From contig NC_077232.1 of assembly GCF_027887165.1 (NCBI RefSeq), positions 15,945,755-16,009,754 on the forward strand: a DNA stretch of 64,000 bases. Reading direction: 5' to 3'. Every line of letters starts with the position of its first letter. Within the stretch, counting starts at the first letter, position 1. Under the pieces are notes generated by a model. That model was not told the DNA's origin. It did not search any database and saw only the letters and a program-made list of their open reading frames with translations. Source of the stretch: Monodelphis domestica (lineage: Eukaryota > Chordata > Mammalia > Didelphimorphia > Didelphidae). The translations under genes were made by a program, and so were the position numbers. Below are positions 1 through 64,000 of the stretch, in pieces.

Positions 1-279
1 CTCTCCCTAGGTCATGCCACCTTGGAATCACAGAAAACTTGTAGTACTACCTCTAAAAACAGTGGCATGAAAATTCTGAAGCTTGGGACAGTGCATTCCA
101 ACCCACAGGTAAGTGGAGCCCAACTTTAACATAAAATTGAAAATCAAGAAGTAGGCTCAAATATAAGCTAACAATAAGAAGAAGAACTTGACCTTAAAAA
201 ATTACTATGGTAGCAGGTAAAGTCAACACACAACTCAGAAGAAAGCTACAGTGTAAAAACACCTATAAACCAAGATTCA

Positions 280-860
280 AATAAGGGTACTAATTGGACT
301 CAAGTCCACAAGAATTCCTAGACAAGATAAAAAATATGATAGGAATATTAATGGAAAAACTGGGGGGAAATGAGAGTGATTCAAGAAAAGAATGAAAAAA
401 AGAATGAACAATTTGATGAAATAGGCATAAAAAAACTGTTGAAAACAACACCTTTAAAAAATTGACCTGGTGGTAAAAGAGGCACAACAATTCTCTGAAG
501 ACCTCCTTAAAAATCATGAGACCAAATGGAAAAAAGGTAAAAAATTCACTGAAGAAAAGAAATTCTTATAAAGCAGGCTTAGCCAAATATAAAAACAAGC
601 TTAAAAGTTCACTAAAGAAAATAGTTTCTTAAAAATTACAATTGGCCAAATGGAAGTTAATGAATCTTTGAGACATCAAGAAATAAAAGGAAATCCAAAG
701 AATGAAAAAATATGAGTATAATGAACTAGAAAATAGATCAAGCAGAGATATAATAATTATTGGACTCCAGAAAATTATAATGATCAACAAAATAAATGGA
801 GCAAGAAAGAGGAATGTCCTGGGAGAAGGAGGAAAGGTAAAGATAGAATGTTTTTTTTTT
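280..860 (+). repeat. Degraded L1 ORF1-like fragment
   Basis: A-rich sequence with repeated phrases such as aaaagaatgaacaatttgatgaa and ctgaagaaaagaaattctt, of the kind found in the coiled-coil part of marsupial L1 or HAL1 ORF1. No open frame survives. The assignment rests on style and recalled similarity, so it is tentative. The sequence on to about 1,520 is also A-rich and may belong to the same old element. I see no gene in 1-2,200. Confidence 0.4.
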
Positions 861-1519
861 TACACATAAAAGAGGTATGCAAGGAAGAGTTTTTATAGTG
901 GAACGGAGGTGGGTAATGCTTAAATTTCATTCCGATAGAAATTTTTATAAAGATACTCACTCAGATGAGTATAGAAATCTTACCAAATAGGGAAATACTA
1001 TGGGAAGGAGAAAAGAGATATGGGGAAGCTTGAGGAGGTAAATGATAAAAAAGAGAAAGCAGACAAAGGGAGTCTTAAAGCTGGTCAGAAACAAAATTGA
1101 TTTTTAAGGAGAAACAGGATAAAAAGAGAGAGAGAAGAAGAAGAAATGGAAGAAAATTGGGAAGGAAGGGGACTCACAGTTAGTAATCATGCCTGGGATG
1201 AGATCACACTTTAAACAGAAGCAGGTAGCAAAAGAAATTAAAAACCTGATCCAATGTGTTATTTATAAGAGATATAATTGAAACAAAAATATATACAAAG
1301 TTAAAATAAAAGCCTAGAACAGAATTTATTGCCTTTCAACTGCAGGTTAATCTCAGAAAGAAGCAAAAGCAAAAATAGACCTAATTAAAATCAACAAGCA
1401 GAAATATTATATATATTTTAATTACAGCAAGTTTCTCCAATAAAGAATTTTAAATATATAGTGAACCAAGTTAATTTCTTTAAAATAAGAGCCTTTCCTC
1501 AATTCATAATGAGACAAAA

Positions 1520-1770
1520 AAAATATGAACAGGCAATTTTCAGAAAAAATCAAAACTGTTTATAGTCACATTAAAAATGCTTTCAATGACTATTGATTAG
1601 AAAAAGATACATTAAAACAACACTAAAGTACCACTTCATGTCTATTAAAAAGGACAAATGATACAGAGGGCAAAGGGGAAATGGTATAGTAATAAACTGT
1701 TGGTAAAAGAGTGAAATGATGCAACCATTTTGGAGAATAATTTCTGCTATGGGACTATTAATTTCACAAT
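1520..1770 (+). repeat. Degraded L1 ORF2 3' fragment
   Basis: The stretch follows the same order of phrases as the intact L1 at 29,985-30,225: aaatcaaaactgtttatag, then a block ending in ttaaaacaacact, then ctgttggtaaaagag and aaccattttggagaataa. It is heavily diverged, so it is an old copy in plus orientation. Confidence 0.55.
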
Positions 1771-2214
1771 CATAATTTATATCATTTGACTTGGTTTCTC
1801 ATTGGATTGGACAGGTATCAAGGGAGAGAGTGAATTTGGTAGATATATTTTCAAAAAGGAAATTGCTTATCATAACATTCCATCTGGAAGGGATCATCAA
1901 AGAGAGAGGAAAGTATGTCAGAACTGGAATGGATCAGAGAATGAGAAACAGAATTCAGACCTGGAAAGGGCTTTAGGACATACACCATAGAATGTCACCA
2001 CTTAGAAAGACCTTGGAATATAGAACATAATGTCTAGAAGGAAACTTTGAGTGTACCACATAGAATATCTGAGCTAAGAATGTCCTTAGGACAAATAATA
2101 AAAATACTGGATGCAGAAAGGAATTAAAAACCCCAAATATGGGCAAAAGGAACTAGAACACATAATATAACAAGTTAATACTAGATAGTCTAGACGTGTT
2201 CATCCAAGTAGTCT

Positions 2215-2345
2215 TAACTACAGGTTCATGGACCTCTGGGGCATTTGTGAATAGATTTCAGAGGGTCCATGAACTTACATCCGAAAAAGATATCTTTATT
2301 ACAATATAACTGGTTCCCTTTGAAGTCCTTTTTTGTTTGATGCAT
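2215..2345. repeat. Old DNA-transposon-like remnant with short inverted arms
   Basis: The arms gttcatggacc and ggtccatgaac (11 bp, perfect complements) flank about 30 bp, followed by an AT-rich tail. The phrase resembles ancient mammalian non-autonomous DNA transposons, but I cannot name the family. The rest of 2,200-2,767 shows nothing gene-like. Confidence 0.3.
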
Positions 2346-2767
2346 TTCAAAACAGTATTCTGCAGGATTCCACTCATTTAACGAGATTGCCACTTGGATT
2401 CATGATACAGAGAAGTTAACAACCAACACCTGATTATTTTGAAACCTGCCTTTTTTAGTAAAATGATAAAACTGAATTTTAAAGAAGGAAAGTAAATTAC
2501 TCAAGGTAAGACTGTAATGAAACCAGAACTAAAATGCAGATCTCCAGAGTCCTGTTCAACAGTCCCTAGTCTACTATACCAATCTGCCTTTGCAATATGT
2601 TTTAGATTTAATTTCTTTCTTCCATCTAGATAGCCAATTCCCTTTTTCTGACATTGTCCTCTGCTACACAGGAGCATTCCAAGGGAGGTTAATTCTTCAA
2701 CAGAATATTACAGTCCCTAAAATGGACTTATTTATTACTACTCTGTAAGTGAAGGAAGAGAATAAGC

Positions 2768-2969
2768 TTTTTTTTTAAAACCCTCACCTTCCATCTTGGA
2801 ATCAAAACTGTGTACTGGCTCCAAGGCAGAAGAGTGGTAAGGGCTAGGCAAGGGGGTCAAGTGACTTGCCCAGGGTCACACAGCTGAGAAGTGCCTTTGG
2901 TCAGATTTGAACCCAGGACCTCCCACCTCTAGGTCTGGCTTGCAATCCACTGAGTCACCCAGCTGCCCT
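2768..2969 (-). mobile_element. Marsupial tRNA-derived CORE-type SINE
   Basis: Reverse orientation: oligo-T, then accctcaccttccatcttgg, the core gtgacttgcccagggtcaca and the tRNA-like head ending ccagctgccct. It is flanked by an imperfect direct repeat, agaataagcttt on the left and agaataaactttt on the right. It looks like the SINE1_MD type of opossum. Confidence 0.85.
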
Positions 2970-3283
2970 GAGAATAAACTTTTATTAAGAACTTAGTATG
3001 TACCAGGTACTGTGCACATGATTTGTTTTGTTTTTTTAATGTCATGTCATTTGATCCATTTTGTAGTTGAGGAAACTAAGATAGACAAAGGATATATGGC
3101 TTGTCCTGTATCACATAGCAAGTATTTGAAGACAGATGTGAACTTGGGTCTTCCTGATTGTTATCCAACTTTCTAACCATAATCTTTCCTAGCTTCTCTA
3201 GATGGATTATGGTATCAAGAGATTGGTTCTTCTTCAATATGTACCTTTTTGAGGTCAATGAGAATGTTCTGTTGTAAGGAACA

Positions 3284-3306
3284 ATTATATATATATATAT
3301 ATATAT
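3284..3306. repeat. (TA)n microsatellite
   Basis: About eleven TA units directly beside the next SINE. The repeat probably grew from the SINE's target duplication (caattatat). Confidence 0.8.
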
Positions 3307-3503
3307 TTTTTTAACCTTTATCCTCTGTCTAGGAGTCAATCCTATGCATTGGTTCCAAAGCAGAAGAGTGGTACGGGCTAGGCAATGAGGGTTAAATGAC
3401 TTGCCCAGGGTCACACAGTGGGAAGTGTCTGAGGCCAGATTTGAACCCAGGACCTCCCATCTCTAGGCCTGGCTCTCAATCCACTGAGCTCCCCAGCTGC
3501 TCC
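3307..3503 (-). mobile_element. Marsupial tRNA-derived CORE-type SINE
   Basis: The same family in reverse orientation, ending ccccagctgctcc. The flanks aacaattatat occur on both sides. It is more diverged than other copies. About 590 bp follow (3,504-4,097) in which I see no feature. Confidence 0.85.
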
Positions 3504-4097
3504 AACAATTATATTTCTTAAACTAACTTTGCTTATATGTGAAGAAACAAAACTAATTAAATCAGGAGAACTGCCTGGGAATTTGCTTACACATAATTAT
3601 TTTTTTGTGTCTGTTATCGACACCATTTCTCGGTTATGTTTTTAGAAAGGAGGAAGCAACCAAGATATGATAAGATGCTGCTTGCAAACAAGATCAGGCG
3701 AAACCTGGTCCCACAATGTCTCTGTAGGAGAAGAAACACATCCTTCCTGATTATAAAATAAACCTATATAGGAATAGAAGTGAATTTTAACCTTTAGGCC
3801 CTTGAGTCAGAAAAATGATGAGAAAAATTCTTATCAATGTGTGAAAAGCCTCTTCTTTTTTAGTATCTCAATTCCCTTTAAGACGGACTTCTCAGAATTC
3901 TGAAACCAAAGTTCTTTATTGTGTGGCCAGTGGAAAATACCCTGACACTTCTGCCCAAGTTTAGCTGTGCCTTTAGGCAAGTCATTTCACTTCTTATTAT
4001 TTTGGTTCCCTTATATGCTTAATGTGTTAAATATTTTTTTGCAATATATGCCTGAGGAAAAGTGATGTATAAGATGGGAAAAGATGAGAACAGTGTG

Positions 4098-4298
4098 TTT
4101 TTTTTAAACCCTTACCTTCTGTCTTGGAATCAATACTGTGTATTGGCTCCAAGGCAGAAGAGTGGTAAGGGCTAGGCAATGGGGGTCAAGTGACTTGCCC
4201 AGGGTCACACAGCTAGGAAGTGGCTGAGGCCAGATTTGAACCCAGGACCTCCCATTTCTAGGCCTGGCTCTCCATCCACTGAGCTACCCAGCTGTCCC
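4098..4298 (-). mobile_element. Marsupial tRNA-derived CORE-type SINE
   Basis: Reverse orientation, complete from the oligo-T tract to the head. Flanking direct repeat aacagtgt. Nothing else is visible between 4,300 and 4,630. Confidence 0.85.
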
Positions 4299-4629
4299 CA
4301 ACAGTGTAATGTTGTAATGTCTTACACTATTACAGATGTAAAGTCTATATCAGATTGCTTGCCATCTCAGGCACAAAGAAGAAAGGGAGAAATTCTGACT
4401 CAAATATAAAAAAAGAAAGTGAATTTTTTTCATGTAATTGAGGGGGAAATATTTTCTTTAAATTAAAATAAATTCATGTCTTTCTGAAAAGTATTAAATT
4501 GAGCTGAGCTATGAAGAAATAAAATTTTTGCAAGTTAGTGTCTGTTTATTAAAATCTTTCCCATCTAGTGTTTATTTCTTCTTTCTCATTCTATTATTCT
4601 GCTTCTCTGAAAAGAATAGCAGGCATGTG

Positions 4630-6120
4630 GAAGGGGGTTAGGCAATGTGGAAGCTGGGGCTCACGCCCAGGACAGCCCAGTCTTCCATGGCTCAGCCCCT
4701 GCCTCTGAGGTTAGGTCAGGGATCAGGAGGGAAGGCTCCTCAGGATAGAAACTGCTTTCTCCTGGCTCCAGGTCTTTGTGGAACTGGTGAGCAGGGTCCA
4801 TCAGAAAGACCAGAGCCCTCCAATTCAGATTTACTGGGGTTTTCTACCTCCAGGGGAATAGAATTCCCTGGGACTTATGCGCAGCAATTGATGGCAAATC
4901 CAGGTAAGGGCAGAGGAATAACCAGAGGGGGTAACTTACAAGGGTCCCAGGGCTGAAAGGCTGAGACCTTCTCCCTACACACACATACATACACAGAGAG
5001 ACCAGTGACACAGCTGTGGGTGCCTCTTAGCCTCGGGGAGGACCCTGGAGCTGGAACAAGGACTTAAGAGGCAAGGCTGGGAATTTTCCTGTTGACTTTG
5101 TGAACCATGGGAAATTTGTGACTTTGCTAGAATGCCACATTGAATCACTCCCATAGATGGAAAGGACCTCCAAAGTCATCTAGTCTATCCTGCTTTATAG
5201 AAGGTAAAAGCCCCTCTTTGCCACACACAATAATGTCTTCCTTTTAACAAATCTTGCTGGAGATGAGTGGGCATTGCCTTCCTCTTCCTCAACAAATTTC
5301 TATAGAAATTGGGCTCAAAAATGTGTCAAATTTCTCAAGTAGTAGAACTAATGGAAGGATGAGGGAGTGGAGGAGGAGGAATACTCACACAGCAAGAGAC
5401 AGATTTCACTTCCCCACTCTGTGATTGGAGCAGGGATGGGCAGAAATTGAACCCTTGAAGTGGCCTTAATTCCCATTCTGAGTTCCAGTTTGGTAATGAG
5501 TTCCCACTGTGGCATTCACCAACCAAATGGTTCTCTCCCTTCTAGGTCCTGCTATCACCAAGGATGGGGTAGGGGTGGGTAGAGACTGCATAGGGACTCT
5601 GGGTCTGACTGTAGCTGTGAACATGAGTCATCCTGGGGAGGTTTCTAAAGGATAAAACTGTCTCCTGGCTTCTCTCATCTTTCTTGGACTTTTGGCTGTC
5701 TCAGGGCAGCCACAGGTCCAAAGGAGAGGTTATCTGATTGGTGAGGAGAACCAAGAGTGACCAAGGAGGGAGAGAAGGAGAGTTGCCATCCTGGGCTTCA
5801 ATAACCGAGTGTGCTGGGGCGGGAGTGTGGCAGGGGAGGACTGGGTTATGGATGGCTTGGTCTGGAATTCTATCCTGGGACAGGAGAGAAGAGATTTGTT
5901 TATGTTGTTAGTGTGTGTCTGTTTTTCTCTGTGTCAGTCTTTCAGTAAATTAGCCTGTAGGTCTCTGTGTTGTCCTGCCAATCTGTGTCCCATCTAAAAA
6001 TGTCTTAGTTTCTGAGTGTACCTAATTGTATGTCTGTCTCTTAGCATCTTGTCATGGGGTGTATGGGGTGCTCAGGGAGGAGTAATATCTTTGGTATGGA
6101 GGGCTTGTCATGCCCTTCTA
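4630..6120. other. GC-richer stretch, no gene recognised
   Basis: Base composition rises compared with both sides, and repeats are absent. A 103-codon open frame runs on the plus strand from 4,645 to 4,956, with a donor-like gtaagg inside at about 4,903. The predicted peptide matches no family I know. It may be single-copy sequence near the SMIM1-like ORF or an old untranslated region. Confidence 0.3.
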
Positions 6121-6600
6121 GGGCAGCTCTCCAGCCTCTGATCCTCACCTGACACCCAGATCTCACTTGTGGCTCCCAGCAGCTGCTAGCATGTGGCAGT
6201 GGCCACACCCCGGGCAATGGCTTCGACAGGCTGGCTAAACCTTGTGAGGGTAGCCATCAGGTCGACGTCGACCCCTGGTGAACTAGGGCTTTGCTCACCC
6301 AGCATGTGAAGACTGCTTCAGCTGAACAGACGGAAGAAACCAATAAGAAGGTTCAACGGCTGAGATGGCGACGCAGCAAAGCATGATGGAGCACAAAAGC
6401 CAACACGGCCATGCAATGCAGCTGAGGAAGTCTCCAGATGTAACGACTTTTCGTGCCACTGGACCCAGGCTTCCAACGCCGAGAGAGTGGGACTGTCTCT
6501 GTGCATCGGCTTTTCCACTTAAATCTTCATGCACAAGTGTCTTTGTGCACAAAAACACACAAAGACAATCATCATCCTTGGTTCAAGAGACAACCAACCT
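6120..6600 (-). repeat. Marsupial interspersed repeat, RTE-derived or related
   Basis: On the minus strand, gatgatgattgtctttg, then gaagatttaagtgg, agcctgggtccagtggcacg and ctggagacttcctcagctgc follow the order of a common marsupial repeat that I associate with RTE-type LINEs. It is CpG-richer than its surroundings and holds the 12-bp palindrome gtcgacgtcgac at 6,261-6,272. The family name is from memory and unsure. Confidence 0.45.
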
Positions 6601-6639
6601 CTTAGCATCTCTGTGTATCTGTATCAGAGTATCTGTTGC

Positions 6640-6840
6640 ATCTTTCTAGTCTCTCTCAGGCCAATGTTTTGGCTTGGTGTATCTGTGTTGCTCTCTCTCT
6701 CATCTAGTGTCTGCCTCTGTGTTTGTTTCAGCATATCCTCTCTTTCTCTGAAAAGAGTCTGTGTGTCTATATCTGTCCCTTTGTGTGTATATATGTGTGT
6801 GTATGTGTGTGTGTCTATCTCTATAGGTGTATGTGCCCCC
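6640..6840. repeat. TG/TCTG low-complexity tract
   Basis: Short runs of tctg, tgtgtg and tatatatg. It lies in the 3' flank of the SMIM1-like ORF on the minus strand. Open frames here are composition artefacts. Confidence 0.7.
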
Positions 6841-6940
6841 ATGGGCCAGCCTTGGCCTGATGGTCTCGGCCAGGTTGTAAGAGGTCTCTGGGTGGGTGGA
6901 GGGCTCCTCAGAAAAGATGTCCAGCAGGCTCAGATAAATG

Positions 6941-7168
6941 CTACTTGCAATTATGGACGTGGTACCCAGTGATGTAGCTGATGATGAAGATGACCCAGAA
7001 CAGAACAATTCCACCTACCACCTTCATAGCGATGCCCAGCTTCCTGGTGCATAGTTTATTGTAGACCCGCTCACAGCCCGAGCTCTCTGGGGTCAACACA
7101 TTCATGCTGACCTCATCCTGGCTGTTGTTCCATCTGTTGTACTGGACGGCGCTCTCCTGGGGTTCCAT
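6941..7168 (-). CDS. SMIM1: SMIM1-like small membrane protein, single-exon ORF
   Basis: An intact 75-codon frame. The protein starts MEPQESAVQYNRW and ends with KLGIAMKV, a hydrophobic segment of about 20 residues (roughly 48-68) and TGYHVHNCK. This matches human SMIM1, the Vel blood-group carrier on red cells, which is 78 aa and ends in a nearly identical membrane segment and a Tyr-Val-His-Lys-Cys-Lys tail (recalled, not searched). SMIM1 is a type II-like single-pass protein of the plasma membrane. As I recall, the human coding region is split over two exons, while here it is continuous. That favours a retrocopy with a preserved frame, yet no poly(A) tail is seen at its 3' side, and a possible 5' intron lies upstream. 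Intron loss or a true gene therefore remains possible. The membrane segment is the best-conserved part. Confidence 0.8.
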   Translation of the reverse strand: MEPQESAVQYNRWNNSQDEVSMNVLTPESSGCERVYNKLCTRKLGIAMKVVGGIVLFWVIFIISYITGYHVHNCK

Positions 7169-7242
7169 CTTTCCAAAGTGGGAGTGAGTGAGAAAGGGCT
7201 GGCCTTAGAGCGGAGCCCAGATTAAGGGCTGTGGTTCTTCAG

Positions 7243-7350
7243 CTAGATGAAGATGCCAAGAGTCTTCTTGGTCTTAGGAGATGGTGTTGGGTACAGAGGG
7301 GCTGAGCTCTTTGTCTGTCTGTCTGTCCTGTCTGTCTCAGTCTCTCTCAC
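7243..7350 (-). other. Possible 5' UTR intron of the SMIM1-like gene
   Basis: Read on the minus strand, ctcag|gtgaga at 7,351/7,350 is a consensus donor and cttcatctag at 7,243 is an acceptor 74 bp before the ATG. The upstream sequence (7,355-7,500) is GC-rich. If the 108-bp intron is real, the ORF is not a simple processed copy. Only splice-site matches support it. Confidence 0.25.
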
Positions 7351-7569
7351 CTGAGACTCTCTCCCTCTCCCCCGCGCCCCCCAGCTGCGACCCAAGACAT
7401 GGGTCGGAGGAAGATTCCTCTGGGGCATCTCTGGCCTTCCACAAAAGTGGTTTGGGGGCTTCTTGGGAGGCCACCTGCTCAGCTCTGCTCAGCTCTGCTC
7501 GATGGACAGGAAATAACAAATTTAACAACTTATCCTTGTCTATAAACTTCTTGAACTGGTTTAAGAAAG

Positions 7570-7690
7570 CATCATGATATAATGGTTAAAACTATGAATC
7601 TGGATTCAGGAAGACCTAGCCAGTTCAAATCTTGTCTAAGATTACTAGTTGTGTGACCCTGGAACCTCAGGTAATTTTCCCAACTCATGC
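7570..7690 (+). repeat. CORE-SINE/MIR-like fragment
   Basis: A tRNA-like head (atataatggttaaaactatg) is followed by ttcaaatcttg and tgtgtgaccctgg, the usual order in MIR-type SINEs. Diverged. Confidence 0.55.
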
Positions 7691-7794
7691 CAGTATAAGA
7701 AGACAAAGCAATCAGCATTCACTGGAGATGATGTCCAGCCAGGATTGGCCACATGGATTATTCTAATTTAGAGACTGAATAGAAGAATGACACT

Positions 7795-7990
7795 GGGGGC
7801 AGCTGGGTAGCTCAGTGGATTGAGAACCAGGCCTTGAGACCAGAGATCCTAGATTCAAATCTGGCCTCAGCCACTTCCTATCTGTGTGACCCTGGGCAAG
7901 TCACTTGACCCCCTACCTAGCCCCTACCACTCTTCTGCCTTGGAGTCAGTATTGACTCCAAGATGGAAGGTATGGGTTTAAAAAAAAAAA
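7795..7990 (+). mobile_element. Marsupial tRNA-derived CORE-type SINE
   Basis: Complete in plus orientation: head gggggcagctgggtagctca, core gtgtgaccctgggcaagtca, tail aaaaaaaaaa. Flanked by agaagaatgacact and agaagaatgagact, a near-perfect target duplication. Confidence 0.9.
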
Positions 7991-8440
7991 GAAGAATGAG
8001 ACTATGGAACAGAGCAATCATAGGTCCCATAACTATATAGAACATCCTAACTTTGGGGCAGGATAAAGAAAGTGGAGGCAACTAAGAGGTTTATATCTCA
8101 TGACTTCTGTTCTAGACATGGATCCAGGAGAGACTGAGGAGGGGACTTGAGCAAGAGGTAGAAGCTTAGATCAAGGAGTTTTGGTAGTTTCTCATATCTA
8201 GAAATGGTGAACTGGGGTAGAGAACGCAGACCGAAAGGGAACTAGAAGTTCTGTCATAAGAAAACTATGGATAGTTTGAGTTGCTGAACCCAGCATCAAT
8301 CCACTAGAGCTCCAAACAGGGACTTATTCATTGCTTGGTTGAAGAGCTCAGACCAGAAGGTGAGTACTCAGACTAGATGAAATGGACTTTGGGTGTGCCA
8401 AAAATTCCCAACTTAAGTTGAACCTAAAATTTAGGACTAA

Positions 8441-8663
8441 GGGGGCAGCTGGGTAGCTCAGTGGATTGAGAGTCAGACCTAGAGATGGGAGGTCCTAGGT
8501 TTAAATCTGGCCTCAGACACTTCCCAGCTGTGTGACCCTGGGCAAGTCACTTGACCCCCATTGCCTAGCCCTTACCACTCTTCTTCCTTGGAGCCAATAC
8601 ACAGTATTGACTCCAAGATGGAAGGCGAGGGCTTAAAAAAAATAAAAAAATAAAAATAAATAA
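8441..8663 (+). mobile_element. Marsupial tRNA-derived CORE-type SINE
   Basis: Complete in plus orientation with an A-rich tail of taaaa units. Perfect target duplication aaaatttaggactaa on both sides (8,426-8,440 and from 8,661). Confidence 0.9.
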
Positions 8664-8964
8664 AATTTAGGACTAACTCAACACTCAGTACCCTAAGAAG
8701 GCATTGGTAGGACTCAATAAGATTCAAAATAAGCCCAAGCATAGATTGTATACTATATCCAGTAATGCCAGAGCCAAAGCCTGATGCAAAGTAAGATTGA
8801 ATGGAAATAAACCTGGATGGATAAGCAAAGAAAAAAAAAAGACCTCATTAAAAGCTATTGAAAAAATGAATTTGAAAGAAAATGAATTGCTTGGTACAGA
8901 AGGTACAAAATTTACCCAAGCAACAAGCTTCTTAATATTAGAATGGCTCAAATAGAATATTAGC

Positions 8965-9115
8965 CAATTTTTTCCTCACAACAACCCTGGAAGATAGGTG
9001 CTAACCTGTTTTATAAATAAGGAAACTGAGGCAGACAGAGATTAAATGAACCGGCCACACAGATAATAAATGACTGGAGCCAGATTAGAAATTAGGTCTT
9101 CCCGACACAAATCTT
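8965..9115 (+). repeat. MIR/CORE-SINE-like fragment
   Basis: The order cacaacaaccctgg, aaggaaactgaggcagacag, then ggccacacagataa is typical of MIR-class tails. The stretch from 9,116 to 9,880 shows short open frames on both strands but no gene I recognise, and ends in an A-rich tract at about 9,835-9,850. Confidence 0.55.
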
Positions 9116-9889
9116 TACTTAGAAAAGAGGAGGCAGAGCTATCTGGTCACATGCCTGGCTTTCGAGGTCACCCCAATATTCGTTAACAAAACATTTCTGA
9201 GTGTTTCTTTCATAGGTGGATTCCAGGGCCAAGGCTCATAGAAAGGGCCAAGTCTGGTATGTCCTCTGCCTAGAAAGAGATATGTGGGTAATGTTAAAAT
9301 CAGAATCTCGGGGCACCATCATGGCTTGAGGCCATGATCTCCATGCTTTGCTACAGAGCCAATGGAATGCTGAGAACAACGGGCTAGGAAAACAAACACA
9401 TAAATAACAAAATGTCCCATTGCCCAGCCCAAGATTTTTGCTGCACTAGTCAGAGAATATTTCCCTCCTTTTCCTTCCTCTTTCAAGGTGCAGGAAATGG
9501 ATAGTAAACTCCTTCCTCTTTTTGGAACTCTAGAGAGAGATTGGCCACTCACAGCCTTCTGTAATTCTGTTCTGTGTTTTCATGGGAAGAGGACCCAAGA
9601 TGATGAACTGGAGACAGAAGGAGGAACATGTAATGCTTGCACTCCTCCATGTTCTTCTCTTTATCCTTCTTATTTCTGAATCCTTCCTAGTGTTTTCTGA
9701 GAGCAGGCAAGCCCCTAGACCTCCTATTATTATTGCTGAGTCATGATAGTCATGGTGTCCCAGAGTGTAGAGGTCTACCCCCAGGGTTCGAGAAGGATAC
9801 CTTTTGCAAGAATGCAAGACACTGAAACAGCTTAAAAATAAAAAAAAGAAATATATTAATTTGGAAAGTAATGTTGAAGCACCCCCACA

Positions 9890-10090
9890 ACAATGGGTGA
9901 CCCCACTTGGGGTTTTCTTGGCAAAGATACTATAGAGTGTTATGCGGTTTCCTTCTCCAGATCATTTTACAAATGAGAAAACTGAGGCAAACAAAGTTAA
10001 GTGACTTACCAAGGGTCGCATGGCTAGTATCGGAGGCCAGATTTGAAGTGAAGTCTTCCTGGCCCATGACTTTGTCCATTGTTTCACTTA
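9890..10090 (+). repeat. MAR1-like marsupial CORE-SINE
   Basis: Phrases gaccccacttggggttttct, ttccttctccagatcatttt and gaaaactgaggcaaac are in the order of the marsupial MAR1/MON1 CORE-SINE. Diverged, without a clear tail. Confidence 0.65.
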
Positions 10091-10458
10091 TCTGCCCTAT
10101 GTCTACTGTGAATTATGGCAATAATTCCAATGAAAAGTCTCACTTGGGAAGAAATGGAAATGATCTTAAGGCATTATTATACTTCTAAACTGAGGGTGAG
10201 AGAGAGAAAAAGCATGGAACATTCTGTTGGGGTCCAGTTGAATTTTCTCATCATCTGGCTCCTGCTAACACGTTATTTTCTCCAGGTAGAGCGATGGGGC
10301 TCCACTGAGCTAAATTACTGTATGAGAAATAGAAAGGAGAGAATATTATCTCTTGCACTGATAGACTCTGTCAACATGGAACCTAGAAACCCCAAACTGG
10401 TAGCCTAATTAGATCTGGTGAACCCCAACTTTTAGGACTGGCTTGTAAGTTGGAGACT

Positions 10459-10826
10459 GATCACCTTACACCAGTTAATCACATGTTCCATCCCAAACCA
10501 AGGGAAAGACACATCTTGTGGGCAACCATGGAGGCTTTCATGGTGGGTTGCAGAAAGTTAATGCTATCTAGAAAACTGATGTGATTCTGTATTCCTGGGA
10601 TAGCCATCCTCTATAGGACATCCTTAGAAGCCAGTTTGCCCTTTCCCCATTCTTCCATAAAGAGGATAAACAAAATCAACACTTAATGCAATAGCTTTAA
10701 AAGGTTAATTCTATTTCCATTACAGCTATAGCTTGATTGGAATTAATGTTTTGGTCTTCTATGATCCCAACAAATTGATATCTTAATGGTTGTGATGGAA
10801 TAAACTCTAAAAGACTCACAAGAAAG
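10459..10826. repeat. Third copy of a segment found in intron 2 of both MS4A genes
   Basis: About 368 bp align almost base for base with 24,439-24,806 (copy A) and 61,173-61,536 (copy B), from gatcaccttacaccagttaa to actcacaagaaa. In both genes it sits in intron 2. Here it stands alone, 0.56 kb left of the duplication arm A. It is either the relic of another MS4A copy or an unnamed dispersed repeat. No exon accompanies it. Confidence 0.75.
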
Positions 10827-11014
10827 TGTGAATCCACCCTGAGGGGAATCTCAGGCTTGCAGTTTCAGGCTGAATAATGGACTTGAGGTAAAAGACAATC
10901 CCAGTTAGGTGGATCCAAGCCCAAGTAGCTCTTCTTTTCTCCAGAAGCCTCTCAAACTGTATCAAACCCTCCTTTTGAGGATCGAACTCATGACTTTCAT
11001 CTTAGGAGATTCAC

Positions 11015-11142
11015 ATCCCAGCTGTGTGACCCTGGGCAAGTCACTTAACCTCCATTACCTAGCCCCGACCACTCTTCTGCCTTGGAACCAATACACAATA
11101 TTGATTCCAAGAAGGAAGGTAAGGATTAAAAAAAAAAAGAAT
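11015..11142 (+). mobile_element. Partial marsupial SINE, 3' part
   Basis: Starts inside the core (agctgtgtgaccctgggcaa) and ends in an oligo-A run. The tRNA-like head is missing, so it is truncated. Confidence 0.8.
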
Positions 11143-12249
11143 TGGTCCTTCCTCTTTACATCTATAAAAATCTATAAATCCAGGGTCAAGTCCTTGCTTC
11201 TTTCTACATCTCATTGCCCTGGAAAATAGTCTGCACAAAGGGATGACTCAGGTAAAATATGTTGATGATTTTAGGAGGTCAGAGATTTCCAATCAAACAA
11301 CTCATTGACTCAATTGTTCTGTTAATATAAGCAAGTATTGGGGTGAGATGGGAAGTTTTTTCTTAAAGATGGGCCCTTCAGTCACTTATCCTTCCCTCTT
11401 TTCATTTGATTTTGGAGTTTTCATGCTTAATTTAAAATTTAATTTAAAATTTTAATGACTTTAGCATTTCTACACATGGAAATCACCAGGCACTATTCCT
11501 TACAAATGCCTCCTTCCTGCCTCTGTGATTCAAAGCTGTGTTGTTCTACTTAGGCAACAAACTAGCCAATAAAAAGTCCATTTATATGTCCTATTCATAT
11601 TCTCATCCCAATCCAGCTCAGTCCTTTCTATCCAGAGTTCTAATTCTTTTCTGCCCTTCCTTTCCAGTGTAACTTAGAATGCCCTCTTCAAATCCCCTTC
11701 ATGTAGAGCTCTTCTCACACTGCTTCCATCTTCTATTGCTTCAGGAATCTTGATTTTCTCTTAAAGAAAACCTTTCTTGGCCTCCCCTCCAAAGCTGGTT
11801 GCTCCTGCTCACTTGCCATTTTTCCCCTTCCCGTAAATTCCAGGGCAAGTAGCTAACATGCTCTTTGTTCCCAGCTATCTTTTTCAGACCTCCCTGTGCT
11901 CCCATCAATTAACATCCATCTCTCTTCCTCTTCAGTGATTATCCTCTTCCTTGTTCTTGTCACCTACTGGTCACTTTCCCAGTAAATTGGCCCACTTTGA
12001 GCACACTGGCCTCCCTGTTTCTCAATCTTTGATCCTTGTCTCCAGTTTCTACTTTCTGGCCATATCCACATCCTCAATAATGGCCTTATTATGGGAATTA
12101 GCTTTTCTTCCCTCTCTGAAACCATATACCATAAGGAAATCAACTCATCTATACTTCCTCGATAGGATTTATCAATATAACAACCTGTAGCTCCACTGAA
12201 CATCCTTGTCATTTTCTTCACTGTTCTCTTCTCCCTTCTATGTTTTATT

Positions 12250-12760
12250 TTCTCAGTTGGACAATGGCTGAACATGTTGCGGCATATGATTGGGGTGGGA
12301 TAATATTTGCTCTAAGAAATGACAAAGAAGCTGGTTTTAGAAAAAAGTGGAAAAACGTATGTGAACTGATGCAAAGTGAAGTGAGAAGAACCAGGAGAAA
12401 AGTGTAAACAGTAACAGCAATATTGTATAGTGATGAACTATGAATGACAGCTTTTTCTCAGCAATACAATGATCCAAGACAATGCCAAATGTCTCATGAT
12501 GAAAAATGCTATCCACTATCAGAGAAAGAACTGATTGGGGTCTGAATGCAGATTGAAGCAGACTATTTTTCACTTTCCTTCCTTTATGAGCTTTTTTTCT
12601 TTTTTAGTGATGTGTCTTTTTCCACAACATTACAAATATAAAAATATACATTTCATGATAGCATATGAAAAACCTCTATGAAATTGATTACTATCCAAAG
12701 AGTGGGGAGGGAAGGAAGGAAAAGAGAGGACCGAATTAAATTAAATTAAAATATTACTGA
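12250..12760 (+). mobile_element. 5'-truncated L1, 3' end
   Basis: Phrases acaatggctgaacatgttg, gaactgatgcaaagtgaagt and tcagagaaagaactgatt are the end of marsupial L1 ORF2 and its 3' UTR, then a purine-rich tract and A-rich end. It lies in the part of arm A that B lacks. Confidence 0.75.
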
Positions 12761-12934
12761 AAAAGTTTTAATTTCTTCTTATTATATAATTATATTATTA
12801 CATATTTCTACTAATGTTCAAGCTTCCTAAGAGCACAGACTATTCCCTTTATCCTCAGTGCAGAGCACAATGCTTGGCACACAGTAAACACTTAAAATGT
12901 TGATTTTTCATTCATTTATTTAACAGCTACATTC

Positions 12935-13125
12935 ACTTATGCTCAGTTAGCTGTATGACCCTGGGCAAGTCATTTAACCTCTCTCAGCTTCAAACTTGTT
13001 TGTAAAATGGGGACAATAATAATATCAATGTCACAAGATTGATATATGGATCAAATATAATAATATTTTTGTAAAATACTAAATAATTATATAAATACTA
13101 GCTGTCATTATTATCATTCTACCTT
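12935..13125 (+). repeat. MIR element
   Basis: The order agctgtatgaccctgggcaa, gtcatttaacctctctcagc and gtaaaatggggacaataata is a good MIR core and tail. Confidence 0.7.
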
Positions 13126-13173
13126 CTTTCTCTCTAGACAACCTCCACTATGAATTAAAATACTAATACTTTA

Positions 13174-13378
13174 GAGAGCAGTGAGGTGGTTCAGTTAATT
13201 GAGAACCAGGCCTAGAGATAGGAGGTCCTGAGTTCAAATCCAGCCTCAGACACTTCCAAACTTTGTGAGCCTGAGTAAGTCACTTAACTCCCATTGCCTT
13301 GCCCTTATTGCTCTTCTGCCTTGAACCCAATACACAATATTAAATCTAAGAAGATTGTTTAAAAGTTTAAAAAAAAAG
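13174..13378 (+). mobile_element. Marsupial tRNA-derived CORE-type SINE (diverged)
   Basis: Plus orientation with a more diverged head (gagagcagtgaggtggttca), core and A-rich end. Flanked by ctaatactttag-like repeats. Older than most copies here. The following 13,380-13,990 holds AT-rich sequence without a gene. Confidence 0.8.
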
Positions 13379-14418
13379 AAATCTAATACTTTAGAAACCC
13401 TTTATAGAATGTTTTAGAGCCCTCCTCCAGGGACAAAAAAAATCTCAACTTTAATAAATTAGGTTTATGCAATTAATTAATTATTTTTGATCATAGGAAA
13501 TCAAGTTTATTTTTTAAAAAGCTAAATACTTTAGAAATTCTTTATAGAATGCTGACACTTTAGAGCCTTTCCCCAGGGGGGAAAAATTCTCATTTTAATC
13601 AATATTATCAATCAATTATCAATTTTTTGATAATTATCACATTTTTACCACAATTATCAATCAAAATAATCAATAAGTAATCCTGAATGAAATGTGATCA
13701 GGGTTTGAAACAAATGATTGATGGAAAATGCCATTTTATTAATAATGTGAAATTTTTCCAATATGTCTCTGAGGTATTCTAGAGTTTGTCATGATAATAT
13801 TAAATTTGAATGAACATGTCAAGGAGTAGGCAAAGAGGTGACTTACAAGAGAATACTGGTCCACCCTATCTATCTTGCCATATATGTATTTTCCCAACAT
13901 GAAATTTCAGTAGTATACAGAGCTGGAGGGATTCACTTCAAAGGCCGGGGTGCTAGGAGAACAACCAGGAATGTTGAAGATCAAAGAAGATGAACCCCAG
14001 ATCACTGGAGGTAAAATCCCAGTATATCCTCAGGTGAAAGCAGCAAAAGATTCCAGAAGTTGAGATTCTTCATTTAAGGGAGATAGAAGGCGACCTAATT
14101 TGGGGCTTTTGTCTCCATCTCTTCCAGATGCCTTGCTTCAATTTCTAGGGACTCTGTCTCCCACAATCCACAGGCTGACCAAGGCGGGCTATACTGAGAG
14201 GGTAGCCAAAGAAAAATCCCATCCACTGCCCATTTTGCTGATATTGTTGTGAGCAAACACAGAGATCAGTAGAGGACTGTTGGGCAAGATAGGAAAGGGG
14301 AAGCGAAGATTCTGTGGCCAATGCCGAAAATGACTATGAACAAAGAAATTCAGGAAAATATGGCTGATTTCCTTAATCTTTCATGAAGAAACAGCCAAGA
14401 AGGGAAAGGGAAGCAAGT

Positions 14419-14565
14419 TTACTGTATGGGGCCATTAGGATGGCTTCCTGGGAATGCAGTTGCTGTGTCAATGACTGGATTTTGAGGCATTGTCCCTCTG
14501 TTGAATGCTTCAGCAGCAGGGTTCTCTGGTACATTGTAGGTATAGGGAGGCATGAAGATAGCAAT
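14419..14565 (-). CDS. MS4A4-like: MS4A copy A, last coding exon (C-tail)
   Basis: The acceptor ggctttacag precedes ATTGCT. It encodes 48 residues starting IAIFMPPYTYNVPENPAAEA and ending GPIQ, then TAA at 14,421-14,419. It is proline-rich, as is usual for MS4A tails. No AATAAA lies close behind the stop. The 3' flank is collinear with copy B and with a relic at 47.7 kb. Confidence 0.88.
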   Translation of the reverse strand: MAIFMPPYTYNVPENPAAEAFNRGTMPQNPVIDTATAFPGSHPNGPIQ

Positions 14566-17500
14566 CTGTAAAGCCAATAGAAAACCCATACATGAGTCAC
14601 CCAGGGGTGCAGAAATAGAACTACAGAGAATATTAGTGTAGAAAAACTAGTGGCATTACTTTTCTGTTGAGAACTGACTCCAGTTAAATGAGAGAAGAAG
14701 GGTGCCATTGAGGATACTGGATGGCTGACCTCTCATATACACTTATTCTTCCTATTAACTCTCAACTCATCTCCCCCAGTGCCCATCACATTTCTGGGTC
14801 TTAATCTTACTCTAGGTTCACTCTTAGCTACACGGCTCTCTGAAACTTGTCCTATAGGTTAGGAAAAGAAAAGGTTGACCATCTTACTGTTGGTTTTACT
14901 TAGTTTAAATATAAAAGCATCACCATAATCCAGATAAGCCTAAATCAACCCATTCCCAGTTAATTAGACTTAAGGAGATGCCATTGGTCTAAGCCAGCGG
15001 TTCTCAACCTGTGGGTTATGTTTGATTTGTAGCAATGAGAACACATAATGCAGATCAGGTATTTACATTCAGAATCATAACTGTAGCAAAATTACAGTTT
15101 GGAAGTAGCCACCAAAATAACTTTTTGGTTTGGGGTCACCGCAACATGAGGAACTGTATTGGTTGAGAACCACTGCTCTGAGCAGAATATCTCTGGTCAT
15201 TTGTGACTTTCTTCCTATCTAGTACTCTTAACTAAGCTGTCAGTGGACACTTTCTAGGGAGATTCATTGTGACAAAGAGAGACACATTACGTATGATATT
15301 ATCAAATTCACGATACCATTCCCTCATCCAATTCCTTTCCCCCCCTCTTGGAAACTGAAATGGATGGAACAGAAAAGATATTTCCTTTCTTCATCTTTTT
15401 TGAATAGGAATACGGAGCCTACCTATTTGGGAGGTGAATGGGGAAGTCTTGGAGGGAGATAGTGGTTTGGGAGAAAGGTCAGAAGGATTTACACATAGAC
15501 TTGTGTCTCTTTGTGCCCAGGATCTTCTGACTGAACTCACTGGTAGCCTTAGGGATTGGTTTGTTTCTGTCATTGGATTTGATGCTTAAGAATATGGAAA
15601 CACACACAAATCTCAGGCTGGCTTCTCTGAAAATGGCTTGTCCTCTCAGTGATCACCACACTGACCTGCTGACTGATCTTCCCAGGAAAATCACTGTAGC
15701 ACATTCCCATGGAAGTCACCACATGCCATCAACTACTCACCTCATTCTGGCCACAGCACAATGCCTTGCAACCAAAGCTGGAGGTGATAATGGAGACCAG
15801 AAATTCTAAGATCGCTAGGATTAACAGAATGACATTGATTCCCTGGAAAAAGGACCAAACAGAAAATGGTTAGTGGTGCACACAAGGCCCTTCGTCTAAC
15901 AGATCAGGTAGAAATGACATAAAGGGGAGCACTGAGAGGGGCAGGTTAAGAGGAGGGGGATTTTCTGGAGACAAACTTTAAGACACAGTAAAGCACCTTG
16001 CAAGCATTAAATTGATATATTAATGTTAACAATATTATTACTACTGTTATTATTAATCATCATAATAACAAAGCACATCCTTGAGATTAACAAAGTATTT
16101 TCTTCACAATAATCCACTGAAAGTTATTGTGCAAAGATGACTATCCTCATTTTGCACATCAGAAGTGGAAGGTTCAGAAGTACAAGCTGCCCTGACTATG
16201 GTCAAATGGATATTCATCCCTTGAGCTCTACACAAGTCATTCTGGCATCCATCTGGCCCAATCCTAGGTACTCAGTACAGATTTGGTTGATTAAAAAAAA
16301 ATACCCCAAACTCTCTACGCAGAGATGGAATCATATCTCCTTTTAGAGAAAATAAATATTTATTGTTTTATCAGTGATCCAGGTTGAATTCATATGATTG
16401 TTTCCTCTAAAGTTTGGTGACTCTGTATTTTTTTAGTCAGTCATGATCTGTTGTCACACCTGTAGCCAATAACAATCTAATCATAGGAGAGTTCTTAAAA
16501 GTGAATAATCTGCTAAGGAATAGGGGAATAAAGGAATTTGTTTGAGGAACTCATACATGGTGAGGCTGTACCTAATCTCTGGATACAGCTTTTCTGATCC
16601 TCTGACCACTGTCTCTTGTTTTAGTAATTCCTCTATTCTAATCCCCAGGCAGGTGAGCCTTGGATACTCTGTCCTGCAACAGTGTCTTGCTCTCTCCTTT
16701 TGTAATAGCAGTGCTCATACCCACCACGGGCCAGGAAAAGGCTATGGCAGACCCTCATCAATTGTCATCCTCTCCTTCTCCCCCCATTTAAAAAGAGAAT
16801 CTCATGGAAATAGGTTCTGATCAAGGACACAAGCAATACCCAATGAAATTGCCTGTTGGCTGTGAGAAGGGTGGGTGGAGGGAAGGGAGGGAAATAATGT
16901 GATTATTGTAACCAAGGAATAATGTTCTAAATTGACTAAATAAACTTATTCAAGTGGAAAAAAATAATAAAAAGGGACCATCTCTCCTTGAACACTGCCC
17001 AAAGCTCTCCTTGACAATTACCGACCTTACCAGTCCGTATCAGAAATGTCTTTTTCCCAATTTGTCCTCCCCCAATTATGAATTAGACAGTGAGTTCCAC
17101 ATAGTATATCACCTCACATATCATGATCACCGCATCATCAAATGCTTTTTTTTCCATGGAATTGAAAGTGAGTGAACTGGAAATATCAATTGTTTTTGAT
17201 CCTTTGCATCTTCCACAGTTGACATTTCTGGCTGAGACCACAGGAAGAAGAGCAAAAATATCAAGGAATTTCCTGTTTCCCAACCCAAGCAACTTGCCTC
17301 TTTTCAAAAGGTTCAGACTTCTTCAGTAACCTCAGTGTTTCTGCCCTGACCTATAAAGATTGCCCATTCCAGAGATCAATCGTCATAACTGGTACCATCC
17401 TGGAAGTACTTACCAGCATTATCGATATTAACATACTGCAGGAAAGAAAGGAAGCTTCGTCGTAACAATAATAAGGGTATGTTACCAAATTGATTGAGAG

Positions 17501-20500
17501 AAAGACGATTCCCAGGCCAGCCACCACTGAGCTGACAACGTTCATTGCTAGGCTGCTTTGGACCTAAAAGCAGTGAGAAGTCAGAAAACAGTCAACCCAT
17601 TAGCACGCGCTTATAGAGCCGCTATCACGTTTCAGCCTTACTTAAGAGCCAAGGCTGAATCTAACTGCAGAATCTGGGAGCAAGTGCACCACGGAGTGTT
17701 CGCTATCTGCAAGGACCAAGGGGAAAACTGCTCAGCTCCCAAAGTCCTTATGTTTTCCCAGGCAGGCAACATGGCATGGGGATGAGGTTTGGTTCTTGGC
17801 ATAAAGCTAACTGAGAAGATTGAGGGAACTGAAAACTACAGAGGAGAATTTTGTACTTCTGCTGGTCTGACTATATATAGGCTTTAGCAGGCAGCAATCT
17901 GAACAATGGGAGAGCAGTCATTAGTGATTGATTCTCCTTCTCCTCCCAAGGAAAAGCTCAGCCATAGAGCAGTGATCAGTCAAACCTGCTCCAGCCCAGC
18001 CTGGGTTAAGGAGGTTGTCTTTTAAGTCTCCTTCCATGTACCCCCTCCCATTCCAAGAAATTATCAGAGTCTGCCTCAGGCCTGCACAGAAAGGAGAAAT
18101 GTCACTTACCATAATATCTGTGGTTCTCTTCTCCGCAGCAATGGAGAGGGAGCCAGAGATGATGAACTGTGGACAAACATCAACATCTTAAACCCTTCTC
18201 TTCTTTCAATAATATACAAAACCTTCCCTATCCATCATTGAACCCTGCTTCTTCTATCCCTAAGGACGCGATATCTCTGGTGGATACATTAGATGCTCCC
18301 AGGAACCTCTTAAACATTTGGACAAAGAACTAGTGGACAGGAATTTCTTTTTCCATCATAAGAATTAGAATAAATCACTTTGAGGTCAAATAAACTTGGC
18401 AGAAAAAAATAGATGGCTAGTGTCATATAGTTTGTCTTTGATGAGATCTTATTCCCTTTTAGTGGTGACTAATTCCCTTTTTAACATACATTGGCCCATC
18501 ATAGGTGATACATTCTAGAATTATGCCCAGATTGAAGTCAAGCTCAGTGATTTATAGTTTGAAGACCACACTGTCTTTTCTTTCTCAACAATCAAGATGA
18601 ATGCCATCCCCCAGTCCTGAAGCACTTCTCCTATTCTCCATGATTCCTTCAAGGTTACTGATAGAGGCCTCCAACCAATTCTGATTTTTCTTTCATGTAT
18701 TTTCATATGTAACTTGATCTGGACCCAGTAATATGAAGCAATTAAAGGGAAATGGTTTTAAGAATATTATTTCTTTGCTTTTGTCTAGCAACACCTTTCT
18801 TTTTTTTTTTAACCCTTACCTTCCATCTTGGAGTCAATACTGTGTATGGGCTCCAAGGCAGAAGAGTGGTAAGGGCTAGGCAATGGGGGTCAAGTGACTT
18901 GCCCAGGGTCACACAGCTGGGAAGTGTCTGAGGCCAGATTTGAACCTAGGACCTCCCATCTCTAGGACTGGCTCTCAATCCATTGAGCTACCCAGCTGCC
19001 CCCCTAGCAACACCTTTCTAATAGCTATTTTCCCACTGCAATCCAAAGGTTATTCTCTGGCAGAAAAAAATAAGTATTGAGGAGCCTTCTTTACATAATC
19101 CAGTATAATGCTCATACCTCATGTGAAGAACTACATGAAGCACTTCCTATTCCACCCACTTACTATGGCTCCCTGAAATTATAATGTCTTTATCTTGAAT
19201 CTGTTTTATGCAAGGGAGATGGGGATTGGTATGTTCTTCTCTTCCTCTCCCTATTGCCACAGTCAAATTGCATGAACCATAATAGGCAACAAAAATTGCT
19301 TGTTGATTGGCTGATTGATTGATTTTACTCTCAAATCTGTGTACCATGAACAACTATAGCAGACTTTTCTTTGGATATGGATATGTATGAGTATATGTAT
19401 ATATGTATGTACATATATGCATACTTTATTTGTATACAAATTACTTTCCAAGCCCTTCTAGCAATTAAAGTAAATATATGATAAAGGGATTGTACTTCAT
19501 GTATTCATTAAAGTAGGACCCTTAAAGAATTTTTTCTAGAACCTCCCAGTTTTTTACTCTATATTATTGAAGGTAATGTGTGTTTATTACTAAAATGATT
19601 CCATCATTCTGATTTTAATCAATTTTGCCTAATTCTTTCCAATTATTATACCATGGATACAAATATGAAAGACAAAAAGACTAAATTTGTTACACTATGG
19701 GAAGGACACTGGGTGGGTGCATCTATTTATCTATATGGATGGATGGATGGAAAAATGGATGGATATGTGTATGTTAAATGTTTATAATATGTGTGGATAA
19801 ATATGTGTGTATGAAACATGTGCATATACACATATATACACACATTCCTTTAGGTAGATATAGCTATTTATGTATATAAACAAACCATTCTGAGATCCAA
19901 AGATAAAACTGCCCCATCTGATAAATATACCGAAAGGACTTGTTGGAAAATAGAAAAATGAGATGATAAATCAGCCTGTAAATTCCATTACATATGTCTG
20001 TTTCCTTTTTTAAAAAATAGCCAACAAACTGGATTGGTAATATGAGAAGATAATATAAGGATTACTGGGATCACACTTGGCAAACGTGGTTTGTTTGTTT
20101 TTTTAGTTTCACATCACAAGGCAGAGATTAATCACTAAAAACATGAAAGCATTGGAAGTTATAGCAGTGAGGAAACTGGGGGGGGGGGGATGGCAAAAGG
20201 TGAACACAGATGAATATCAAAAGGCAGAAGAAAAAGAAGAGATAGCTTAGCCTAACAAGATATGCTGATAATAGAGACTAATGCCTGCTATCTTAAGGAA
20301 GATGAGTAGAGAAAGGCAGCTCAGCTACAGTCAGCTTAGAGAGATGATTGAAGGGAAAAGTTCCCTGAAACCACTGGAAGTTCATTGGAAAAGAAGCACT
20401 GCTTTGCTCCCAGATGATTGGAGAAAGCAGAATCTTCTCCCATTTGAAGATCTTCCTGAGCTTATTGTCCTCTACCTCCTGAGAAAGGGGAAAGCTTTTA

Positions 20501-23500
20501 CAGTTACTTGTGTTTCTCAATGCTGTTTTTTGTAGCTGAAGAGAAGAAGAAAAAGCAGAGTAAAGATGAGGCTCAAATCTCTTTTGCTTTGTGCTACACT
20601 GATATATTTTGTTTCGGGGACTTGTAAGTATAACAGTTTAACAGTTTCTCAGCATCCTTCCAAAGATGACTGGGTCATATCTGTGGTCCAAGAGTAATAG
20701 AGAAACTGATTTTCATAGCAGGAGAGTGATGGGGATGAGAAGGGAAGAAGAATGAGAAGTATAAGTATATACACATGTTATGTATATATATATATATAAT
20801 GTGCATATATATAGCACATCTATTTATGTATCTATCCTCAACTTTCTGGGGGCAATGCCCTAAAAAAAGTATGAAATCAAAAACACAAATATTGATTCTT
20901 TGAACCTATGGGAAATAGATGGTAGGTATTTGTGATCACCAAAAAATGTAATCTATTATTTAGAATCTGTCTTAGAATCAATGCTGAATATTGGTACCAA
21001 GGCTGAAGAGTGGTAAGGGCTAGGTAATGGGGGTCAAGTGACTTGCCCAGGGACACCCAGGTAGAAAGTGTTTGAGGACAGATTTGAACCTAGGACCTCC
21101 CATCATTAGGCCTGCCTCTCAAACCACTGAGCACTTTAGCTGCCTACTCTGCTTACAATTCTTCATAACAAAACATTAATTCTGATAATATATACTTTTT
21201 ACAATATTGTAACCATGAAATAACCCACAAAATACAGTACACAAAATAAAATTAGTAAGATATATAACATTTTTTCCTAGTAATTACCCAGGATTCGATG
21301 ATCTTTTATGATAACATCTCAATTATTTAAAAAATTATTTCCAGAAATATTCACGTTTTTCATCACATGAAATCTACATTACCATAAATACTATATAGCA
21401 AATTTCCTAGCATCTGTGACCTTTTGTGTTAACATCTCAATTAAAAAAAAACACTGTACAGAACATAATCACTTTTCATAACACATGAAATCTAAAATGT
21501 CATAAACACTATACCTCAAATAAAATTCTCAAAACTAAAACATTTTAAAGCAGAATCTTATCTCCCACTGTGTCAGATGGTGGTGGTAAGGTATTGCATG
21601 ACATACTCTATGTCTCTACCTTGGAGACCTTCTCTAAAAACAATGGAGAGGTTGTTGGGACTTTAATCACTATTGTAAGAAGACCCCAATGCTGAGGTCT
21701 CAACATCACCTACAATATTCTGTCCTTCATGGCTGATGGATAGCAATGGAGATCATGAGGGATACTTCAGCTTGAAATAATACTCAAGCAATGGTTGCTT
21801 AAAGTATTGGTTTGAAATCCTTAAAAGTCTCAGGGTTTGGGAGCATAGCATAGGATATGATGTTTAAACGTGAGGCTGGGATGATGGGATTGGCAGTCTC
21901 TAGGTGTCTAGTCAACTGATGGATTTAGACCACAGTGGTTGGAGACATTCCAGCATGAAGATGTGGTTTGGAGCCCAAAGGACTTGGAGTACACTTTGGG
22001 GGCATAATTGTAAAAAATGTAAAATTTAAATTAATATCAGTGACTCTAGGTTCTTATTTTTCCATAGAGTTTTATTAATAATCATTTGAGGTAGAAAAAA
22101 TAAAAAGGATAGAAGTATAAGGCCTAATTTTCTAACCTAACTGACCATGTGTGGATTCTCTGACCTGGTTCCCAGCCAGTCTCCTCAACCATGTTCCAGG
22201 AAGAGGAGAGAGAGGGCGGTGCCACACCAAAATTTTATCCTCCATCCATTCACTCAGCATTCATGCAGCATGAGTATGCACATGGGATGCTGGGTAAGAT
22301 GGGCTTTGGAGAGAGAATTCTACCTACACACACACAACTTGAGTTTTAAAGGCAATGAAAATATGCAACAAATACACAGAGAGCTCTTTAATCTGTGATG
22401 TGAACAAGACAAGTGAGATACACGATAGGATACTGAGACATCGGTCCCATTGGACCTCAGTCTTGTTTTGTTTCCTTATTGAACATAGCTGCGAATAGAC
22501 ATCATTCCCAATGGGAAAGTGAAAATGAAGTTGCTACTAAAATCATCCAAATGCTCAAGATTGGGGAAAGTTAATTGCGTGAATGTTGAGGATTGATGTA
22601 TGTCTGCATATCTATAGCCAAACATACATACATACTTCATATACATATACATATATTTCAACTCTTACCTATATGTTTATATATGTATATATGAACCCTT
22701 CCTCATATGGATATGAGCCTGTGCATCAACCCTTCTGAGGGTTGAGAGAAAGAAACACCTTGCACAGAAGGCATGTGTCATTGGGACGCAGGTTGCCTTC
22801 TGTCTCCAAGGAACAAAGAGAGAGAATACATTTCAGAAATAGATTCATTATCTGTACTCACAAATGCTGTTCCCCAGAATACGTAGCCAGTGTACCACAG
22901 AAAATATGGTGATCCATAAGCATTCTGAGGAATGAAACCAAAAAGCATGCCTAAGCTGAGATTCATGATGGCGACCATGATCTGGACAGTCTGGAAGAGA
23001 AAGAGATTCAAATTAGAAGAGAGAAAAAAAGACTGATGCTCTTCTTTCTGGACATGGAGCTACCGAAGCAGAGGGTTAATTTTAAATTAATTATTTAATT
23101 GAATTATTGACTGGAATTTTAAATAAAAGAAATTAGAATTGACTTCCAGCGCCACCACTTATAATCTCTAGAACCCTGGGCAAGTTTCTTTGTCTCTGGG
23201 ATTCAGTTTCTTCATCAGTGAAATAAAGGGGCTGGACCAGAAGATCTCTAAGATGTCTTGTTGCTCGAAAATCCTATAATCATATGAGTTTATGAGACGC
23301 GGAAGCATCATGTGGTAGTGAGTAGAGAGCTAAGTAAGGTCAGGAAGAACTGCTTTCAGAGCACACCTCTTATATATACTGATGGGGTGGTGTGTAGACA
23401 CTTGATTTAACTTCCTAATATCCCTGGAAATTTCCGAAGATCTTGAATGAAAGAATTGTCATACTTGTATTTAATAATGATTTTTTTAAAAGCTCACCGT

Positions 23501-26468
23501 TAAAATGAAATCAGAGGACCAGAATAAAAAACTAATCAATTCAACAATTGAAATTTTATAAATGTAATTATATTAAATAACACATATAGTGACTGTTGTT
23601 GCATCATACTCAACTCTTCCTGACCCCATTTGGAGTTTTCTTAACAATGATATTGGAGTGATTCTTCATTTACTTCTCCAGGTCATTTTACAGCTAAGGA
23701 AACAGAAAAACAGGGTAAAATGACTTGCCAAGGGTCACTGAGGTAGTAAATGTTGGAGGCTGGATATGAATTTAGGAATATAAGAATTCCTAACTTCAGG
23801 CCCAGTTATCTAAATACTGAGACACCTAGCTGCTCCAAAGGCATATAGAATACAAAGTGGAGTGTTTACTCTTTTTTTTTTAAACCCTTACCTTCCGTCT
23901 TGGAGTCAATACTGTGTATTGGCTCCAAGGCAGAAGAGTGGTAAGGGCTAGGCAATGGGGGTCAAGTGACTTGCCCAGGGTCACACAGCTGGGAAGTGTC
24001 TGAGGCCAGATTTGAACCTAGGGCCTCCCATCTCTAGGCCTGGTTCTCAATCCACTGAGCTACCCAGCTGCCCCCGGAGTGTTTACTCTTAATAAGGAAA
24101 ATATCAGAGGCAATGTTGCATGGTAGAAAAAGAGCATGTCTGAGTCATAGTGACCTGGATTAAAGTTCTGCTTCTGATACAAATGGGCTATGACATGTTG
24201 AACAATTCATTTAAGCTCTCTGGGCCTCAGCTTCCTCATCTGTAAAAGAGGAGCATTGGATGCCATTATGCCAAAGATTCTCCCACTTCTAAATTCATCA
24301 TATTATAATCCAATGATTTCTCCTCTTTCATACACTGTCAGTATTATCCTAGGCAAGTGACCTAGACTCAAAGAATATCCCCCAACCCCCTAAACTATGT
24401 GAACAGCTTAATTTTGGCAAAGCAGGTTTTCTCTTTAAGATCACCTTACACCAGTTAATCCCATCTTACATCCCAAACCAAGGGAAAGACATCTCGTGGG
24501 CCACCATGGAGGCTTTCATGGTGAGTTGCAGAAACTTAATGCTATCTAGAAAACTGATGTGATTCTGTATTCCTGGGATAGCCATCCTCTATAGGACATC
24601 CTTAGAAGCCAGTTTGCCCTTTCCCCATTCTTCCATGAAGAGAATAAACAAAATCAACACTTAATGCAATAGCTTGGAAAGGTTAGTGTAATTTCCATTA
24701 CAGCTAGAGCTTGATTGAAATTAATGTCTTGATCTTCTATGATCCCAACAAATTGATGCCTTAATGGTTGTGATGGAATAAACTCTAAAAGACTCACAAG
24801 AAAGTCAAGCACTAAATTTCTGCATGTGTCAGAAATTGGAAAATGCTAAAAAACAGTACTTGATTCATTATTTTATTGATTGAGATTGAAGAAATCAATG
24901 TAGAAAATCATGATTAATAATAATGAAGATAACAATTAAAAATAATGATGAAGATTAAAACTAAAAGTGTGTCGTGCTGACATTTTCCCCAGAACACCAG
25001 ATCTTCAACCTACACCAAAACACAATCATCCATGATCCAAGGACAGATAATAGAGACAAACAGACCTCAGAAATTGGGTTCATGTATACCTGTGGAACAT
25101 GAAGGAAACATTCACCTCACTGAAATGCTGAGGGATGAGAAATTCCCCTTTTTCCCTTCCTCACAGCAGTCTTCCATCTTAGTCAACTATGACGCCTTCT
25201 CAGAGGAGATGTTGGGGCAAGAAGGGGAACCAGAGACTTCCCTAGGAAATCCTACTCTAACGCACTCCCCAGAGGGAGTAGAACATGGCAGAATCTCCAA
25301 TACATTGTTATGGTGGTTCCCATTTCTCCTCATATTCATAGCCAAACTGAAGACCTCATTTAGCTCCTTCCTTTCCCCTGCCTCCCCTACACCTGTCCAA
25401 GCTAAAAGGCTTCTAGCATGAGCCCTAGATATAGAACCCCACACTGAGTTCTCCTTAAGTTTCATTTCAGTACTGATTTAGAGCAGGACATTCAGGAAAC
25501 AGATGGAAATATCCCTCTCTGACACCAAATAGGTATTTCCTGGGTGCCTCGTCCAAGTCTAAGCCATCCAGAAAGCTGCTGAGTCACTGAAACATCACAA
25601 TGCTGAGGCAGCCAATAGCTGGAATGGAAATAGCCCAGAATTTTGAGAAGAGAGTCAGGGATTCACATTTGTGCACTGTTCTTGAGTCCCATCTACGTGA
25701 GTTATTGTACCTCTTTAACTGACTCATATGCAAGAGGCGGAAGACTTTTCACATGATGCAACATGGATTTGTAGTCAATGATTTTGGTTCAAAATGGAGG
25801 TTTGCTACATCTTCATTCTGTAACCTTGGGTGAGCCACTGAACCCATCAGAACTTCAGTTTCCTCAATTGTATAATGAGGGAAAAGGGTAAATGAGATGA
25901 CTTTTTGAGGTTCATGCAAGTTCTCACAGTATCAAAAGAATTATTTTTTTTTATTTTTTTAATTCCATATTGTTCATTTTTAAGTAATCATATAAAACCA
26001 AGACTGTCAAAGAAAATCCAAATAAACAGGTGAGAAATCACATGTTTTCATCTACATTCCAACTCCAATAGTTCTTTCTCTGAATCTGGATAACATTTTT
26101 TGTTTTAATTAACTTGATGATTTTTAAGGTCAGTTAATCATTCAACAAACATTTATTACACATATGCTGTATGTCAGGCTATTCTAATCTCTACCAATAT
26201 GCAAATAAAAGCAAAACCAATTTCTTCTGTCTCTCAAACCTCTAAACTGGTAAGTTACTCAGTTAAAAACATAAATCTGCTCTCCCAGACACGAGGGACC
26301 TGAACTCACCCCCAGTGCCTTGGGATCTCCTTTCAGGACTTTCTGCTGGGGGTCTTTCCATAGATGTTGATAGTGTACAGGTACAGCAATTGGCCCCTGT
26401 GGGAAGTATACAGGGCCTGACTGAGGAACGAATGGAAATACTCCCTTTGAGGCACCCTGGGACTCCAT
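14419..26468 (-). CDS. MS4A4-like: MS4A4A-like four-pass membrane protein, copy A (six coding exons)
   Basis: Coding exons, in transcript order: 26,468-26,310; 22,990-22,862; 18,166-18,110; 17,563-17,414; 15,842-15,741; 14,565-14,419 (stop included). All introns are phase 0 with GT/AG ends. The protein is 247 aa; human MS4A4A is 239 aa. Layout: cytoplasmic N-tail 1-53, with HLWKDPQQKVLKGDPKALG just before TM1 (HLWKGLQEKFLKGEPKVLG in MS4A4A as I recall it); TM1 about 55-73; loop 1 about 74-85; TM2 about 86-110, including FIISGSLSIAAEK; TM3 about 122-142; loop 2 with a Cys pair eight residues apart; TM4 about 161-190; C-tail. MS4A proteins act in plasma or endosomal membranes, as immune-cell partners (CD20, FcRbeta) or olfactory chemosensors; which applies here is unknown. 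An L1 sits 20 bp upstream of exon 2. The non-coding exon 1 and promoter were not found. Confidence 0.92.
14995..15175. mobile_element. Short hAT DNA transposon (SPIN/Charlie-type MITE)
   Basis: Terminal inverted repeats cagcggttctcaacctg and ggttgagaaccactg, with the inner phrase gtagcaaaattacagtttgg and ggggtcaccgcaacatgagg. Flanked by 8-bp duplications gtctaagc and ctctgagc. Copy B has the uninterrupted site ggtctaagtagaata at about 53,318. No transposase is encoded. Confidence 0.88.
15741..15842 (-). CDS. MS4A4-like: MS4A copy A exon 6 (TM4)
   Basis: 34 codons between ttccag and GAG|gtgagt: GINVILLILAILEFLVSII, then TSSFGCKALCCGQNE. This is the classic MS4A fourth membrane segment, ending in a FGCK motif with three cysteines that are candidate palmitoylation sites. 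Confidence 0.92.
16802..16968 (+). mobile_element. Short 5'-truncated L1 3' UTR insertion, arm A only
   Basis: catggaaataggttctgatc, then ttgcctgttggctgtgag and gggtgggtggagggaaggga with an A-rich end matches the L1 3' UTR at 42,020-42,165. Copy B runs straight through the site (ttaaaaagggaatctctctcc, about 54,957), so it postdates the duplication or was lost from B. It lies in intron 5. Confidence 0.75.
17414..17563 (-). CDS. MS4A4-like: MS4A copy A exon 5 (TM3 and loop 2)
   Basis: 50 codons between cttttag and CTG|gtaagt. VQSSLAMNVVSSVVAGLGIV begins TM3. The loop holds Cys-YDEASFLS-Cys, matching the loop-2 disulfide pair known in CD20. The first 77 bases are almost identical to copy B and the loop half is strongly diverged. 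Confidence 0.93.
18110..18166 (-). CDS. MS4A4-like: MS4A copy A exon 4 (end of TM2)
   Basis: The 57-bp exon typical of MS4A genes, 19 codons: FIISGSLSIAAEKRTTDIM. The acceptor is tccacag and the donor ATG|gtaag. It is the best-conserved exon and the one that first fixes the family. Confidence 0.95.
18801..19003 (-). mobile_element. Marsupial SINE in intron 3 of copy A, absent from B
   Basis: A complete element whose 16-bp target duplication ctagcaacacctttct is perfect on both sides (18,785-18,800 and 19,004-19,019). Copy B has a single ctggcaacacctttct at about 56,927-56,942. Confidence 0.93.
19130..21970. other. Intron 3 block of copy A with no counterpart in B
   Basis: Homology to B stops after tataatgctcatac and resumes near cccaaaggacttggagtaca. 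The block is AT-rich, with ggat and atgt microsatellites (19,730-19,860), a G run at 20,177-20,188, an 84-codon plus-strand frame at 20,281 with no known relatives, a degraded SINE, and paired near-repeats at 21,290-21,540. I see no gene in it. Confidence 0.6.
20963..21146 (-). mobile_element. Old marsupial SINE copy
   Basis: Reverse orientation, diverged and lacking a clear T tract, with the core gtgacttgcccagggacacc. It lies inside the A-only block. Confidence 0.75.
22030..22250 (+). repeat. Dispersed LTR-like repeat, copy 1
   Basis: taggttcttatttttccata, gttttattaataatcatttg and cctaattttctaacctaact recur in the same order at 32,270-32,480. Copy B lacks it at this place. The composition and polyadenylation-like start suggest an old retroviral LTR. 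The family is not identified. Confidence 0.5.
22862..22990 (-). CDS. MS4A4-like: MS4A copy A exon 3 (TM1, loop 1, start of TM2)
   Basis: 43 codons between tctcttccag and TTT|gtgagt. TVQIMVAIMNLSLGMLFGFI forms TM1, PQNAYGSPYFLW loop 1, and YTGYVFWGTAF opens TM2. The downstream frame runs into the intron for a few codons, which is not coding. Confidence 0.93.
23590..23836 (+). repeat. MAR1-like CORE-SINE shared by both arms
   Basis: tgaccccatttggagttttc, then ctccaggtcattttacagct, aaatgacttgccaagggtca and a cctagctgctcc end. The same copy is at 60,518-60,770, so it predates the duplication. Confidence 0.75.
23874..24075 (-). mobile_element. Marsupial SINE in intron 2 of copy A, absent from B
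   Basis: A complete element with a perfect 15-bp target duplication ggagtgtttactctt (23,859-23,873 and 24,076-24,090). Copy B has the single site gagtctttactctt at about 60,817. Confidence 0.93.
24115..24300 (+). repeat. MIR-like SINE shared by both arms
   Basis: gtgacctggattaaagttct, gctctctgggcctcagcttc and tcatctgtaaaagaggag follow MIR order. The partner is at 60,855-61,020. Further MIR-like tails shared by both arms are at 23,140-23,275 / 60,055-60,190 and 25,770-25,925 / 62,500-62,655. Confidence 0.65.
26310..26468 (-). CDS. MS4A4-like: MS4A copy A exon 2 (start codon, N-tail)
   Basis: The ATG at 26,468-26,466 opens 53 codons (MESQGASKGVFPFVPQSGPV and on to GDPKALG), ending at a GGG|gtgagt donor. 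The acceptor is cttcttacag, 16 bp before the ATG. That ATG is chosen because copy B has it at the same place and the upstream frame is L1 sequence. Its pyrimidine tract is now the left target duplication of an L1. Confidence 0.88.
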
Positions 26469-26488
26469 GAGATCACTTGAGATGCTGT

Positions 26489-26504
26489 AAGAAGAGAAGA
26501 GAAG
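26489..26504. repeat. Left L1 target-site duplication (16 bp)
   Basis: aagaagagaagagaag, repeated exactly at 30,944-30,959. In B the uninterrupted site reads aagaagaaaagagaag (63,219-63,234). On the minus strand it supplies the pyrimidine tract of MS4A exon 2. Confidence 0.93.
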
Positions 26505-29500
26505 AAAAACATCCAGATCCATTGGGATCTTGAATTCTATCTTACCCAACAAGGGTAAGGAGAAGGGAAAACCAAGGGGGGGAGGGGGAGAGGGAGAACA
26601 AAAAGGGAGGGAAAGAGAGGGGGGAGGGGGAGGGAACAAAAAGGGAGGGACTAAAAAGGGAAACATCAAGGGAGGGGACAAGGGGGACTGTTTCAAAGTA
26701 AATCACTGGACTAAAAGGTAGAGCCGAAGAAGAAAAGGTTAGAATTAGGGAAGGCAATCAAAATGCCAGGGAGTCCACAAATGACAATCATAACTTTGAA
26801 CGTGAATGGGATGAACTCACCCATAAAACGTAGACGAATAGCTGAATGGATTAGAATCCAAAACCCTACCATATGTTGTCTTCAAGAAACACACATGAGG
26901 CGGGTTGACACCCACAAGGTCAGAATTAAAGGATGGAGTAAGACCTTCTGGGCCTCAACTGATAGAAAGAAGGCAGGAGTGGTAATCATGATATCTGATA
27001 AAGCCAATGCAAAAATAGACCTGATCAAAAGGGATAGGGAAGGTAATTATATTTTGTTAAAAGGGACTCTAGACAATGAGGAAATATCATTAATCAACAT
27101 GTATGCACCAAATAATATAGCACCCAAATTTCTAATGGAGAAACTAGGAGAATTGAAGGAAGAAATAGACAATAAAACCATACTAGTGGGAGACTTAAAC
27201 CAACCATTATCAAATTTAGATAAATCAAATCAAAAAATAAATAAGAAAGAGGTAAAAGAAGTGAATGAAATCTTAGAAAAATTAGAATTAATAGACATAT
27301 GGAGAAAAATAAATAGGGATAAAAAGGAATACACCTTCTTCTCAGCACCACATGGCACATTCACAAAAATTGACCATACATTAGGTCACAGAAACATAGC
27401 ACACAAATGCAAAAAAGCAGAAATAATGAATGCAGCCTTCTCAGATCACAAGGCAATAAAAATAATGATTAGTAATGGTACATGGAAAACCAAATCTAAA
27501 ACCAATTGGAAATTAAACAATATGATACTCCAAAACCGTTTAGCTAAAGAAGAAATCATAGAAACAATTAATAATTTCATCAAGGAAAATGACAATGGTG
27601 AAACATCCTTTCAAACCTTTTGGGATGCAGCCAAAGCGGTAATCAGAGGCAAATTCATATCCCTGAAAGCTCATATTAACAAACAAGGGAGAGCAGAGAT
27701 CAATCAATTGGAAATGCAATTGAAAAAACTCGAAAGCGATCAAATTAAAAACCCCCAGCAGAAAACCAAATTAGAAATCCTAAAAATTAAGGGAGAAATT
27801 AATAAAATCGAAAGTGATAGAACTATTGATTTAATAAATAAGACAAGAAGCTGGTACTTTGAAAAAACAAACAAAATAGACAAAGTACTGGTCAATCTAA
27901 TTAAAAAAAGGAAGGAAGAAAAGCAAATTCACAGCATTAAAGATGAAAAGGGGGACAGCACCTCCAATGAGGAGGAAATTAAGGCAATCATTAGAAATTA
28001 CTTTGCCCAATTATATGGCAATAAATACACCAATTTAGGAGAAATGGATGAATATATACAAAAATACAAACTGCCTAGACTAACAGAAGAGGAAATAGAA
28101 TTCTTAAATAATCCCATATCAGAAATTGAAATCCATCAAGCCATCAAAGAACTTCCTAAGAAAAAATCCCCAGGGCCTGATGGATTCACCTGTGAATTCT
28201 ATCAAACATTCAGAGAACAGTTAACCCCAATACTATACAAACTATTTGACATAATAAGCAAAGAGGGAGTTCTACCAAACTCCTTTTACGACACAAACAT
28301 GGTACTGATTCCAAAACCAGGCAGGTCAAAAACAGAGAAAGAAAACTATAGACCAATCTCCCTAATGAATATAGATGCAAAAATTTTAAATAGGATACTA
28401 GCAAAAAGACTCCAGCAAGTGATCAGAAGGATCATTCACCATGATCAAGTAGGATTCATACCAGGGATGCAGGGCTGGTTCAACATTAGGAAAACCATCC
28501 ACATAATTGACCACATCAACAAGCAAACTAGCAAGAACCACATGATTATCTCAATAGATGCAGAAAAAGCCTTTGATAAAATACAACACCCATTCCTATT
28601 AAAAACACTAGAAAGCATAGGAATAGAAGGGTCATTCCTAAAAATAATAAACAGTATATATCTAAAACCAACAGCTAATATCATCTGCAATGGGGATAAA
28701 CTAGATGCATTCCCAATAAGATCAGGAGTGAAACAAGGATGCCCATTATCACCTCTACTATTTGACATTGTACTAGAAACACTAGCAGTAGCAATTAGAG
28801 AAGATAAAGAAATTGAAGGCATCAGAATAGGCAAGGAGGAGACCAAGTTATCACTCTTTGCGGATGACATGATGGTCTACTTAAAGAATCCTAGAGATTC
28901 AACCAAAAAGCTAATTGAAATAATCAACAACTTTAGCAAAGTTGCAGGATACAAAATAAACCCACATAAATCATCAGCTTTTCTATATATCTCCAACACA
29001 GCTCAGCAGCAAGAACTAGAAAGAGAAATCCCATTCAAAATCACCTTAGACAAAATAAAATACCTAGGAATCTATCTCCCAAGACAAACACAGGAACTAT
29101 ATGAACACAACTACAAAACACTTGCCACACAACTAAAACTAGACTTGAACAATTGGAAAAACATTAACTGCTCATGGATAGGACGAGCCAATATAATAAA
29201 AATGACCATCCTACCCAAACTTATTTATCTATTTAGTGCCATACCCATTGAACTACCAAAATACTTCTTCACTGATTTAGAAAAAACCATAACAAAGTTC
29301 ATTTGGAAGAACAAAAGATCAAGGATATCCAGGGAAATAATGAAAAAAAACACATATGATGGGGGCCTTGCAGTCCCAGACCTCAAACTATATTACAAAG
29401 CAGCAGTCATCAAAACAATTTGGTACTGGCTAAGAAACAGAAAGGAAGATCAGTGGAATAGACTGGGGGAAAACGACCTCAGCAAGACAGTATACGATAA

Positions 29501-30943
29501 ACCCAAAGATCCCAGCTTTTGGGACAAAAATCCACTATTCGATAAAAACTGCTGGGAAAATTGGAAGACAGTGTGGGAGAGACTAGGAATAGATCAACAC
29601 CTCACACCCTACACCAAGATAAATTCAAAATGGGTGAGTGACTTAAACATAAAGAAGGAAACCATAAGTAAATTGGGTAAACACAGAATAGTATACATGT
29701 CAGACCTTTGGGAGGGGAAAGGCTTTAAAACCAAGCAAGATATAGAAAGAATCACAAAATGTAAAATAAATAATTTTGACTACATCAAACTAAAAAGCTT
29801 TTGTACAAACAAAACCAATATAACTAAAATCAGAAGGGAAACAACAAATTGGGAAAAAATCTTCATAGAAACCTCTGACAAAGGTTTAATTACTCATATT
29901 TATAATGAGCTAAATCAATTGTACAAAAAATCAAGCCATTCTCCAATTGATAAATGGGCAAGGGAAATGGATAGGCAGTTCTCAGATAAAGAAATCAAAA
30001 CTATTAACAAGCACATGAAGAAGTGTTCTACATCTCTTATAATCAGAGAGATGCAAATCAAAACAACTCTGAGGTATCACCTCACACCTAGCAGATTGGC
30101 TAACATAACAGCAAAGGAAAGTAATGAATGCTGGAGGGGATGTGGCAAAGTAGGGACATTAATTCATTGCTGGTGGAGTTGTGAACTGATCCAACCATTC
30201 TGGAGGGCAATTTGGAACTATGCCCAAAGGGCGACAAAAGAATATCTACCCTTTGACCCAGCCATAGCACTGCTGGGTCTGTACCCCAAAGAGATAATGG
30301 ACACAAAGACTTGTACAAAAATATTCATAGCTGCGCTCTTTGTGGTGGCCCAAAACTGGAAAACGAGGGGATGCCCATCAATTGGGGAATGGCTGAACAA
30401 ACTGTGGTATATGTTGGTGATGGAATACTATTGTGCTCAAAGGAATAATAAAGTGGAGAAGTTCCATGGAGACTGGAACAACCTCCAGGAAGTGATGCAG
30501 AGCGAGAGGAGCAGAACCAGGAGAACATTGTACACAGAGACTAATACACTGTGGTATAATCGAACGTAATGGACTTCTCCATTGGTGGTGGTGTAATGTC
30601 CCTGAACAACTTTCAGGGATCCAGGAGAAAAAAAACACCATTCATAAGCAAAGGATAAACTATGGGAGTGGAAACACTGAGAAAAAGCAACTGCCTGAAT
30701 ACAGAGGTTGAGGGGACATGACAGAGGATAGACTTTAAATGAACACTCTAATGCAAATACTATCAACAAAGCAATGGGTTCAAATCAAGAAAACATCTAA
30801 TGCCCAGTGGACTTACGCGTCGGCTATGGGGGGTGGGGGGGAGGAAAAGAAAATGATCTATGTCTTTAACGAATAATGCTTGGAAATGATCAAATAAAAT
30901 ATATTTAAAAATTAAAAAAAAAAACAAAAAAAAACAAAAAAAA
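26505..30943 (+). mobile_element. Young L1 insertion with complete ORF2 and no ORF1
   Basis: Only 258 bp precede ORF2. They comprise a short segment (catccagatccattgggatc), a G-rich tract at about 26,570-26,690, and then the leader of ORF2. No ORF1-like frame is present. The 3' UTR of about 340 bp ends aataaaatatatttaaaa and an interrupted A-tail. Perfect target duplications and an undamaged ORF2 indicate a recent insertion. It is antisense to the MS4A gene. It could be truncated in the inter-ORF spacer or belong to an ORF1-less lineage. Confidence 0.95.
26763..30569 (+). CDS. L1 ORF2 protein: endonuclease and reverse transcriptase, intact
   Basis: 1,268 codons without interruption (human ORF2p is 1,275). 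The apurinic-like endonuclease is at about residues 8-235, with TLNVNG (Asn-13/15), QETH (Glu-42), GDLNQPLSN and SDHKAI. The reverse transcriptase has [20 protein letters not shown], the GCPLSPLLF block and catalytic FADDMMVYL at about 699. The cysteine-rich end has CWRGCG...HCWWSC near 1,123-1,140. It nicks DNA and copies RNA by target-primed reverse transcription. Every catalytic motif I looked for is present. The ATG is followed by [15 protein letters not shown], as in other L1s. Minus-strand frames within it are shadows. Confidence 0.97.
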
Positions 30944-30959
30944 AAGAAGAGAAGAGAAG
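30944..30959. repeat. Right L1 target-site duplication
   Basis: Exact copy of 26,489-26,504, followed by tcatatgaaacaggagatca, which continues the intron sequence seen in B at 63,235. Confidence 0.93.
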
Positions 30960-32060
30960 TCATATGAAACAGGAGATCATGCCTTCTTTCCCTCGGCTCC
31001 ATGCAATGTTCACTCCAGAAGGGAAAAATGGGTTAATGAAATGGTATCCGAAGAAGTTAATGCAGTCTTAGGCTGCACAAAAAGAGGTACGGGGTCTGGA
31101 AGGGTGGAATACCAAGTGATGTAATCCTCTTTCCTGGTCTGACCACAACTGGATATCACATTTAATTTGGGCTTCTACATCACAGAAAAAGCAGTAATAA
31201 GGTGGAGAGCAGAGAGAAGGGGATATCCAGGCTGGTAAAGAGGCAAGGGGCCATGCCCAATGAGGGTTTATGAAAAAAATTGAGAATGGTTATGCCTAAA
31301 GAGGGTTTAGGTTGTTAAAAGGATAAAATGAAGAATGGATATGAAAGACCTGAGGATACACAGTGAGATGCCAAGGCAAAGGGTCACGTCTTTCACATGG
31401 GAAGAGAGAAATCCAGAACTACTTTAAAATGGTGGGTACTACACTGGTGGATCTCGTTCCTCAATAATGCTAACATCCCATGGAGGAATGCCTTTACTGT
31501 GAAGGACATCAGATGTAGGGGGTCATTGTTACTGTTATGTATGGAATGCATTGTTTTTGGCCAACTGTGGTGCTTTGATTTTAATAAGATAAACTTGAAT
31601 AAAAAAATTGGGGGTATGGGCTTGTGGGTCTAGATCCATATATACTCTCTATTCCAGTCCTAGATATGACCCACATGTGGAACGAAGCTGGGTTGTGATA
31701 ACAGATCAGAGCAAAGAGAACTGATTTGAGACTGACTAATGCTATGGGCCTATCTGTGCTAAAGGAGAGATACCGTCTATGCCTCAAGTCTAGGGTCCTC
31801 CAAAGACCTTGAACTCCCTCTCCAAAGTCAAAGAAAAAATGAATAAGGTGTTAACCTACTCAACTTTAGGAACTCACTCCCCCTTGGTAAATATTGTACT
31901 GAAAGGTGAATGAATCCTTACTTAATCCTACTTCTACCTGATCCACATGTCTACACCAGGCTACTGCCTGGCCAGACATCTACCAGAACAGTAGGATCTG
32001 GGCAGCGAGGTCATCTTGCCATACAGAAGGCACCATATGTATGACCTCTTCATTCCTTCT
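30960..32060 (-). other. Upstream flank / intron 1 of MS4A copy A
   Basis: Collinear with 63,235-64,000 in B (for example tagatatgacccacatgtgg and cacatgtctacaccaggcta). The promoter and the 5' UTR exon expected for an MS4A gene should be here or further right, but I cannot point to them. A 78-codon frame at 31,397 is not kept in B. Confidence 0.5.
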
Positions 32061-32264
32061 CTTCACTTATCCTCAGGATACTGTAATCAAATTGGTCCCG
32101 AAAAAGAATGAGCAACCTATGACTCTATATCTACACTCCCCTCCCAGTGCCTATGACTAATACAGCAAAGCATTCTTCCCTTGCCACCATTTAATTCTGT
32201 TTGGGTCCTCTAGTTAAAGAAAGACTTGCTCACTTTTATGTTTGTTTCCTCATTTAAATTAGAT

Positions 32265-32480
32265 TAAAATTAATAATCTAGGTTCTTATTTTCTATAGAG
32301 TTTATTAATAATCACTTGAAATAGAAAAAACAGATATATAGTCATTTAAGCCTAATCTAACCTAATTCTGACTATGTGTTTCTCCACATGGCTATCTCCC
32401 TCAGCCATGGTCCTTTCACACTACCTCCAATGGAATAGAGAAGGCAGGCGTGTCTCACCCCACACCTATATCCTTTCTCT
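32265..32480 (+). repeat. Dispersed LTR-like repeat, copy 2
   Basis: Matches 22,030-22,250 in order and spacing (taggttcttattttctatag, agtttattaataatcacttg, cctaatctaacctaattctg). Unidentified family, possibly an ERV LTR. Confidence 0.5.
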
Positions 32481-34610
32481 TGAACCCAGACCTTAAATTC
32501 CAGGGCATATTCTTAGGGCTCTTCACCTGTGACCTCTGTTTGCAGTGTTCAGGTGAAATCCAGAAAATGGGATGGGTCAGAGTAGAAGGAAGTTTAAGAC
32601 AATGGGAGGAAAGGGTTCCCTTTACACATTTAGGATGCAAAAAAAGGGGCCAAGCACTTCCTAGGCACTTAATGAATTCTTATCAATGCTTGATTGAGTT
32701 AGAACTGATTGAATAAACTGGACAATCAGAGCTATTGCCTTAACCTAGGATGGCTGTAAGAAAACACTTTTTACAGATCAGCTTATACCAACCATGAAGA
32801 AACTCCAGTCTATAGTTATATAAAAGAGAGATGCACGTGTTTCTGTAGGTTCTGACCACTGATGCCCCTTCCCTCTCCCTCTTCTGCCCATCATTCAGCC
32901 TTTTAAAGACCAGAAAGTTCTCATTATCTACTCTGCCATATTGGAGTTAGAATAGGGGCATTTCCTACACATGTGCTATTTCAGAGACCTGTCCTCTAAG
33001 AGAACTCTCACTTCTCTAGCCTTGCTCGCTTCTTCAGAATGAAATGAGGGGATGACTAAACAAAGGAAGGGACAGAGTCTACCATTATCAAGACCCATTG
33101 TATCAGTGCATTAGTAAGAAGATATTTTTCTCCAAATCAAGAGGCCCTGATTGTACCTAAGAGCCAGCCAGTGAATTCTGAGGTGAGAAATTCAGGGCAG
33201 AAGGAGCCCCAAGAGGGGCTCTTCTCTCTATTCAAGGGAGATCTGGTGACTCCTTCTGACTGGTACTGAGCTAAAAGGGAGTGAGAAGCACAAGGGACTA
33301 TTCACTATAAGAGATTTCCCTTCAGAAGAGCTCAGTCTATGTCAGAGCAGGAAGGGGCTTTCTGAAACAACTGCAATGAACAAATGTCTCTCCCTACAAC
33401 CCAAAAGATCCTTTGTCCTCATTCATGCTCTTGAGACCAATTCAGTTCTGTCCCATTAGTCCAAGAGGGGGAAATGACTAAAGAACTCCCTCAAACTAAA
33501 TGGATATCGCTCTCTTCTGTGGATGCCCCTTGGATTCCTGCCCACTTTCATCTTCTCTGGGTTCAACTTTTTCTAGAACCAGTTATGAAAACCACCCAGG
33601 GTTCTTACCTGTCCTCTCCACCAGCTCTCCCAGTATCTCTTGGATCAAATCTCCCACTTTAACACTTTGCAAAGACCGGAGAGTGAAGTGCTTCAAGCTG
33701 CAGTTTCTCCTCTAAGTTTGCCCCCTGTCCTGTCTACCTACTTCCCTCTGTGGTTTCCTCTTCCTTAAAGGATTTGCACATGGGTTTACAGCATGGAGAA
33801 TTTCATAATAAAGCTATAGAAAAATTAACTAACACTTTTTTCTTGCAAGATATCTTTCCTCCAATAGTCCTCGGGTAGTTGCTGATGACTTGAGTAAAAC
33901 AGAGCCACCAAATCTGTAAGGGAAACAGATTCAGACATTGAACCTTGGCAAAAACTCTGCTTCATTCCAGGGAGTTTGGAGTTTTCTTTATCAAACACAC
34001 CTGTGGTGAGCATCTTTGACAAACTCAGATGGATGTCAGTCTAGCTCATGGCACAATGGTCGCTGAATTGAACAGCTAGATGACAGATCCTGGGGTACAT
34101 TTAAAAGTTTATAATTTACTTTTATATATAGAAGAGCAGGACCTCATTCTTGCTAGATTTATCCCTAGTCTGTAGTTCCACCCTTCATTATCCTCTTATC
34201 TTTATCTTTTGCTGAAACCATTTTTCTTTTTCACTTTCCCAATCTTGCTCTGCTCTCTCCCTTTATATTTGGTCTTGCCCACACCAAGCACAGGCCTGGA
34301 ATAAGTTCTAGTACCTGCTATGATTATCTGCTGAAGTCTTTCTGTTCCTTCAAGGTCAGTCTCAGTTGGTATTTCCTCTTTAAAAATGTTCTAGATTCAC
34401 CATCCTCTACCGCAGTGGAAATGTGTTCTCTCCTCTCCAACATTTCCCAAAGATCTTTTCCACAATTACTTTGCCTTCTCAAATCACAGATCTTGTTTCT
34501 GAAATCTGTTCTTTCTCCAACGAATGAATGAGAAAATGTTCTTTGTGGCATTTGTTTTTATCTCTGTTTCCCCAATACAGAATATGTCTCCTCACACTCA
34601 GTGGTAACTA
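32480..34610. other. No gene recognised
   Basis: Ordinary-composition sequence. A 65-codon minus-strand frame at 33,825-34,022 begins its downstream half after a cttacag acceptor-like site, but it has no MS4A or other family features that I recognise. Confidence 0.4.
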
Positions 34611-34614
34611 CATA

Positions 34615-35295
34615 ACTGGATGAAATGAACTAACTGAATGGAAATGTCGATTGCTTTCAACCCTTTGGAGTTCTCAGAATTCACATTTTGGACTACGATC
34701 ACCCCAGGAATAAACACCAATAATATTGAGCCCATTTCTCTTCTTTCACAACTTAAGCAAAGTGCCTCTCCTCAAAGATTTGAACTTGGGTGGGCCTTGC
34801 TATCTCTGCTCTGGCCTGTAAGGTTGTCCACTACCAAAATCCATGGTTATAACTGGCTCTAGTTTGAAAGTGCTCACCATTAACATATATTGGTCCAATG
34901 CCTAAACATCATAAAAACTGTCACAGGAAATGTCATGGTACCTCTAATAGTGGAATTGATCAACTATTCCCAAGTTGACTAAGAAAGAGATGATCCCCAG
35001 CCCTGCCACTGAGGAGCTAATTCTGTACATTGCCAGGATGCTTTGGACTAAAATAGGAATTCTTTAAGCAATCTCATTAACACCTGGTTCCAGAACTGCT
35101 AGCATGTGTCCAGACCTGTTCAAGGCAGAGAGGTGACTCCATCAGCAAAAAGAGCAAGATTCACTCATTGAGTGCCTCCTTCATTCAAGACAATACCAGG
35201 TGGTAGAGATGGGAGGACCAAGTGAAAAAGTGCTCAGTCCTCAAAGTCTTTACGTTCTATTGGCAACACAATATAAAGTAGCACCGTGGGGTCAT
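34615..35295 (-). pseudogene. Relic of another MS4A copy: exon 5 and flanking introns
   Basis: The exon-5-like part is 34,878-35,047. Reading the minus strand gives SILAMYRISS and SVAGLGIIS, aligned with SLAMNVVSS and SVVAGLGIV of copy A. The donor gtgagc survives. The acceptor has lost the G that starts exon 5, and a TAG follows about 33 codons in, so it could not encode TM4-side sequence. Intron sequence on both sides also aligns (34,630-34,720 with 17,175-17,260; 35,225-35,275 with 17,715-17,775). No other exon of this copy was found nearby. It is older than the A/B split. Confidence 0.75.
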
Positions 35296-35299
35296 TAAT

Positions 35300-36880
35300 T
35301 CATTTCAAAAGTACCAAATTTTGCCCATAAGGAATACAATGAATTAAATTCATCTCTTATAGATACCCAGAAAATCCAGATTTTATCAAGCATTGTATCC
35401 ATTCATGGAGATGTATTTTATGAAATAAACATTAATAATACATAGAAGAATAAAAAAACAATCATAAGATTAAATAAAATCATTTTAACTTAACTTTACC
35501 TTCAATGAGAGGAGTTCATGGCCTAAGGGGATGGGTGGGGAGGACAAGTATTATTGCCTAGAGGAAGAGTCCCCTTCCATAATATCTGAGTGCAACTGCC
35601 CTTCTGGAGTTCCTCCTCTTTCTTTTCTCTCCTTTGTTACCACTGAACCTTGCTCCAGATTCACTTGAAGTAGGCTTCATGAGAAACCTGTCCAATGATG
35701 TTGGTTTGGGGCTGTTTCAAAATTCCTTTAAAGAAGGAAATGGTCTGGTTATTTCTTTATCAGGGTCATGTTTTTCAAAATACTTTTGCTCTTGCATGAA
35801 ATAAAAATTAATCTTGGAGACTATATACTGAATTCACGAGTCTTTCTTAGTAAGGAGAAATAGAGGAAGACCATATTAGCAGGCTAACTGCCCAATGTCT
35901 CCAGCCATGTATCTCTGCTTCATCAGGTCCTATATTTCCCATGGGCCCTCCTCCATTTCACAATCAGCAGTGACCCAGCCCACCCCCAACCACATAGCCA
36001 AGGCAGACAAATTAAGGCCAGACAAGGAGGGGACTTGAGTTCAGGAAGGAAACAGAGTTCAAAAAAAGAGTTTCCGTTTGTCCTGGCTCTTAAATCTTGC
36101 CCATGATGTTACATTTACTCAGCTTTTGAGTGACCCTAACCCTGCCCCTCTGTAGGGCACAGCACTTACTCCTAAAAGGTTTAACTGCTCTAGGTACTTA
36201 TAGCCACTGCCTTATAGGGCTTATTCCATGGATTCCTCTTTTTCTAGTGTGCCTTTCTCTGAGAGTAATGCCTATTATAACAGCAATCAGAGAGGACACT
36301 GCATTATGGCAGGGCACCTCCTTCCTCCATTGATTTTCATCTCTTTGTTGACCTTTTTATCTTTTTCTACTTCTGCCTGAAAATCTCATCCCTGTCACCA
36401 TTCTTGACCACTCCTTCAAATTCCAGTGATTCCCAGGGATTGCTACTCCTCCACTCTGGGGACAAGACTAACTCTCCCAGGCCTTATCCCCTGAAAGGTC
36501 CTCATCTCCTTTCCCTCATAGGAACATTTATCAGTAGAACTCCTTCCCTGCCCCAAATTAAGGTATCTTTTTTTCATTCCTTTTTAATCTTTCCCCTCTC
36601 CTCATCACCCAATCTCTTGTAGACTCTTTTCTTTCTGAGACTACAATGGTCACCTTCCCTTTGTTGATAGCTGTTCTATTGATCTCAATGTATTACTCCT
36701 CTCTCTCTCCTTCTACACTCCTTCCTGCCTTCATGTATCCTCCCATGATGCTATGTTTTCCAACAAAAGAAGCTGTTATCTATAGGCAAGTGTCACAAAA
36801 TTCTATCCATTATATCTCTTGTGCCTTTCTTCAGCATTACTTCTACCAGATTTCCACCTTTACCCTTTTGTCTTTGCATG
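35300..36880. other. No gene recognised
   Basis: Mixed AT-rich and pyrimidine-rich sequence. Several short plus-strand frames (36,130; 36,404; 36,646) reflect C/T-rich composition. No repeat family is obvious until the L1 at 36.88 kb. Confidence 0.4.
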
Positions 36881-37383
36881 CTTTTCTTTCTTTTATTTTT
36901 TCTAGGTTATACATGTATTATCATGCAAAACATATTTCCATACTATTAATTGATGTTAAGTGAATGATATAAAACCCCACAACACATGCCCAAATAAACA
37001 AGTATGTTTTCCCCTGCATTCCTACTCCCACAGTTCTTGCTCTGGAAGAAGTTTACATTCTTTGTCATAAGTCCCTCAAAATTGTCCTGGATCATTTTAT
37101 TGCTGAGAGGAGCGAAGTCTATCACAGTTGATCATTCCACATTATTGCTGTTACTGTGTACAATGATTTTCTGAGTCTGCTTATTTCACTTTGTATCAGT
37201 TCATGTAGGTCTCTCCAGCTCTTTCTGAAATCCTCCTGTTCATCATTCCTTCCAGCACAATAGTATTCCATCACCATCATATACCACAACTTGTTCAGCT
37301 ATTCTCCAATTGATGGGCATCCCCTTAGTTTGCAATTCTTTTCCACCACTAAAAGAACAGCTAGAATATTTTTGTACAAGTAG
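36880..37383 (-). mobile_element. 5'-truncated L1 3' end, reverse orientation
   Basis: Reads as the complement of the L1 tail: caattgatgggcatcccctt, ttccagcacaatagtattcc and ttatttcactttgtatcagt are antisense forms of the ORF2 end seen at 30,310-30,520. A SINE is inserted at 37,399. The remainder up to 37,675 may continue it. Confidence 0.8.
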
Positions 37384-37398
37384 CTCCTTCCCCATTTT

Positions 37399-37575
37399 TT
37401 TTAAACCCTTACCTTCCCATCTTCTCCAAGGCAGAAGAGTGGTAAGGGCTAGGCAATGGGGGTCAAGTGACTTGCCCCGGGTCACACAGCTGGGAAGTGT
37501 CTGAGGGCAGCTTTGAACCTAGGACCTCCCATCTCTAGTCCTGGCTTTCAATTCACTGAGCTACCCAGCTGCCCC
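37399..37575 (-). mobile_element. Marsupial SINE inserted into an L1 fragment
   Basis: Reverse orientation with a perfect 15-bp target duplication ctccttccccatttt at 37,384-37,398 and 37,576-37,590. A short internal deletion removes part of the 3' end. Confidence 0.9.
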
Positions 37576-37675
37576 CTCCTTCCCCATTTTTAAAGAAGTA
37601 CCTACTCGTCTTTCTGATGCTACTCTGTTGCTAATGCTGATTGCGTTTTTTCACTCCTACATTGTTTCAAGTATT

Positions 37676-37924
37676 TGTATTTATTAGAATCTTTGGACTA
37701 CATTTCCCACAATTCCCTTTTCCCTTTCATGTATGTGTGTCTTTAAATTGGGGTTTTTAGTTTTGGTTCTTGCCCACCATGCCCTCTCTGTTCCATATGG
37801 AGGCAGGAAAGCTCTCTTGGTTTGCTTTAGGTTTTTTTAATTTCCCTCCGCTTCAAGTTAAATATTTAATAAATATTATTAAATATACCACTTGGAGTAT
37901 TAAGTATTAATTTTAATCTTTATA
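37676..37924 (+). repeat. 5' LTR of the ERV
   Basis: Starts tgtatttattagaatctttg, contains ctcttggtttgctttagg and ends near ttaattttaatctttata. It aligns end to end with 41,255-41,506. About 249 bp, short for this class. Confidence 0.8.
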
Positions 37925-40900
37925 ATTTTGACAACCACTTGAAGGGATAAGAACTCAGAGCATTTTTTAAAGCTGGCAGATTCCTGCCCAGGTTGCAGCC
38001 AAACTCAGTCTCCCCCCTGACCCCCCCACTACCAGTGGCTGCTAGAGTTTGCAGCACAGCCCACCCCAGAGTAGCTCCAGCTGCTGGAGCTGCCCCATCA
38101 GCCATTCAGGCCCCTGCTACCCCTGCCCACAGCTTGCCAAAACCCCGCTGTTTAAAACTGCTACTAGTTTGCAGCCCCAGCTCTCTTGCTGGTGACTCAA
38201 GCAACAGCTACCGCCTAAGCTGCCAGGCTGCAGCCTCGATCCTCCCCTGCTGTTTCAATCCACTACTAGCTTGCACAGCCTAATCACTCCTGGCTTGGCT
38301 TCTGCTATAGAGGCCACACCCCATGCTTCTGCCACTTCTACAGACCCCGCTCCTCCTCTTGCTTTCCATTTGCTGCACTGCCTCGCTGTTTACTGGAGAG
38401 TAAAAGACTCCCTCCCCCAGCCCCAGCCCCAGCACAGTGTGGATGGGGAGTCCCTTTCCCTGCAGGACACTGGTTGTCTCCTAACCTCTGCCAGGCTTTT
38501 TTGCCTTGGAGGGTGGGGGGTGGCGTATCCTGGCCCTCTATCACCCACCCAAGGCTAATTCCTAGCTCTATCCTTGCTTTACCCAAATCTGCATTACTCC
38601 TGCCTCTCCTCTGGAGCCACTTTGCTTTTGAGAAAAAACCTCAAACCCAAACCCTGCCGAGTTTGGTATTCATATGCTCCATTTTGGTTTTTGGTAGACC
38701 CCATCCTTACTCCTTTAATCCTTCCCTGTTGTAGTGCTGCTTCTTAGCCATTACAGGTCAATATTGAGCACTATTTTTTTCCCTTTTTTACCCCTTTTTC
38801 TTGCTTAGCTGCAGTGGCTGTTTTCTGCCACCAGAGGGCTACGATAAATACATACATGCATTAAAAATTGAAAAACAATTTTTTATGAATAAAAATTCAA
38901 CAAAATCATAAAAATAAAACAAAATAAGCTAAATACCACTCCCCTGACCCTATCCACACCCCTCATAATAATTATAATAAAAAAAATAAAAATTTAAAGA
39001 CATATAAATAAATATACATAAAAATTATCTCTTTTTCCCCTTTTCTTTTTGATTAAATTTTTCACCAGCATGAATGCTACTCTGTATGCATACTTCTTCT
39101 TTTTTCCCCAATTAGGAAATTTAAGGTTCCAGATTACCTCCTTCTTCTTATGTTCCTAGGAAATTTAATTTTCCTGATCCTCAATGTTAAGAGAAAAAAT
39201 GCTACCATACAAAAGATTAAAGCTGAAGTGCAGGCCAACATGCAAATTCAATTGGATAATTTCAAATACTTCTTCATTTTCTAATGACAAATGCTGATCC
39301 CATCCAAAAAAGTATGGATTTTGCAAACCTGTTCCTGAACCACTAAGAGAGAAAAATGCTATTTCTCCCAAAATAAAGATGGGACACCCCTCTCCTTTAT
39401 CTCAGGTACAGATCCTTCTCTCTCATACTCTGATCATCTCTCATGCTCTGAAACTCTTGGCTAACCTTACCTCCTCTGACCCTTCTTCCAACGCCCCATC
39501 CTCTCCTGTCCATTCTCCCACCCCATAGCCAATCCCAGCCCCAAGGAAATCTCATCCTCCTACCATACCTGTTCCTACCCATGCTGCCTTGGTATTCCCA
39601 CAGTCAACTTCCAATAAACCACAACAAATTAACAATTCCTATGAATTCCTTTTCACCTTAAGGGAAGTGACTGAAATGGGAAGCAATGGGGATGCAGTAA
39701 CCTAAGACACTATATACCATTCACTCCTCAAGATATTAAAGAATTAAAATATAGCATTCTCTGTTTTGTGAATGAGCCAATTGTAGTAACAAAAAGATGG
39801 CTAATATATTTTATCAATATAATCCATCTTATAAGGATGTTGAAAATTTGTTCAAAGCTTTTCTAACAGAACATGAGAAAAATAAGATCATCTCTCATGT
39901 TAACAAAGTCTGAGGGCACAATGCAGCACACGGGCCACCTCAGGATCCTGAAGATGGTTCTTTATTTATGAGGGATGGCATGCACTATACAGGAGCTGCA
40001 GTAGTTACCGAGTTTGATACTCTCTGGTCAGCTTCCTGACCCTCAAATGTAAGAGCATAGGGTGCAGAACTCAGATTTGAAACATTCCTGTATCATTGTG
40101 AAAGAAAAAAAAGTGTCACAATTTACACAAACTCCCACTACACATTTGGTATATGTCACGCTGTTGGCATGCTATGATTTCAGAGGAAATTCTTAACATC
40201 AGCTAGAAAATGTATTGCCAATGCAAAGCTTATTACTGAACTTCTTTCTGCCATCCAGGTCCCTGAAGCCAAAGCTGTTGTTCACTGCTGTGCACAAACA
40301 GGTGGCATTGACCCTGTCTGCAGGGGAAATAGCCAAGTAGATATTGCAACCAAACTAGCAGCCTTAGAAGGACCTGAATTAATTTTGCCACTAACAATTA
40401 CTGATGATTTGGATATATCCCATTCATATAATGACAAGAAAGTGGAAAAATGGAAGCAAAGATTTAAAGCAAAACAGATTAATTGAGTTTAAGTATCATC
40501 AGATGACAAACTCCTGCTCCCTAGAGCTTTCTATAACCAGATTTGTCACTCTATTCATAAACATGGTAATTTTTTACACCCAAAGTATTGTGGACTCTTT
40601 TAAAAGGGTATGTATAGCACCTGGAATAAGTATTACATATATATATATGTAACTATTATTATATTCTACATTTCACTCAGAGGTTATTTTTTAAATTTTC
40701 TTTGGATTCTTTGGTGGTTTTGATGGCTTATTTATATGACTTATAACTTGACCATGTATCCCTGTATAATACCTATATGTATCCCTGTATCTTCCTCAGG
40801 GGATGAATATATTAATTTCCCCAGGGAGGACTATATTATTGTTGTGAACTTTGATTTGGATTTGAGCCTAATTTAGAACAAGATACTACTTTTCAGAACC

Positions 40901-41254
40901 CAACAGGGGAACCTTTTGGAGAAGGCACCATGAAGATGCCTGCAGAGACCACATGTTGCACCAGAAGATCCAGAGTGTTTGAGATATGGCTAATTTGAAC
41001 TTGAGAGGGGGTGAATACATTTGTTTTGAATGTACACTATTATGCCAAAGGGGACTGTCCCCTAATTGCTGTTTTTTTTGTCAATGCACCTATTTTTGGT
41101 TTTGCTCTTTTTCACTTTTATTTTCCTCTTATCCCATTATCGTAATTTCCCTTTAAGAACTTTAATATTTGTATAGAACTCTATCAAATTATAAGTTAGT
41201 TATTTTTTCGTGATCCATTAGAGAGACAGGTCTCCCAAAGGATCACAGGAAAAA

Positions 41255-41506
41255 TGTATTAATTAGAATCTTTGGACTACATTTCCCACACAATTCCCTT
41301 TTTCCTTTCACGTATGTGCATTGTTACATTGAGGTTTTTAGTTTCAGTTCTCATTCACCAAGCTCTCTCTGTTCCACATGGAGGTGGGGAAGCTCTCTTG
41401 GTTTGCTCTAGCTTTTTTTTACTTTACCTTTTCTTCAAGTTAAATATTTAATAAATATTATTAAATATAATACTTGGAGTATTGAATATTAATTTTAATC
41501 CTTACA
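41255..41506 (+). repeat. 3' LTR of the ERV
   Basis: Starts tgtattaattagaatctttg directly after a purine-rich stretch, as expected for a 3' LTR, and ends ttaattttaatccttaca. About 252 bp. Confidence 0.8.
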
Positions 41507-41683
41507 TATCCAAGAAGGAAATAATCTCTTCATTTCCAGTTTTCTTTCTGAAAATATTTCAATTTCTTCTTTATTATTGAATACCTATATTTTTGTCCTC
41601 AATGGCTAATCTCTGTTTTGAAGGACAGGTCACCCTGGGCTTCATTCTGAGCTTTACTGCTCTTAGAAAATATTATTCCATTC

Positions 41684-42164
41684 TACTGTGTTGAAAGAAA
41701 TAATGAACTGGAGAAATCCCATGTGAACTGGAAAGACCTCCAGGAATTGATGCAGAGCAAAAGGAGCAGAACCAGAAGAACATTGTACACAGAAACTGAT
41801 ACAATCATGGTACAATCAAATGTAATGGATTTCTCTACCAGAAGCAATGCAATGACCCAGGACAATCCAGTGGGACTAATGAGAAAGAACATTCTCCCTA
41901 TCCAGAGAAAGATCTGTGGGACAGAAACTTAGAAGAAAAACACATGATTGATCATGTGGTTTGATAGGGATAAGTTTAGGATTTTAATGTTAAAAGAACA
42001 CTCTACTGAAAAGATGAATAATATGGAAATAGGTTTTGAACAATGATACATGCATAACCCAGTGGAACTGCTTGTCAGCTCAGGGATAGGGGAGAGAAGA
42101 AAGGGGGTATTATGAATCATGTAACCATGGAAAAATATTTTAAATAAAAATAAAATGTAAAAAA
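41684..42164 (+). mobile_element. 5'-truncated L1 3' end
   Basis: gaactggaaagacctccagg, gagcagaaccagaagaacat and tccagagaaagatctgtggg match the ORF2 end and 3' UTR of L1. It ends in an A-rich tract. The target duplication aaatattattccat lies on both sides. Confidence 0.88.
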
Positions 42165-44195
42165 TATTATTCCATCTCTTCCTCATTTTTTTAGTTAGTG
42201 TGGAAGAGTATTGGGTATATTTAAATGTCTTTTCTTTTTTATTTAAAAGTACTTTTCCTGATGGCATTCAAAACGTGTTTCTGAATTTAATTGCTAAATA
42301 TAACCACTAAGTGTTTTGGTATTTGAGGCCTTGTTTTTGTTTTCTTACTTTTATCTTTTCTGGATGTGATTTGGGAATTCTTTCCATTGGAATTTCATTG
42401 TCTATATTCAGAAGCTTAACCAGTTCTCTTCTATTATGTTCTTCATTATAATGCTAAGATTTTTTTATCCTGTCTTGTTCTTCCAGAAGATCTATGATTT
42501 TAAGGTAGCATAAGATATCATATTTAGGATATTCATTCATCCTGTCTTTGAAATATATATATATTCTGCTTGCCTAGTGAATATATTTTCCTTTAACAGT
42601 CTTGTTATTTTCCTCTTTTTCTTAGTTGTCATTTACTTCTGTATATTTGCATTCCCAGTCTTTTATTCTCCCTTTTGGTTCTTCAGTGAGGCTTGCCGTT
42701 TTGGATTTGAAATTTTCTTTCTGATCATTGTTTTTGCCAGGAAATGGATGTGGGAAATAAATTCAGCTCTCATAATTCTCATTTCTCTTTTAAATAAAAT
42801 AAGATCCACGTATTGTGGTTTCACTTTCTCCTCAAATTCCACAAGGACTTTTGATTCAAAGTTTTTGATCATTTGCCTTCATTTTACAGTATAGATGCCT
42901 AAACTTATTTAATAAATTGGGAGGATACATTTCCTTCTGTTGTCACACTTTTTCCTATTGATTTCTCCATTTCTGTTCAAGGTTTTGACATTTCTTCCTG
43001 GAATCTTTGGTACTTTCCTTTTTCTTTTGCTCTACTCCTTATTTTCCTTATAAGTTACTTCCTGATTCCTCTCCTCTGATTGTGATTTCCTAGAAGTTAA
43101 GACCTCAAAGTATCTCAGCCTCCTCCCACACTCAGGAATTAATCCATAGTTCATTAGCCTAGGTCTCTGCCCTGCTGATTTTGGAGTGGACAGAACTGTC
43201 CTCAGCTGGATGCTATGTTCTTCCAGTAACCTTAGTGAAGTGCATCATGGCTCCCATCACCTTCTAAGCCCCTATCTTGCAATGATGACCTGTTCCATGC
43301 CTCTATTCCTTAGTTTTCTACCATAGCACCAGAAGGGCAGAGCCTCCTTTCCATAATACTGGCAATTCATGGATTTATGGTGTGGATAATTTTGGTTTGC
43401 AGCCCTTGACAGGCTTGTCCTCCTGAAAGGTTACAGCAAAATGGCTCTTAAAGGCTCAAGGAAACTTCCATAGCCTGGTGGCAGGGATCTACTACACTGA
43501 AAAGTTGAGGGCCACCTAGATATAGCAGTGGGTTTTGATGTCAGCTGGTATTGCTTCCTGGGTCTGCTAGTTCAGCTTTGCCACCAGCAGTGTGGAAGGT
43601 GGGGCTGGGATGCTGCCTGAGCCTAGTGTCAGTGAGAATGAGTTCTTGGGTTTCTTTTGTTTTGGTCTGGTTAGTCTTTTTACTGTTTTTTAAGATTTCA
43701 GGTATCCTAGATCATGGAAACAATTAAAATTGCTTTGTCATTGGTATATAATTTCTGTTTGGGAGATATTTGAGAGATCTTGAGGATCAGAGAAAATCTC
43801 TATTTTCCAGTCTGGTTGCTTACCTGCCCTAAAAGTGGTCCTATCTCTATTTTAACACAAACTTCAATAGCGTCTTCCAAAATGACTCCAGACAGTGTCC
43901 ATTTGCCTTTTCATTTGTTATTGATCTCTAAGAGGCAATTACATTTTAGTTAGAAACATCATTGTTGTCATTCTTTAAGGATTATGTGAGGAGAAGAATT
44001 TAATTGTCTTTCTCTACAAATTAATGGTGACTTAAGAGAAACAGCGAGAAGACTGAAAGAATGGACTAAAACAATTCCTTTACATTGAGAATTGTTTTTA
44101 CTCTACACTTTGTAGCTGTCAAAAATTAGTTTTACTAGAAGTATTATATTTTTATGAGGTGTATTAAAGATTAAGAATTTAAGAAATATACAAGT
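42165..44195. repeat. T-rich sequence, possibly an antisense L1 ORF1/5' region
   Basis: The pyrimidine-rich top strand (ttcttgttcttccagaagatc, ctttttcttttgctctactcc) looks like antisense L1 ORF1, and 43,100-43,860 may be its 5' UTR. The L1 tail at 41,684 is inserted into its edge. No host gene is seen. Tentative. Confidence 0.35.
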
Positions 44196-44199
44196 AAGA

Positions 44200-44430
44200 A
44201 AGTACGTGCCTAGGAGGGCCAAAAGGCCCATTCAATTTCACTTACATCATGCGTCTGCTTGGAAGTGCAAGTAGGAAAAGAACTCAGTAGGCATTTATAG
44301 CCAGTTAAATAGAAATTTTGACCTCACCCAGGTGGAAATCTCAGTGAGATTAGAGGGCATCTTGGGAACTAGAACAAGGACTTCTGGGGATTGAAGTCCA
44401 GGGTTCAAATCTCCATTTTTACAACTTGTG
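44200..44430 (-). repeat. Inverted-repeat arm 1
   Basis: Its complement (gtaaaaatggagatttgaac, ggacttcaatccccagaagt, tttccacctgggtgaggtca) matches 45,595-45,790 in plus orientation at roughly 75-80%. The two may be LTRs of one family in opposite orientation. Confidence 0.7.
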
Positions 44431-44639
44431 AAAAGTAATGCATTAGAAAATGAATTCTTGAGAAGATACTTTAATTGGGAATTGGAGAAAGCTGAATGGT
44501 GGGGCTCTTTTTCTAGAATGGAAGAGTTAGAACTAATATTAATGATTAGGAGATACATTGAATGTTATTGTCAGCACAGTAGATTCATTTTAAGTAATCA
44601 TTTGAACATTTTTATTTCTTGTTTCAGTTAATAAATTGT

Positions 44640-45475
44640 ACTATGAAATGTGAATCAGATTTTCTTTTAGTATTCCTATTTAGTACCTCACCAGACACTA
44701 AGGGATTTTTCAAGTCACTTGCTAAAATGAATGATAACTCCAGAAATCAACACTAAGTAAGAGTGTTCATAATTCATTTGCTAAAGTGAGCGATAACTCA
44801 GTCAGAACACCCTCTAAGGATCAGAAGTGGATCCCACAGACACTGCCTCCCTGGGCAGTGCTAGGCAATTTTGACACTGTAATTGGCCCCTGTGAAAAGG
44901 GGAAGGGATAAGAAAGTCATTATAAAAGCCCTGAACTTCTTTGACTGGGTGCAGTTTTCTGGAGATAGTCTTCAGGAGAAAGTCTTTGGGAGGTTGTGTT
45001 CAGAAGTAATCTTTGGGGAGTAGTCTTCCAGGCAGCTGCACTAGAGAATTTGCTTGGATCTTGGGCTTGAAGCTTTGGCCAGTGACCTGACTCTAGAAGG
45101 CGACTTTGGACTTGGACCTCAGCTTCAACTTGGACCTTGGCTCTTGAACTGTTTCTTGGGTTAGTGAGTAGCTGGCCTTTCCTTTTCTTGCTTCCTGGAG
45201 AGAGATTAGTTACAGAGAGACCATCCCCTCTTGGAGGAGGTTGCATAATGAAACACCTGGTCTTCAGGTCAAGGGCTAACAAGCCCTGTCAGGTTGACCC
45301 AAGCACTAGAACAATATTTAATGTGATAAGCTAGACATTTTCTCTACCCTCTTTTTGTATTTCTCTTTCACTTGTTCCATCTCTTTTGTAAGTAAAAGCA
45401 ATTAAAAGTCATTTTGACTTAGAGCTAGAATACTTTCAATTGTTGACCACAAGATTAATTTAGAGTCCTCACATA
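44640..45475 (+). repeat. Solo LTR-like block with a TATA box
   Basis: gaaagtcattataaaagccc is a good core promoter. It is followed by a CTT-rich, CpG-poor leader and a late region with tttgtaagtaaaagcaatta. No coding remnant is attached. It is probably an old ERV LTR. The exact ends are not certain. Confidence 0.5.
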
Positions 45476-45594
45476 TTTAATCAAACACCCTAATTTTATT
45501 CCTTATAGTACAGACCAAAGATTTAAGGTTTATTTAAATCAAACTTATTGGGCAAATGTTACAGTTTATATCAAAAGAGATAAGCAAAAGCCCA

Positions 45595-45790
45595 TGGGGT
45601 GAGTTTTCTTTTGTAAAATGGAGATTTGAACCCTAGACTTCAATTCCCAGAAGTCCTTGGTCCTTCCCAGAATTCTCTATAATCTCACCTGAATCTCCAC
45701 CTGGGCGAGATCACAATGAGTATTTAACTGGCAGCAACGCCTACTTCACTCTCTTCCATTGCAATGATGTAGTGGGTAAACTAAGCATGG
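45595..45790 (+). repeat. Inverted-repeat arm 2
   Basis: gtaaaatggagatttgaacc, agacttcaattcccagaagt and atctccacctgggcgagatc are inverted relative to 44,200-44,430, about 1.2 kb apart. Confidence 0.7.
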
Positions 45791-47690
45791 GGGTTTTGAA
45801 TGGACTAATCAGCCCTAGGGACATGGTTTTTCTTATTTGTATTTTCTTTATTCCTTGATTTCTAATAATCATTAATAAACCTCTTAAAATATAACATTTC
45901 TATTACTAGAGACTAAATTTAATTTTTACACTTTGGTTTATGTAAAAATAATGTTTTCAAAAGTGGAGTAGGGGCTCAAAGATCAGACATGAGTTAATAT
46001 TAGAAATGATGTAGCTTTATTAATTGCTGAGGAAATATTAGAATATACTTTATTTCCTAGAACTTAGGGCAAAATGAGGTTCATTTAAACAATCCCCCCC
46101 TTCTATATAAGTAAAATGAATCCTAGATATGTCAACTGACTTGTCCATGTTCTCTCACAACTCTTAAAGGTCAGCAGCTTTGTTCACTTCCACATCCCAA
46201 GAAGACAACTTGAGAACGCCAAGGCCAGGACTCTTCTCAGTAAGCCACATTATAGCCTTTGAACCCTAAAGGAGTCAGAAAAGCTTTACCTAGAGAATTG
46301 GGTCTGGTTCAGGAAAAACTGACTTAAACTAGGCCTCAGACACTTGCTTTCTAGCCATGTGACTCTGGGCAAGTCACTGAAGCAGATTCTCATCACAACC
46401 CAGAGTTCCTGTGAGGATAAAGTGACAAATCACCTCAAAAAAGGATGTAAATGCCAGACATTATTGTTACTGTAGTCACAGTCATTGCTATTGACATAAT
46501 AGATAGAAAATCCTACTTAAATCATATTTGAATTGGAACTTCAGCTTCCAGTTAAATCAAAGGAAACCCGACAGTATTTGGGTCCTAACTTCCTCCAACT
46601 GTCTCCAAAACTTTATGCAAGCCAAAGGCCCAAATATCTAAAACTAGACTGTGATAAGAGGGAATGCTGGAGAAATAACAATGATGAGAAATAAAAATAG
46701 CTGACATAACGGTTAGCTAGTTAGCATTTATATCACTCACTAAGGGTTGTGTGTGAAGGGAATTTACACACAACTGCTGGGGTTGCATCCCTGCATAGAC
46801 TCGATGACTCTGAGTTTGAATCAGATGAAAAAGAAAGAATAAAAGGAGTGAATGGGGAAGTGTGTACTCTGTCTGGTGTCAGACCAAGGAAGCTGCTGCT
46901 GGAGATCATGCTGGAAGCATCCATAAGGGAGCTAGATTAGGCCATTTTACTCTCTCTTTATACCTATTTCTCATCTTTTATCTGTCCAAGTAATTCCAAG
47001 AAACTTTATTAAATTGTAAGGATCAAAGTTTTAATTGCACTATTGTGTTTGCAAAACACTTTTCAAACATTAGGTCCTCCTTGCCAAGAAAAAACAAAAC
47101 TCCGGGAGGCAGGGCTATTATTGGCTTCATTTTACAGATGAGAAAACTGAGACTGAGATGAAGTTCAGTGAGGTGACCAGGGTCACACAGCTAGGAAGGG
47201 CCCTGGGGCAGATGTACAATCAGTTTTCCTTGCTCTGAGTACACAACTATATGTCACCACCACACTGACACTTAGTCGGCATTCCTAGGTTCAAAAAGAA
47301 CCAGGAATATGCTCTGCCATAGAATGCTCATAACCCTCCTGTAAGATCACTAGTATAGACATGGCTAATCCTATTTTACAGGAAAGGAAACTGAGGTTCA
47401 GAAAACTTAGGCTATGGGCACATAGATATGAAGCAGAAAAGGCAGGATCTTCAGCCACAGCTCTTCTCAGTCCCAGTCCAAAAGTCCAAAGGAGGAAGTT
47501 CTGAAAGGTGACGTTGGTGGTAGGAAAGGGATCAGTTATGAGGGAATTTGTGAGCAACTCTGGGGTCAGAAAAGGATGAAGAAACTTTCAGATCAGCCTA
47601 AGTTCCTCTATAAATGCCTCAGTGGCAGGGAAGCAATGTTGAGAGGAGGTATTCACAGCAACGGTCAGGATGCTCCAGGAGTAAACAGAG
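45790..47690. other. No gene; MIR-like fragments
   Basis: MIR-type cores at about 46,340-46,475 (agccatgtgactctgggcaa), 47,070-47,230 (cattttacagatgagaaaac) and 47,340-47,420 (attttacaggaaaggaaact). Open frames at 46,733-46,940 on both strands overlap one another and have no known family. Confidence 0.5.
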
Positions 47691-48110
47691 AGGGCAAAGA
47701 ACAAAGATGATGGAGTCCAGGCCACTGGGGGTGGAAACATCCAATTTCACAGATAGGAGCAGCAGGAAATTCCATAGGTGGGAATCTTCATTCATGAAGA
47801 ACAGAAGTTGTTTGGTACTCCCATTCCCATCTCTTTTCCTTCTCTCCTCTTGTCTTGTAATGACCCTATTTCCCAGCATCCATAGGGAGTCTTGGGCAGA
47901 TTAGTCTTCCTGTGCAGCCAAAGGAAAAAGATTTCCTGACATTTTTGCTGATATTTGTGAGCAAATACTGAGATATTCAGAGGACTGGGTGGGAAAAGGG
48001 GAAGTAAATGTGATTAGTGCACGGTCGTGGTTAAAAGGGACTGTTAACAAAGAATTTCAGAAAAATATAGTCAGCTTGCTCTTTATTTCTTTGAAAAACA
48101 ACCACTGATG
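47690..48110 (-). pseudogene. Relic of an MS4A 3' flank
   Basis: Collinear with the sequence just behind the stop codon of copies A (13,970-14,400) and B (51,900-52,300). Shared phrases include gatatttgtgagcaaatac, ggaaaaggggaagtaa and caaagaatttcagaaaaata. Similarity ends where the last coding exon should begin. The exon itself is not found, so this copy is broken. Confidence 0.65.
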
Positions 48111-48391
48111 GAAGGAACCTTCTCTGAGGAACAGGGAAACACATCACACATTCTGCATGTGAACATCTACATGAAAAACTGATATGTTGGTATTTAATGA
48201 TATTTCCCTGATTTTCTCCCACAAAAGTTCATCCCAAATTTCTCAACCATGAATCTCTCATTTCTGATTTTTCCATATTTGCATTCAAGCAGTTAATCCA
48301 TTTGCTATTTGTCCACGAGGAAAAAGATGGCTTTGTTTCTCTTGTTCTTGTTTAATAGCTTCATGCTATTAAACTATTAAACTACTATAAA

Positions 48392-48439
48392 CTATATATA
48401 TATATATATAAACTACATATATATATATATATATATAGT
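48392..48439. repeat. (TA)n microsatellite
   Basis: Two TA runs broken by aactaca. Confidence 0.85.
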
Positions 48440-49724
48440 ATATAAACTACAACTATTAATTTAGCTAATTGACTACTTGTCCCTATCCAAGTAGTGTGAG
48501 GATAATATGACATGGCCTTTCAGTGTTAACTTGTCCAATATATTTAGCTGTTCCATCCATAAACCAGCCATGTTCTTTATCATGAACTTTAAGGCTAACA
48601 TATCCTTTATTCCACTGCACATAACAATTTGTTATATCTGGATTCATTTGTTTGGAATCTAAGTTTTTAACAATCCTGCCCTTGAGTTATTGCCATAAAC
48701 TCTATGTGGCATAATTATCCTGAATTAACACTTGTATTTCCACTCACCCATATTGCATGGACCACAAATCTAAAGTAGATGTAGGACAGCTTTTAGCTTC
48801 TTCAAAGTCTTTATTTTCATCCGGTCCCCAAGAAAACTCACGTTTTCCTAATCACTTTATATAAATTTACAGTATCTGAACCTCCAATAAACAATATATC
48901 TATAGGATAAGTTTGAAATTTTGAAAAGAACCTTGAATTTTCAAAGGATTTTTCCATCCCTTCCATTGCTTTTAGCTTGTTTAAAAATTCCTCGTACACA
49001 TATACTGCATCTATAAGTTCTTGCTTTACTACTATCTCTGGTTGTCTTATCATCATCTTCAATCAAAATTTAGTCAAGCTATCAAATCAGTGTATCAAGA
49101 GCTCTTAAGTTACTTAAAGTTCATGTGAGATAATTTATTTAATCATCAACTTATTAATCATATATCAACAATCAACTCATTTGGTCATTTGGGACATGAA
49201 ATGTTTATTTTAAACTTTCATAATTTAAAACAGGTTCTTGTTTTGCAGGGCCGATCACTTTGCCCACTTAAATGACTCCTTAAATTTTACAAGTATATAG
49301 TCAAAATATTTTTCTCTTTAAATTTTCTAATAGCATAAATAGCATTTTTATCTTTTTCTTTGCTATTTTAGTTCTTGAGTTTCAATGAATAATAATTACA
49401 GACATTTTTTCTCTTGCCATGTATCAGGAAATGGATAATAAGTTTGCAGGCAGCTTTCTAACTCCTTAGCAGCATTAATACAAAGCTGTCTTATTTCTAA
49501 TTTATTATGGCTTCATCTCCCAGTTTGTATACATCACTGAGAAATGAGAAAAAAATACTTTTTTATTACTAACAACTTTCTCTTTATACGTCTTCCTTTA
49601 CTTATAAAACTTAATTTTTTTAAACTTTCACATTCTCTTTCTCCCAATGGATTTTAATTAAAAACCCCACAGCTTTCAGATGGACTTTGATAATGTCTAT
49701 AAATAATGTTTTCCTTAATTTTTC

Positions 49725-49931
49725 TTTCTTTTTTTTTAAACCCTCACCTTCCATCTTGGAGTCAATACTGTGTATTGGCTCCAAGGCAGAAGAGTGGTAA
49801 GGGCTAGGCAATGGGGGTCAAGTGACTTGCCCAGGGTCACACAGCTGGGAAGTGTCTGAGGTCATATTTGAACCCAGGACCTCCCATCTCTAGGCCTGGC
49901 TCTCAATCCACTGAACCACCCAACTGCCCCC
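49725..49931 (-). mobile_element. Marsupial tRNA-derived CORE-type SINE
   Basis: Complete in reverse orientation with target duplication tccttaatttttc at 49,712-49,724 and 49,932-49,944. Little diverged. Confidence 0.92.
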
Positions 49932-52332
49932 TCCTTAATTTTTCAATGCAATATTGTCTACCTACTCCTACTTGCTTTTTCACTATCATTATTTAAAGAA
50001 ACTTAATTTCAAAACATTAATTCTTTTTCACTTCAAGTTTCTTCTAAAAGCGGAATCCAAATTCTCGATTTTTCTCTTCTGACACCTTCACATACCTACA
50101 TTCACTTAACATACAACATATCTGTACCTTTCATGTGCTTATTTGACATCTCTCTCATCTTCAATGACTTACTTTGGCCATCACTAAGCTTAACTTCCAC
50201 CAAGTATTCTGTTACCTGCTTTTAGTGGCTCAAAGGAGCCCTGATCATCATTTTTCCTATCAATTGTATCATTCATATACAGAATTTACATATCATATCT
50301 TTACCTATTGTCTTATCCAATTCAATCAAAAATCAATTTTGTTCGCAGTGCAAAGTCATAAACCGTTTGTGTTTGCCCAAAATTACATTCTACCAAATTT
50401 CATTTAAAAACATGTTTATAACCAAACCATAAGTCATTCTTATCCAATCAATAGCCCAATATATATAGCCCAATCAATTATAATGAATGTTCAGAAATTC
50501 CTTTTAGCAATATTTCAAATTATTATTTTTATTTATTTTTATTCTTTAATTTCAATATTTTAACTTTAATATTAATATTTATAAAAATTTAATATTAATA
50601 GCTGTTTCATTCCACATTTACAGATGATCTGACTGTTTGGCATAGCAGTTACTGGATCTGTGCTTGTAGGGTCTGAAATGCTGAAGGGAATGAATGGGTA
50701 AGTTGTGGCCATGCTGGACAGCATCACAGAGCTCTGATTATTATGACAAAGAGGCAGGCTTTTATGATGAAAGAGTTCTGTTTGGCAATTAGATCTATAT
50801 GATGTCAAGATTTACAAATACAGGGAGACATCTGCCTGCGGGATGAATGAAAAATTTTTGTTTGTGGAGGATTGGTACAAGAGGCCTGAAACTTCCCCAG
50901 AGATAGAACAAAAACATCTCCAGAAGCTTCAGAAAAACACTCCAGAAGGAGCCTTGAACATCTCCCAAGTAAGCTTGGAGCTCTCCATAACAGCCCAGCT
51001 TTGCACATGAGCTTTGGCCAAGAGGAGCAGTGTCCTCTCTGTGACATTTGCTTATGGCTTCTTTTCTGGGTCAGACAGCCCCTTACACTTACCCTTTCCT
51101 CTTTTAATTTGCCTTTGGAGTTTTCGTGTTTAATTTAAAATTTTAATGACTTTACATTTCTATACTTGGAAGTCTCCATGCACTATTCCTTACAAATACC
51201 TGTTCCCTGCCTCGATGATTCAAAGCTGTGTTCTGCTTAGGCAACAAACTAGCCAATAAAAAGTCCATTTATATGTCCTATTCATATTCTCATCCCAATG
51301 TAGCTTAGCCCCATCTATCTAGAGTTCTAATTCTTTTCTGCCCTTTCTTTCCAAAGTGGCTGCTAGAATGCCCTCTTCACCAAATCCCCTTCATTCTAGA
51401 GCTCTTCCCACACTGCTTCCATCTTCTATTGCTTCAGAAATCCTGGGTTTCTCTTAAAGAAAACCTTTCTCAGCCCCATCTCCAAAGTTGGTTGCACCTG
51501 CTCACTTGCTATACATATTTTGCTATTTGTAATGCTGTAGAATATTTTCTCCATTTCCCCAAATGCCAGGGTGAGTAGCTAACACACTCTTTGTTCTCAA
51601 TTATCTTTTTCAGACCTCTCTGTGCTCCCATCAATTAACATCCATCTTCCTTCCTCCTCAGTGATTATCCAGTTACTTGTTCTTGTCACCTACTGGTCAC
51701 TTTCCCTCCTTTCCTAGTAAGTCTATCTTCTTCTTCTAAATTTGTCCATTTTAAGTACACTGGCCTCCCTATTTTTCAGTCTTTGATCTTTGCCTCCAGC
51801 CTCTACTCTCTGGAAATATCCACATCCTCAACAATGGCCTTATTATAATAATTACCTCTTCTTCCCCCTTCTTTCAACATTCTCCCTTGTGAAACCATAT
51901 ACCATAATCCAGATCACTGGAGGTGGAATCCCAGTATATCCTCAGGTGAAAACAGCAAAAGATTCCAAAAGTTGAGATTCTTCACTCAAGAGGGACAGAA
52001 GAAGACCTAATTTGGGGCTTTTGTCTCCATCTCTTCCAGATCCCTTCCTTCAGTTTCTAGGAACTCTGTCTCCCAGATCCATAGGCTGACTAAGGCGGGC
52101 TATACAGAGAGGGTAGCCACAGAAAAATCCCATTCACTGCCCATTTTGCTGATATTGTTGTGAGCAAACACAGAGCTCGTTAGTGGCTTGTTGTGCGAGA
52201 CAGGAAAGGAGAAGTGAGGATTCTGTGACCAATGCTGAAAATGACTACGAACAAAGAAATTCAGGAAAATATGGTTGATTTGCTCAATCTTTCATTTAGA
52301 AACAGCCAAGAAAGGAAAGGGAAGCAAGTTTC

Positions 52333-52476
52333 CTATACACTATCATCAGGGTGGCTTCCTGGTAGTGCAGTTGCTGTGTCAATGACTGGATGTTGAGGCA
52401 TTGTCCCTCTGTTGTATGCTTCAGCAGCAGGGTTCTCTGGCAAGTAATAGGACGAGGGAGGCATGAGGATAGTGAC
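52333..52476 (-). CDS. MS4A4-like: MS4A copy B, last coding exon (C-tail)
   Basis: Acceptor ggctttacag, then VTILMPPSSYYLPENPAAEA and 27 more residues to SHPDDSV and TAG. 47 codons against 48 in A, with the end of the tail changed. Confidence 0.88.
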   Translation of the reverse strand, partial: VTILMPPSSYYLPENPAAEAYNRGTMPQHPVIDTATALPGSHPDDSV

Positions 52477-55400
52477 CTGTAAAGCCAATAGAAACCCCAT
52501 ACATGAGTCACATGAAGGTGAAGAAATAGAGCAATAAATAGTATTCATGTAGAAAAACTAGTGAAAATACCTTTCTGTTAAGAACTGTTAAGCAACAGAT
52601 AAACAAGAGAAGGATGATCAACATCAGCAATGGTAGCATCAATATCATCAACATCAACATCATCAACAGTATTGTCAACATCATCATCAGCATCACCAAC
52701 ATCAACATCAAACAACCCACCTTTTCCTGGTCCAGGAAAGATTTTTGCTGTGTGGTCTAACCAAATTGTATACTATGCAGAGTATACTATGAATGAGAGC
52801 CAAAAGGTGTAACCTCTAGGCTTGAGTGCCACTATGTGCCCTTTGGGGGTAAAAAGAAAGCTTTCTTTTTCCTGGCCCCACTTTCCTCATTTAAGTATGA
52901 GTGAAGCTTATCTGGGCTCTGCAATAAGTTAATCAATTAAGTCAAAGGATAAACCAGATATAAAAAAGAAAAAATGTTTCTACATATAACTGAAATAAAT
53001 AAATATTTCTAAAAGAATGCAAAAAAAGGAGGATGCTATTGAGGACACTGACTGACTAACTTCTCATATACATTCATTTTTCTTATTTACTCTCAACTCA
53101 TCTCCCCCAGTGCCCGTCACATTTCTGGATCTTAATCTTTCTCTAGGTTCACTCTTAGATACACAGCTCTCTGAAACATGTCCTAAGGGGTTAGGAAAAG
53201 AAAAGGTTGAATCTCTTACAGTCTGTTTTAATTAGTTTAAATATAAAAGCATCACCATAATCCAAGTAAACCCAAGTCAATGGATTCCCAGTTAATAAGA
53301 CGTAAGGAGATGCCATTGGTCTAAGTAGAATATATCTGGTCATGCCTCATTAGTGACTTTCTTCCCATCTAGTACTCATAAGTAAGTTGTCAGGGGCTGT
53401 GCCCCACACACTTTCTAGGGAGATGCAGTGTAACAGAGATGCATTATGTATGATATCAAATTCACGATACCATTCCCTCATCCAATTCCTTTCCCCCCAT
53501 CTTGGAAACTGAAATGGATAGAACAGAAAAGATATTTCCTTTCTTCGTCTTTTTTGAATAGGAATACGGAGCCTACCTATTTGGAAGGTGAATGGTGAAG
53601 TCTAGAAGGGAGATGGTGGTTTGGGAGAAAGGTCAGAAGGATTTACACATAGACTTGTGACTCTTTGTGCCCAGGATCTTCTGACTGAACTCACTAGTAG
53701 CCTTAGGGATTGGTTTGTTTCTGTCATCGGATATGATGCTTAAGTCTCAAGCTGGCTTCTCTGAAAATGGCTTGTCCTCTCAGTGATCACCACACTGACC
53801 TGCTGACTGATCTTCCCAGGATAATCACAGTAGCACATTCCCATGAAAGTCACCACATGCCATCAACTACTCACCTCACTCTGGTCACAGCCCAATCCCT
53901 TGCAACCAAAGCATGAGGTGATAATGGAGACCAGAAATTCTAAGATCGCTAGGATTAACAGAATGACATTGATTCCCTGGAAAAAGGACCAAACAGAAAA
54001 TAGTTAGGGGTGCCCACAAGGCCCTTCATCTAACAGCTCAGGTAGAAATGCGGTAAAGGGGAGCACTGAGAGGGGCAGGTTAAGAGGAGGGGGATATTCC
54101 GGAGATAAAACTTAAGACACCGTAAAGCACTATGCAAGCATTGAAGTGATATCTCAATATTAACAATATTATTACTTCTGTTATTATTTATCATCATAAT
54201 AACAAATCACATTTTTTAAATTCACAAAGTATTTTCTTTACAATAATCTGTTGAAAGGTATTGTTCAAAGATCCCCATTTTGTACATCAAAAAAGGAAGG
54301 TTCAGAAATACAAGCTGCCCTGTCTATGGTCACATAGATTTTCATCCCTTGTGCTCTACCCCTTACACAAGCCATGCTGGCATTCGTCTGGGCCAATCAT
54401 GGGTACTGGGTACAGATTTGGTTGATTAAAAAAGTACCCCAAACACTCTACACAGAGATAGAATCATATCTCCTTTTAGAGAAAATAAACATTTATTGGT
54501 TTATTGATTATCCAGGATTCAATTTCTATGATTGTTTTCCTTGAATATTTGGTGGCTTCTGGATTACTTAGTCAGTCATCGGCTACTCCCTGAGTTTCCC
54601 CCAGGCCCCACCAAAAATCCAATCATAGGAGAGCACTTAAAAGTGAATAATCTGCTAAGGGATAGGGGAATAAAGGAATTTGTTTGAGGAACTCATACAT
54701 GGTAAGGCTGTACCTAATCTCTGGATCCAGCTTTTCTGATCCTCTGTCCACTGTCTCTTGTTTTAGTTATTCCCCTATTCTAATCTCCAATAAGGTGAGC
54801 CTTGGACACACTGTCCTCCTGTAACAGTGTCTTGCTCTCTCCCTTTGCAATAGCAGTGCTCACACCCACCACAGGCTAGGAAAAGGCTATGGTATACTCT
54901 CATCAATTGACATCCTCTCCTTCAACACTTTCTTGACTTGCCACCCACTCTCCCATTTAAAAAGGGAATCTCTCTCCTTAAGCACCACCTGAAGCTCTCC
55001 TTGACAATTACCTTACCTGTCAATATCTGAAAGGTCTTTTTTCCAATATTTGTCCTCCAATTAAAAATTAGATAGTAAGTTCCATATAGTTTATCACCTC
55101 ACATATCATGATAACTGCCTCATCAGTTATGTATTTTTGAAATTGAATTGAAAGTGATTGAACTGGAAATATCAATTGTTTTTGATCCTTTGCATCTTCC
55201 ACAGTTGACATTTCTGGCTGAGACCACAGGAAGAAGGCCAAAAATATCAAGAAATTTCCTGTTTCCCAACACAAGCAACTTGCCTCTTTTCAAAAGGTTC
55301 AGACTTCTTCAGGAACCTCAGTGTTTCTGCCCTGACCTATAAAGATTGCCCATTCCAGAGATCAATCATCATAACTGGCCCCATCCTGGAAATACTCACC

Positions 55401-58400
55401 AGAAATATAGACTTTAATATAATGCAGGAAAAATGGGAACCTTGTTCACGACAGTCATAAAGGAATATATGCGTTAGGAAATTGATTGAGAGAAAGATGA
55501 TTCCCAGGCCAGCCATCACTGAGCTGACAACGTTCATTGCTAGGCTGCTTTGGACCTAAAAGCAGTGAGAAGTCAGAAAACAGTCAACCCATTAGCACGA
55601 GCTTATAGAGCCGCTATCACGTTTTGGCCTTACTTAAGAGCCAAGGGTGAATCTAACAGCAGAATCTGGGAGCAAGTGCACCACTGAGTGTTTGCTATCT
55701 GCAAGGACCAAGTGGAAAACTGCTCAGCTCCCAAAGTCCTTATGTTTTCCCAGGCAGGCAACATGGCATGGGAATGAGGTTTGGTTCTTGGCATAAAGCT
55801 AACTGAGAAGATTGAGGGAACTGAAAACTACAGAGGAGAATTTTGTACTTCTGCTGGTCTGACTATATATAGGCTTTAGCAGGCAGCAATCTGAACAATG
55901 GGAGAGTAGTCATTAGTGATTGATTCTCCTTCTCCTCCCAAGGAAAAGCTCAGCCATAGAGCAGTGATCAGTCAAACCTGCTCCAGCCCAGCCTGGGTTA
56001 AGGAGATTGTCTTTTAAGTCTCCTTCCATGTACCCCCTCCCATTCCAAGAAATTATCAGAGTCTGCCTCAGGCCTGCACAGAAAACAGAAATGTCACTTA
56101 CCATAATAGTCGTGGCTCTCTTCTCTGCGGCAATGGAGAGGAAACCAGAGATGATGAACTGTGGACAAACATCAACATCTTAAACCCTTCACTTCTTTCA
56201 ATAATATATACAACCTTCCCTATCCAGTCATTGAACCCTGCTTCTTCTATCCCTGACGACGTGATGTCTCTGGTGGATGCATTATATGCTCCAAGGAACC
56301 TCTTAAACATTTGGACAAAGAACTAGTGGAAAGGAATTTTTTTTCCATCGTAAGAATTAGAATAAATCACTTTGAGGTCAAATAAACTTGCCAAAAAAAA
56401 AGAAAAGAAAAGAAAAGAAAAGAAAGGAAAGGAAAAGAAAAGAAAAAAGAAAAGAAAAGAAAAGAAAGAAAGAAAAGAAAAGAAAGAAAAGAAAAAAAAG
56501 AAAAGAAAAGAAAAGAAAAGAAAAGAAAAGAAAAGAAAAGAAAAGAAAAGAAAAGAATGCTAATGTCATATAGCTTGTCTTTGATGAGATCTTATTTCCT
56601 TAGTGGTGACTATTCACCTTTTGAGACATACACTGGCCCATCATGGGAGATACATTCTACAATTATGCCCAGATTGACGTCAAAATCAATGATTTGGAAT
56701 TTGAAGACCACACAGTCTTTTCTTTCTCAATAATCAAGATGAACGCCATTCCCCAGTCCTAAAGCACTTCTCCTATTCTCCATGATTCTTTCAAGGTTAC
56801 TGCTAGAGGCCTCCAGACAATTGTACTTTTTCTTTAATGAATTTTCATATGTATCTTGATGTGAGCCTAGTAATATGAAGTAATTAAAGGGAAATGATTG
56901 CAATAATATTATTTCTTTGCTTTTCTCTGGCAACACCTTTCTGGTTGCCATTTTCCCATTGTAATCCAAAGGTTATTCTCTGGCAGGAAAGAAAAATAAC
57001 CATTGAAGAGCCTCCTTTACATAATTTAGTATAATACTCTCAGCAATTTTAGGAATTATGGGGGTAATTTCAGAAACACATTTAGGAACAACAATTTTAG
57101 AAATGGCAGCAATTACAACTGAGGCACTTTTAGAATTGAAAATGGTAGATACAGTGATACAAACAGTAACCAAAGTAGTAACCTAGATCAAGCAAATGAA
57201 TTATTGCAATATATTAGGAATAGGGCATGTCTAACAAAAAGCCAAAATCAAAATGCAAACAATATTCAAAGAGAAGAATTCCCAAAAGGGACACATGGTC
57301 CATTATGAAGGTGTAATGGGAGATAGGGCTATAGAATCAGAGACTGAAAATTTTCAATTTCCAGACCCAGAAATATTAACACCTATTATGCCTGTTCAAA
57401 CCCCTAACAGTGTTAACAAAAGATATAGTCTCAGAACCATTAAAACTTAGTGCAGAATATATTAGAGATTTGCAGATTAAAATCAAGGAATTGCATGAAT
57501 TAGGAGCAATTCTACAGGCTGGACCAATAGATTTTTCATTGCATGATATACATCCTGGAGATATGATGTACATTAAGAACTTTAACAGAACAGGAGCAAC
57601 TTTGCCAGCCTGGGAAGGTCCATTCCAGATGCTTTTGACAACACCAACACCCGTTGTTCCCATGTAAAGAGAGTACCATTAGTTGAAGTTGAGAGTCAAG
57701 AAGGAACAAATGGACAACTGGAAAATAGGATAGTATTTTCAAGCACAATGGACTAAACCTAGAGACTATTAGAAAGGACACTGTACTATAATGAAAACAA
57801 TGGACACTGGATTATTTCAAGGACACTGAACTTCCCATTTAAATGAAAGGTTTGATTTTTGTACTTAAAGGTTTGTTTTATAATGTAATAGTAAATGTAT
57901 AATTTATGGTTTAAAAATTATTCTTCTTGATATAAAAACAACATATTAAATAGTAATATTAATAACTTAAATAATGAATAAATAAAATAATCAAAATAAA
58001 ATAAAATAATGAATAGATATTAAAAATATAAAAATTAAATATTGAAGAAAATATCTCAGCAGGTACCTGAGGGGGGAGGCATACCCACATCTGGGGGGAA
58101 TATTATTATATGTAATAAATGGAATAATGTGTTGCAAGTGTTTTTACATAGTAACTAAGTTGAATTGGAATCATTATCTTTTGGTTGTGCTTTTGTAAAG
58201 TATAGTTGTTAAAAGTATGTTATTTTTGTAATTAGAAATGTCTAAACCTGAAATATCTATATATAATAGGTGACCAAGATGTTTTACTTTCATTCTTTCT
58301 TCCTTCCTCTCTTTAACTCTTTGTGTTTTAATTTTAGAATGAGTTTAGTTGGGTTACTTGATTCTTTGGGGAGATGGGTCTCCCAGTGAATCACAGGGGG

Positions 58401-61400
58401 GTATATTGTGATGAGAATTTATTTAGCTTTCATTAAAAACAGGTTTCAGGTAAGAGAAAGGGTTTGTCCACTTTTACCCTGTCCCCTTTAAGAGGCCTAG
58501 GATAAAGGACATTCAGTTGGGGAGTTCTGGGTCCAACCTCTCTGACTTGTTTTGGAGAGAGTTGGGGGCTGGGTCATTCTCTGATAGAAAAGAAGATTTG
58601 TTTGTTATTTGTGGTAGTTTGATTTGAGATTTGAGATTCATACTGAGCTAAGAGAATGTTTACTGAGAGCTTTTCCCTGCTTCACCAGAGGGGGCGCTGA
58701 AGAGCAATCTTGTGTGACCTGACAGAGACTTGGACCATTGGAGAGAAGACAGAAAGAGGAGCTTCATCAGCTTCTCTGTGAAGTGAAACTGACAGTTCCA
58801 CTTGAAAGTTTGATTTAATATATTATTTTAAGGAGGCTTTAGAAGATAAAGAATCCAAATCAATTTAAGATTTTAAAATTTCACTTAGGATAAGATAGTA
58901 ATTTAGAATTTCATTTTTATTCAGAGAGTATAGTTAAGTCAGGTCTGTTTTCAGACAAGAAGAAACTCCCCGAGGAGTTAGTTTGGAGGAGGGGGATTAA
59001 TTTTGATATATTAGCATGAGATTTGAACTTTACACATAACATAACGTTAATATATCCTCTCCTAGTTTCAACTCTTGTTTTCCTTTTTATACCTCTCCTC
59101 CATAATGAATTCAAGTCATATTAGACTGCACATGGCCTCAATCCACCATCTATATACCATTTCAATATGTCAGCTTTAGCAGCTTCAGTTTGATCATAAC
59201 AGTGCCCAAAGGACTTGCACTACACTTTTGGGGCATGATTGTAAAACAAAACCTGAGCTTTAAAGACAATGAAAAGATGCAACCAATGTACCAAGAGCTC
59301 TTTAATCTGGGACGTGAACAAGACAGGTGAGATACTCAGTAGGATGCTGGGCGCTTGGTCCCATTGGGACTCTGGTTTGTGTGTTTTTTCTTATTGCACC
59401 TAGCTGTGAATGTGCATCATTCCCAAGGTGAAAGTGAAATTGAAGTTACTATTAAAATGATCCAAATATTTGATTTTGGTGAAAATTAAATTCATGAATG
59501 TTAAAGATTGTATGTCTGTGTCTGTATATCCAAACATTCATATATACATTATATACATATATTTTAACTATTACCTCTGTGTTTATGTATATATATATAC
59601 CAACCCTTCCCCTTATGCATATACTCATGAATATCAACTCTTCCCCAAATCCCCAACTGGAAGTAGAGAAAGAAACACCTTGCACAGAAGGCCTGTGTTG
59701 TTGGGACGCAGGTTGCCTTCTGTCTCCAGGGAACAAAGGGGAAGAATACATTTCAGAAATAGATTCATTATCTATACTCACAAATGCTGTTCCCCAGAAT
59801 ACGTAGCCAGTGTACACCAGAAAATGTCTTCTACCATTAATATCTTTAGGAAACAAAACAAAGAGCATGCCTAGACTGAAATTCATGAAGGCAATCATGA
59901 TCTGGACAGTCTGGAAGAGAAAGAGATTCAAATGAGAAAAGAGAAAAATGACTGATCCTCTTCTCTCTGAACATGGAGCTAATGCAGTAGAGGGTTAATT
60001 GAAAATTATTATTTAATTGAATTATTGACTGGTATTTCAAATAAAAGAAATTAGAATTGACTCTCAACCCCACCACTTATAACCTCTATAATCATGATCA
60101 AGTTTTTTTGTCTTTCTGGGATTCAGTTCCTTCATTCGTGAATTGAAGGGGCTGGGCCAGAAGATCTCTAAGATGTCTTGTTGCTCTAAAATCCAATAAT
60201 CATGAATTCATAAAAGGCAGAGACATCATATAGAGAGCTCAGTGAATAGAGAGCTCTGTAAAGGTCAGGAAAAACTGCTTTCAGAGCCCACCTCATACAT
60301 ATAAGGATGGAGGGCTGTATAGACACTTGATTTAACTTCCTAATATACCTGGAAATTTCCTAAGATCATGAATGAAAGAATTGTCATACTTGTATTTATA
60401 ATGATTTTTAAAAGCTCACTACTAAAATGGAATCAGAGGACCAGAATAAAAAACTAATCAATTCAAAAATTAAAATTTAATAAATGTAATTATATTCACC
60501 CAAATAACACATATAGTGACTGTTGTTGCATCATACTCAACTCTTTTTGACCCTATTTGGAATTTTCTTAACAATGATATTGGAGTGATTCCTCATTTAT
60601 TTCTCCAGGTCATTCATTTTACAGCTAAGGAAACTGAGAAAAGCAGGGTTAAATGACTTGCCAAGGGTCACTGAGGTAGTAAATATTGGAGGCTGGATTT
60701 GAATTTAGGAATATGAGAATTCGTAACTTCAGGCCCAGTACTCTAAACACTGAGATTCCCAGCTGCTCCAAATGCATATAGAACATTTGACAAATTCTAA
60801 AGCTTTTACAAAGTAGAGTCTTTACTCTTAGTAAGGAAAATATCAGAGGCAATGTTGCATGGTAGAAAAAGATCAGGTCTGAGTCATAGTGACCTGGATT
60901 AAAGTTCTGCTTCTGATACAAAGGGACTATGACATGCTGAACATGTCATTTACTCTCTCTGTGCCTCAGCTTCCTCATCTGTAAAAGAAGAGCAATGGAC
61001 TCTATTATGCCAAAGATTTTCCCAAAATTCATCATATTATAATTCTTTGATTACTTCTCTTTTGTACACTGTCAGTATTATCCTAGGCAAGTGACCTAGA
61101 CTCAAAGAATTTCCCCCAACTCCCTAAACTATGTGAACAGTTTAATTTTGGCAAAGCAGGTTTTCTCTTTAAGATCACCTTACACCACTTAATCACATGT
61201 TCCATCCCAAACCAAGGGAAAGACATCTCGTGGGCCACCATGGAGGCTTTCACGGTGAGTTGCAGAAAGTTAATGCTATCTAGAAAACTGATGTGATTCT
61301 GTATTCCTGGGATAGCCATCCTCTATAGGACATCCCTAAAAGCCAATTTTCCCTTTCCCCATTCTTCCATGAAGAGGATAAACAAAATCAGCACTTAATG

Positions 61401-63200
61401 TAACAGCTGTAAAAGGTTAATTCTATTTCCATTACAGCTATAGCTTGATTGAAATTAATGTTTTGGTCTTCTATGATCCCAACAAATTGATATCTTAATG
61501 GTTGTGATGGAATAAACTCTAAATGACACAAGAAAATCAATCACTAAATTTCTGCATGTGTATTTACACATCAGAAATTGGAAAATGCTAAAAAACAGTA
61601 CTTGATTCATTATTTTATTGATTGAGATTGAAGAAATCAATGTAGAAAATCATGATTAAAATAATAAAGATAATAATGATGATCAAAACTAAAATTGTGT
61701 CATGCTGACATTTTCCCCAGAACACCAGATCTTCAACCTACACCAAAACACAATCATCCATGATCCAAGGACAGATAATAGAGACAAAAAGACCTCAGAA
61801 ATTGGGTTCATGTATACCTGTGGAACATGAAGGAAACATTCACCTCACTGAAATGCTGAGGGATGAGAAATTCCCTTTTTTCCCTCCCTCAAAGCAGTCT
61901 TCCATCTTAGTCAACTATGATGCCTTCTCAGAGGAGATGTTGGGGCAAGAAGGGGAACCAGAGACTTCCCTAGGAAATCCTACTCTAATGAACTCCCCAG
62001 AGGGAGTAGAACATGGCAGAATCTCCAATACATTGTTATGGTGGTTCCCATTCCTCCTCATAATCATAGCCAAACTGAAGATCTCATTTAGCTCCTTCCT
62101 TTCCCATGCCTCCCCTACACCTGTCCAAGCTAAAAGCCTTCTAGCATGAGCCCTAGATATGGAACCCCACACTGAGTTCTCCTTAAGTTTCATTTCAGTA
62201 CTGATTTAGAGCAGGACATTCAGGAAACAGATGGAAATATCCCTCTCTGACACCAAATAGGTATTTCCTGGGTGCCTCGTCCAAGTCTAACCCATCCAGA
62301 AAGCTGCTGAGTCACTTAAAGGTCACGATGCTGAGGCAGCCAATAGCTGGAATGGAAATAGCCCAAAATTTTGAGAAGAGAGTCAGGGATTCACATTTGT
62401 GCACTGTTCTTGAGTCCCATCTACGTGAGTTATTGTACCTCTTTAACTGACTCATATGCAAAAGGCGGAAGACTTTTCACATGATGCAACATGGATTTGT
62501 AGTCAAGGATTTTGGTTCAAAATGGAGGTTTGCTACATCTTCATTCTGTAACCTTGGGTGAGCCACTGAACCCATCAGAACTTCAGTTTCCTCAATTGTA
62601 TAATGAGGGAAAAGGGTAAATGAGATGACTTTTTGAGGTTCATGCAAGTTCTCACAGTAATCGTAAGGATGATTTTTTCTTTTCCTTCTTTTTTTTAATT
62701 CCATATTGTTCATTTTTAAGTAAATAATCATATAAAACCAAGACAATTATCCAAATAAACAGGTGAAAAATCACGTTTTCATCTGCATTCCAATGCCAAT
62801 AGTTCTTTCTCTGAAGGTGGATAACAATTTTTGTCATACTTAACTTTATGATTTTAAGGTCAATTAATCATTCAACAAACATTTATTACACATATACTGT
62901 ATGTCAGGCTATTCTAATCTCTACCAATATGAAAATAAAAGTAAAATTAATTTCTTCTGTCTCTCAAGCCTCTAAATTGGCAAGTCTCTCACAGTTAAAA
63001 ATACAAATCTGCTCTCCCAGGAATGAGGGACCTGAACTCACCCCCAGTGCCTTGGGATCTCCTTTCAGGAAATATAGCTGCGGTTCTTTCCATTGATGTT
63101 GATATTGTATAGGTTTAGCAACTGGCCCCTGTGAGAAGGATTCAGGGCCTGACTGTGATAAGATTGGAAATACTCCCTTTGAATCATCCTGGGACTCCAT
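52333..63200 (-). CDS. MS4A4-like: MS4A4A-like four-pass membrane protein, copy B (six coding exons)
   Basis: Coding exons in transcript order: 63,200-63,042; 59,910-59,782; 56,158-56,102; 55,555-55,400; 53,976-53,875; 52,476-52,333 (stop included). All junctions are phase 0 with consensus ends, giving 248 aa. The architecture is as in copy A: N-tail 1-53, TM1 and TM2 across exons 3-4, TM3 in exon 5, TM4 in exon 6, proline-rich C-tail. Exon 5 has two more codons than in A, both in loop 2. The loop-2 Cys pair keeps its eight-residue spacing (Cys-REQGSHFS-Cys). By my count about 70% of residues match copy A, far below the 95-98% identity of most neighbouring introns. The frame is whole and the first-exon acceptor is undisturbed. 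Expression and ligand are unknown. Confidence 0.92.
52600..53030. other. Extra ~400 bp in the last intron of copy B, with an ATC/AAC triplet tract
   Basis: Copy A goes from gagaactgactccag straight to ggtgccattgagg, and copy B has this block between. It opens with an imperfect catcaacatcatcaac tract (52,614-52,712), about 140 bp upstream of the exon 7 acceptor in transcript sense. The remainder is not an identified repeat. Confidence 0.65.
53875..53976 (-). CDS. MS4A4-like: MS4A copy B exon 6 (TM4)
   Basis: 34 codons. The membrane part is identical to A (GINVILLILAILEFLVSII), followed by TSCFGCKGLGCDQSE. The cysteine pattern after TM4 differs from A. Confidence 0.92.
55400..55555 (-). CDS. 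MS4A4-like: MS4A copy B exon 5 (TM3 and loop 2)
   Basis: 52 codons between cttttag-type acceptor and CTG|gtgagt. VQSSLAMNVVSSVMAGLGII, then a loop reading THIFLYDCREQGSHFSC that shares little with A apart from the cysteines. Confidence 0.92.
56102..56158 (-). CDS. MS4A4-like: MS4A copy B exon 4 (end of TM2)
   Basis: 19 codons, FIISGFLSIAAEKRATTIM. It differs from A at three residues, including Phe for Ser in the SGSLS motif that most MS4A proteins share. Confidence 0.93.
56392..56556. repeat. (AAAGA)n microsatellite in intron 3 of copy B
   Basis: About 165 bp of aaaga units with some aaag and gaaagg variants. Copy A has only cagaaaaaaatagatgg at the matching point (18,401). On the gene's strand it is a (TTTTC)n tract about 235 bp before the exon 4 acceptor. 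Lysine-rich open frames here are artefacts. Confidence 0.95.
57045..59200 (+). mobile_element. Broken endogenous retrovirus (class I) in intron 3 of copy B
   Basis: A fossil about 2.1 kb long. A segment at about 57,400-57,690 resembles the C-terminal end of a gammaretroviral integrase. A purine-rich stretch precedes what looks like a 3' LTR starting near 58,410 (tgtgatgagaatttatttag) and running to roughly 59,050. No 5' LTR or gag is recognised, and there are several breaks. It is antisense to the MS4A gene. Homology to copy A stops at its left edge and resumes after its right edge. Confidence 0.65.
59782..59910 (-). CDS. MS4A4-like: MS4A copy B exon 3 (TM1, loop 1, start of TM2)
   Basis: 43 codons: TVQIMIAFMNFSLGMLFVLF, loop PKDINGRRHFLV, then YTGYVFWGTAF. 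The loop is basic (Arg-Arg-His), unlike the aromatic, polar loop of copy A. Confidence 0.93.
60518..60770 (+). repeat. MAR1-like CORE-SINE, partner of 23,590-23,836
   Basis: Same element at the same place in intron 2. It shows the duplication is younger than this SINE. Confidence 0.75.
60855..61020 (+). repeat. MIR-like SINE, partner of 24,115-24,300
   Basis: gtgacctggattaaagttct and tgcctcagcttcctcatctg occur at the corresponding position in intron 2. Confidence 0.65.
63042..63200 (-). CDS. MS4A4-like: MS4A copy B exon 2 (start codon, N-tail)
   Basis: 53 codons from MESQDDSKGVFPILSQSGPE to KGDPKALG and a GGG|gtgagt donor. The acceptor ttttcttcttacag is intact. 17 of 53 residues differ from A. 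Confidence 0.9.
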
Positions 63201-63216
63201 GCGATCACTTGAGATG

Positions 63217-64000
63217 CTGTAAGAAGAAAAGAGAAGTCATATGAAACAGGAGATCATTCATTCCTTCCCTCAACCCCATGCAATGTTCACCCCTGAAGGA
63301 AAAAAAAGGTTGATGAGTACAAAGTGATGCAGTCCTCTTCCCTGGTCTGACTACAACTGGATATCACATTTAGGTTGGGATTCTATATCATAGGAAAAGC
63401 AGTAAAAAGGTGATCAGAGAAAAGGGGATATTCAGGAATCAGGGCTTATGAAAGAAATAGGGAATAGTTATCCCTGGAGGAGGTTTAGGTTAATGAAAGG
63501 ATAAAATTGGGCAATGGGTATGAAAGGTCTTGAAAGATACCCAGTGACACGCCAAGGCAAAGGGTCATGTCTTTCACATGGGAAGATAGCAATCCAGACT
63601 GTTTTTAATTGGGGGTATGGGCTTGTGGGTCTAGATCCAAATATACTCTCTATTCCAGTTCTAGATATGACCCACATCTGGAAGGAAGCTGGGTTGTGGT
63701 CATAGATCAGAGCAAAGAGAACTGATTTGAGACTGACTAGTGCTTTGGGAGTATCTGTGCTGAAGGAGAGATACCCACTCTGGCTCAAGTATAGGGTTCT
63801 CCAGAGCCCTTGAACTCCCTCTCCAAAATCAAAGAAAATGTGAGTAAGCTGTAACCTGCTTAACTCACTCCCCCTTGGTAAATATAATTGAACTGAAAGG
63901 TGAGTGAATCCTTACTTAATCCTACTTCTACCTGATCCACATGTCTACACCAGGCTACTCCCTGGCCAGACATCTACCAGAACAGTAGGGTCTGGGCCGC
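63217..64000 (-). other. Upstream flank / intron 1 of MS4A copy B, cut by the window edge
   Basis: Collinear with 30,945-32,004. No non-coding first exon, TATA box or CpG island could be singled out. Confidence 0.5.

Follow-up and report, generated by a model that had tools for sequence, protein, structure and literature searches.

Gene conversion probably reshuffles the tandem MS4A4 copies of the opossum Monodelphis domestica while selection keeps their extracellular loops different, as a comparison of the gene sequences suggests. Conflicting patterns of shared segments show that blocks of tens to hundreds of bases, whole exons included, were exchanged or homogenised between copies, and non-allelic gene conversion is the likeliest process for such block sharing. 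In five sister genes of the same array (D1-D5), both extracellular loops have, within the limits of the tests, changed in amino acid far faster than synonymous change predicts, while the rest of these genes has not.

Genes A and B within a tandem array

The window, the whole stretch of 64,000 nucleotides that was analysed, contains two genes of the CD20 family, A and B. Both lie on the minus strand with six coding exons, open frames and canonical splice sites, and they encode proteins of 247 (A) and 248 (B) amino acids. For the first coding exon, the donor and ATG were checked and the acceptor was judged by eye. An earlier sequence-only reading had pointed to the interval 55,400-59,910, which is a real part of gene B but holds exons 3-5 only, the coding span of B being 52,333-63,200. 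The exons are as follows.

26,310-26,468, minus strand: gene A coding exon 2 (ATG, cytoplasmic N-terminus), 98.1% identical to C and 84.9% to B
22,862-22,990, minus strand: gene A exon 3 (TM1, extracellular loop 1, start of TM2), loop 1 at about 22,889-22,936
18,110-18,166, minus strand: gene A exon 4
17,414-17,563, minus strand: gene A exon 5 (TM3 and extracellular loop 2), diverged loop-2 island at about 17,414-17,490
15,741-15,842, minus strand: gene A exon 6 (TM4)
14,419-14,565, minus strand: gene A exon 7 (C-terminus, stop)
63,042-63,200, minus strand: gene B coding exon 2 (ATG)
59,782-59,910, minus strand: gene B exon 3, 96.9% identical to C and 81.4% to A, loop 1 at about 59,809-59,856
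56,102-56,158, minus strand: gene B exon 4
55,400-55,555, minus strand: gene B exon 5, diverged loop-2 half at about 55,400-55,483
53,875-53,976, minus strand: gene B exon 6
52,333-52,476, minus strand: gene B exon 7 (stop)

Pfam CD20 (PF04103) covers the whole core of both proteins, at 102.6 bits for A and 103.8 bits for B against a cut-off of 27.9. The MS4A motifs described in PMC11663944 are LGxxQI and LSLG in TM1, GYPFWG, FIISGSLS, SLxxN, and SxxxAxxG in TM3, and loop 2 is described there as having two cysteines as a rule. Read by eye, A and B carry this set with small departures from the published words: LGTVQI, GYVFWG and SLAMN in both, LSLG (A) or FSLG (B), FIISGSLS (A) or FIISGFLS (B), and SSVVAGLG (A) or SSVMAGLG (B). 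The loop-2 cysteine pair is C-8-C in both genes, and its spacing of eight intervening residues is preserved, as had been claimed. The topology used here, with four TM helices and two extracellular loops, is taken from the family, in which the divergent tails are cytoplasmic (as outlined in PMC11663944). All 36 of the nearest records listed are marsupial, and 34 of them are named MS4A4A-like or MS4A4A; the remaining two are an MS4A8 (A's own record) and an MS4A3. Judged by the names of these records, A and B are assigned to the MS4A4 subgroup.

Near-identical tandem copies are prone to assembly error, and the pattern could in principle be an assembly artefact or reflect collapsed haplotypes. 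This is the least probable of the explanations weighed, given the intact frames and splice sites and the protein records, which are exact for B and C and have four differences for A (a UniRef record listed without a contig); these records may stem from the same assembly.

The sequence-only reading had described a pair of genes, but the pair is not alone: a third copy, C, lies outside the window, and it and five more genes are found within 210 kb of the window's right end. The array thus comprises at least eight apparently intact related MS4A4-like genes, namely A, B, C and the sister set D1-D5. In the tree, A/B/C form one clade and D1-D5 another, and both exclude the three Gracilinanus proteins compared; as it now stands, the array looks restricted to the Monodelphis lineage. 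To the left of the window, no close copy was among the matches listed in whole-genome DNA and protein searches. Within the 284-kb stretch, nothing matched a Gracilinanus MS4A6D-like protein (P0061) at E<=0.001. When the genome was searched with Pfam CD20, there were three exon matches only (one in C5, and at 13.0 and 13.3 Mb of C6), none of them in the array, which indicates that the whole-genome searches overlook real exons and that counts from them are lower bounds.

Exon and intron divergence between A and B

The differences first counted between A and B were accurate: 13 of 546 sites in intron 4, 24 of 129 nucleotides and 14 of 43 residues in exon 3, and 17 of 53 residues in exon 2. Exon 5 has two differences in its first 77 bases, followed by a loop half in which differences crowd together and which has two extra codons in B. 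The most similar tract is the following.

17,564-18,109, minus strand: gene A intron 4, homogenised tract, 13 of 546 sites different from the B copy at 55,556-56,101

The claim built on these counts, that the exons diverge far more than the introns, stands for exons 4 and 5 and fails for exons 3 and 6. Compared with flanks of ±200 bp, A-B divergence is 16.7% against 4.5% in exon 5 (p=9e-6) and 14.0% against 4.0% in exon 4 (p=0.005), while it is 18.6% against 14.8% in exon 3 (p=0.33) and 5.9% against 7.4% in exon 6 (p=0.83). Exon 2, at 15.1% against 9.2%, is not distinguished at the 5% level (p=0.08). Exon 7 diverges by 17.7%, with flanks of 11.0% and 20.0% over 200 bp; it was left out of the exon-flank and run tests because C's exon 7 is misaligned in the three-way alignment. 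Intron 4, at 2.4%, is the extreme case; the remaining introns, where they align, show 7.4-19.0% divergence.

Whichever two of A, B and C are compared, exon 5 is more diverged than its flanks (uncorrected p=9e-6, 6e-4 and 0.034), and the excess sits mainly in the loop-2 half. Of 5,824 overlapping intron windows of 69 columns, 1.1% reach the A-B divergence of the exon-5 loop, which shows that introns too contain strongly diverged islands. The exon-3 difference was dropped as a signal of selection: the neighbouring intron is similarly diverged, and C matches B there.

Copy C is a mosaic of A and B

Exon 2 of C is 98.1% identical to A and 84.9% to B, while its exon 3 is 96.9% identical to B and 79.8% to A, and both matches continue into the introns. 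Two tracts mark this alternation.

26,166-26,429, minus strand: A = C against B, with runs of 11, 10 and 12 consecutive variable sites, over much of exon 2 and adjoining intron 2
22,335-22,925 in A coordinates (B about 59,249-59,845), minus strand: B = C against A, with runs of 51, 14, 20 and 13 variable sites, over intron 3 and half of exon 3

Along A/B/C the site pattern switches 408 times, against a shuffled mean of 637 (sd 14) and a minimum of 592 in 5,000 shuffles; intron-3 columns where A fails to align were excluded. An A-like exon 2 and a B-like exon 3 in one gene imply that segments were exchanged or homogenised between copies. The sequence-only reading had offered gene conversion as a possibility, and exchange between copies is now strongly supported by the mosaic; the process among A, B and C was most likely gene conversion.

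Among the D copies, exon 3 of D1-D5 rejects the exon-5 tree (AU p=0.0004, SH p=0.0025). The reverse rejection, of the exon-3 tree by exon 5, is weak (AU p=0.048, SH p=0.088), and this conflict is gone once the alignment is extended 100 bp into intron 4 and 400 bp into intron 5 (AU p=0.46). Flank divergences above about 25% in the D copies look like misalignments and were not used.

Tests for selection on the extracellular loops

By counting, A-B dN/dS is 0.80 overall (bootstrap 0.55-1.22), 0.68 in exon 3 and 1.41 in exon 5, so the prediction of pairwise values well above 1 in exons 3 and 5 failed. Likelihood estimates across A, B and C are 0.80 in exon 3 (p=0.63) and 2.43 in exon 5 (p=0.087), loop-only tests range from p=0.04 to 0.45 with the loop limits, and the site test gives p=0.49 with a degenerate fit. 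Variable codons with amino-acid changes against those with synonymous changes only number 23:2 in the loops and 58:16 in the rest (p=0.23). There is no robust positive selection in A/B/C alone. Two observations that had been named as speaking against selection are partly present: synonymous sites in the exons of A and B are as diverged as most of the intron sequence or more so, and in C, exon 2 matches one paralogue and exon 3 another.

Pure diversifying selection on the exons of two duplicates, with little exchange, is very improbable. Most A-B changes do alter the amino acid (81.5 of 111), but this share is near that of non-synonymous sites (568.8 of 738), hence the ratio of 0.80; neither exon 2 nor exon 3 diverges significantly more than its flanks, and the mosaic copy C already disfavours such an account.

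A serious possibility is that mosaic conversion was combined with relaxed constraint, neighbouring blocks differing in age and the exon differences being old unconverted blocks under weak purifying selection, with no diversifying selection needed for A and B. The overall dN/dS, the codon counts, the match between exon 3 and its flanks, and the diverged islands in introns all fit this account. The A-B synonymous divergence of loop 2, 0.26 from 3.0 changes at 11.5 sites, compares with 4.5% in the flanks, as though the block itself were older; at this level, amino-acid selection alone is insufficient to explain the island. What relaxed constraint leaves unexplained is the loops of D1-D5.

In D1-D5, variable codons (amino-acid against synonymous-only) number 25:1 in the two extracellular loops and 24:16 elsewhere (p=0.0011). 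Omega is 7.2 in the loops (p=0.0004) and 1.05 in the TM parts of the same exons. The loop limits were chosen after inspection of the D alignment, and p runs from 8e-5 to 0.0035 over five loop-limit settings and is 1.7e-4 with the two trees swapped. A site test with no preset loops (M2a vs M1a) gives p=0.0011, in a class of test that recombination can inflate. Three kinds of test, on codon counts, rates and sites, give significant loop-focused positive selection in D1-D5. The earlier proposal of diversifying selection on the loops is not established for the A-B pair in which it was made, but it is significant in these sister genes.

The loop-2 block could also have been brought in by micro-conversion from an unseen donor locus, as in the segment switching of venom genes. 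Its sharp 5' border, two-codon length change and high internal synonymous divergence would suit such an origin, which is nevertheless unlikely in view of the genome searches, whose counts are lower bounds. A 1,051-base DNA query spanning the block matched the A, B, C and D copies and gave one short 75% match to an exon-5 remnant at extended coordinate 67.8 kb, and outside the array the protein search listed no more than three matches, all weak (E 0.2 to 4).

Interpretation

Based on the mosaic and on the D1-D5 loops, we favour conversion among the copies together with selection that keeps the loops different. In A/B/C the loop-2 island may be held different by the same selection as in D1-D5 while its surroundings are homogenised, and conversion may also bring loops 1 and 2 and the tail together in new combinations across copies. 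MS4A4 proteins also occur as immune-cell proteins, and the extracellular loops of mouse MS4A proteins evolve fast. The opossum loops might serve to bind ligands or partners that vary, whether external chemicals or partners in the immune system.

A more speculative extension, which we regard as doubtful, is that conversion acts as a combinatorial generator. It would re-pair loop-1, loop-2 and tail modules, each evolving separately, across the eight tandem MS4A4 receptors, with selection preserving the loop differences against homogenisation. The opossum would thereby gain a larger set of receptors from outside the G-protein-coupled families.

A young array with loop selection and exon exchange supplies natural chimeras, such as C with its A-like N-terminal tail and B-like loop 1, and a comparison of ligands or partners among these would reveal which loop sets specificity. 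It also carries a caution, in that a two-copy comparison alone can take conversion for selection. No report of the array's conversion mosaic was found in the literature searched, which most subscription papers lie outside.

Comparison with known systems

The opossum genes share with the MS4A4 subgroup the CD20 core, the motifs, the loop-2 cysteine pair and the MS4A4A-like names of close records. What sets them apart is the number of seemingly intact copies in a single array, at least eight, together with the conversion mosaics and the concentration of change in the loops.

Marsupials were described as having fewer MS4A genes than placentals by Zuccolo et al. 2010 (PMC2826416), whose account includes an opossum gene, "MD_3", with six MS4A subunits from a single genomic clone. 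Opossum origin and tandem MS4A units are common to MD_3 and the array, but each of A, B and C has a start and a stop of its own, and the MD_3 units are called most similar to MS4A3, not MS4A4. Compared by its description, MD_3 may be a fused model of such an array.

Doley 2009 (PMC2711939) described ASSET, a form of segment switching in snake venom genes; there too, a short stretch of exon differs radically at the protein surface while introns stay highly similar. Opossum C differs in showing block exchange that includes neighbouring introns, and the loop-2 island alone is switch-like.

Mouse MS4A proteins are described as chemosensors in necklace neurons, with alpha-linolenic acid as an earlier-described in vitro ligand of mouse MS4A4B (PMC11026480). 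That account presents them as mammalian odour receptors outside the seven-transmembrane GPCR families, to which the mammalian odour receptors known before them all belong. According to a review, less is known about the evolutionary ancestry of such receptors (PMC7776563). The opossum genes, known here from sequence, belong to the same family as these mouse chemosensors.

Genes A and B and the tandem array

The two MS4A4-like genes inside the window, A and B, are encoded on the minus strand. Each consists of six coding exons (numbered 2-7) with canonical splice sites and a single open frame, giving a protein of 247 aa for A and 248 aa for B. Both match Pfam CD20 (102.6 bits for A, 103.8 for B; cut-off 27.9), and the solved structures matched by sequence to B are FcepsilonRI beta (MS4A2) and CD20. 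To the right of the window, 200 kb and then 20 kb more were examined, which hold a third copy, C, and five sister MS4A4-like genes, D1-D5.

Copies right of the window (extended coordinates, continuing those of the window)
98,560-98,718; 94,268-94,396; 89,158-89,214; 88,475-88,630; 86,973-87,074; ~85,880-85,981: exons of C
~128-147 kb: D1
~156-163 kb: D2
~210-219 kb: D3
~241-253 kb: D4
~261-272 kb: D5

Copy C has open frames and canonical splice sites, and its exon 7 carries a deletion of 14 codons when compared with A and B. D1-D5 are open to an early stop in exon 7 common to all five; splice sites were read out for D1-D4, and for D5 in exons 6 and 7. B and C are identical to Monodelphis domestica protein records P0001 and P0002, and A is close to P0003, the UniRef entry for gene A; these matches identify the species as Monodelphis domestica. 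A and P0003 differ at 4 of 247 residues (5, 129, 152 and 198), which may reflect polymorphism or recent conversion. Seen by eye, P0003 carries the B/C residue at positions 5, 129 and 198. Also by eye, D1 equals P0026, D4 equals P0022, D5 equals P0025, and D3 matches the shorter record P0033 until close to its end; for D2, no record was seen among the protein matches listed, which were clustered at 90% identity.

A genome DNA search with exon 5 to exon 4 of A as query listed A, B and C at 92-100% identity, the D copies at 68-82%, and one further short match (75%), a remnant at extended 67.8 kb. Such whole-genome searches give lower bounds: a Pfam CD20 genome search listed three exons elsewhere and none from the array. 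The protein tree unites A, B and C in one clade (99/96), leaving two relatives from Gracilinanus, another didelphid, outside it, and unites D1-D5 in a second (98/95), with the Gracilinanus D-type outside. The copies would either have arisen after the Gracilinanus split or have been made alike later by conversion.

Remnants and repeats

Other features of the array
window 34,920-35,048 (-): MS4A-like exon-5 remnant with in-frame stop
extended, near 67,844, 104,182 and 114,948: similar exon-5 remnants
extended 105,621-105,782: lone, well-preserved exon 2 (54 aa)
extended 207,171-207,272; 238,152-238,253; ~283,443: exon-6-like open stretches
window 26,715-30,569 (+): LINE-1-type ORF2
window 56,400-56,560: long (aaaag)n-type repeat, intron 3 of B
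window 2,752-2,968; 4,080-4,297; 18,799-19,001; 23,871-24,073; 49,724-49,931: copies of a dispersed ~200-bp repeat

The exon-5 remnants suggest old pseudogenes repeated through the array. The lone exon 2, from another MS4A4-like copy, has no intact partner exons nearby and by eye resembles Gracilinanus record P0004. The exon-6-like stretches lie between and beyond the D copies and come from another MS4A-like gene. The ORF2, just upstream of the first coding exon of A, is an unbroken 1,284-aa frame that encodes an endonuclease and a reverse transcriptase domain. The ~200-bp repeat has at least 10 copies on both strands, as is typical of a SINE.

Divergence of exons and introns

The sequence-only reading held that the exons of A and B diverge far more than the introns, through diversifying selection with possible gene conversion. 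Its difference counts were correct when recounted on the alignment. Intron divergence is 2.4% in intron 4, 7.4% in intron 2, 10.8% in intron 6 and 13.7% in intron 5, with 9.6% and 19.0% in the alignable parts of intron 3. Each exon was compared with 200 bp of flank on either side (15 comparisons, uncorrected p values). The claim holds for exon 5 (16.7% vs 4.5% in flanks, p=9e-6) as well as exon 4 (14.0% vs 4.0%, p=0.005), and fails for exons 2 (p=0.08), 3 (p=0.33) and 6 (p=0.83), which do not stand out from their flanks. Exon 5 also exceeds its flanks for A-C (13.3% vs 4.5%, p=6e-4) and B-C (9.0% vs 4.0%, p=0.034), and exon 4 does not (p=0.35 and 0.75); after correction for 15 comparisons, only exon 5 of A-B and of A-C would survive.

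At base level, A and B are identical across 83 bases that run from the last part of intron 4 into the first part of exon 5; two single differences follow, and then a dense block encoding loop 2 (extracellular, as is loop 1 in exon 3), with a two-codon length change. Intron windows as diverged as this loop make up 1.1% of 5,824 overlapping A-B windows, so strongly diverged islands are not unique to exons.

By counting, A-B dS is 0.198 and dN 0.159, a ratio of 0.80 (bootstrap 0.55-1.22); taken exon by exon from 2 to 7, it is 1.32, 0.68, 0.27, 1.41, 1.56 and 0.46. Exonic synonymous divergence, at 17.4% of synonymous sites, exceeds that of all aligned intron stretches apart from the 19.0% stretch of intron 3. 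High synonymous divergence is the outcome that the sequence-only reading had named first as counting against it, and it argues against selection as the whole explanation. It suggests that the exon blocks predate the homogenised introns, and are not merely richer in amino-acid change.

Exchange between copies

Exchange between copies, previously raised as possible gene conversion, is supported by the A/B/C mosaic and a pattern-switch test. In exon 2, C shares 98.1% identity with A and 84.9% with B; in exon 3 the order reverses, with 96.9% identity to B and 79.8% to A. Exon 2 and neighbouring intron sequence make up the A=C block, ~300 bp long, and the B=C block takes in exon 3 and ~1 kb of intron 3. 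In intron 4, A and B are the closest pair. B and C have additional intron-3 sequence in common (window ~57,000-59,200 in B) that is absent or unalignable in A. By eye, this sequence looks retroelement-like. Across 943 variable sites the A/B/C pattern switches 408 times, vs 637 when shuffled (sd 14; minimum 592 in 5,000 shuffles), and four runs, of 25, 51, 23 and 20 sites, were matched by none of 10,000 shuffles.

Among D1-D5, the exon-5 tree is rejected by exon 3 (AU p=0.0004), and the exon-3 tree is weakly rejected by exon 5 (AU p=0.048, SH p=0.088), a conflict that disappears when exon-5 flanks are added (AU p=0.46). Within these tests, the copies have exchanged sequence.

Tests for selection on the loops

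Exon 2 of D1-D5 is nearly invariant (3 of 52 codons amino-acid-variable). Amino-acid-variable vs synonymous-only codons number 25:1 in loops 1 and 2 and 24:16 elsewhere (Fisher p=0.0011). Summed over the 10 pairs, which are not independent, non-synonymous and synonymous differences number 88 and 13 in loop 1, and 89.5 and 0.5 in loop 2. In codon likelihood tests by purpose-written code, loop omega is 7.2 (p=0.0004) vs 1.05 for the transmembrane segments encoded by the same exons, with loop limits that were chosen after the D alignment was viewed yet agree with family motifs. Loop 1 alone gives omega 3.96 (p=0.039), and loop 2 alone reaches the upper search bound (p=0.0009); p stays between 8e-5 and 0.0035 over five loop-limit settings, and swapping the two trees gives 1.7e-4. 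With loops not preset, M2a vs M1a gives p=0.0011, in a type of test that recombination can inflate, and picks exon 3 codons 24 and 29 and exon 5 codons 21, 35 and 37, of which exon 5 codon 21 falls in the TM3 part by the loop limits used. Within these tests, the D1-D5 loops are under selection.

For A/B/C, loop omega is 1.4-2.8 with p 0.04-0.45 (range over likelihood runs and loop limits), the site test (M2a vs M1a) gives p=0.49, and amino-acid-variable vs synonymous-only codons are 23:2 in loops and 58:16 elsewhere (p=0.23). For these three copies we infer loop selection, as we do a link between conversion and selection. Tandem copies most likely undergo non-allelic gene conversion, which would make blocks without a selected difference alike, and loop variants with useful differences would be retained against it.

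Relation to known systems

MS4A4A is described in macrophages and mast cells (PMC11663944), and for mouse MS4A4B, alpha-linolenic acid is cited as a ligand in vitro (PMC11026480). According to Zuccolo et al. 2010 (PMC2826416), marsupials have fewer MS4A genes than placentals, and the odd opossum gene MD_3 comprises six MS4A units, all nearest MS4A3, from one clone; MD_3 is a possible fused model of the A-D array. The nearest published pattern found for the opossum array is ASSET in venom genes, as outlined in PMC2711939.
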